Position numbers and translations under genes: made by a program. Below, one piece after another: positions 1 through 36,239 of a stretch of DNA of 36,239 nucleotides. Source of the stretch: Hydrogenophaga sp. (lineage in GTDB: Bacteria > Pseudomonadota > Gammaproteobacteria > Burkholderiales > Burkholderiaceae_C); contig JAGKSX010000022.1 in NCBI GenBank assembly GCA_018993155.1, positions 1-36,239 of the forward strand, in the 5' to 3' direction. Numbering within the stretch: position 1 is the first letter of the stretch; the number at the start of each line of letters is the position of its first letter. The notes under the pieces are model-generated. The model ran no database searches and was not told the origin of the DNA. It saw only the letters and a list, made by a program, of their open reading frames with translations.

Positions 1-260
1 ATGAAGGCCTCGACGTTCATGTCCGCTGCGTGGGTTCTAAGCCATCGGCCGATGTACCGGATCGAGGCGCAGCGCAGCGTCTCAGGGCTTTTTGGGTCGA
101 GCGCGTAGCAGACGTATCGTTCCAGTTCGAATAGGTGCGTATCAGACCCGCTGGGGAAAGGCATGGCCAGAAGCAGGGGGTGCCGAAGCTTGAAGGGAAG
201 GTCGGTGAACAGGGCTGGTGCCCTGGCGGGAATGCGGGATTCCGGATGTGCTGTTTCCAT
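1..260 (-). CDS. Partial hypothetical protein, N-terminal 86 residues, runs off the left edge
   Basis: An open frame starts at an ATG whose complement is at 258-260 and stays open to the left edge. A good ribosome-binding sequence (GGAGAG) sits 4 bases upstream of the ATG, which is why I prefer this start over other frames here. The visible protein begins METAHPESRIP and continues with mixed polar and hydrophobic residues, including a patch reading LERYVCYALDPKSPETLR and then RYIGRWLRTH. I do not recognise a family, signal peptide or membrane segment. It is transcribed away from the regulator gene at 755, so the gap between them could hold divergent promoters. The alternative, a chance open frame, cannot be excluded because only 260 bases are visible. 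Confidence 0.45.
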   Translation of the reverse strand, partial: METAHPESRIPARAPALFTDLPFKLRHPLLLAMPFPSGSDTHLFELERYVCYALDPKSPETLRCASIRYIGRWLRTHAADMNVEAF

Positions 261-754
261 GCTGCTCTCCACAAGAACGTTGCGGTTCAAGCTGCGCAGC
301 AGCCTTCGGAGAGCAACCAATAGGGCGGGGGAATTAATGCGATTTCCGCCCGCTTGCGAGCAACTTTAGGCCAGTCAAAGGAGCGCCGCAAGACCTCACT
401 TCTCAGCCTTTCGCCGTGCGCTGTGTGTATGAGATATCTCTATGCGAGCAAACGGGCCGACTTTCATAGACAACAACCCAGCGGCTGCCGTTTGTCGGCT
501 AGCTCGGCGGAGTTGCTGTCGCGCTGTCGCACTCCGCTGACCGGACGCATTTGACGATCGAAGGAGGCCGGTTCATACGATCGTGAAAACCGATCTTCAT
601 CTACAGCCATGACCCAACCCGCCCTTAGGATCGAATTACCGGCGCCCGGCTCATCGTGACGATGAACCGTCCCCAGACATGCAATGCTTTTTCCGACCGA
701 GCGCTGCAGCATGACGTCGACAATCGGCGCTGATGGTGTCCGTGGCTTGCTAAC
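261..754. other. Intergenic gap with small palindromes, no gene recognised
   Basis: About 490 bases separate two divergently read genes. No frame in it reads like a protein. Two short symmetric sites are visible: a perfect 10-base palindrome GAGATATCTC at 431-440, and an inverted repeat TCATCG-TGA-CGATGA at 651-665. Either could be a regulator site for the divergent genes, but nothing links them to a known protein. No clear sigma-70 promoter was identified by eye. Confidence 0.4.
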
Positions 755-3511
755 ATGGCCCGATCTGGTGGCAGAACGCCGCCGGCAACCCCCTTGGAAA
801 CAGCAGCCGCCATGACCCGTCCCGCCCGGTCCGCCCGACCGCTCGGCTCCCACCACCTGATGAAGCGCGAGCCCCTGATGGCCCGCCTCATGGAGGCGCG
901 GCGACAGCGCTGCATGGTGGTGATCGGTCAGGCGGGCAGCGGCAAGACCAGCACCTTGCTGGCCTGGCGCAGGGAGCTGGTGGCGCTGGATTTCGACGTG
1001 GCCTTCCTGGCGCTCGCGACCGAGCACAACCAGCTCCAGCGCTTTCTGGGCGATTTGCTGGCGAGCATGGCCGGCTTAGACCCGGCGATCGTGGCCGAGG
1101 CCGGGCTGTTGACCGAGGGTGTGAGCACCGAGGCCGAGATCGAGCACTGGACCATCGCCCTGGTGCAGGGCATTGCGCTGCGACAGCGCGAGCTGGTGGT
1201 GATGCTCGACGACCTGCAGCACGTGCGCGACCCGCGCATCTTTCGTGCCATCCAGTGGCTGCTGGACTACGCACCGGCGCATTTCCATCTCGCCCTGAGT
1301 TCGCGCAGCGCGCTGCCGCTGTCCTTCGAGCGCATGCGCGCCAAGGCGCTGGTGACCGAGCTGGACATGCGCGACCTGCGTTTCAGCGCCGAAGAGTCCG
1401 AGCGCTACCTGCGCGAGCAGCTCGGCAGCATCGACCAGCACGACGCCCTCGCGCTGCACGAGCTCACCGATGGTTGGGTGGCTGGCCTGCAGTTGTTCGC
1501 GCTCGACCTGCGCACCCGGGAAGGTGGCAGCACCGCCGGTTACGCGCCGGTGCGCGTACGGGACGCGCAAGCCTTCGCCCGCTATTTCGAGCGCGAGGTG
1601 CTGGTGCGCCTGGCGCCGGAGGAGCTGGACATCTTGACCCGCGTGTCGGTCTGCAGCCGCTTCAGCGTGCCGCTGTGCGCCTCGCTCCTGAGCGACACCC
1701 AGCCCCTGCCGCGCGTGCGGGCCCGGCTCGCCCGGCTGGAGAAGGACAATTTCTTCATCACCCCGATCGCCAGCGGCGAGCGCGAGCCATGGTACCGCCT
1801 GCACCCCCTGCTGCGCGAGACCCTGCTCGCTCGCGTCGCGCAGTGGCCGGACGAGGATCGCCGGGCGCTGCACGTGGCCGCCTGCCGATGGTTCAACGCC
1901 CGGGGCGACGTGGAAGACGCGGTGTTCCACGCCGTGCAGGCCGGTGACATGGTGCAGGCGGTGGCCCTGGTGGAAGCCAGCGCGCACGACCTGCTCTCCA
2001 GCGGCGAGCTGTTGCAACTCGGGCAACTGCTGCACCACTTGCCGGCCGAGGCGATCGTTCGGCATTTCGACCTGCACCTGGCCCAGGCCTACCTGGCCAT
2101 GTACGCCCGTGACTTCGACGCTTGCGAAGCCAGCCTGCGGCGCATGGAAGCACGCCGCGACACGCTCGATACCCGCCAGCGCTACGACCTGTTGCTGCTG
2201 CGCTGCGGTCTGGCGGTGCAGCAGGACCGGCTCGACACGGTGCTCGAGCGCCGCGAAGCCTTGCAAGCGATCCCGCCCGATGCCGAGGACCTGGCCTGGA
2301 CCAGCCGTGCCAACCTGCTGGCCTGGTCCTACATCCACCAGGGTGCGTACGAGCAGGCGAGGCGTGTTCTCGAAGAGGCGCAGGGCCGCAGCGGCGCCCA
2401 ACTCAGCGCCATGCTGGGCCGTTGCATGGTTGCGGTGAGCCTGGGGCGCCAGGGCCGTTATAGCGAGGCCGAGCACCTCGCGCGCGAGGTGCTGCGCAGC
2501 GCCGAGCAGCGCGACACGGGGCATGGCGGTGTGGGCTGTATGGCCGCGGCCGTGCTGGCCGACGTACTGTACGAGACCGACGAGGTCGAGACCGCGCAAG
2601 CCTTGCTGGAGCCGCGCATTACCGCGATCGCGCGGCTAACATTGCCGGGCTTCGTGCTGCATGCGCTCTCGACGCTGGCCAGCGGCCACCGGCTGGCCGG
2701 CCGCGCGGACCAGGCCTTGAGCAGCATCGAACGGCTGGAAGCATACGCGCTGCGTTACCGTTTCGACCGCGTGCTGGCCCAGGCGCTGGGCCTGCGCTTG
2801 CGGCACCACCTCGTGCTGGGCGAGATGGACGACGCGGTGAGGGCCGTGCAACGGTTGGAGCAACTTGCGCAAACACATTGCGGCGGTCGCTCGGTCACCG
2901 TGCGCATCGCCGACGGCCTTCAACGCGCCCAGATCGACATGGCGCTCTACCTGCAGGATTTCGCCACGGCGGCGCGGCTGTTGAAAGAGCGTTTTGCCTC
3001 AGGCCGGCGTAGGGGCGACAGGGCATCGGCCGCGCTGGAACTGCAGTGGGCGCTGGCGTGTTTCGGGTTGAATGAACCCGGCGAAGCGCTCCAGCACCTG
3101 CTGTCCGGTTTGCACACCGGCCACGCGTTCGGCCTGGTGCGCTCCATGCTCGACGTGTCTGCCGAGGTGCCGCGCATGCTGCGCGAGCGCCTTCCCCGAG
3201 AAAACCTGGAGCCGGTGCTAGCGTTCTATGTGGGGCGCCTGCTGGCGGCTGCCGAGCGGCCGCGCGTGGCGCTGCCGGGTGGGGCAGGGCAGCCGTCTGC
3301 CTCGCGCGCTGTGCTGGCCCTGCTGAGCGAGCGCGAGCACGAGGTGTTGACGCTGGTGGCGCAGGCCATGCCCAACAAGAAGATCGCGCTCCTGCTCGAC
3401 GTGTCGCTCGACACCGTCAAGTTCCACCTCAAGAACATCTACGGCAAGCTGGGCGTGAGTGCCCGGGGTCAGGCCGTGGCGCGTTTGCGCGATCTCGACG
3501 CCACGCGCTGA
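755..3511 (+). CDS. LAL/MalT-type LuxR-family transcriptional regulator with STAND ATPase domain
   Basis: A large ATP-binding LuxR (LAL) regulator of 918 residues, normal for this class. Domains in order: a P-loop NTPase with Walker A GQAGSGKT at residues 58-65 and Walker B VVMLDDLQ at about 148-155; a winged-helix and helical middle part with TPR-like helices at roughly 350-830; and a C-terminal LuxR HTH at about 858-915 (SEREHEVLTL, then NKKIALLLDVSLDTVKFHLKNIYGKLGV). Family knowledge: these proteins bind an inducer and ATP, oligomerise and activate neighbouring catabolic operons. It sits directly before the nine-gene acyl-CoA operon in the same direction, so that operon is the likely target (inference). 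The start is uncertain: neither ATG 755 nor ATG 812 has a strong ribosome-binding site, and 812 would give a more usual N-terminus. A weak 5-bp stem (3528-3541) follows the stop. Confidence 0.9.
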   Translation: MARSGGRTPPATPLETAAAMTRPARSARPLGSHHLMKREPLMARLMEARRQRCMVVIGQAGSGKTSTLLAWRRELVALDFDVAFLALATEHNQLQRFLGDLLASMAGLDPAIVAEAGLLTEGVSTEAEIEHWTIALVQGIALRQRELVVMLDDLQHVRDPRIFRAIQWLLDYAPAHFHLALSSRSALPLSFERMRAKALVTELDMRDLRFSAEESERYLREQLGSIDQHDALALHELTDGWVAGLQLFALDLRTREGGSTAGYAPVRVRDAQAFARYFEREVLVRLAPEELDILTRVSVCSRFSVPLCASLLSDTQPLPRVRARLARLEKDNFFITPIASGEREPWYRLHPLLRETLLARVAQWPDEDRRALHVAACRWFNARGDVEDAVFHAVQAGDMVQAVALVEASAHDLLSSGELLQLGQLLHHLPAEAIVRHFDLHLAQAYLAMYARDFDACEASLRRMEARRDTLDTRQRYDLLLLRCGLAVQQDRLDTVLERREALQAIPPDAEDLAWTSRANLLAWSYIHQGAYEQARRVLEEAQGRSGAQLSAMLGRCMVAVSLGRQGRYSEAEHLAREVLRSAEQRDTGHGGVGCMAAAVLADVLYETDEVETAQALLEPRITAIARLTLPGFVLHALSTLASGHRLAGRADQALSSIERLEAYALRYRFDRVLAQALGLRLRHHLVLGEMDDAVRAVQRLEQLAQTHCGGRSVTVRIADGLQRAQIDMALYLQDFATAARLLKERFASGRRRGDRASAALELQWALACFGLNEPGEALQHLLSGLHTGHAFGLVRSMLDVSAEVPRMLRERLPRENLEPVLAFYVGRLLAAAERPRVALPGGAGQPSASRAVLALLSEREHEVLTLVAQAMPNKKIALLLDVSLDTVKFHLKNIYGKLGVSARGQAVARLRDLDATR

Positions 3512-3546
3512 GCCGCTGGCGCCATCCCGGGGACACCCCCGCGCAC

Positions 3547-3563
3547 CTACACCAAAGGGGTAG
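3547..3563. promoter_or_regulatory. Imperfect palindrome, candidate LuxR/LAL operator
   Basis: The sequence CTACACC-AAA-GGGGTAG is an inverted repeat with 7-base arms and one mismatch. It lies 100 bases before the solute-binding protein gene and just after the LAL regulator gene. Dyads of this size are the normal target of LuxR-type HTH dimers. Assignment to the neighbouring regulator is inference from position and symmetry only. Confidence 0.35.
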
Positions 3564-3662
3564 TGTGTCGGGCTGCCCGGGTGGCGATCATGCGGTCCTC
3601 GCACACGGACAGGGCCGCTGTCCCGCTGGCGAAGTCCCACAACTCGGAATTGGAGACAAACG

Positions 3663-4622
3663 ATGAATCGCATTGCAAAAGCGGGCGTTGCCCTGTTGCT
3701 TGGCGTCGCGGCCAGCCTGGCGTTGGCCTTTCCAGACAAACCGGTGCGCATCGTGCTGCCCTACCCGGCGGGCGGCCCGACCGACGCCGTGGCGCGTACG
3801 GTGGCCGAGCGGCTCAGCGCCACCTGGGGGCAACCGGTCATCGTGGAAAACCGCCCGGGCGCCAACGGCGCGATCGGCACCGAGCTCGTGGCGAAAAGCC
3901 CGGCGGACGGCTACACCTTGCTGCTGCACTCGCCGATCATGCTGTCCACCGAGATGACGCGGCCCACGGTGCGCTACCGCACGCTGAAGGATTTCAGGCC
4001 CGTTTCGCAGCTGTTCACGACGGCGGTGTTTCTGATGGCGAGCAACCTGAACACGCAGGGCGACCTGAAAGCGGTGGTGGCAACGCCGTCGGCGCGCGCC
4101 GGTGAACTGAACTACGGCACGCACGGCCCGGGCACCACCGGCCACTACATGGGCCGCCGCCTGGAGCGCACGGTGGGCGCAGAGATGACGCACGTGCCCT
4201 TCACGGGCGACGCCACCATCCTCGCGGCCCTGCTGGGCGGGCACATCAAGCTGGGCATTCTGAGCGGTACCGGTGCGAAGAAGGCGCTGGAATCGGGCAA
4301 GGTGCGCGGCCTGGCGGTGGCCAGCGCCGAGCGCTCGCCCCTGATGCCGGAAATCCCCACGTTCCGGGAACAGGGCTTCCAGGGCTTCGACCGCGACAGC
4401 TGGGGCATGTTGCTCGCGCCCACCGGCACACCCGACGCGGTCGTGAACCAGATCGCCCGCGAGGTGGACCGCATCGTCAGGCAGACCGAGGTGGCGCAGC
4501 AGTTCCTCGGCTTCGGCCTGAGCGCCAAGGGCGGCACGGCGGCCGATGCGCTGCACGTGGTCCAGGGCGACTTCGCCTACTGGAGCCGGCTGATCGAAGA
4601 GTTCGGCGTGCTCGCGCAGTGA
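3663..4622 (+). CDS. Bug-family (tripartite tricarboxylate transporter) periplasmic solute-binding protein
   Basis: A 319-residue periplasmic binding protein. Residues 1-22 form a Sec signal peptide (basic MNRIAKAG, then a hydrophobic stretch ending LALA before FPDKPVRIV). The Bug fingerprint follows: FPDKPVRIVLPYPAGGPTD at the mature N-terminus, then VIVENRPGANGAIG and PADGYTLL. Family members bind organic acids such as carboxylates and aromatic acids between two lobes and either feed a TctAB membrane transporter or act as sensors. No TctA or TctB gene is present in the window, as is typical of the many orphan Bug proteins in Burkholderiales. The ATG is preceded by GGAG. Its place at the head of the acyl-CoA operon suggests it captures the substrate of that pathway (inference). 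Confidence 0.9.
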   Translation: MNRIAKAGVALLLGVAASLALAFPDKPVRIVLPYPAGGPTDAVARTVAERLSATWGQPVIVENRPGANGAIGTELVAKSPADGYTLLLHSPIMLSTEMTRPTVRYRTLKDFRPVSQLFTTAVFLMASNLNTQGDLKAVVATPSARAGELNYGTHGPGTTGHYMGRRLERTVGAEMTHVPFTGDATILAALLGGHIKLGILSGTGAKKALESGKVRGLAVASAERSPLMPEIPTFREQGFQGFDRDSWGMLLAPTGTPDAVVNQIAREVDRIVRQTEVAQQFLGFGLSAKGGTAADALHVVQGDFAYWSRLIEEFGVLAQ

Positions 4623-4684
4623 GCTTTCGGCGCCACCCGCGGCATGGACCGCGCGGGGTGCCTCTTCCTCTGAAAGAAACCAAG

Positions 4685-6127
4685 ATGTACGGAATCACCG
4701 GGCATGGCACCTACGTGCCCCGCCTTCGCATGCGCCGCGAAACCATCGCCGCCGCCCACCGCTGGATGGCGCCCGGCCTGGCGGCGGGCGCGAAAGGCCA
4801 GCGCGCCTTCTGCAGCTGGGACGAAGACAGCACCACCATGGCCGTGGAAGCCGCGCGCAAGGTGCTGGACGCGCAGGCGCGTTCCGCCGTGCGCTCGCTC
4901 ACGGTCGCCACCACCCGCGCGGCCTTCGAAGACCTGCCGACCTCCAGCCTCGTGGCCAATGCCCTGGCACTGCCCGAGGCGCTCCGCGCGGCCGACCTGG
5001 GCCAGTCGCAGCGCGCTGGCGTGAGCGGCCTGCTGGCCCAGCTGCGCGCGGCCGATGGCCCCGCGCTCGTGATCGCCAGCGACCACCCCGGCGCCAAGGC
5101 AGCCAGCGCGCAGGAACTGAGCTACGGCGCGGGCGCGGCGGCCTTCTCGTTGGGCAGCGAGGGCGTGATCGCCCAGCTGATCGGGGCCCACAGCGTGTGG
5201 AACATGTTCGTCGACCACTTCCGCTCCAGCGAGTCGAAGCATGACTACTACTGGGAGGAGCGCTGGATCCGCGACGAGGGCTACGCCCGCATCGTGCCGG
5301 ACGCCGTGGCCGCCGCGCTCAAGTCGGCCAACCTGGCGCCCGCGCAGGTGAAACACTTCATCTTCGCCTCGCCTCTCAAGGGCAGCGGTGCGATGGTCGC
5401 CAAGCGCTGCGGCATCGCGGTGGACACGCTCGACAGCACGCTCGACGAGCAGTGCGGGTATGCCGGCGCCGCCCACCCGGCCCTGATGCTGGCTGACGCG
5501 CTCGAACGCTGCCAGCCCGGCGAGGTGCTGGTGCTGGTCGGCTTCGGCCAGGGATGCGACGTGCTGGTGCTGCGCGCCACCGACGCGATCCAGACCTACC
5601 AGACACGCGGCAGCGTGCGCGCCGCTCTGGCAGACGCCCAGGTGCACGGCGACTATCTGCGCATGCTGTCGTACGACAAGGGCATCGAACTGGAATGGGG
5701 CATGCGCGCGGAGAAGCCGATCAAGACGGCGCTGAGCGAGCAACATCGGTCGGCCGACCAGCTAGGCGCGATGGTGGCTTGCAAGTGCACGCGCTGCGGC
5801 ACCGTGCAGTTTCCGCGCCTGGCGTACTGCGTGGGAGAAGGCTGCGGTGCACCGGCCGCCGAGAGCGCGCCTGTGCCCCTGAGCGACGTGCCGTCGAAGC
5901 TGCTGACCTGCACCGCCGACTGGCTGTCCTACCACCCCGCGCCCCCGCTGCACGTGGGTTTCGTGCAGTTCGACAACGGCGCACGGGTGCTGATGGAGAT
6001 CGTCGATGTCGGCGCGGCCGGGCTCGACGTAGGCACGCCGCTGCGCATGACCTACCGCATCAAGGACGTGGACACCGCACGCGGCTACACACGCTATTTC
6101 TGGAAAGCCACGCCCCTGGCGGCGTGA
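4685..6127 (+). CDS. HMG-CoA-synthase-like thiolase-fold protein fused to a C-terminal DUF35 (zinc ribbon plus OB-fold)
   Basis: A 480-residue fusion. Residues 1-300 follow the archaeal HMG-CoA synthase/KAS III fold: opening MYGITGHGTYVPRLR, the FCSWDEDSTTMAVEAAR block at 42-58, and a late GFGQGCDVLVLR strand at 286-297. Residues 366-387 form a zinc ribbon (Cys366, 368, 371, 382, 387), followed by an OB-fold to the end, together the DUF35 module. Catalytic positions are substituted. In the segment DLGQSQRAGVSG (104-115), Gln109 takes the place of the nucleophilic Cys (archaeal pattern DLEFACKAGTAG). Ala228 takes the place of the catalytic His, and Cys257 that of the Asn. It is therefore unlikely to be an ordinary HMG-CoA synthase. 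DUF35 proteins partner thiolases, and the next gene is one, so a complex is likely (inference). Start chosen at the ATG that opens the conserved fold; an upstream in-frame start would add 22 non-conserved residues. Confidence 0.82.
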   Translation: MYGITGHGTYVPRLRMRRETIAAAHRWMAPGLAAGAKGQRAFCSWDEDSTTMAVEAARKVLDAQARSAVRSLTVATTRAAFEDLPTSSLVANALALPEALRAADLGQSQRAGVSGLLAQLRAADGPALVIASDHPGAKAASAQELSYGAGAAAFSLGSEGVIAQLIGAHSVWNMFVDHFRSSESKHDYYWEERWIRDEGYARIVPDAVAAALKSANLAPAQVKHFIFASPLKGSGAMVAKRCGIAVDTLDSTLDEQCGYAGAAHPALMLADALERCQPGEVLVLVGFGQGCDVLVLRATDAIQTYQTRGSVRAALADAQVHGDYLRMLSYDKGIELEWGMRAEKPIKTALSEQHRSADQLGAMVACKCTRCGTVQFPRLAYCVGEGCGAPAAESAPVPLSDVPSKLLTCTADWLSYHPAPPLHVGFVQFDNGARVLMEIVDVGAAGLDVGTPLRMTYRIKDVDTARGYTRYFWKATPLAA

Positions 6128-6141
6128 GGAGCAGTACCACC

Positions 6142-7341
6142 ATGGCAACAGGTATCAAGGACAAGGTCGCCATCATCGGCATGGGCTGCTCGCGCTTCGG
6201 CGAGCGTTACGACGCGGGCACGCACGACTTGATGGCGGAAGCCTTCAACGAGGCGCTGCAGGACGCCGGCATCGAGCGCAAACAGATCGACGCCGCGTGG
6301 TTCGGCTCCTGCCTCGACCAGATCAACATCGGCAACTCGGCCATTCCTGCGTCGCTGGCGCTGCGGCTCGACGGCATTCCCGTGAGCCGTATGGAGAATA
6401 TGTGCGCCACCGGCACCGAGGCGCTGCGCGGCGCGGCCTACGCCGTTGCCTCCGGCGCGGTCGACATCGCCTTGGCCATCGGCGCGGAGAAGCTCAAGGA
6501 CACCGGCTACGGCGGCCTGCCGCCGACCTACAAGGGCACGTTCAACGACCTGTGGATGCCGCTGGGCTCGGCGCCCGCCGGCTTTGCGCAGCTGGCCGAT
6601 GGCTACCGCACGCGCTACGGGATTTCGAAGGAAGAACTCAAGCGCGCCATTGCCCGCGTGTCCTGGAAGAGCCACCAGAACGGCGTGCTCAGCCCTAAGG
6701 CGCATCTGCGCAAGGCCGTCACCATGGAGCAGATCCTGGGCGCGCCGATGATCGCTGACCCTCTCGGCCTGTTCGACTGCTGCGGCGTGAGCGACGGCGC
6801 GGCCTGCGCCATCGTGACCACGCCCGAGATCGCCCGCGCGCTCGGCCGCAAGGACATGGTGACCATAAAAGCGATTCAGTTGAGCGTGAGCTCGGGCATC
6901 GAGTCGACCACCCACACCTGGGACGGCAGCCACGTGCGCAACACCCGCAACGCCGCCAGCCGCGCCTACGCCGAAGCCGGCGTGACCGACCCGCGCCAGC
7001 AGATCTCGCTGATGGAGGTGCACGACTGCTTCTCCATCACCGAGCTGGTCACCATGGAAGACCTGTTCATCTCCGAACCCGGCCGCGCCGTGCACGACGT
7101 GCTCGACGGTTTCTACGACCGCGAAGGCGGTGGTGTTCCCTGCCAGGTCGACGGCGGCCTCAAGTGCTTCGGCCACCCTATCGGCGCCTCGGGCCTGCGC
7201 ATGGCCTACGAGGTCTACAACCAGCTGCAAGGCCGCGCGGGCGAACGCCAGTTGGCCAGCCCGAGCCTGGGCCTCACCCACAACCTGGGCGGTGTGCCGT
7301 ACCAGGGCGTGGCCGCCGTGAGCCTGCTGGGCTTGCACTGA
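6142..7341 (+). CDS. SCP2-type thiolase (acetyl-CoA acetyltransferase family)
   Basis: A 399-residue thiolase with GGAG ahead of its ATG, 14 bases after the DUF35 fusion. The acyl-accepting Cys is Cys88 in ENMCATG. HDCF follows at 294-297, and the GHP loop KCFGHPIGASG at 341-351 carries His345. The second catalytic Cys of biosynthetic thiolases, usually in a C-terminal CxG motif, is replaced by THNLGG (379-384), as in the SCP2/SCPx-like lineage. This lineage includes degradative thiolases and the retro-aldolases of steroid side-chain breakdown that work with DUF35 proteins. The role here is thiolytic or retro-aldol release of a short acyl-CoA at the end of the oxidation spiral (inference). 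The immediate neighbour with a DUF35 domain supports a two-protein complex. Confidence 0.88.
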   Translation: MATGIKDKVAIIGMGCSRFGERYDAGTHDLMAEAFNEALQDAGIERKQIDAAWFGSCLDQINIGNSAIPASLALRLDGIPVSRMENMCATGTEALRGAAYAVASGAVDIALAIGAEKLKDTGYGGLPPTYKGTFNDLWMPLGSAPAGFAQLADGYRTRYGISKEELKRAIARVSWKSHQNGVLSPKAHLRKAVTMEQILGAPMIADPLGLFDCCGVSDGAACAIVTTPEIARALGRKDMVTIKAIQLSVSSGIESTTHTWDGSHVRNTRNAASRAYAEAGVTDPRQQISLMEVHDCFSITELVTMEDLFISEPGRAVHDVLDGFYDREGGGVPCQVDGGLKCFGHPIGASGLRMAYEVYNQLQGRAGERQLASPSLGLTHNLGGVPYQGVAAVSLLGLH

Positions 7342-7366
7342 GTTTTCATATCTCTCGAACCGTTGA

Positions 7367-8290
7367 ATGGACATGCACATGAAGTCGCTTGAAGGAAAAG
7401 TCATCATCGTGACCGGCGCGGGTGCCGGTGTGGGGCGCGGCATCGCGCGCGAGGCGGCGCGCCAGGGCGCGAAGGTCGTGGTGAACGATCTGGGCGTGAA
7501 GATCGATGGCTCCGAGGCCAGTGCCGGCCCCGCGCAGGAAACCGTGGAGCTGATCCAGGCCGAAGGTGGTGTGGCTGTTGCCAACACCGACAGCGTGGCC
7601 GACTGGAGCGGCGCCCAGCGCATCGTGCAGCAGGCCATGGACCTCTACGGCCGCGTGGACGGCGTGGTGAACAACGCCGGCAACCTGCGCGACGCACTGT
7701 TCCACAAGATGACCGAGGACGAGTTCGACGCCGTGATCCGTGTGCACCTCAAGGGCAGCTGGAACGTGGCGCGCGCGGCCGCACCACACTTCAAGGAACA
7801 GCAGAGCGGTGCCCTCGTGCACATGACCTCCACTTCGGGCCTGGTCGGCAATCTGGGCCAGGCCAACTACGCGGCGGCCAAGATGGGCATCGTCGGCCTG
7901 TCCAAATCCATCGCGGTGGACATGCAGAAGTTCGGCGTGCGCTCCAACTGCATCGCACCGTTCGCCTTCACCCGCATGGTCGGCAGCATCCCCACCGACA
8001 CGCCCGAGAAGGCCGCGCGCATGAAGACGCTGATGAGCATGGAGTCCGACAAGATCGCGCCCTTCACGCTGGCGCTGCTGAGCGACGCGGCCAGAGATGT
8101 GACCGGGCAGATCTTCGGCGTGCGCAACAACGAGGTGTTCCTGTTCTCGCAACCGCGCCCGATCCGCACCATCCACGATGCGGCCGGCTGGACCGTGCAG
8201 GGCTGCATCGAGCGCGCCCTTCCTTCGTTCAAGCCGTCGATGTCGCCGCTGGAACTTTCGCGCGACGTGTTCGCCTGGGACCCGATGTAA
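7367..8290 (+). CDS. Short-chain dehydrogenase, MFE2-like 3-hydroxyacyl-CoA dehydrogenase
   Basis: A 307-residue SDR. The NAD-binding motif TGAGAGVGRG is at 16-25, NNAG at 102-105, the catalytic Ser in STS at 155-157, and Tyr168 with Lys172 in NYAAAKMG. The insert after the second strand (NDLGVKIDGSEASAGPAQ) and the extra C-terminal tail are features of the dehydrogenase half of peroxisomal multifunctional enzyme type 2 and its bacterial relatives. These oxidise 3-hydroxyacyl-CoA to 3-ketoacyl-CoA. The next gene encodes the matching hydratase 2, so the two proteins reproduce the two MFE2 activities as separate chains. Three in-frame ATGs (7367, 7373, 7379) are possible starts; none has a strong ribosome-binding site. 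Confidence 0.85.
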   Translation: MDMHMKSLEGKVIIVTGAGAGVGRGIAREAARQGAKVVVNDLGVKIDGSEASAGPAQETVELIQAEGGVAVANTDSVADWSGAQRIVQQAMDLYGRVDGVVNNAGNLRDALFHKMTEDEFDAVIRVHLKGSWNVARAAAPHFKEQQSGALVHMTSTSGLVGNLGQANYAAAKMGIVGLSKSIAVDMQKFGVRSNCIAPFAFTRMVGSIPTDTPEKAARMKTLMSMESDKIAPFTLALLSDAARDVTGQIFGVRNNEVFLFSQPRPIRTIHDAAGWTVQGCIERALPSFKPSMSPLELSRDVFAWDPM

Positions 8291-8302
8291 ATCGAGCGCC
8301 GC

Positions 8303-9160
8303 ATGATCGACCTCCACACCTTGCTGCACCACCCCATTCCACAGGGGCGGCAAAAGCTCTCGCGCCACGCGGCCGCGCTGTACGCGCTGTCGGTCGGCCT
8401 GGGACAGGACCCGCTGGACACCCGGCAACTGGCCTACGTGGACCCGACCCGGGCCGATATGCCGATGCTGCCCTTCATGGCGGTCGTGCTCGCGCCCAAT
8501 GGCCCGTGGATCGCGGACCCGGCGCTGGGCATCGACTACGGCAAAGTGGTGCACGGTGAACAGTCCATGCAGTTCGAGGCGCCACTGCCTACCGAAGGCG
8601 AGGTGGTCTCGACGCTGCGCGTGCTGAACGTGATCGACAAGGGCGAGAGCAAGGGCGCGCTCATGGTCACCGAAAAGGAACTGCGCGACGCGGTGTCGGG
8701 CCAGCGTTATGCGGTGCTGCGCAGCACGCTGTTCCTGCGTGGCAACGGCGGCTTCGGCGGACCCACGGGCCCGATCCCGCCGCTGGACGTGCTACCGGAG
8801 CGCGCGCCCGATCACACGCTGGACCTGCCGACGCGGCCCGAGCAGGCGCTGGTCTACCGCCTCAACGGCGACTTCAACCCGCTGCACGCCGACCCGGCGG
8901 TGGCGGCCAAGGCCGGCTACCCACGGCCCATTCTTCACGGCTTGTGCACCTTGGGCCTGTGCGGCCACGCGCTGCTGCGCACGCTGTGCGAGCACGATCC
9001 GGCACGTATGCTGTCACTCGGTGCGCGTTTCAGCGCCCCGGTGCTGCCCGGTGACACCGTGCGCGTGGAGATGTGGGACGACGGCTCCTTTCGCGCGCGC
9101 GTGCTCGAACGCGACGTGCTCGTCATCAACAACGGCAACGCCAGGATCCGCCCCGCATGA
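8303..9160 (+). CDS. MaoC-family double-hotdog enoyl-CoA hydratase 2
   Basis: A 285-residue protein, the length of a two-hotdog hydratase 2. The N-terminal hotdog (about 1-150) is the degenerate substrate-binding half. The C-terminal hotdog carries the hydratase 2 signature GDFNPLHADPAVA at 189-201, with Asp190, Asn192 and His195 as the catalytic set. It should hydrate trans-2-enoyl-CoA to the R-3-hydroxyacyl-CoA, the stereoisomer used by MFE2-type dehydrogenases such as the preceding SDR. Single-chain two-hotdog hydratases commonly accept bulky substrates such as bile-acid or steroid CoA esters (family knowledge), which fits the rest of the operon. The stop codon overlaps the next start (ATGA at 9157-9160), so translation is coupled. 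Confidence 0.87.
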   Translation: MIDLHTLLHHPIPQGRQKLSRHAAALYALSVGLGQDPLDTRQLAYVDPTRADMPMLPFMAVVLAPNGPWIADPALGIDYGKVVHGEQSMQFEAPLPTEGEVVSTLRVLNVIDKGESKGALMVTEKELRDAVSGQRYAVLRSTLFLRGNGGFGGPTGPIPPLDVLPERAPDHTLDLPTRPEQALVYRLNGDFNPLHADPAVAAKAGYPRPILHGLCTLGLCGHALLRTLCEHDPARMLSLGARFSAPVLPGDTVRVEMWDDGSFRARVLERDVLVINNGNARIRPA

Positions 9161-10329
9161 ACCTCGACCTAGACCCCACCCAGGCAGCCTTCCGCGAGGA
9201 AGTACGCACCTTCATCCGCGAGAGCCTGCCCGACGAGGTGCGCCAGCGCCTGCGTCGGGGCCACGCGCCGCGCAAGCAGGACTCGGTGATGTGGCAGCGC
9301 CTGCTCAACACCCGCGGCTGGGCCGCGCCGCACTGGCCCAAGGAATACGGTGGCGCCGGCCTGGACGTGCCGCGCCGCCTGATCCTGATCGACGAGCTCT
9401 ACCGCGCGCCCGCACCCCAGCCGATCGGCTTCAACATCAACATGCTGGGCACGGTGCTGCTGCGCTACGGCACCGAGGAACAGAAGCGCTTCTTCCTGCC
9501 CAAGCTGGCCAACCTGGACCTCCTGTTCTGCCAGGGCTTCTCGGAGCCGGGGTCGGGCTCGGACCTGGCCTCGCTGCGCACCCGCGCCGAACGCGACGGC
9601 GATCACTACCGCGTCAACGGCCAGAAAATCTGGACCACGAACGCGCACGTGGCCGACTGGATCTTCGCGCTCGTGCGCACCGAGCAGGCTGCGCGCAAGC
9701 AGGATGGCATTTCCTTCCTGCTGATCGACATGAAGAGCCCCGGCATCACGGTGCGCCCGATCGTGTCGATCGACGGCCAGCACCACCTCAACGAAGTCTT
9801 CTTCGACGACGTGCGGGTGCCTGTGGGCAACTTGGTGGGCGAAGAGGGCCGGGGCTGGGACTGCGCCAAGTACCTGCTGGTCAACGAGCGCATCTCGGTC
9901 GCCAGCGTGGGCCAGTGCTGGGAGCGGCTGGACTATGCGCGCGAACTGGCCAGCCAGCAGAAGTCGAATGGCGAGCGCCTGGTGGACGACCCCAAATTCG
10001 CCGCCGAGCTGGCGGTGCTGGGAGCCGAGGTGCGCGCGCTGGAGCTCACCGCCTGGCGCTGCCTGCTCGACCCGGACATCGACCGCACGCTGCCGGGTTT
10101 TGCCTCGGTGCTCAAGCTCAAGGGCTCGGAGCTGATCCAGGACATCACCATGCTGCTCGCCCGCGTCTCCGGCCTGAGCGGGCTGGAGCGCCGCAGCAAC
10201 GATGGCGATGCCGCCCTGCACGGCGACGCGGCCACCGTGTCGCGCTACTTCTTCCACCGTGCCACCTCCATCTACGGTGGATCGAGCGAGGTCCAGAAGG
10301 ACATCCTGGCCAAGACCATCCTGGGTTGA
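9157..10329 (+). CDS. Acyl-CoA dehydrogenase, probable catalytic (alpha) subunit of a heteromeric enzyme
   Basis: A 390-residue FAD-dependent acyl-CoA dehydrogenase. Visible: CQGFSEPGSGSDLASL at 125-140 (flavin and substrate contact), the beta domain with NGQKIWTTNAHVADW at 154-168, and the C-terminal helix region ending IYGGSSEVQKDILAKTILG. The Glu of the usual C-terminal EGT catalytic motif is missing (YGGSS instead). Glu244 in LLVNERISVAS sits where the isovaleryl-CoA-type enzymes and the mycobacterial heterotetrameric FadE proteins carry their catalytic base. Together with the unlike dehydrogenase encoded five bases downstream, this points to an alpha2beta2 enzyme of the steroid side-chain type, which introduces the 2,3 double bond into a bulky acyl-CoA (inference). 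Start is the ATG overlapping the preceding stop. Confidence 0.87.
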   Translation: MNLDLDPTQAAFREEVRTFIRESLPDEVRQRLRRGHAPRKQDSVMWQRLLNTRGWAAPHWPKEYGGAGLDVPRRLILIDELYRAPAPQPIGFNINMLGTVLLRYGTEEQKRFFLPKLANLDLLFCQGFSEPGSGSDLASLRTRAERDGDHYRVNGQKIWTTNAHVADWIFALVRTEQAARKQDGISFLLIDMKSPGITVRPIVSIDGQHHLNEVFFDDVRVPVGNLVGEEGRGWDCAKYLLVNERISVASVGQCWERLDYARELASQQKSNGERLVDDPKFAAELAVLGAEVRALELTAWRCLLDPDIDRTLPGFASVLKLKGSELIQDITMLLARVSGLSGLERRSNDGDAALHGDAATVSRYFFHRATSIYGGSSEVQKDILAKTILG

Positions 10330-10334
10330 ACCAC

Positions 10335-11471
10335 ATGAACTTTCACATCAGCGAAGAACACCAGCTCCTGTCGGAGAGCCTGTCGCGCCTGTTGGGCGAC
10401 CAGGTCGGCTTCGAGCAGCGACGCGCCATTGCCGCGTCGGCCGAAGGTTGGAGTGCCGAGGTCTGGCGCCAGTTGGCCGATCTGGGCGTGCTCGCGCTCG
10501 GCATTCCCGAGGCCTACGGCGGCCTGAGCGAGGCCGCGGCCGACCGCCTGCCGGTGGCCCAGACTCTGGGCCGTGCGCTGTCGCTCGAACCCTACCTGGC
10601 CACTGCGGTGCTGGGCAGCACCGCCGTGCTCCAGGCCGGCAGCGAGGCACAGAAAAACGCGCTGCTGCCCGCGCTGGCCAGCGGCGGTTTGCGCCTGGCC
10701 TGGGCGCACGACGAAAGCGGCGAGCGGCACAACCCGACGTGGGTGGACACCCGCGCCACGCACGAAGGCGCCAGCTGGCGGCTCGACGGCCACAAGGCGC
10801 TGGTGCTGCACGCGAACGCGGCCGGTCGTCTGGTGGTGAGCGCGCGCGTGGCAGGGCAGGGCGGTGCCACGCAAGGCATTGCTCTGTTCCTGGTCGACCC
10901 CGGCGCCGCCGGTGTGGCGTTGCGCCATTTCCGGCTCGTCGACGACACACCGGCGGCCGAGCTGACGCTGCAGGGCGCGGCCGCCGAGGCGCTCGGCGAT
11001 CCCGCGGACGCAGCGCGCCAGGCCGCGGCCCTGCGGGCGGTGCTCGATGCCGGCACGGCGGCCGCCTGCGCCGGCATGGTCGGCGCCATGGAAGCCGCCT
11101 TCGAACTCACCACTGGCTACGTGAACACGCGCAAGCAGTTCGGCCGTCTTATCGGCGAATACCAGGCCCTGCGCCACCGGGTCGCTGAGATGCGGGTCGG
11201 CCTGGAGGTCTCGCGCACGATGGCTATGGCCGCCGCGCTGGCGGCCGACGGGGCCGGCTCGCCCGAGGCCACCACCGAACTGCTGCGCGCCAAGCTGGTC
11301 ATTGGCCGGCAGGCCCGCATGGTGGGTCAAGCGGCCATACAGTCGCACGGGGGCATCGGCATGACCGAGGAATACGCGGTCGGCCATTGCCTGCGCCGCA
11401 TCCACGTGCTCGACCAGCTCTTCGGCGATGCCGATGCGATGGCCGCGCGCCTGGCCCGCCTGGGCGCCTGA
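10335..11471 (+). CDS. Acyl-CoA dehydrogenase-like protein, probable non-catalytic (beta) partner subunit
   Basis: A 378-residue member of the acyl-CoA dehydrogenase family starting MNFHISEEHQLLSESLSRLL. The N-terminal helical domain is clear (LADLGVLALGIPEAYGGLSE) and so is the C-terminal flavin part (TRKQFGRLIGEYQALRHRVAEM and QSHGGIGMTEEYAVGH). The middle beta domain is poorly conserved: the usual SEPxxGSD loop reads AHDESGERHNP, and no catalytic Glu is found at either known position. Such divergent copies occur beside a catalytic subunit in heterotetrameric dehydrogenases and supply FAD contacts but not the base. It lies five bases after the alpha gene. A free-standing role cannot be ruled out. 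Confidence 0.83.
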   Translation: MNFHISEEHQLLSESLSRLLGDQVGFEQRRAIAASAEGWSAEVWRQLADLGVLALGIPEAYGGLSEAAADRLPVAQTLGRALSLEPYLATAVLGSTAVLQAGSEAQKNALLPALASGGLRLAWAHDESGERHNPTWVDTRATHEGASWRLDGHKALVLHANAAGRLVVSARVAGQGGATQGIALFLVDPGAAGVALRHFRLVDDTPAAELTLQGAAAEALGDPADAARQAAALRAVLDAGTAAACAGMVGAMEAAFELTTGYVNTRKQFGRLIGEYQALRHRVAEMRVGLEVSRTMAMAAALAADGAGSPEATTELLRAKLVIGRQARMVGQAAIQSHGGIGMTEEYAVGHCLRRIHVLDQLFGDADAMAARLARLGA

Positions 11472-11498
11472 CGACAACCACAGGAACCGAGTCTCACC

Positions 11499-13049
11499 AT
11501 GTCTCTCACGCTCAGCCTTCAGCGCTCCATGCAGCTCACGCCGACGAAGACGGCGACCATCTTTGGCTCGCGCCGCCGAAGCTTCCAGGTCTACGGCGAA
11601 CGGGTCGCCCGTCTGGCCGGTGCCCTGCGCGCGCTGGGCATGCAGCCGAACGAGCGCGTCGGCATCCTGGCGCTCAACTCTGATCGCTTCCTTGAATGCG
11701 TCATGGCCGTGTGGTGGGCTGGCGGTGTGCTGAACCCGGTGAACATCCGCTGGAGCGTGCCGGAGATCGTGTATTCGCTGGACGACTGCGACACGCGCAT
11801 CCTGATCGTGGACGATGCCTTCGCGCCCCTGGCACCCCGGATCAGTGCCACCGCAAGGCACGCGCCGCTGTTCATCCATGCCGACGAAGACCAGACGCCC
11901 GTGGGCATGCACGCGTACGAAGCGCTGATCGACGCCCACGACGCCGTGGAAGACGCCGGACGCGGTGGTGACGACCTCGCCTGCATCATGTACACCGGTG
12001 GCACCACGGGCCACCCCAAGGGCGTGATGCAGTCGCACATGAACCTGTGGGCCGCGGCGGTGCAGCGCCTGGCGGAAACCCCCATCCTGCGCAACAGCAC
12101 GGCGCTGCATGTCGTGCCGCTGTTCCACATTGCCGGGCTGGGCCGCATCGTCATGCAGTCCATTGCGGGCGAATGCCAGGCCGTGCTGCCGGGCTTCGAC
12201 GCGCGCCAGGTGCTCGAGATCATCGAGCGCGACAAGGTCACCGACACCGTGATGGTGCCGACCATGATCCAGGCGGTGCTGAACCACCCCGATTTCCACA
12301 AGTTCGACCTCAGCAGCTTCAAGCGCCTAGGCTACGGCGCTTCGCCAAGCGCCAGCGTGATGGTCGAGCAGGCGGTGCGCCTGTTGCCCCATGTGGAGCT
12401 GTCCCATGCGTATGGGTTAACAGAGGCCTGCCCGGTGGTGTCCTCCAGCGGACCGGCGCACCACAGCGAAGCCGCGCGCAAGAGCGGCTTGTCGCGCTCG
12501 GCCGGCCTGCCGGCCTTCGGGGTGCTGGTGCGCATCGTCGACGCCGATGGCAACGAGGTGCCGCGCGGCGTGGTGGGCGAGATCACGGCGCGTGGCCCGA
12601 ACATCATGCTGGGATACTGGAACAAACCGGAAGAGACCGCGAGGGCCCTGCGCGACGGCTGGCTGTTCACCGGCGACGGCGGTTACATGGATGCCGAGGG
12701 CAACCTCTTCATCGTCGACCGCATCAAGGACATGATCGTCAGCGGTGGCGAGAACGTCTACTCGGCCGAGGTTGAAAACGCCATAGCCCAGCACCCGGCC
12801 GTGGCGATGTGCGCCGTGATCGGCATCCCACACGAGAAGTGGGGCGAGGCGGTGCACGCCGTGGTGGTGCGCAAGCCTGGCACCGAGCTGGACGAGGAGG
12901 CCGTGCGCGCGCACTGTCGCAAGCTGATCGCCAGCTACAAATGCCCCAAGACGGTGGTGTTCCGCGACGAGCTGCCGTTGTCGAGCGCCGGCAAGATCTT
13001 GAAGCGCGACCTGCGTGAACCGTACTGGCCCCGCAAGGCTGCGGTATGA
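11499..13049 (+). CDS. AMP-forming acyl-CoA synthetase (FadD-like)
   Basis: A 516-residue adenylate-forming CoA ligase. Motifs in order: P-loop-like YTGGTTGHPKG at 165-175, YGLTEA at 305-310, GYWNKPEET and the DGWLFTGDGGYMD block in the C-terminal third, DRIKDMIVSGGENVYSAEVE at the hinge, and the catalytic Lys499 in SAGKILKRDLR. It activates a carboxylic acid with ATP and CoA, giving AMP and pyrophosphate. It provides the entry step for the operon, whose other enzymes all act on acyl-CoA. The substrate cannot be read from the sequence. The stop overlaps the start of the metallo-hydrolase gene (ATGA at 13046-13049). Confidence 0.9.
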   Translation: MSLTLSLQRSMQLTPTKTATIFGSRRRSFQVYGERVARLAGALRALGMQPNERVGILALNSDRFLECVMAVWWAGGVLNPVNIRWSVPEIVYSLDDCDTRILIVDDAFAPLAPRISATARHAPLFIHADEDQTPVGMHAYEALIDAHDAVEDAGRGGDDLACIMYTGGTTGHPKGVMQSHMNLWAAAVQRLAETPILRNSTALHVVPLFHIAGLGRIVMQSIAGECQAVLPGFDARQVLEIIERDKVTDTVMVPTMIQAVLNHPDFHKFDLSSFKRLGYGASPSASVMVEQAVRLLPHVELSHAYGLTEACPVVSSSGPAHHSEAARKSGLSRSAGLPAFGVLVRIVDADGNEVPRGVVGEITARGPNIMLGYWNKPEETARALRDGWLFTGDGGYMDAEGNLFIVDRIKDMIVSGGENVYSAEVENAIAQHPAVAMCAVIGIPHEKWGEAVHAVVVRKPGTELDEEAVRAHCRKLIASYKCPKTVVFRDELPLSSAGKILKRDLREPYWPRKAAV

Positions 13050-14134
13050 GCGAGGTGTGTGTGTCGGATCGCGCGTCGCAACGCAAGGACCGCTTGCGTT
13101 ACCCGTGCGGCGAGGCCCCGGCACCGGGCAGCGCGCTGGAGGTCGCACCCGGCGTTCTCTGGCAGCGCATACCGCTGTACAACGGCCAGACCATCAATGC
13201 CTGGGCGCTGCGCGACGGCGAAGGCTGGACGGTGGTCGACACCGGCATGTCGACCGAGGCCGGGCTGGCGGTGTGGCAGCAACTGCTCGCGCCGGAGGGG
13301 CCGCTGCAAGGCCGACCGGTCACCCGCGTGATCGCCACCCACCTGCACGCGGACCACGTCGGCATGGCGGGCTGGCTATGCAGCAAGTTCGACTGCGAGC
13401 TCTGGATGACGCAGGGCGAATACCAGCAGGCCAACCTGATGCATGCCCGCGCGGCGCAACCCATGCCGGCGCAGGATCTGGCCTTCTATGAGCGCGCAGG
13501 CTGGGACGCGCAGGCACTCGCCACCGTGGCACCGATGGGCCGCTACATGTCGCCGCTGCCGGCGTGCTACCGCCGCATCCGCGAAGGCGAGCGCATCCGC
13601 ATTGGCGAGGACGACTGGCAGGTGCTGATCGGCAACGGGCATTCCAGCGAGCACGCCTGCCTGTACTGTGCGCCGCGAGGGCTGTTCATCTCGGGCGACC
13701 AGGTGCTGCCGCTGATCTCGTCCAACGTGTCGGTCTGGCCGCTGGAGCCGGCCGCCAACCCCATGCAGGACTGGCTCGCCTCGCTGGAGAAGGTCAGCCA
13801 GGCCATTCCCGATGACGTGCTGGTGCTGCCCGCGCACGACGATCCCTTCCACGGTTTGCACGAGCGCCTGGCGCAACTGGCGCGCAAACGCCACCGCGCG
13901 CTGGACCAGTTGCGCGAGGCTTTGCAGCGGCGCGAGCTGCGCGTGGTCGACACCTTTGACGCGGTGTTCGGGCGATCGAGCTTTGCCAACGCCTTCGTGC
14001 AACAGCTCGCCACCGGCGAGGCGGTGGCCTACCTCAACTACCTGATCGACCGGGGTGAGGCCTGTGCGCGCGAGGACGAGCGCGGCATCGCCTGGTATGG
14101 CGGTGCCGAGCCACATGTCTTGCAGAAGGCCTGA
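13046..14134 (+). CDS. Metallo-beta-lactamase-fold hydrolase
   Basis: A 362-residue MBL-fold enzyme with a complete set of metal ligands: THLHADHVG at 98-106 (His99, His101, Asp103, His104), His199 in GNGHSSEH, Asp218 in ISGDQ and His264 in LPAHDDPF. About 95 residues follow the fold and form a helical C-terminal tail. The closest general class is the glyoxalase II-like hydrolases, some of which cleave thioesters. Inside an acyl-CoA operon, with its start overlapping the ligase stop, a thioesterase or lactonase role on a pathway intermediate is the natural guess, but no substrate-specific feature is visible. An overflow enzyme that recovers CoA from dead-end thioesters is another possibility. 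Confidence 0.85.
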   Translation: MSEVCVSDRASQRKDRLRYPCGEAPAPGSALEVAPGVLWQRIPLYNGQTINAWALRDGEGWTVVDTGMSTEAGLAVWQQLLAPEGPLQGRPVTRVIATHLHADHVGMAGWLCSKFDCELWMTQGEYQQANLMHARAAQPMPAQDLAFYERAGWDAQALATVAPMGRYMSPLPACYRRIREGERIRIGEDDWQVLIGNGHSSEHACLYCAPRGLFISGDQVLPLISSNVSVWPLEPAANPMQDWLASLEKVSQAIPDDVLVLPAHDDPFHGLHERLAQLARKRHRALDQLREALQRRELRVVDTFDAVFGRSSFANAFVQQLATGEAVAYLNYLIDRGEACAREDERGIAWYGGAEPHVLQKA

Positions 14135-14137
14135 CGC

Positions 14138-14968
14138 ATGAACACCCCGAACACCATGGACCTGCGCGAAGCCACGCTGCGCATCGGCGAACACGGCGTG
14201 GCCGAGTTCACGCACCAGCGGCCGCAAGCGTGCAACGCGCTGAGCATGGCGATGCGGCAGGACTACCGGGACATGCTGGAGCGTGTCGAGAACGACCGAG
14301 CTATTCGCGCCCTGATCATCACCGGCTCGGGCGGCAGTTTCTGCGCCGGTGGCGACGTGAAGGGCATGGCCGCAATGCAGTCGGCCGAGGGCGCGGGGCC
14401 GAGCGGCGAGGCCCGCAGCCGCATCGGCGCCGACCACCATCGCTGGCTCGACCGTCTGCGCTCGCTGGACGTGCCGGTGATCGCTGCGGTGGACGGCCCG
14501 GCCTTCGGTGCCGGCGCGTCGCTCGCGCTCATGGCCGACTTTGTGCTGGCCTCAAACCGCGCCACCTTCTGCATGGTGTTCGCCCGCATGGGCATGGTGC
14601 CGGACTTCGGCGCCTTCCACACCTTGCCCCGCCTGGTCGGGCTGGCCAGGGCCAAGGAACTCATGCTGACCGCGCGGCGCTTCGGCGCGGAAGAAGCGCG
14701 GGACATGGGCATCGTCTACGCGGTGCACGGGCCGGAGCAACTGCTGGACGAAGCGCGCCGGCTGGCCACGCGCTTGGCGAACGGCCCGCGCGATGCCATG
14801 GGCATGATCAAGAACACGCTCAACCGCAGCTTCGACAGCGACTACCGCACCCTGGCGGAGATCGAAGCGCACCAGCAGGCCGTGGCCATGTCACTGCCGT
14901 ACCACGCGGACGCGGTGCAGCGCTTCGTGCGCAAGGAGCCGCCGGCGTACGACTGGGACCGGGCTTAG
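14138..14968 (+). CDS. Crotonase-family protein, PaaG-like enoyl-CoA isomerase rather than hydratase
   Basis: A 276-residue crotonase fold starting three bases after the preceding stop. The oxyanion-hole segments are present: SFCAGGDV at 67-74 and GPAFGAGASLAL at 120-131. Both glutamates needed by true enoyl-CoA hydratases are absent: Ser128 occupies the first position and Phe148 the second. Instead Asp156 in GMVPDFGAFHTLPR lies where PaaG-type isomerases carry their catalytic Asp (pattern LVPDxGG). Double-bond isomerisation or ring-oxepin-type chemistry is therefore more likely than hydration, which the MaoC protein can already perform. It is the last gene of the operon, and its stop lies four bases from the convergent IclR gene. 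Confidence 0.82.
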   Translation: MNTPNTMDLREATLRIGEHGVAEFTHQRPQACNALSMAMRQDYRDMLERVENDRAIRALIITGSGGSFCAGGDVKGMAAMQSAEGAGPSGEARSRIGADHHRWLDRLRSLDVPVIAAVDGPAFGAGASLALMADFVLASNRATFCMVFARMGMVPDFGAFHTLPRLVGLARAKELMLTARRFGAEEARDMGIVYAVHGPEQLLDEARRLATRLANGPRDAMGMIKNTLNRSFDSDYRTLAEIEAHQQAVAMSLPYHADAVQRFVRKEPPAYDWDRA

Positions 14969-14972
14969 CGCA

Positions 14973-15710
14973 TCACCCCGTCATCAGCGTCGCCGCCACC
15001 GCCTGCAAGGTTTTCAGGTAGTCGTCGCGGTTGCGCTGCATGCGCTCGTGCGGACCGGCCAGCGCCAGGCCGACCGGTAGCTCGTCGATCCAACCCGCCA
15101 CCGCCAGGCCGTCCACGCCCTCGGTGCCTTCGCCCACGGACTCCGCCCAGCCTTGCTGGCGGCTTTTCGCCACGGCATTGCGGAAGCGCTTGGGGTCGGT
15201 GATGGAGCGCGGCGTGAACGCCTTCAGGCTCATCTTGTCGATGGTGGCCGCGAGGTCTTCGTCGGCCTGCAAGCCCAGCAAAGCCTTGCCCATGGCCGAG
15301 GCGCTGAGGCCGATCCGATCGCCCACCTCCACCACGTAGCGCAAGGACTGCCGGCTCGCCTGCGCGGCCACCACCTTGGCGGCGTTGTGGTCGAGCACGC
15401 CGAAGAACGCGCTCTCGCCCGTCTTCTCGGCCAGCTGCTCCACCGCTTCGCGGGCGACGGTGGTGAGGGGGTCGCTCTCGTTGATGCGCTGCGCGGTTTC
15501 CCACAGGCGCGCCGTGGGATAGTAGCGCAGCGTGCGGGGCGTGCGCATGAGATAGCCGACCGCGTGCAGCGTGTGCAGCAGGTCCAGGCTGCTGCTGTCG
15601 GGCACGGACAGCAGGCGCGCCACTTCCGAGTTGGACAAGGGGCGTTTCTCGCGCGAGAAGATTTCGAAGACGGTGAGCGTGCGCGTCGCGCCGGTGACCA
15701 GGGCAGGCAT
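14973..15710 (-). CDS. IclR-family transcriptional regulator (first of two paralogues)
   Basis: A 245-residue IclR regulator. The N-terminal winged helix (about 5-65) contains LSNSEVARLLSVPDSSSLDLLHTLHAVGYL. The C-terminal effector domain (about 80-245) includes ESAFFGVLDHNAAKVVAAQ and the SASAMGKALL motif. The start at 15710 is supported by a near-perfect GGAGG five bases upstream; an in-frame ATG 12 bases earlier would overlap that site. It is the last gene of the minus-strand operon and is closely similar to the IclR protein encoded at 21432 along most of its length, so the two are a duplicated pair flanking the same pathway genes. It probably senses a small organic acid or CoA ester of the adjacent pathway (inference). 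Confidence 0.9.
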   Translation of the reverse strand: MPALVTGATRTLTVFEIFSREKRPLSNSEVARLLSVPDSSSLDLLHTLHAVGYLMRTPRTLRYYPTARLWETAQRINESDPLTTVAREAVEQLAEKTGESAFFGVLDHNAAKVVAAQASRQSLRYVVEVGDRIGLSASAMGKALLGLQADEDLAATIDKMSLKAFTPRSITDPKRFRNAVAKSRQQGWAESVGEGTEGVDGLAVAGWIDELPVGLALAGPHERMQRNRDDYLKTLQAVAATLMTG

Positions 15711-15762
15711 GGGTTCCTCCAAACGAAACGCGTAGTGTCCTCAATTTTGGCGGAGCCTCGGC

Positions 15763-16761
15763 TCAGGCGCGGTCGAAGAAGGCCTGCCGGGCGCGCTCGG
15801 GCACCGACATGCCGGTGGCGTTGGCCTTCTGCAGGACGCCCCAGAAGTAGCGGTAGGTGGCGCGGTCGTGCAGCTCGCCCTGGTACTGGATCGGGCCCCA
15901 GTCGGCCGCCTGGGCGGCGAGCAGGATCTCCGCGCCGTCGTGCACCTCCCGGAAATCGGGCTGCATGGCCTGCACGATCGGGGCGATCTGGGCCGGGTAG
16001 ATGCTCCACATGCGCTGGAACCCGAACGCGTGGCGCGCGCGCGAGGCATCGCCGCTGATGACCTCGGCGTCCTTGAGGTTCAGGCACACGTTGTGCGCCG
16101 GCACGACACCGTTGGCCAGGGCGGCGGCCGACACCTCGGCCTTGGCGCGCGCCAGCAAAGGATGCTCGAACTGGCCCGGGCTGCGCATGGCCGATGCCGG
16201 GATCGCGCCGTGGTGGCCGCTCACGAAATCCATCAGGCCGAAGTCGAGCACCTCGAGGTGGGGCAGGGCGGCGATCGCGTGCACGTCGCGCAAGGCGCCA
16301 TGGGTTTCGATCAACACGTGGATGGGCACAGGGGTGCTGCGACCGGATTGGCGGGCGGTGCTTTGCACGTATTCGATCACCTCGGCCACTTGCTGGGTCG
16401 CCGTGGCCTTGGGGATGGTGACGTAGGCAAGGCGTTGCGCGGCACCGCCGACGACGATCTCCACGTCCTGCCGCCAGGCCGGGTGCGATGGGTCGTGGAT
16501 GCGCACACCGAGCTTGCCGTGGCGGTTCAGGGGTGACGCGATCACGCGCGCCACCATCTCGGCGTGGGCTCGCTCCTCACCGGCACGCGCGCCGTCTTCG
16601 CAGTCGCAGGTGATGTCGAACACGGGGCCCATTTCGTCCTGCAGCGCCAGGGCTTTGACGATCAGCTTTTCGCTGCCGGCGAAGTGCTCGCAGGCGGCGA
16701 GCGCGGGGAAGGTTTTTTCGCCGGAGAAGAGGGCGTCCTTGGGGTGCACGATGGTGGTCAT
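15763..16761 (-). CDS. HpcH/HpaI (CitE-like) CoA-ester lyase, beta-methylmalyl-CoA or citramalyl-CoA lyase type
   Basis: A 332-residue TIM-barrel lyase. Conserved points: the acidic CDCEDGA segment at 52-58, Arg87 in GVRIHD, Glu152 in LIETHGALRDV and Asp179 in FGLMDFVSGHHG, which together bind Mg2+ and the keto-acid part of the substrate. Family members split 3-hydroxyacyl-CoA acids such as malyl-CoA, beta-methylmalyl-CoA or citramalyl-CoA into acetyl- or propionyl-CoA plus glyoxylate or pyruvate. The gene directly upstream in the operon encodes a mesaconyl-CoA-hydratase-like protein, whose product would be the substrate of such a lyase. Which C5 isomer is cleaved cannot be told from sequence. 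The start lies 10 bases after the preceding stop and has no strong ribosome-binding site. Confidence 0.86.
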   Translation of the reverse strand: MTTIVHPKDALFSGEKTFPALAACEHFAGSEKLIVKALALQDEMGPVFDITCDCEDGARAGEERAHAEMVARVIASPLNRHGKLGVRIHDPSHPAWRQDVEIVVGGAAQRLAYVTIPKATATQQVAEVIEYVQSTARQSGRSTPVPIHVLIETHGALRDVHAIAALPHLEVLDFGLMDFVSGHHGAIPASAMRSPGQFEHPLLARAKAEVSAAALANGVVPAHNVCLNLKDAEVISGDASRARHAFGFQRMWSIYPAQIAPIVQAMQPDFREVHDGAEILLAAQAADWGPIQYQGELHDRATYRYFWGVLQKANATGMSVPERARQAFFDRA

Positions 16762-16771
16762 GGTCTTGTGT

Positions 16772-17863
16772 TCAGAGGTTGGGGGTGGCTGCGCCGCGCT
16801 TGGGCAGGGCGATGGTGAAGTCCAGATCAAGCACGGTCTCGGGGGCGTGCTTCTGGCCGACGGCGGGAAAAACGATCTGGCTGGCGCTCTCGAGGTTCTT
16901 CGCACCGACCATGCGCAACCGCACGCCGCCCACGGACGCGCCGCTCCCGGCATCGAAGGTGTCGAGCACGGTGGTGGCGCAGCAAATCGTGTCGCCCGCG
17001 AAGGTGGGCGACACATGGCTGCCGCCGTGGATGGCGAGGATGGCCAGCGCGTTCTCGGTGCCGTCGTAGGCCAGGGCCTTGCACACCGAGATGATGTGCC
17101 CGCCGTAGACCAGGCGCTGGCCCATGGGCGAGCGCGCCATGCCGTGCGCATCGAAGTGGGCCTTGGCGGTGTTCTGGTACAGGCGCGTGGCCAGGCTGTG
17201 GTCGCTATGGTTGATGGCCATCGCGGCGGGGTGGTCGATGCGCTCGCCGACGGCGTAGTCCTCCCACAGATCGGTGACGCCGGTGGACTGCGTCACCAGG
17301 GCCGCGCGGTGGTCGAAGCGCTCGGCCGCGAGCGCGGCCAGGGCGGCGGTGTCCACTTGCGCTTGCAGCGTCGGAATCACCGTCTCGCCGCACGCGGCGG
17401 TGGCGTCGCGCTTGTGCACCATCACCCAGCGCACCCAGCTCAACACGGTCTGGCCGTGCTGGTTGCGCGCGGTCGAGCGCACGTAGACCACCCCGGACCG
17501 GCGGTTGGAGTTTTCCTTGAGGCCGATCACATCGCTCTGCACGCTGAGCGTTTCGCCGTTGAAGACCGGCTGGTTGAAGCGCATCTCCGCATAGCCGAGG
17601 TTGGCGACGGCGTTGAGCGAGAGGTCGGGCACGGTCTTGCCGAAGGCGGTGTTGAACACCAGCAGGTCGTCGAGCGGGCGTCCGCGCTGGCCGGCGGCGC
17701 GCGCCACGGGATCGGCGCTGTGCAGGCAGGCGCGGCTGCCGGTGAGCGCGATGTAGAGACTCTGGTCCGCGTCGGTCAGCGTGCGCGGCGTGGCGTGCAC
17801 GAAGCGCTGGCCGAGGCGGAAGTCTTCGAAGTAGTTGCCGGTGCGCGTCTTGCTGCTGCTCAT
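16772..17863 (-). CDS. Mesaconyl-CoA hydratase-like double-hotdog protein
   Basis: A 363-residue double MaoC-like protein. Its N-terminal half closely matches my recollection of the mesaconyl-CoA hydratase (beta-methylmalyl-CoA dehydratase) of the ethylmalonyl-CoA pathway. Shared blocks include NYFEDFRLGQ, HATPRTLT, PLDDLLVFNTAFGKTVPDLS, LNAVANLGYAE, VIGLKENSNRRSGVVYVRST and VLSWVRWVMVHKRD. The reaction is reversible hydration of mesaconyl-CoA to beta-methylmalyl-CoA; related proteins hydrate itaconyl-CoA to citramalyl-CoA. The neighbouring lyase can cleave either product. The rest of the ethylmalonyl-CoA pathway (crotonyl-CoA carboxylase/reductase, ethylmalonyl-CoA mutase) is not in the window, so use in C5-dicarboxylate degradation is more likely than acetate assimilation. 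The start overlaps the preceding stop (ATGA). Confidence 0.85.
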   Translation of the reverse strand: MSSSKTRTGNYFEDFRLGQRFVHATPRTLTDADQSLYIALTGSRACLHSADPVARAAGQRGRPLDDLLVFNTAFGKTVPDLSLNAVANLGYAEMRFNQPVFNGETLSVQSDVIGLKENSNRRSGVVYVRSTARNQHGQTVLSWVRWVMVHKRDATAACGETVIPTLQAQVDTAALAALAAERFDHRAALVTQSTGVTDLWEDYAVGERIDHPAAMAINHSDHSLATRLYQNTAKAHFDAHGMARSPMGQRLVYGGHIISVCKALAYDGTENALAILAIHGGSHVSPTFAGDTICCATTVLDTFDAGSGASVGGVRLRMVGAKNLESASQIVFPAVGQKHAPETVLDLDFTIALPKRGAATPNL

Positions 17864-19026
17864 TGCGGCACCTTGCCGAGCAGGGCGTCGGAAATGATGC
17901 GCTGCTGGATCTCCGAGGTACCCTCGAAGATCTTGGTGAGCCGCGCGTCGCGCCAGTGACGCTCCACCGCGAAGTGCGTGGTGTAGCCCGCGCCGCCGTG
18001 GATCTGGAGGCCTTCGCTGGTCACCTGCTCGGCCATCTCGGTGGCGAAGAGCTTGACCATCGCGGCCTGCGTGTCGCAGCGCTGGCCCTGGTCGATCTGT
18101 TCGCACACCGAATACATCAGCGCGCGCGAGGCTTCGATCTGCGTCGCCATGGTCGCGAGCTTAAAGCGGATGGCCTGGAATTCGCCGATGGAGCGGCCGA
18201 ACTGGTTGCGCTCTTTCGCGTAGACCAGCGAGTCTTCCAGCGCGCCCTGGGCCAGGCCGATGGCGCGCGCCGCCGTGTGGGCGCGCGCGGTTTCCAGGCC
18301 GGCGGTGGCGAGGTAGAAGCCGCGCCCTTCCTCGCCGATCATGTGCGTGGCCGGCACGCGGCATTTGTCGAACGCAAGTTCCCAGGTGGTCCAGCCGAAG
18401 TAGCCGATCTTGGGGATGGTGCTGCCCTTGCAGTTCTCGGGCAGCTGGCCGCGCGGCTTCTCGACCATGAAGGCCGACAGGCCCTTGTGGCGCGCCTTCG
18501 GATCCACCTTGGGGCCGGTGCGCGCGATCACCACGATGAAGTCGGCCTGGTCGGCGAAGGTGCACCAGTACTTGCTGCCGGTGATTTCCCAATGGTCGCC
18601 GTTGCGCACCGCGCGGCAGGTGATGTTGGCCACGTCGGAGCCCGCGTTGGCTTCGGACAGCGAGAACGCACCGAGGTATTCACCGCGCGCCATGCGCGGC
18701 AGGTATTCCTTCTTTTGCTCGTGCGTGAGGTGCTTGAGCGCGCCGATCAGCCCGTTGCCGCGCGCGATCAGGCTGGCCACGCTCATCCAGCCGCGCGAGA
18801 GTTCCTCGGCGACCATGCAGTATTCGGTGGCGCCCAGGCCCAGGCCGCCGTATTCCTCGGGAATCAGGATCGAGAAGTAGCCGAGCTCGGCCATCTCGTC
18901 GATCAACTCGCGCGGGATCATGCCCTTCTCGGGGTCCAGTTTGTTGGCGATCGGCAGCACGCGTTTCATGGTGAATTCGCGGGCCGATTCCTTGATGAGC
19001 TTGCGCTCCTCGGTGAGGATTTGCAT
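17860..19026 (-). CDS. Acyl-CoA dehydrogenase
   Basis: A 388-residue acyl-CoA dehydrogenase of standard length with all expected parts: GAFSLSEANAGSDVAN in the active-site loop, WEITGSKYWCTFADQADF in the beta domain, RNQFGRSIGEFQAIRFKLATM for FAD, QIHGGAGYTTHF, and the catalytic Glu368 in LTKIFEGTSEIQQ. It is therefore a self-sufficient homomeric enzyme, unlike the split pair at 9157-11471. In this operon it could oxidise methylsuccinyl-CoA or a similar short branched or dicarboxylic acyl-CoA to the unsaturated substrate of the following hydratase (inference). It is about 160 residues shorter than the methylsuccinyl-CoA dehydrogenase of the ethylmalonyl-CoA pathway, so it is not that enzyme. 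A GGAGAA ribosome-binding site supports the start. Confidence 0.9.
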   Translation of the reverse strand: MQILTEERKLIKESAREFTMKRVLPIANKLDPEKGMIPRELIDEMAELGYFSILIPEEYGGLGLGATEYCMVAEELSRGWMSVASLIARGNGLIGALKHLTHEQKKEYLPRMARGEYLGAFSLSEANAGSDVANITCRAVRNGDHWEITGSKYWCTFADQADFIVVIARTGPKVDPKARHKGLSAFMVEKPRGQLPENCKGSTIPKIGYFGWTTWELAFDKCRVPATHMIGEEGRGFYLATAGLETARAHTAARAIGLAQGALEDSLVYAKERNQFGRSIGEFQAIRFKLATMATQIEASRALMYSVCEQIDQGQRCDTQAAMVKLFATEMAEQVTSEGLQIHGGAGYTTHFAVERHWRDARLTKIFEGTSEIQQRIISDALLGKVPQ

Positions 19027-19049
19027 AAGGGTTCTCCAGAAATTCGTGT

Positions 19050-20267
19050 TCAGGCGATGGCGCCTTCGCGGCGCAACCGGGCGATGTCGTCGTCTGCCAG
19101 GCCCAGGGCGTGCAGCACGCTGTCGGTATGTTCGCCCAGCAGGGGCGCGCGGCGTTGCACGCCACCGGGCGTTTCGCTGAGCTTGATGGGCACGCCGGCG
19201 ATGCGCACGGGTGCGGGACATCCCGGGTGCTCCACCTCGACCAGCATCTCACGCCGCGCGAAGTGCGGGTCGTCGAAGATGTCGCGCGCGGTGTAGACGG
19301 GCCCGAAGGGCACGTGGCCACCCAGCGCTTCGGCCAACTCGGCCTTGGTGCGCGTGCGGGTGAAGGCCTCGACCGTTTCGATCACCTCGTTCGCGTGCGC
19401 CACGCGCGACTGGTTGGTGGCGTAGCGCGGGTCGGAGGCCATCTCGGGGCGGCCGATGATGCGGGCGAGCTCGGCCCAGAGCTTCTCGTTCGCGCAGGCG
19501 ATCGACACCCAGCCATCCCGTGCCGGGAACAGGCCGAAGGGACAGAGCAGCGGATGCCGGTTGCCCTCGGGACCGGGTGTGCGGTCTTCGTAGGACTGCT
19601 GGTACACGATGCGCTCGCACAGCGCGAGCACGCCGTCGGCCATGGCCACGTCGACGAACTGGCCCTGGCCGGTGCGCTGTGCATGATGCACCGCCGAGAG
19701 AATGCCGATGCCCAGCATCAGGCCCGGTACGATGTCGCCCACGCCCGGGCCGATCTTGGTGGGCGCACCACCTTGCGGGCCGGTGATGCCCATGATGCCG
19801 CCCATGGCCTGCGCGACCACGTCGTAGGCCGGCCAGTCCGCGTACGGGCTTTCACCCGTGCGCGGATCGCCGAAGCCGCGGATGGTGGCATAGACCAGTC
19901 GCGGGTTGAGCGCGCGCAGGCTTTCGTAGCCCAGGCCCAGGCGCTCCATCACACCGGCACGGAAGTTCTCCACGATCACGTCGGCATCGCGCACCAGGCG
20001 CATCAGCAATGTGCGCGCTTCGGGGTGCTTGAGATCCAGCGCGATCGACGACTTGTTGCGGTTGACGCTCTGGAAGTAGCCGCCGAAGGCGCGCAGCGTG
20101 TCGTCGGGGTGGAAGGGGCCGGAGCTGCGGATGCCGTCGCCCGCGAGCGACTCGACCTTGATCACCTGCGCGCCCTGGTCCGCGAGCACCTGGGTGCAGA
20201 TCGGGCCGGCGAGCATCTGCGACAGGTCGATCACCCGCAGACCGGACAAAGCGCCTTGTGGCTGCAT
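19050..20267 (-). CDS. Class III (CaiB/BaiF) CoA-transferase
   Basis: A 405-residue family III CoA-transferase. The opening LSGLRVIDLSQMLAGPICTQVLAD, the ADQGAQVIKVE strand, NRNKSSIALDLKHPEAR and the GVMERLGLGYESL block are characteristic. Asp178 in GPGVGDIVPG is at the position of the Asp that forms the acyl anhydride. This fold also includes alpha-methylacyl-CoA racemases, but the racemase GHD histidine motif is replaced here by PAYDVVAQAMGG, which favours a transferase. It would activate a carboxylic acid using a CoA donor such as succinyl-CoA and so start the pathway completed by the downstream dehydrogenase, hydratase and lyase. The start has GAGGAG upstream; 13 bases separate it from the preceding gene. 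Confidence 0.88.
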   Translation of the reverse strand: MQPQGALSGLRVIDLSQMLAGPICTQVLADQGAQVIKVESLAGDGIRSSGPFHPDDTLRAFGGYFQSVNRNKSSIALDLKHPEARTLLMRLVRDADVIVENFRAGVMERLGLGYESLRALNPRLVYATIRGFGDPRTGESPYADWPAYDVVAQAMGGIMGITGPQGGAPTKIGPGVGDIVPGLMLGIGILSAVHHAQRTGQGQFVDVAMADGVLALCERIVYQQSYEDRTPGPEGNRHPLLCPFGLFPARDGWVSIACANEKLWAELARIIGRPEMASDPRYATNQSRVAHANEVIETVEAFTRTRTKAELAEALGGHVPFGPVYTARDIFDDPHFARREMLVEVEHPGCPAPVRIAGVPIKLSETPGGVQRRAPLLGEHTDSVLHALGLADDDIARLRREGAIA

Positions 20268-20280
20268 GGCTGCGTGCTCC

Positions 20281-21291
20281 TCAGTCCACTTTCGCGCCCG
20301 AGCGCTGGATGGCGGTCTTCCACTTGCTGCGCTCGGCGACCACGAAATCGCCGAACTTTGCGCCGCCCAGCGCCAGTGGCAGGCCACCCATGCGGCCCAG
20401 CGACTCGACCACGGCGGGGTCTTGCAGGGCCTGCGCCACTTCGGTCTGCCAGCGCTCGACGATGGCAGCCGGTGTTTTCGCGGGGAAGAACAGGCCAATC
20501 CACGAGGTCGACTCCGCGCCAGGGTAACCGGCTTCGCCGATGGTCTGCACCTGCGGCAGGGCTGGCAAGCGCGTGGGGCCGGTGACGGCCAGCGCGCGCA
20601 GCTTGCCGGCCTGGATGTGGCCCAGCGTGGTGATCGGGTAGTCGACGCTGATGTCGACCTGGCCGCCGAGCAGATCGTTGATCGACGGTGCGCTGCCCTT
20701 GTACGGGATGTGCACGAACTTCACGCCGGCTTCGGCCTGCAGCAGCTCGCCCGCCAGGTGCGTGCCGGTGCCGTTGCCGGCCGACGAGAACAGCACCTTG
20801 CCCGGGTTCTGCTTCGCAAAGGCGACCAGCTCGGTGATGTTGCGGTACGGGCGGCTGGCGTTCGCCACCACGATGTTGGGGATGGACATGAGCGCGTGCA
20901 CCGGCACGAAATCCTTCGCCGGGTCGAAGGGCAGGGACTTGTAGAGGTACTGGTTGGTCGCCTGCGTGCCCTGTGTGCCCAGCAGCAGCGTGTAGCCGTT
21001 GGGTTCGGCGCGGGCGACGGCTTCCGCTGCGAGGTTGCCGCCTGCGCCCGCGCGGTTCTCGACGATCACGGACTGCCCCAGGCGTTCGCCCACTTTGAGC
21101 GCGATCAAACGCCCGAGCTGATCGGTGATGCCGCCGGCCGGTCCGGGCACCACGATGGTGAGGGGCTTGGTCGGGTACGCGGTTTGCGCCAGTGCGCCGG
21201 GCAGTTGCGCGAGCAATGCAAAGCCGGCAGACAAGGCCAGTGCCACGCGCCTGGCGCGCTGGTTTTTCAGAGAGGAACAGGTCGGTTTCAT
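20281..21291 (-). CDS. Bug-family (tripartite tricarboxylate transporter) periplasmic solute-binding protein
   Basis: A 336-residue periplasmic binding protein, the first gene of the minus-strand operon. The signal peptide covers about residues 1-35: a basic stretch around LKNQRARR, then ALALSAGFALLAQLPGALAQ with likely cleavage after ALA. The mature part has the Bug pattern YPTKPLTIVVPGPAGGITDQ, SVIVENRAGAGGN and PNGYTLLLG. The start is fixed by GGAGA upstream and by the signal peptide; longer in-frame starts would add 35 residues ahead of it and run into the promoter region. Like the Bug protein at 3663 it has no transporter partners in the window, and the two share only family-level similarity. 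It is likely to recognise the organic acid degraded by this operon (inference). Confidence 0.9.
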   Translation of the reverse strand: MKPTCSSLKNQRARRVALALSAGFALLAQLPGALAQTAYPTKPLTIVVPGPAGGITDQLGRLIALKVGERLGQSVIVENRAGAGGNLAAEAVARAEPNGYTLLLGTQGTQATNQYLYKSLPFDPAKDFVPVHALMSIPNIVVANASRPYRNITELVAFAKQNPGKVLFSSAGNGTGTHLAGELLQAEAGVKFVHIPYKGSAPSINDLLGGQVDISVDYPITTLGHIQAGKLRALAVTGPTRLPALPQVQTIGEAGYPGAESTSWIGLFFPAKTPAAIVERWQTEVAQALQDPAVVESLGRMGGLPLALGGAKFGDFVVAERSKWKTAIQRSGAKVD

Positions 21292-21357
21292 GGTGTCTCC
21301 AGAGGGTTGCTTCGACGGTGGGGCCGGGTGGCAGGTAAAGAAACTTCTCGAAATCGC

Positions 21358-21404
21358 TTGGATTTTGAATCCGAGATGGCGTATAGTAATCCGCAATCTC
21401 GGAT
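21358..21404 (+). promoter_or_regulatory. Divergent promoter region with perfect 9-bp inverted repeat, candidate IclR operator
   Basis: A sigma-70-like promoter reads toward the IclR gene at 21432: TTGGAT at 21358-21363 and TATAGT at 21382-21387 with 18 bases between. A perfect inverted repeat, ATCCGAGAT at 21369-21377 and ATCTCGGAT at 21396-21404, flanks the -10 element with an 18-base spacer. The site lies in the only gap between the two divergent operons, so one regulator bound here could control both. Binding by the adjacent IclR protein, with autoregulation, is inference from position. Confidence 0.55.
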
Positions 21405-21431
21405 GAAGCGAAGTTTTTTTTGAAGCCCACC

Positions 21432-22184
21432 ATGTCCAGCCTCATGCCCGTCGTCGGTCGCACGCTGTCTGTTTTTGAGGTCTTCGCTCGCGAGCGGCGC
21501 GAGCTGAGCAACCTCGAAATCGCGCGCTTGCTCGGCGTGCCCGAGAGCAGTTGCTCGGACCTGCTGCACACCTTGCACACCATGGGTTACCTGCGCCGCA
21601 GCCCGGGGTCGCGCCGCTTCTATCCGAGCGGGCGGCTGCACGAAGTTGCGCGGCAGGTGAAGGAGAACGACTCGTTCACGCTGCTGGCGCGCGAAGCCGT
21701 CGACCAGCTCGCCCAGCGCACCAACGAAAGCGCCTTCTTCGGCGTGCTCGACCGGCATGCCGCCAAGGTCGCCGCGGCCCAGCCCAGCCGTTTGCGCCTG
21801 CGCTACATCCTGGACGAGGGCGAGCGCGTGGCGCTGCATGCCTCGGCCCTGGGCAAGGCGCTGTTGGGCGCGCTGCCGCCCGATGCGCTGGCGGCGGAAC
21901 TCGACCATTTGCGGCTGCGCGCCGTCACCTCCGACACCGTGCTGCGACCGGACACGCTGAGCGAACAGCTCGCGCGCGGCCGTGAAGCCGGTTGGTACGA
22001 AACCCGCGGCGAAGGCATCGAGGGCGTGCGCGCCCTGGCCGTGTCCGGCTGGCTCAACGGGCAGCCGGTCGCGCTGTCCCTGGCCGGTCCTATCGCGCGC
22101 ATGGACCGCCACCAAGAGATCTACCTGCAGGCGCTGCAAGAAGCACGCAGCGCACTGCTGGCCGATGACGAAACCACCACTTGA
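21432..22184 (+). CDS. IclR-family transcriptional regulator (second of two paralogues)
   Basis: A 250-residue IclR regulator, first gene of the plus-strand operon. The winged helix at about 10-70 contains LSNLEIARLLGVPESSCSDLLHTLHTMGYL, nearly the same as the paralogue at 14973. The effector domain carries ESAFFGVLDRHAAKVAAAQ and ASALGKALLG. The start is chosen at ATG 21432. A TTG at 21420 is also in frame but would place the start in the T-run just after the promoter, and ATG 21444 matches the paralogue's N-terminus, so the start is uncertain by four residues either way. It is divergent from the Bug/CoA-transferase operon across a gap of about 140 bases that holds a dyad. Confidence 0.88.
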   Translation: MSSLMPVVGRTLSVFEVFARERRELSNLEIARLLGVPESSCSDLLHTLHTMGYLRRSPGSRRFYPSGRLHEVARQVKENDSFTLLAREAVDQLAQRTNESAFFGVLDRHAAKVAAAQPSRLRLRYILDEGERVALHASALGKALLGALPPDALAAELDHLRLRAVTSDTVLRPDTLSEQLARGREAGWYETRGEGIEGVRALAVSGWLNGQPVALSLAGPIARMDRHQEIYLQALQEARSALLADDETTT

Positions 22185-22200
22185 CACAGGAGAACCACAT

Positions 22201-22950
22201 ATGGACCTCGGATTGAAAGACCGCGTCGCGATCGTGACCGGCTCGGCGCGCGGCATCGGCGCGGAGACGGCGCGCACGCTGGCGCAAGAAGGCATGGCGG
22301 TGGTGATCACCGACCTGGACGGTGACGCTGCGCAGGAAACTGCCAAAGGCATCATGGCCCAGGGCGGCCGCGCGATTGCCACGGCGTGCGACGTGCGCAA
22401 CGAACAGCAGGTGAAGGCCATGGTGGCCGCCGGCCACGAGGCCTTTGGCCGCATCGACGTGCTGGTGAACAACGCCGGCCTGGTCAAAGACCGCACGCTG
22501 CTCAAGATGGACGAGGCCGATTGGGACCTCGTGCTCGACGTGACTCTGAAGGGTGCGTTCCACTGCTGCCGCGCCGCGCTGCCGCACATGATCGAAAAAG
22601 GCTGGGGCCGCGTGATCAACATCAGCTCGCGCGCGCTGTTCGGCAACCCGGGCCAGGCCAACTACTCGACCGCCAAGGCCGGCATCGTCGGCTTCACCAG
22701 CGCCATGTCATACGAGGTTGCGCGCAAGGGCGTGACGGTCAACGCCATCGCGCCAGGCTACATCGAAACCGAGTACATCAAGAGCCTGCCGAACTTCGAC
22801 ACCATCCAGGCCAACGTGCTGGCCAAGAACCAGGTGAGCTTCCCGGGCCAGCCCAGCGACGTCGGCGACGCGGTGGCCTTCATCGCCTCCGAGCGCGCGC
22901 GCTACATCACAGGCACCACGCTCTTCGTCACCGGAGGCCGCTATGGTTGA
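22201..22950 (+). CDS. Short-chain dehydrogenase/reductase (FabG-like 3-hydroxyacyl-CoA dehydrogenase)
   Basis: A 249-residue classical SDR with a GGAG site ahead of its ATG. NAD(P) motif TGSARGIG at 13-20, Asp38 at the end of the second strand in VITDLDG (an acidic residue that favours NAD over NADP), NNAG at 90-93, Ser142/143, Tyr155 and Lys159 in ISSRALFGNPGQANYSTAKAG, and a C-terminal TGGRYG. In a catabolic operon with an acyl-CoA dehydrogenase and a MaoC hydratase it most likely oxidises the 3-hydroxyacyl-CoA intermediate. Its last eight bases overlap the start of the next gene, so translation is coupled. Confidence 0.88.
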   Translation: MDLGLKDRVAIVTGSARGIGAETARTLAQEGMAVVITDLDGDAAQETAKGIMAQGGRAIATACDVRNEQQVKAMVAAGHEAFGRIDVLVNNAGLVKDRTLLKMDEADWDLVLDVTLKGAFHCCRAALPHMIEKGWGRVINISSRALFGNPGQANYSTAKAGIVGFTSAMSYEVARKGVTVNAIAPGYIETEYIKSLPNFDTIQANVLAKNQVSFPGQPSDVGDAVAFIASERARYITGTTLFVTGGRYG

Positions 22951-24112
22951 TGCGGTCGACGTCGACGGCTTGAACGCGGATCAGATCCTGATGCGCGACA
23001 ACATCCGTCGCTACCTGAAGGAACAAGTCTCGCCCCTGATCCGCCAGGCGGAAGCCGACAAGCGCTTCCCGTACGAGGTGCTCACCGGCCTAAGCGAGTT
23101 CGGTTACCTCGGCGGCACCTTGCCTGAAGAGGTCGGCGGCCTGGGCCTGGACTTCCCCACCTGGGCCGTGATGATGGAAGAGGTCGGCTACTGCTGGCTC
23201 TCGCTGCGCGTGATGGTCAACACGCTCAACATCGTGTCGGGGCTCATCAACGCGTACGGCAGCGAATACCAGAAGGAGCGCTTCATGCGCCCGCTGCTGC
23301 GCAATCAGCGCAAGACCTTCGTCTCCATCTCCGAGCCCGATGTGGGCTCCAACGTGGCCGAGATCAAGACGCGTGCCGACAAGCGCGGTGATCGCTATGT
23401 GCTCAACGGCGCCAAGCTGTGGATCACCGGCGGCCAGTTCGCCGACTTCGGCGTGGTGGTGGCCCGCACCTTCAGCGAGAGCAGCAACGGCGAGCTCTCG
23501 CTGTTCCTGGTCGAGCGCGACCAGATCCCGCAGGCCGCGTGGAAGACCGAGCCGGTGGAAACCATGTTCGTGCGCCCCACCGGCACCTCCGCCTTCACCT
23601 TCGAGAACGCCGAGATCCCGGCCGTCAACCTGCTCGGGCAGGAAGGGCAGGGCCTGCGCCAGATCCTGATCGGCCTGAACTTCGGCCGGCTCAACGTGGC
23701 CATGGGCGCGATCGGCGCTGCGCAATGCGCGCTGGACCTGTCCACGCAGTACGCACGCGACCGCAAGCAGTTCGGCAAACCTATCGGTTCCTTCCAGCTG
23801 GTGCAGAAGCACATCGTCGACATGACGATGCGCGTGCAGGCCTCGCGCGCGCTCGGCTACCGCGCCGCGCGCGCCATGCAGCAAGGCACCGCGCGCACCG
23901 AATGCTCGATCGCCAAGCTCTACGCCACCGAGTCCGCCTTCGAAGTGGCCAACCTCGCGCTGCAGGTGCACGGCGGCATCGGTTACGCGACCGAGCTGCC
24001 GATCGAGCGCATCTTCCGCGACACCCGCGGCGGGATGATTCCCGAAGGCACGACCGAGATCCAGACGCTGATCATCGGCCGCGAAATTCTGGGCATTTCC
24101 GCCCTTGTCTGA
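22943..24112 (+). CDS. Acyl-CoA dehydrogenase
   Basis: A 389-residue acyl-CoA dehydrogenase with complete motifs: TFVSISEPDVGSNVAEIKTR, NGAKLWITGGQFADFG, RKQFGKPIGSFQLVQKHIVDM, VHGGIGYATELPIERIF, and the catalytic Glu368 in GMIPEGTTEIQ. It is a conventional homotetramer-type enzyme. The start is an ATG overlapping the SDR gene, with GGAGG seven bases upstream inside the SDR coding sequence. The substrate is not evident; dehydrogenases with SEPDVGSN in the loop include glutaryl-CoA-like and cyclohexane-carboxyl-CoA-like members, but that is only a loose hint. It provides the first oxidation for the plus-strand module. Confidence 0.88.
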   Translation: MVDAVDVDGLNADQILMRDNIRRYLKEQVSPLIRQAEADKRFPYEVLTGLSEFGYLGGTLPEEVGGLGLDFPTWAVMMEEVGYCWLSLRVMVNTLNIVSGLINAYGSEYQKERFMRPLLRNQRKTFVSISEPDVGSNVAEIKTRADKRGDRYVLNGAKLWITGGQFADFGVVVARTFSESSNGELSLFLVERDQIPQAAWKTEPVETMFVRPTGTSAFTFENAEIPAVNLLGQEGQGLRQILIGLNFGRLNVAMGAIGAAQCALDLSTQYARDRKQFGKPIGSFQLVQKHIVDMTMRVQASRALGYRAARAMQQGTARTECSIAKLYATESAFEVANLALQVHGGIGYATELPIERIFRDTRGGMIPEGTTEIQTLIIGREILGISALV

Positions 24113-24131
24113 CTTCACGAGACCGCACACC

Positions 24132-24635
24132 ATGTCCACTGCTTCTTCTTCCGTCGTCAACGACGTCGCCCAGGCTTCCATCTACTGGGAAGACCTGCCC
24201 GTCGGCACCACTTACACCACCTCGTCGCGCACCATCACGGAAGCCGACGTGGCCGCCTTCGCGGCCCTCACCGGCGACTTCAACCGCCTGCACGTCGACG
24301 CCGAGTACGCCAAGGCTTCGACGCACGGCCAGCGCATCGCGCACGGCATGCTGGTCGCCTCCTTCATGGCGGGCCTGACCTCGCGCTCCATCCCCAACCA
24401 GCTGATGGAAAACGCGCTCTTCGGCGTGCTGGAGAACACGGTGAAGTTCCCGCGCGCGACCTACATCAACGACACCATCCGCGTCGAGATCGAGGTGGTG
24501 GAGCAGAAGCCCACCAGCAAGCCCGAGCGCGGCCTGATCAAGTTCGTGCGCAAGGCGGTGAATCAGCGCGGAGAGGTGTGCTGCGAACTCGGCGCCACCT
24601 GCCTGCTCAAGCGCCGCGCACCGGCCGCCGCGTGA
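24132..24635 (+). CDS. MaoC-family single-hotdog enoyl-CoA hydratase
   Basis: A 167-residue MaoC-like dehydratase. The hydratase signature is at 48-56, GDFNRLHVD, with Asp49, Asn51 and His54 in catalytic positions, followed by the HG turn in RIAHGMLVASFMAGL. Single hotdogs of this type act as dimers on short-chain enoyl-CoA. It supplies the hydration step between the acyl-CoA dehydrogenase and the SDR. The ATG at 24132 is preferred; an in-frame TTG at 24105 would overlap the end of the preceding gene. The stop TGA overlaps the ATG of the next gene by one base. Confidence 0.87.
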   Translation: MSTASSSVVNDVAQASIYWEDLPVGTTYTTSSRTITEADVAAFAALTGDFNRLHVDAEYAKASTHGQRIAHGMLVASFMAGLTSRSIPNQLMENALFGVLENTVKFPRATYINDTIRVEIEVVEQKPTSKPERGLIKFVRKAVNQRGEVCCELGATCLLKRRAPAAA

Positions 24636-26773
24636 TGGACCGCGAGGGCACCGTGTTCCAGGACCTTTCACACCTGGTGCTGCCACGCTCGATCGTGGTG
24701 GTCGGCGCGTCGGACAAGCCCGACAGCATCGGCGCGCGCACCATCGAGAACCTCACGACCTATTCCACCTGGAAGGGCGAACTCACGCTGGTCAACCCAG
24801 GACGCCAGACTGCGGCCGGCATGCCGTGCCTGCCCTCGGTGCTCGACCTGAAGACCGTGCCCGACGTGGCCATCGTCTCCGTGCGTGCCGAGCACGTCGT
24901 GCAGTCGCTGAACGAATGCGGCGAGCGCGGCATTCCCTTCGCAATCGTCTTCACCTCGGGCTTTGGCGAAATGGGCGAAGCGGGCCACGCGGTCGAAGCG
25001 CAAATGCGCGAGATCGTCGCGCGCACCGGTCTGCGCATCTACGGCCCCAACTGCCCGGGCCTGAACAACATCAACGCCGGTCTCGGCATGAGTTTCTCGC
25101 CGGCCTATCGCATCGACCGCATGCCGGGCCCCATCGGCGTGGCCACACAGGGCGGTGGCGTGGGCCGCAGCTTCATGCAGAGCGCCATGGCGCGCGGCGT
25201 GGGCACCGGCCTGTGGTTCTCGGGCGGCAACGAAGCCGACCTGCAGGTCAGCGACTACATTCACTACATGGCCGACGCGGACGACATCCGCGTGATCTAC
25301 ACCGTGCTCGAAGGCGTCCGCGACGGTCCGCGCTTCATGGCGGCTGCGCTGCAGGCTGCGCGCCGCGGCAAGCCCATCGTGGCACTGAAGGTGGGCAAGT
25401 CCGACTACGGCGCGAAAGCCGCTGCCTCGCACACGGCTGCCATCGCCGGCTCCGCCGAGATCAACAGCGCGGTGTTTCGCGAGCTGGGCGTGGTGGAGGT
25501 GGACGACATTGGCGAGGCGGTGGACGTGGCCACACTGTTGGCGCGCGGACAGCCCACCGGGCGCGAAAAGATCGCGGTGTATTGCTTCTCGGGCGGCAGC
25601 GGCGCGCTGACATCCGACCGCATCGGCATCGAAGGGCTGGAGATGTCCGAGCTGGCGCCGGCCACGCTGGACAAGCTCAAGAAAGTCTTGCCGCCCTACG
25701 CGCCGCTGGGCAACCCGGTGGACGTGACTGGCGAGGTGCTGGCCGACGCGAACATTGCGCACGCCACCATCGAGGCCACGGTGAAGGACCCCAACACCCA
25801 GGTGGTGCTGGTGCCGATCCCGGTCGAGTACGGCAAGACCACACAGCTGCTGGCCGAATGCATGGTGAAAGCACAGGTCGGCGAGAAAACACCGATCGTG
25901 CCGATCTGGATGAGCGACCGCGAGGGCGAAGGTCACCGCCTCATGGTCGAGGGCGGCCTCGCGCCGATCCGTTCGGTGCGCAACGCGGTGCTGGCGGTGA
26001 AGCGCCATGTCGGTTACGGCCGCTGGCTCGCGGGGCGCGACGCGGCCTGGCAGCCCTTGGGCCAGCCGCAGGCCGCTCCAGGCGAGCGCACCGCGATGAG
26101 CGAAGCCGCTGCCAAGAAGCTGTTGCAGGCGGCCGGTGTGAACGCGCCGGTCGGCACCGTGGTGCATTCGGCTGCCGAGGCGGCCGATGCCTTCGCGCAG
26201 ATGGCGAGCAACCGCGTGGCCATGAAGGTCGTCAGTGCGCAGATCACGCACAAGACCGACGTGGGTGGCGTGCAGCTCGGCATCGAGAGCGCGTCGCAGG
26301 CCGAGGCCGCCTTTGAGGCGATCCGCCAGAACGTGTCGGCCCACCACCACCCTTCGGTGATCGAGGGTGTGCTCGTCGAGCCGATGCTGGATAAGCCTTT
26401 CGTCGAGGCTGTGGTCGGCATCCACCGCGACTCGGTGTTCGGCCATGTCTGCACCTTCGGCCTGGGGGGTGTGAGCATCGAGCTGTTCAAGGACGTGAGC
26501 CGACGCCTGCTGCCGCTCACGCCGGCCTCGGCGCGGGCGATGGTCATGGAAACACGTTGTCACGACCTGCTCGTGGGCCACCGGGGGCAGACCGCCTTCG
26601 ACGTCGATGCCCTGGTGCAGACGCTGGTGCGCTTGAGCGACTTCGTCGTGCAACACGCCGAGCAGATAGAGGAACTGGAAATCAACCCCCTCGCGGTGCG
26701 TCCGCAAGGGCAGGGCGTGGCCGCGCTGGACGCGGTGCTCACCCATTCATCCAAGGAGAACTTCAAATGGTAA
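24635..26773 (+). CDS. NDP-forming acyl-CoA synthetase (acetate-CoA ligase, ADP-forming family), alpha and beta fused
   Basis: A 712-residue single-chain ligase of the acyl-CoA synthetase (NDP-forming) superfamily. The N-terminal CoA-binding Rossmann domain starts at about residue 17 (PRSIVVVGASDKPDSIGARTI). Two succinyl-CoA-ligase-like flavodoxin domains follow, with YGPNCPGLNN at 136-145 and the phospho-His266 in AAASHTAAIAGS. The C-terminal ATP-grasp domain runs from about 488 to the end (KKLLQAAGVNAPVGTVV, VAMKVVSAQITHKTDVGGV, ELEINPLAVRP). It makes an acyl-CoA from an acid, ATP and CoA via phospho-His, or runs in reverse to make ATP. It activates or deactivates the substrate of this operon. 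An upstream in-frame start would add 19 residues inside the MaoC gene. Confidence 0.88.
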   Translation: MDREGTVFQDLSHLVLPRSIVVVGASDKPDSIGARTIENLTTYSTWKGELTLVNPGRQTAAGMPCLPSVLDLKTVPDVAIVSVRAEHVVQSLNECGERGIPFAIVFTSGFGEMGEAGHAVEAQMREIVARTGLRIYGPNCPGLNNINAGLGMSFSPAYRIDRMPGPIGVATQGGGVGRSFMQSAMARGVGTGLWFSGGNEADLQVSDYIHYMADADDIRVIYTVLEGVRDGPRFMAAALQAARRGKPIVALKVGKSDYGAKAAASHTAAIAGSAEINSAVFRELGVVEVDDIGEAVDVATLLARGQPTGREKIAVYCFSGGSGALTSDRIGIEGLEMSELAPATLDKLKKVLPPYAPLGNPVDVTGEVLADANIAHATIEATVKDPNTQVVLVPIPVEYGKTTQLLAECMVKAQVGEKTPIVPIWMSDREGEGHRLMVEGGLAPIRSVRNAVLAVKRHVGYGRWLAGRDAAWQPLGQPQAAPGERTAMSEAAAKKLLQAAGVNAPVGTVVHSAAEAADAFAQMASNRVAMKVVSAQITHKTDVGGVQLGIESASQAEAAFEAIRQNVSAHHHPSVIEGVLVEPMLDKPFVEAVVGIHRDSVFGHVCTFGLGGVSIELFKDVSRRLLPLTPASARAMVMETRCHDLLVGHRGQTAFDVDALVQTLVRLSDFVVQHAEQIEELEINPLAVRPQGQGVAALDAVLTHSSKENFKW

Positions 26774-27537
26774 AGACAGAGATCGGCTACACCACCACCG
26801 ACACCATCATGGTCCGGGGCAAGAACCTCTCGACCGAGATCATCGGGCAGTTCGACTTCATCGACATGATCTTCTTCACCACGCTGTCGCGCATGCCGAC
26901 AGCGCAGGAGAAGACCATGGTCAACGCGCTGCTTGTGACCACCGCCGACCACGGCATTACGCCCAGTTCGCTGGCCGCGCGCCTGACCTACATCGGCGCG
27001 CCCGAGTCCTTGCAAGGCGCCGTGGCCACCGGCCTGCTGGGCGCGGGCAGCGTGTTTCTTGGCACCATGCAGAACGCCACCGAGATGCTGCTGCAGGGCG
27101 CGGCCGACCTGACGGACGACGCCACCGACGAACAACTGCGCGACACCGCGCGCGCGCTCATCCAACAGTACAAGCAGGAGCGCCGCTCCATTTTCGGCGT
27201 GGGCCATCCGATCCACGTCGACGGCGACCCTCGCGTGCCGACCTTGCGCGCGCTCTCGCAGGCCAACGGCTACTACGGCAAACACTGGCGCCTGATGGAG
27301 GCCATCAGCGATGTCTTCACGCGCGAGATGGGCAAGAAGCTGCCGCTCAACGCGGTGGGCGCCATCGGCTCCATCGTGGCGGCCATGGGGCTGGACCCGA
27401 TGGTCGCGCGCGGCCTCGCCCTGGTCGGACGCTCGGCGGGCATCCTGGCCCACTGCATGGAAGAGAAACAGGCGCCGATGGCGCGCGAAGCCTGGGAGCA
27501 TGTGCTGCGCGCCGATCCGCGCAACGTATTGCCATGA
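26767..27537 (+). CDS. Short citrate-synthase-fold protein, citryl-CoA-lyase-like, with altered catalytic Asp
   Basis: A 256-residue protein with the small and large domain elements of citrate synthase but little more than half its usual length, like free-standing citryl-CoA lyases. His62 in TTADHGITPSS and His147 in IFGVGHPIHVDGDPR match the two catalytic histidines. The catalytic Asp of citrate synthase lies in an NVDF/NVDG motif; here the same stretch reads LPLNAVGAIG (192-201), with Val197 at the Asp position. Reversible aldol or Claisen cleavage of a 3-hydroxy-3-carboxyacyl-CoA would complete the operon's pathway, but the substitution makes true citryl-CoA chemistry uncertain. The gene overlaps the ligase by 7 bases and the racemase by 4. 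A ribosome-binding GGAGA lies before the ATG. Confidence 0.8.
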   Translation: MVKTEIGYTTTDTIMVRGKNLSTEIIGQFDFIDMIFFTTLSRMPTAQEKTMVNALLVTTADHGITPSSLAARLTYIGAPESLQGAVATGLLGAGSVFLGTMQNATEMLLQGAADLTDDATDEQLRDTARALIQQYKQERRSIFGVGHPIHVDGDPRVPTLRALSQANGYYGKHWRLMEAISDVFTREMGKKLPLNAVGAIGSIVAAMGLDPMVARGLALVGRSAGILAHCMEEKQAPMAREAWEHVLRADPRNVLP

Positions 27538-28601
27538 GCACGCCGACGGCCCCGCTCGACGGCCTGAAGGTCGTCGACTTCTCCGAGCTGCTGCCCGGGC
27601 CGTTCCTCTCGGACTGCCTGGTCGAGATGGGAGCGGAGGTGGTAAAGATCGAGCGGCCGCCGCACGGCGACAACGCCCGCGTCCTGGTGCCCGGTGTGTT
27701 CGCGGCGATGAACCGGGGCAAGCGCAGCGTCTTCCTCGATCTCAAGAACGATGCGCAACGCCGGCAGGCGCTCGCTTTGGTGGAAGAAGCGGACATCGTG
27801 CTGGAGGGCTACCGTCCCGGCGTGATGACCCGCCTGGGCCTGGACCACGAGACGGTGCGCAGGACCAACCCGCGCGTCATCTATGTGTCGCTCACGGGCT
27901 ATGGCCAGACCGGTCCGCTCGCGGCGCTGGCGGGGCACGACCTCAACTACCTGGCCGCTTCTGGTGTCACGGCCTTGTCGGGCCGCGCCAGCGAGCCACC
28001 CGAACACGGCTACGGCATTCCCGTGGCCGACCTGTCGGGAGCCTTGTACGGTCTGGCCGCGACGCTGGCCGCGCTGCAACAGCGGCACCGCACCGGCCAA
28101 GGCCAGTGGCTGGACGTGTCCATCACCGACTGTCTGGTGCACATGATGAACCCGCGCATCGGCCAGTTCGTGGCCAAGGGACAGGCCGACCTGCAGGCCC
28201 AGCGCAACGAGGCCCTGCTGCGCCCAGGCTACGGCGTGTTCCAGACGGTTGACGGCGCGTCCCTCGCCATCGCGGCGGTGGAAGACCACTTCTGGACCCG
28301 GCTGGTGAAGCTGCTGGATCTGGAGGTTGAGGGTCTGGATGGCGCAACATTTGCCGAGCGCACCGCGCAGGCCGAGCACGTCAACCGGTGCCTGGCGGCG
28401 CGGATCGCCACGGTGGACGCCGCTACGCTGCGCACGCGTCTCACCGAGGCGGACATTCCCTGGTCCGACATGGTCGAACCTTCGCGGCTGGCCGAGCACG
28501 CGCAGCTGCGCGCCAGAGGCAAGCTGAAGACGCACGCCACGCCGTCGGGCGAGATGACGCTGAGCCGGTTTCCCGTGCATCTGGAAGGCATGGTGGGGTA
28601 A
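27534..28601 (+). CDS. Alpha-methylacyl-CoA racemase-like (CaiB/BaiF fold)
   Basis: A 355-residue CaiB-fold protein. Unlike the transferase at 19050 it carries the three residues of alpha-methylacyl-CoA racemase: His135 in AGHDLNYLAASG, Asp166 in GIPVADLSGALYG and Glu250 in AIAAVEDHFW. These correspond to the His, Asp and Glu of the mycobacterial racemase MCR (family knowledge). It would interconvert R and S 2-methylacyl-CoA so that the stereospecific dehydrogenase can act, implying a 2-methyl-branched substrate for this operon (inference). It starts on the ATGA overlap with the preceding gene and ends on an overlapping TAATG with the next. The alternative, a CoA-transferase, is less favoured by the residues. 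Confidence 0.85.
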   Translation: MSTPTAPLDGLKVVDFSELLPGPFLSDCLVEMGAEVVKIERPPHGDNARVLVPGVFAAMNRGKRSVFLDLKNDAQRRQALALVEEADIVLEGYRPGVMTRLGLDHETVRRTNPRVIYVSLTGYGQTGPLAALAGHDLNYLAASGVTALSGRASEPPEHGYGIPVADLSGALYGLAATLAALQQRHRTGQGQWLDVSITDCLVHMMNPRIGQFVAKGQADLQAQRNEALLRPGYGVFQTVDGASLAIAAVEDHFWTRLVKLLDLEVEGLDGATFAERTAQAEHVNRCLAARIATVDAATLRTRLTEADIPWSDMVEPSRLAEHAQLRARGKLKTHATPSGEMTLSRFPVHLEGMVG

Positions 28602-29086
28602 TGGAGCCGGCATGGGATGGGCCCGTGACCCGCTGGGTCGGACCGCCGCCGTTTGCCTCTTTGATGGCGTCGTCAACGATCGAGAAGCGGACCCGTCCCC
28701 GTAGGGAAAGCCCCGCGCGCCGAGCACGCGCCAAGCCGCGGGCCGGGGTTGAAGCCAGAGCGCGCCGTCCCATTGCCGAGCGCGTGGCGACCGCGCCTGC
28801 TGTGGGGGTGGCACCTGCCCCGGCCAAACGCGTGAGCCCGCCCCAACCACAAGCACGGCCGCCTACAACGGCGCAGGTGCTGGAAGCATCGCTGCGCCAA
28901 GACTTGCGGGACGGCCACTGGCGCGCCGCCGTCCGCCGTCTGTACATGCTCGAGCATTGCGACCGGGAGCGCGCCTTGAAGCTGCGCCATGACGTGGAGG
29001 TTTTCGCCAAGCGCCTGCTACCGCGGGAGGAGGAACGGCTGCGCACGAACGCCCGCGCGTGGGCGGCTCAGGTTGCGCTAGGGTGA
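28601..29086 (+). CDS. Hypothetical protein, basic and Pro/Ala-rich N-terminal half, helical C-terminal half
   Basis: A 161-residue protein I do not recognise. It begins at an ATG overlapping the racemase stop (TAATG). Residues 1-90 are low complexity, rich in Arg, Ala and Pro (for example RRESPARRARAKPRAG). Residues 90-160 look like amphipathic helices (VLEASLRQDLRDGHWRAAVR, then LYMLEHCDRERALKLRHD) and may be a small folded domain. No signal peptide or membrane segment is visible. Its overlap with the operon could be real coupling or chance, because the next elements are accessory DNA. It may be a spurious GC-rich frame, although the C-terminal half reads like real protein. Confidence 0.55.
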   Translation: MEPAWDGPVTRWVGPPPFASLMASSTIEKRTRPRRESPARRARAKPRAGVEARARRPIAERVATAPAVGVAPAPAKRVSPPQPQARPPTTAQVLEASLRQDLRDGHWRAAVRRLYMLEHCDRERALKLRHDVEVFAKRLLPREEERLRTNARAWAAQVALG

Positions 29087-29202
29087 GGCGTTGTGGTGGG
29101 GAGCACCGCGCCCCCCATCTGCTCCCGCTTGCGTTGCTTTCGCAGCCCAATCATCGACAGCGGTAAGTTGAAACAGGTTTTTCGCTAGTTGGCGCTACTC
29201 CG

Positions 29203-29601
29203 TTATGTCTCAAGTGATCTTGGCGTGGCCGAGAGGATTCCATCCTCGCCAACGATTCGACTGCCAATGATGGTGGCCCAAAAAACAGAGCGGTCTTTGC
29301 GCACGCGCCGGCCTTCTTCCTCAGTCCTTCCATGCAAGCATGCTCGCGCCAGTTTCCGTTGCGGCAGACCATGAGCCACGTCTTGGGGGCGAAAGAACAT
29401 GCTGTAGGAATTGCCCATCACCTCCTCAGCTTGGTACCCCTTGAGCCGCATTGCACCTGGGCTCCATGACTCGATGCGCCCATCCGGATCCAACATGTAG
29501 ATTGCGTAGTCCTCGGTTGCCTCAACGACAAGCTGGAACCGATCCGCCCTCTTGATGAGCAATAGAGCGACGTTTTCGGCAGGCCATAAGCGCAAGCAAT
29601 G
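29203..29601 (-). pseudogene. Remnant of a PAS-domain sensor (kinase) gene
   Basis: The frame encodes one recognisable PAS domain: FQLVVEATEDYAIYMLDPDG, then ESWSPGAMRLKGYQAEEVMG, RPQDVAHGLP, EEEGRRVRKDRSVFWATIIG and VGEDGIL. In intact homologues this is followed by GFAKVTRDLTER and further kinase domains, but here it breaks into unrelated residues (SATPRSLET) and a stop. Upstream there is no in-frame ATG; the frame opens at a stop at 29602-29604, right beside the end of the recombinase gene. Both ends are thus lost. It is probably a leftover of a multi-domain histidine kinase cut by insertion or deletion at the edge of the accessory region. Confidence 0.7.
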
Positions 29602-29614
29602 TCATTTCGGGACT

Positions 29615-30676
29615 CTATTCAAGCAGTCGAGTGCCACGTGACTTGAAATGATTGCCCTGACGGTGATATCCGAGAACCACGGCAATGGATTGGTGGCCCG
29701 TCATGGCCATCGTGTCAGCGAGCGAGACGTTTTGCGCGGCCGCTTCGGTGACGAAACCAGCGCGCAAAGAGTGCGCAGAAAATGCCCCCTCAACCCCTGC
29801 CAATAAACATCGCGCCTGAACGATGTCGCGCACGGCCGCGGCCGACAGCGGACCACCGAGGTGGCCGCCTTTGAGCACCCGGCGGAAGAGGGCGCCTTCG
29901 CGGATCCCACTCACCGACAACCACTCTTCCAGCGCAGCACCAGCTTGCCCAATCACGGGTTTGTGGTTCTCGGGCCGATCAACGCCACTTTGATTGGTCT
30001 TTGAGAAGGCCAGCTCGTAAGAAAACTCCCCAGGCCCGGTGTTCTTCAAAAACTTCATGTCGGCCGCAGCCACCTCGGAGCGCCGGCGCCCACCACTGGC
30101 CCAGGCGAAGAGGAGGAGGGCGCGATCGCGCTTGCCTTTCAATGAGTCGTCGCAGGTGGCAAGGACAAGCTGCAGCGGATCCTTGGTCAGCGCGTCCTTC
30201 TTTTTGGGCAGCTCACCGCGCTTGGCGTAGGCCTTGCGCGTGCGCGAAAGCAGCTCGCGCACCTTGGGGTCCTGACAGGGGTTTTTCACGTCGCGCATCT
30301 GGTGCGCTTTGGACAGCACGGCCAGGCGGTGCACCAGCGTGTTGTGCGCCATCGGTCCCGTCTTTCCTTTGTAGCCGGCCTGAACCAGGGCGGCGTCGAT
30401 CTGGGGTGGGAGTTCATGCACCAGGCCCTTGGGGCTGCTGCGCTGCGCGTGGTCGACGATGAACTGCAGCACGCAAGCCGCGGGCAACGGAAGGCTGATC
30501 TGCGCGCCGTAGCGGAGGCCGTACCAGGCAGCCCAGTAGCGCAGCGCGCTGCGGTAGCTCAGCTGCGTGTTGAGCGATTCACCTTCGCGCAGCAGGTCGG
30601 CCACGGCCTGCGCCGTCACATCGCTCAGCTCGTGCGGCTGCAGGGCGGGGGTTTTCTGGAGGACGGGCAGGCGCAT
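29615..30676 (-). CDS. Tyrosine recombinase (phage-type integrase family)
   Basis: A 353-residue site-specific recombinase. An N-terminal SAM-like core-binding domain (about 20-130, SLNTQLSYRSALRYWAAW) is followed by the catalytic domain with Arg198 in GGRRRSEVAAAD, Lys226 in AFSKTNQSG, His302 and Arg305 in AHSLRAGF, His328 in TGHQS and nucleophilic Tyr337 in LGYHRQGNHFKSRG. All catalytic residues are present, so the enzyme is probably active. Its stop lies only about 10 bases from a broken PAS-kinase gene, which could mark the edge of an integrated island. It is divergent from a KfrA-like gene across a repeat-rich gap. No attachment-site pair was identified within the window. Confidence 0.9.
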   Translation of the reverse strand: MRLPVLQKTPALQPHELSDVTAQAVADLLREGESLNTQLSYRSALRYWAAWYGLRYGAQISLPLPAACVLQFIVDHAQRSSPKGLVHELPPQIDAALVQAGYKGKTGPMAHNTLVHRLAVLSKAHQMRDVKNPCQDPKVRELLSRTRKAYAKRGELPKKKDALTKDPLQLVLATCDDSLKGKRDRALLLFAWASGGRRRSEVAAADMKFLKNTGPGEFSYELAFSKTNQSGVDRPENHKPVIGQAGAALEEWLSVSGIREGALFRRVLKGGHLGGPLSAAAVRDIVQARCLLAGVEGAFSAHSLRAGFVTEAAAQNVSLADTMAMTGHQSIAVVLGYHRQGNHFKSRGTRLLE

Positions 30677-30692
30677 GCTCAGGGCACGATGA

Positions 30693-30773
30693 TGATTTGA
30701 TATTTATCACACATACTATGTATGATTTGATATGAAAAAGGCCAATAAGTCACGATAACAATCTCTTATCGTT
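30693..30773. promoter_or_regulatory. Repeat-rich divergent regulatory region between recombinase and KfrA-like gene
   Basis: Three symmetric elements lie in a short AT-rich gap. A 12-base direct repeat ATGATTTGATAT occurs at 30693-30704 and 30723-30734, 30 bases apart, close to three helix turns. A perfect inverted repeat CATAC-TAT-GTATG lies at 30713-30725 between them. A second inverted repeat ACGATAA-7-TTATCGT lies at 30753-30773. KfrA proteins repress their own promoters by binding repeats in such gaps (family knowledge), so this is the likely operator for both divergent genes (inference). Confidence 0.6.
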
Positions 30774-30799
30774 GGTAATTTAACCACCGAAGCAGGGCG

Positions 30800-31852
30800 A
30801 TGCAAATGAAAAGTTCGAGCGTCTCCGAAGACGACATCCGCCGACCGCGCGGCGCGAATCGTGGCGTCCAGCGCGAAGACGTCTGGGCCGCGGCCGATGC
30901 GGTGCTGCTCGCGGGAGAAAAACCCACGATCGAGCGGGTGCGCCAGCACCTGGGCAGCGGCTCGCCCAACACCGTTGGGCCACTCCTGGAGCAGTGGTTC
31001 AAGCACCTGGGCCGGCGCATCCAGGACCCGGGTGCCTTCGCGGCCCCCGCCGGCGTGCCCGACCCGGTGCTGCAGGCCGCTCAGCACTTCTGGGAGACCG
31101 CCCTCGCCCAGACGAGGGGGGATTTCGACGAGCGGCTGCGCGACGGCCTGGCGGACGCCGTGGCCAACGTGGAGTCCGAGAAGGAGCGCGCCGAGATCGC
31201 TGGCGCGGCTGCTTTTGAGGCCAGCACCAAGGCGACCAAGCTGAAGGCCGAGCTGGCCGAACAGGGCGCGCATCTCCAGCAAGTCCATGCGGAGCTCGCG
31301 GCCGAGCGCGCGCGACTCCAGGAAGTCCGTGCAGCGTTGGCCCTCGAGCAGGATCGGTTTGCCGATGAGCGCCAGCGCGCCGCCGAAGATCTGGCTGAAA
31401 CCAAGCGTCAGCTCGCGGCCGCCGTCGAGCGCGCCGATGCCGCGGACCGTCGCGTGGCCTTGGAGCTCGATCGAGAGCGCAATGCTCGCGCAAAGGCCGA
31501 GCGTCAAGCAGAAACACTTCAAAAAGCCGTCACCGCTGCGCGCGAAGCTCAGGACAACTCTCAGGAACAAGGGCGGCTGCAATTGGTAGCAGCAAACCAA
31601 CGCGAAGAAGCCTTGCAGACACGCCTAGCCCTGGCAGAGGCCGAGTTGGTGGCTCGGCAACGACTGGAAGACCTACGCGCCATTGACGATGCCAAGAGCG
31701 CGGAAGTCACCGCCGCTGCGGTCGAGGTCGCGGGGCTGCGTGCGTCTCTGGAGCGCCTGACGTCTCTCATCGACGCCACAGGTATGCGAGAACCGCCGCC
31801 GCGCAAAAGGTCAGCCAAACCTTCACCACGCGCTGGTAGCTCGAATTCATAG
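30800..31852 (+). CDS. KfrA-like DNA-binding protein with long coiled coil
   Basis: A 350-residue protein. Residues 20-75 form the KfrA N-terminal DNA-binding domain (GVQREDVWAAADAVLLAGEKPTIERVRQHLGSGSPNTVGPLLEQW). From about 115 to 325 it is almost entirely alpha-helical coiled coil, rich in Ala, Glu, Arg and Gln. The C-terminus is a short basic, Pro-rich tail (PPPRKRSAKPSPRAG). Family knowledge: KfrA of broad-host-range plasmids is an autorepressor with a role in stable inheritance, and chromosomal versions are common on integrative elements beside a recombinase. Either ATG 30800 or 30806 could be the start. Possible roles here are control of the divergent recombinase and organisation of the element's DNA. 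Confidence 0.87.
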   Translation: MQMKSSSVSEDDIRRPRGANRGVQREDVWAAADAVLLAGEKPTIERVRQHLGSGSPNTVGPLLEQWFKHLGRRIQDPGAFAAPAGVPDPVLQAAQHFWETALAQTRGDFDERLRDGLADAVANVESEKERAEIAGAAAFEASTKATKLKAELAEQGAHLQQVHAELAAERARLQEVRAALALEQDRFADERQRAAEDLAETKRQLAAAVERADAADRRVALELDRERNARAKAERQAETLQKAVTAAREAQDNSQEQGRLQLVAANQREEALQTRLALAEAELVARQRLEDLRAIDDAKSAEVTAAAVEVAGLRASLERLTSLIDATGMREPPPRKRSAKPSPRAGSSNS

Positions 31853-31883
31853 TCAAAGCTTGTGAGCCGGCGCGGGCTCGACA

Positions 31884-31919
31884 TCCCGCATTTGGAATTC
31901 TGTTCCCAATGATGCGGGA
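31884..31919. terminator. Hairpin between convergent genes, candidate bidirectional terminator
   Basis: TCCCGCAT at 31884-31891 pairs perfectly with ATGCGGGA at 31912-31919, and an inner stem (TTGGAA with TTCCCAA) continues it with small bulges. It sits between the ends of the KfrA-like gene (31852) and the NACHT gene (31972), which converge on it. There is no strong T-run, so intrinsic termination is only plausible. Confidence 0.45.
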
Positions 31920-31971
31920 CGGCAGCACACCCGCGCAACAATCAACCCACTGCTGGCCAACGCTGCAGGCA

Positions 31972-34266
31972 CTAGTTCCGAGAGTTTCTTGCTCGCAGTT
32001 CCACCTGCACGATGTCAAAGGCGTCCTTCTTGGCGCGCAGATATGCCCCGTGCTGTTTGACAAAGCTTCCCTCGATGTTCTTGAACACCTGAGCACTAGA
32101 GATATCGTGGACAGGACCGATACCCTGCGGGACGTCCTTTAACGTGATTGGATTGACCGGCGCCACGCCCATTCCCGAGCGGTTGCTCTTCCCCTGAAGC
32201 TGCAGAGCGCACATTCGCTCCAGCGTCTCATAGTTGCAAGCGATCGTCATATCCATGCGGACATCTCGACGTGACGCGGTCTTCTCTAGCGTTGCCATCC
32301 ACTCGGTGGCAAAGTCGGCATCGCTTTTGGAGACAAGTAGTTTGCCCTTGGCGGTATCGCCTCTCGCCATCCGAAGGCACCGCTCCATCACAGCTCCGAC
32401 GATCTGCGCGCGAAGCGGCTCCTGCCTGGCGCCGTCGTTGTTGCACAAAGCAAGAAGCGACAGCGCAGCGGCGGCTGCCGTAGGTGCATTGCCCTGCTTG
32501 ACCAAGCCGAGCATGACCTCGCTCAGATACTCGCGATCGAAGGCTCCTTGGGTTCCCTTTCGCGTCGCATGGTGCAAGATGATCGCGCTCCACACATCCA
32601 TCGCGATCGGGTCGCGTGACAGCGTGTGCTCAGTGATCTGGTGAATGATGCTTGGGAACGAAGCAAAGAACTCGAGGTAGCCAAGTGCAATAGGCCCTGC
32701 GGCCCCTTGCAATGTTGTGTACCAGTCCAAGATAAAGCCTTGGTCAGGTGCCAGCACTAGAAAAGCGGCCACGTCGTCCGTCAGGCTACTTGAGTATTCC
32801 GCATGCGAGGCCGGTGAAGGTTTGACCAAGCGCATCCGTTCTGCAACCAGAAACTCCTGGAATGACCGGTGGGCAAAGAAGAGCACGCCCGACTCCTTTT
32901 CCTCCGTCAGCGTCGAAACGATGTATTCGTTGCGCTTGCCCTCATCGTCGGCGCTATTGCCATTCGGAAGATCTCGGAAAAGGATCGCCGGCAGCTCACG
33001 ACGGTAAAAACTGCCCTGTGTCCCGTCAGGCTTGCGCCACGCCCACCAAGCAAGCTCCCGTTGGAACTGCAGCCGGGCGTCCAAAGCGATGGAGCGCCGC
33101 GCAGGCTTGAGCACCGTGTCACGCTGCACCATGTTGCTGATGAAGTGCTCGTACAGGCGGTGTTCATTGAAGCCACGCAGGTCGAATTGGGGGTCGGCGG
33201 CTACATCTGCGACTAGTTGCACGTGCACTGGGCGTCGTAACAAGTCTGCAGGTACCAGCGCGAAAATTTCGTCGCGGCGCGTCTCTACAAAGTCCGGCTG
33301 GTATGCGAAACGCTTACTCTCCACATGCTTGATCTGGTTGACGCGCAGGCTAGATGTAAGCAGTCGGGACGATTCTTGTTCGTCGAAGAAGGCAATTTTC
33401 CACTCGGGCCAAGCCTGATAGTCCGAGCTAGCGACGAGCTGGTCTCCGACCCGAACCAGCCCACGAAACACCAGTTCGCGCTCATCTGAGGGAAGGGCGT
33501 TAGGCCGACCAAGGAGCAGCACCTTGGCTTTGCCGACTAAAAGTTTGTTGAACTCGCGGAAGTTGTTGAGGAAGTCTGCCGCTGTCATGGCGTGCTTCAT
33601 CTCGTCAAACCCGTCCAAGATGATGAACAGCCGGCCTTGCTTGTTTAGGTACTCCAGCGTCGGGTACTGGTAGCCGACACAAGGAAAACGCGACGTGAAC
33701 TCCTTTCCAAAAAGCCCTTCGAGCTGGGTTTCATGCACGATCTCCCCCAGACGTAGCAGGATGGGAATGCGGGCAGTGGGATCTTGTAGGTTGATCCGAG
33801 CGAAATGGGCGGCGAGTCGCCTGGCAAAGCTGGATTTACCTTGACCGTACCCGCCCAGGATGGCTCGGCTAGGGCCGCCGTCATTCTGCAGCCAGTCCTC
33901 GACTACCGCGATGGCGGGATCTGAGAAGCCTTCGAGCCGTGCTTCGACGTACTCGGTCTGCTCCGTGGGACGTAGTTCTGCCAAGTGCGTGATGTAGGGC
34001 CTGAGGCCAAAGACAGACTCGGCCAACTCGTCGTAGGTCTGGTGCGAGGCGTGACGCCAATCGTCGATGAACTCCTGCGCATCCGTAGATACGCCACAGC
34101 TGCTAACAATAAGCATCCGATCCACTCGTCCCTTGTCACGCATAACCTCGTATTGCGGATAGATCTGAGAGGACACATAACTCTTGTCGAGCCTCCTACT
34201 GTAGTCTTTGCATTCCACGGCCCAAACTTCCGTTTTACCAAAGTCTTCACGTGTGAATCGGATGTC
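31972..34266 (-). pseudogene. Nuclease-NACHT NTPase (bacterial NLR-like, probable anti-phage protein), 5' end removed by an IS element
   Basis: The frame encodes DIRFTREDFGKTEVWAVECK near its truncated start, matching a PD-(D/E)xK nuclease core (Asp, then ExK), and continues as a restriction-endonuclease-like domain. A NACHT NTPase follows: Walker A GGYGQGKSS and Walker B FIILDGFDEM (122-130 and 198-207 when counted from GTG 34218), then a winged-helix and helical C-terminal region of about 450 residues. This architecture is found among bacterial NACHT proteins, several of which abort phage infection (family knowledge). The open frame runs into the IS terminal repeat at 34267 and meets a stop inside the IS, so the natural start and perhaps 20-40 residues are lost. 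A GTG at 34218 could restart translation but would omit the first nuclease Asp. Base composition is visibly less GC-rich than the catabolic genes, suggesting transfer. The NTPase part is intact. Confidence 0.75.
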
Positions 34267-34293
34267 TGGGCTGCTGCCGGTTTCACAGACACC
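34267..34293 (+). repeat. Left terminal inverted repeat of the IS3-family element
   Basis: The 27-base end starts TGGGCTGCTGCCGGTT and finishes GACACC. It matches the complement of the right end at 23 of 27 positions; the mismatches lie in the five bases before GACACC. Confidence 0.88.
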
Positions 34294-34327
34294 TTGTTAA
34301 GGTGGAAGATGAAACCGGAGGTGGTTC

Positions 34328-34621
34328 ATGGAGAGAAGAAGGACATTCAGCCGAGAGTTCAAGCTCGAGGCGGTCAAACTGGTCACCGAGCGTGGTGTGG
34401 CTGTGGCCCAGGCGGCCAAGGACCTGGACGTACACGAGAACGTGTTGCGCAAATGGGTTCGTGAGCTGCGTGATGAGCCGCAGGAGGCGTTCCCTGGCAA
34501 TGGCAAGCAGAGGGCCCAGGATGCCGAGATAGCCCGGCTGCGCAAGGAAGTGGCCAAGCTCAAGATGGAGCGCGACATCCTGAAAAAAGCCGCGGCCTAC
34601 TTCGCGAAGGAGTCGATGTGA
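34328..34621 (+). CDS. IS3-family transposase OrfA
   Basis: A 97-residue protein with the IS3 OrfA layout. An HTH_Tnp domain at about 1-50 (RRTFSREFKLEAVKLVTERG, then VAQAAKDLDVHENVLRKWV) binds the terminal repeats. A leucine-zipper helix at about 62-92 (AEIARLRKEVAKLKMERDIL) is for dimerisation. Near the end a run of six A and a G (CTGAAAAAAGCC, around 34580-34591) could allow a -1 shift into OrfB to make the fused transposase, although its phase is not the ideal A-AAA-AAG. The stop overlaps the OrfB start by four bases (GTGA). Confidence 0.92.
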   Translation: MERRRTFSREFKLEAVKLVTERGVAVAQAAKDLDVHENVLRKWVRELRDEPQEAFPGNGKQRAQDAEIARLRKEVAKLKMERDILKKAAAYFAKESM

Positions 34622-35475
34622 AGTTCGGCTTCGTGGCGAAACACCGAGGGGCCTGGCCGGTCAATCTGATGTGCGAGGCGCTCGGTGTCTCGCGAGGTGG
34701 CTTCTACGCGTGGCTCACGCGGCCCAGGAGCCGACGCAGCCTTAGCGACGAGGCGCTGAGCACCCAGGTACGCCAGAGCTTCGTGCGCAGTGACCGCACC
34801 TACGGCGCACGCCGCGTGTGGCACGACGTGCTGGAGCAAGGCCAAGCTTGTGGGCTGCACCGCATCGAGCGGCTCATGCGCGAGCAGGCGCTGCGTGCCC
34901 GGCCCCGTCGTCGTGGGCTACCCAAGGACCGGGGGGAGCGCAGCGCGGTGGCTGACAACGTGCTGGACCGTCAGTTCCAGGCTGATGGGCCAAACCAGAA
35001 GTGGGTGGCCGACTTCACCTACATCTGGACGGCCGAGGGGTGGCTGTACGTGGCGGCGGTGCTGGACCTGTACTCGCGGCGCATCGTGGGCTGGTCGATG
35101 CAGGAGAGCATGACCTCGCAGCTCGTGGTGGACGCGCTGATGATGGCCGTGTGGCGCCGGGGCAAACCTGTGGCGCTGCTGCACCACTCGGACCAAGGCA
35201 GCCAGTACACCAGCGAGCACTTCCAGAAGCTGCTGAACGAACAGGGCATCACTTGCAGCATGAGCAGGGCCGGTGAGGTCTGGGACAACTCGGCTATGGA
35301 GAGCTTCTTCAGCTCGCTCAAGACCGAGCGCACGGCCAGGAAGGTGTACCGAACGCGAGGGCAGGCCCGTTCAGACGTGTTCGACTACATCGAACGCTTC
35401 TACAACCCGACACGCCGGCATTCGACGCTCGGGTATCTCAGTCCCGTACAGTTCGAGAAAGCTCAAGAAGCTTAG
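34618..35475 (+). CDS. IS3-family transposase OrfB (DDE integrase core)
   Basis: A 285-residue transposase catalytic part when read from a GTG at 34618; in IS3 elements it is normally made as an OrfAB frameshift product, and the frame is -1 relative to OrfA as expected. An HTH_21 helix region (CEALGVSRGGFYAWL, TYGARRVWHDV) precedes the rve domain. The triad is Asp132 in KWVADFTYIW, Asp192 in HHSDQGSQYTS and Glu228 in DNSAMESFFSSLK, giving D-D-35-E. The C-terminus has YIERFYNPTRRHSTLGYLSP, the typical IS3 ending. The protein appears intact, so the element may still be mobile. Confidence 0.93.
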   Translation: MKFGFVAKHRGAWPVNLMCEALGVSRGGFYAWLTRPRSRRSLSDEALSTQVRQSFVRSDRTYGARRVWHDVLEQGQACGLHRIERLMREQALRARPRRRGLPKDRGERSAVADNVLDRQFQADGPNQKWVADFTYIWTAEGWLYVAAVLDLYSRRIVGWSMQESMTSQLVVDALMMAVWRRGKPVALLHHSDQGSQYTSEHFQKLLNEQGITCSMSRAGEVWDNSAMESFFSSLKTERTARKVYRTRGQARSDVFDYIERFYNPTRRHSTLGYLSPVQFEKAQEA

Positions 35476-35478
35476 GTC

Positions 35479-35505
35479 GGTGTCAACGGAACCGGCAGCA
35501 GCCCA
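35479..35505 (-). repeat. Right terminal inverted repeat of the IS3-family element
   Basis: The 27-base end starts GGTGTC and finishes ACCGGCAGCAGCCCA. It is the inverted counterpart of 34267-34293 (23 of 27 positions) and begins four bases after the OrfB stop. Confidence 0.88.
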
Positions 35506-35681
35506 GCCACCCGTTCTGCCATTAGAAGACGAGACTGAAGTGCCCTTACGTCGCGCTTGAGCGCGGCTATGTCAGAGCGCTGGCTTGCATTGGTCTTGCG
35601 AAGTGCGTCTAACTCTGCCTTCAGCTCCTTGCGAGCCACGCGAGCAATCTCAGCTTTGAGGGAGTTCGCAAAAGTGTTCAT
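35506..35681 (-). pseudogene. 5' fragment of an XRE-type regulator gene truncated by the IS element
   Basis: The first 58 or so residues (MNTFANSLKAEIARVARKEL, then KAELDALRKT, RSDIAALKRDVRALQSR) match the N-terminal coiled-coil part of a small family of about 130-150-residue regulators that normally end in a Cro/CI-type HTH. The frame enters the IS right end at 35505, runs out as LLPVPLTPT and stops inside the IS, so the DNA-binding domain is gone. Only the coiled-coil part could be made. Because a different gene is cut at the other IS end, the missing HTH part and the missing NACHT 5' end were probably lost together. Confidence 0.7.
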
Positions 35682-36039
35682 GCCGCATAGTACGACATGT
35701 ATTGCTCTTAGTGGCCTCGCTCCAGTTGACCAAGGCTCTCACTGAATCTGCTTCGACGCATGCAGATTGTGATGGAGACAGACTTCGGCCTCGGTGTTTT
35801 GGGGGCGCGCGCGATGTGACAGCTATGAAGATTGAAACCGCCTTCTGAGCACTGATACGCAACTCATGCCGCTAAGGGGTGAGGAGTACCAGCGGGCCCT
35901 ATGCGGTGTTGCATGCAAGAAGTACTCCCCGAGCGAGGTCTCCTATGGAGAAATCCATCACGCTCGGAGCCAGTCTGAACGTTTTATGGCGAAAAGGTGC
36001 TTTCGGGCGAGTTAGAAAGGCATGCTGTGTGCTCGCCTA
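35682..36039. other. Intergenic accessory DNA with three short inverted repeats, no gene recognised
   Basis: No frame in this stretch reads as protein. Between 35883 and 35967 three inverted repeats follow one another: GGAGTAC (35883-35889) with GTACTCC (35922-35928); CCGAGCG (35929-35935) with CGCTCGG (35961-35967); and inside the latter CTCC-TAT-GGAG (35940-35950). The arrangement could form two adjacent hairpins in DNA or RNA. It may be an IS or integrative-element end, a recombination site or a structured leader, but I cannot match it to a known type. Confidence 0.4.
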
Positions 36040-36239
36040 GGGAAGGTCTGCACAACGCTCGCCGCCATGGGCCCTGATGCGCGATGTTTCAGATGGCGAG
36101 AGATGCGGCGCGATTCGGGCCATTTCAGGGTCAGTTTGCGACTCAGCGGCGGCCTCTCGGGCCCCTTTGGGCGCACTCATCCCCGGGCCTCTTGCAAAAG
36201 CGTTCGACGCACCATCCACAAGTTGCTCAATGCGAACAG
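36040..36239 (-). mobile_element. Possible end of a further insertion sequence, cut by the window edge
   Basis: From 36040 the sequence GGGAAGGTCTGCACAAC resembles outer ends of IS5-like elements as I remember them, is preceded by CTAG, and lies about 140 bases from what looks like a transposase C-terminus read toward it. Only the end is visible, so the family is a guess. Confidence 0.3.
36177..36239 (-). CDS. C-terminal 20 residues of a probable transposase, runs off the right edge
   Basis: On the minus strand the window begins inside an open frame reading LFALSNLWMVRRTLLQEARG and then TGA (36177-36179). The ALSNLWMVRR pattern is typical of the tail of IS5-like transposases as I recall them. 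With only 20 residues this is a weak call, strengthened a little by the IS-end-like sequence at 36040. Completeness of the gene cannot be judged. Confidence 0.4.
   Translation of the reverse strand: MFALSNLWMVRRTLLQEARG

Follow-up and report, generated by a model that had tools for sequence, protein, structure and literature searches.

The fusion gene and its surroundings

The window analysed here, a 36,239-nucleotide stretch of Hydrogenophaga sp. DNA, carries at 4685..6127 on the forward strand a gene for a 480-aa protein, encoded in one open frame without an internal stop. As the original prediction had proposed, the product is a fusion of a domain resembling HMG-CoA synthase (HMGCS; residues 1-335, 4685..5689, +) with a DUF35 domain (residues 360-480, 5762..6124, +), an assignment borne out by NCBIfam, Pfam and profile matches. 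In the fusion protein ACP_syn_III_C scored above its Pfam cut-off, and the NCBIfam HMGCS models matched the N-terminal part at E 3.3e-40 and 1.1e-25, both with scores far below their curated cut-offs (NF003274, 138.2 of 244; TIGR00748, 90.6 of 353.35). With phmmer, residues 3-330 aligned to 6esq_I, and residues 3-331 to both PhlA (5m3k_A) and the PhlA-like chain of 9skh. The structure prediction proposed earlier was carried out with AlphaFold2 and indicated that the HMGCS fold is kept (mean pLDDT 91.7); a fold search placed three proteins at the top of its structural matches, namely the archaeal HMGCS from the thiolase/HMGCS/DUF35 complex, PhlA and MucA.

Relatives were drawn from 58 loci found in one genome_contigs scan with search peptides, none of which spanned residue 109; with the window protein they form a close set of 59 rows. 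All 58 relatives (41-82% identity) have the same architecture in one open frame, ruling out a frameshift or chimera artefact. Fusions of this kind occur in Proteobacteria, with more distant examples in actinobacteria and haloarchaea; databases call them nothing more specific than '3-oxoacyl-ACP synthase III C-terminal domain' or 'OB-fold domain' proteins. One locus, L033, lies on a metagenome-assembled contig titled Klebsiella pneumoniae; its fusion is nearly identical to that of an uncultured gamma-proteobacterium (L036), and the title is probably a binning error.

The traits of the DUF35 (ChsH2) family, a rubredoxin-like zinc ribbon and an OB fold, are both present in the fusion according to Pfam and profile matches. 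The zf-ChsH2 model scored just above its cut-off (E 2.5e-5; 24.4 versus 23.2) and OB_ChsH2_C below it (E 5.6e-5; 23.4 versus 27.1), and the fusion profile (A3) matched the DUF35 chains 6esq_E (E 1.6e-14) and PhlB (5m3k_B; E 6.9e-12). Cys368, Cys371, Cys382 and Cys387 are the candidate zinc ligands, and all four are present in 52 of the 59 close rows. Seven relatives that group in the tree (L041, L044 and L048-L052; SH-aLRT 86) have lost three of the four, so that even the zinc site appears dispensable there.

Fourteen base pairs downstream of the fusion gene lies a gene for an SCP2-type thiolase (6142..7341, +; NF004810, 654.3 bits against a cut-off of 403). It is followed on the same strand by genes for an SDR dehydrogenase (7367..8290; Pfam), a MaoC/MFE-2-type hydratase (8303..9160; Pfam), an acyl-CoA dehydrogenase pair resembling PimC and PimD, though below the cut-offs of those models (9157..11471), and an acyl-CoA ligase (11499..13049; Pfam, NCBIfam); MBL-fold hydrolase and crotonase genes are also found downstream. 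On the reverse strand, positions 15763-21396 hold a cluster of citrate-lyase-like, mesaconyl-CoA-hydratase-like, acyl-CoA dehydrogenase, class III CoA-transferase and TctC genes. A citryl-CoA-lyase-like citrate synthase domain is encoded at 26557-27537 (NF004868, 361.9 bits), between genes for an ADP-forming CoA ligase and a CaiB-type CoA-transferase. Further along, the gene for a 748-aa NACHT-domain protein (31972-34218, -) is flanked by a KfrA_N-type gene and an rve-type transposase gene, and a phage-type integrase is encoded close by (29615-30676); this is possibly a defence gene on a mobile stretch.

Among the neighbouring genes tested, only the thiolase was always present at the 58 loci. 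At 35% identity or more, relatives of the SDR dehydrogenase were found in 27 loci and of the hydratase in 25. A threshold of 40% gave 26 loci with the SDR, 25 with the MFE-2-type hydratase, 16 each with a short MaoC protein and with a CoA ester lyase, and 15 with a CoA hydrolase/transferase; the counts at 40% are lower bounds, since 16 of the 58 loci are shorter than 21 kb. Loci from Paraburkholderia and Caballeronia (L005 and L035) carry relatives of the window's 22-27.5 kb genes beside the fusion/thiolase pair. That many loci carry genes for MaoC proteins, CoA ester lyases, acyl-CoA dehydrogenases and CoA-transferases may point to branched dicarboxylates as substrates, but none of the tested genes among them is constant across the loci.

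Catalytic positions of the HMGCS-like domain

Residue equivalences were taken from sequence and profile alignments (phmmer and MAFFT), the fold search giving ranges only. Cys114 and Glu82 are described as the key residues of the archaeal HMGCS (6ESQ) in the available text of PMC6392133. The segment ADLGQSQRAG (103-112) of the fusion aligned without gaps in phmmer to ADLEFACKAG (108-117) of 6esq_I, which places Gln109 (codon 5009..5011, +) at the nucleophile Cys114, as originally claimed. Thr77 (4913..4915, +) occupies the position of the catalytic Glu82. In both phmmer and MAFFT alignments, the catalytic His of the FHQP motif corresponds to Ala228 (5366..5368, +), again as first proposed; the catalytic Asn (LGNTYSG) had been paired with Cys257, which proved to be two residues off, the equivalent residue being Tyr259 (5459..5461, +). 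Next to Gln109 stands Arg110 (5012..5014, +), where both 6ESQ and PhlA have Lys.

We followed these positions through three sets of relatives: (i) the close set; (ii) a genome-sample set of 18 fusion proteins from a class and a phylum sample, from which our own copies and two hits that were not full-length fusions were left out; and (iii) a plasmid set of 10 fusion proteins out of 52 matching records, picked from 40 to span the identity range. The genome-sample proteins were aligned pairwise. The three sets may share species, and the class and phylum samples overlap in part.

At position 109 the close set has Gln in 49 rows, Leu in seven, and Ile, Lys and Thr in one each. The genome-sample set has Gln in 11, Arg in three, Ser in three and Met in one; in the plasmid set, three proteins have Gln, one each has Arg, Ala, Pro, Leu, Gly and Thr, and one has a gap. 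Cys was found at this position in none of the 87 rows (0 of 59, 0 of 18 and 0 of 10, including the gapped plasmid row). Judged from these alignments, the missing Cys is no chance event across the fusion relatives. A quick tree of the 59 rows implied at least two changes between Gln and other residues, the latter being confined to a nine-row clade (Leu, Ile, Thr) and the single Lys row, and Gln109 occurs in both deep branches. The solved relatives have Gly (PhlA, two species) or Glu (MucA) there. Since Gln109 varies across the three sets, it reads in the sequences as a trait of one large subfamily and not of the whole fusion family. A homologue check of Gln109, as originally proposed, therefore gave a divided answer: the residue is common (49/59, 11/18, 3/10) and is not required, since other residues occur. 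Within the close set it is more conserved than pure decay predicts, and it may have a function there. An unfused, shorter HMGCS-like protein returned by the genome search (L090, genome G149) has Cys at the nucleophile position, as read by eye.

The remaining catalytic positions have changed as well. In the close set, position 77 is Thr in 52 rows, Gly in four, Asn in two and Cys in one, never Glu; position 228 is Ala in 29, Pro in 26, Gly in two and Ser in two, never His; and position 259 is Tyr in 32, Asp in 16, Asn in five, Phe in three, Leu in two and His in one. Thus, no close row has the Cys, the Glu or the His of the HMG-CoA synthase catalytic set. His was found at position 228 in three of the 28 more distant rows, two from the plasmid set (L063 and L069; Sphingopyxis and haloarchaeal) and one from the genome-sample set (L091); these have Arg, Thr and Arg, respectively, at position 109, without Gln. 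The HMGCS-like domain is predicted to lack catalytic machinery of its own, the Cys, Glu and His having been lost, and the Asn in most members. Together with the sub-cut-off NCBIfam scores, the loss of these residues rules out an active HMG-CoA synthase. The fusion is not simply decaying, since 48 of its columns are invariant in the 59 close rows; Arg110 is Arg in all 59, and in the genome-sample set this position is Arg in 15, Lys in two and Ala in one.

The adjoining thiolase and its co-occurrence with the fusion

The window thiolase has its catalytic residues: Cys88, the HDCF motif (His294, Asp295, Cys296, Phe297) and His345 of the GHP motif. Residues Cys88 and His294 to Phe297 are kept in 59 of 59 close rows, and Cys342, His345 and His380 in all 57 rows that are not truncated by contig ends. 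Likewise, Cys88, His294, Cys296 and His345 are kept in all 10 plasmid relatives, of which L068 has Gln at position 380, and in the 16 genome-sample relatives with a thiolase in the fetched stretch. Among solved structures, the thiolase of the archaeal complex (6esq_A, E 3e-47) ranked second as a relative of the window enzyme, and 7pxp_C also matched it (E 1.7e-36). A structure prediction of the thiolase, made from 15 close rows, had a pLDDT of 63.5 and was left out of the analysis.

At all 58 genome_contigs loci, the thiolase gene lies directly 3' of the fusion gene. In a class sample of 274 evenly drawn genomes (fusion profile at E 1e-20, thiolase at E 1e-60), fusion and thiolase occurred in the same eight genomes, our own included, and all nine copies were adjacent. 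In a phylum sample of 398 genomes (thiolase at E 1e-100), thiolase and full-length fusion occurred in the same 10 genomes, again including our own, with 11 copies each. These searches scored the best four to six candidates per genome, so that distant copies may be missed, and related genomes among the counts are not independent. Nine of the 11 phylum-sample pairs were adjacent; the other two genomes have the thiolase on a separate contig. In one of these (G544), fusion and thiolase lie close to the ends of their respective contigs (0.8 and 0.5 kb away), and adjacency cannot be judged; in the other (G408), at least 20 kb flank the fusion on either side, so the genes are truly apart and adjacency is not obligatory. 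Genome G598, source of the other short profile hit in the phylum sample, has an unfused row (L089/L094, about 148.5-151 kb of contig C1) of a thiolase, an HMGCS-like protein and a separate DUF35 gene; this HMGCS-like protein has Ala at the nucleophile position by eye (GSAQAG), and its thiolase is 35-38% identical.

Thiolase identity exceeded fusion identity in each of the 1653 locus pairs. Over the 59 rows, mean identities were 0.738 for the thiolase and 0.527 for the fusion (0.509 for the HMGCS-like part and 0.566 for the DUF35 part). A thiolase more alike than the fusion in every pair is expected if the thiolase is the catalyst.

The fusion as a probable partner of the thiolase

Several known systems resemble this pair. 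PhlA, which was called an inactive member of the thiolase superfamily in 2010 (PMC2954200), is described in the available text of PMC6392133 as lacking the key Cys and Glu; joint expression of PhlA, PhlB and PhlC is required, and the bound product is contacted by PhlC residues only (PMC6392133). Like PhlA-type subunits, the window protein has an HMGCS fold without its nucleophile, and a DUF35 part and an intact SCP2-like thiolase are encoded alongside it. However, PhlA and PhlB of the PhlABC acyltransferase (5M3K/5MG5; CsATase, 9SKH) are separate chains, whereas the window has one fused chain; PhlABC transfers acyl groups in antibiotic biosynthesis, whereas we read the window pair as catabolic; and PhlA and the fusion are only about 24% identical. 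The archaeal complex (6ESQ) has an HMGCS with Cys114 and Glu82 and a separate DUF35 chain, in contrast to Gln109, Thr77, Ala228 and a fused DUF35 part in the window. MucA of MucABC (9VBO/9VBT, Streptococcus macacae) is likewise a separate chain, 18% identical to the fusion. Benzoylsuccinyl-CoA thiolase BbsAB (7PXP), ChsH2-Ltp2 and Shy-Sal combine, like the window pair, a catabolic thiolase-fold enzyme with a DUF35 part; the accessible sections of PMC12329534 mention no HMGCS-like component in them, whereas the window has one. The steroid aldolases ChsH2-Ltp2 and Shy-Sal are given there with YDHF/YDCY motifs, in contrast to the HDCF motif of SCP2 thiolases in the window enzyme. DUF35 is described as the scaffold of such thiolase complexes (PMC12329534), and a 2010 paper pointed out that DUF35 is found fused to members of the thiolase superfamily (PMC2954200). 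The original statement that no function is described for such a protein holds for the fusion itself, in that no functional study of a pseudo-HMGCS/DUF35 fusion was recognised among the matches listed in the literature searched; it does not hold for the type of subunit, since PhlA is described as an inactive HMGCS-like partner of a thiolase (PMC6392133; PMC2954200).

We consider it likely that the fusion performs no catalysis and acts as a scaffold and CoA-site partner subunit of the adjoining catabolic thiolase, similar to PhlA and PhlB in one chain. The observations behind this are the missing catalytic set, the fold prediction, the co-occurrence and the thiolase residues. From the homology to PhlABC and the archaeal complex, together with the co-occurrence, we infer that the fusion corresponds to PhlA plus PhlB and that the thiolase is the catalyst; the physical complex, CoA binding, the direction of the reaction and the substrate class are proposed by analogy. 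The 'dead scaffold' serving the adjacent thiolase, one of two alternatives in the original prediction, is thus well supported: the two genes co-occur, the thiolase is intact, and PhlABC provides a precedent.

The other alternative was a decarboxylase of the KSQ type, in which Gln109 would mimic an acylated Cys and a malonyl-type CoA ester would be decarboxylated for the thiolase. KSQ ketosynthases keep their catalytic His partner(s). The fusion family has neither a family-conserved Gln at the nucleophile position nor a generally retained catalytic His: relatives of the same architecture have no Gln in 10/59, 7/18 and 7/10 cases and still stand beside a thiolase with Cys88, His294 and Cys296, the His position holds Ala, Pro, Gly or Ser throughout the close set, and just five of its rows have Asn where the catalytic Asn would be. 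Moreover, ketosynthase, acyltransferase, ACP and carboxylase domains were not found among the subset of window ORFs scanned with Pfam. In favour of a decarboxylase are the prevalence of Gln in the close set and its presence in both deep branches, along with the report that decarboxylation is the sole activity of Cys-to-Gln ketosynthases (available text of PMC12843615, citing Witkowski 1999). The literature searched yielded no papers on FabH C112Q. We rejected this alternative on the variability of position 109 and the loss of the His, and regard it as very improbable. A different activity of the HMGCS-like domain (retro-aldol, lyase or hydrolase), exerted through invariant residues such as Arg110, Glu144, Arg180 and Trp190/Glu191/Arg193/Trp194, seems improbable to us. 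These residues are indeed invariant in 59 of 59 rows, and the Trp-Glu of the Trp190-Trp194 segment is absent from PhlA and 6ESQ; yet no catalytic set is evident in the domain, Arg110 continues a basic residue already found in HMGCS and PhlA and is replaced by Lys or Ala in the sampled relatives noted above and by Ala in the haloarchaeal plasmid relative, and the substrate of PhlABC is described as touched by the thiolase subunit only (PMC6392133). We doubt to a similar degree that the fusion does no more than help the thiolase to fold or stay stable, without a part in substrate binding. Such a role would fit the co-occurrence equally well, and PhlA and PhlB are described as very likely needed for a properly folded, functional complex; however, the PhlC active site adjoins the PhlA cavity (both PMC6392133), the CoA site is common to thiolase and HMGCS in the archaeal complex (available text of PMC12329534), and the conserved DUF35 domain suggests a role beyond folding.

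As a partner subunit of the thiolase, the HMGCS-like domain would keep its fold and now serve as a structural and substrate/CoA-site partner, while the DUF35 domain would bridge it to the thiolase and help to hold the acyl-CoA. Catalysis would fall to the thiolase, with Cys88, the HDCF motif and the His of the GHP motif as its working residues, and thiolysis would conclude an (R)-specific beta-oxidation of the MFE-2-like kind, acting on an unusual acyl-CoA that is probably branched or dicarboxylic. More speculatively, and in our estimation rather unlikely, the dead HMGCS pocket could have been put to new use as the half of a composite thiolase active site that recognises the substrate, such that the pseudoenzyme sets the choice of substrate; Gln109 and the near-invariant Arg110, with DUF35, would then grip a branched dicarboxylyl-CoA by its acyl chain or distal carboxylate during cleavage by the thiolase, in a fused catabolic counterpart of PhlABC.

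Most likely, the fusion is a fused, catabolic version of a known pseudo-HMGCS subunit and not a new decarboxylase. As such, it would be a clear example of how an enzyme fold can become the constant partner of a neighbouring enzyme while contributing no catalysis itself. If the thiolase depends on the fusion, attempts to express the thiolase by itself would fail, and a thiolysis step could be assigned in several catabolic clusters.
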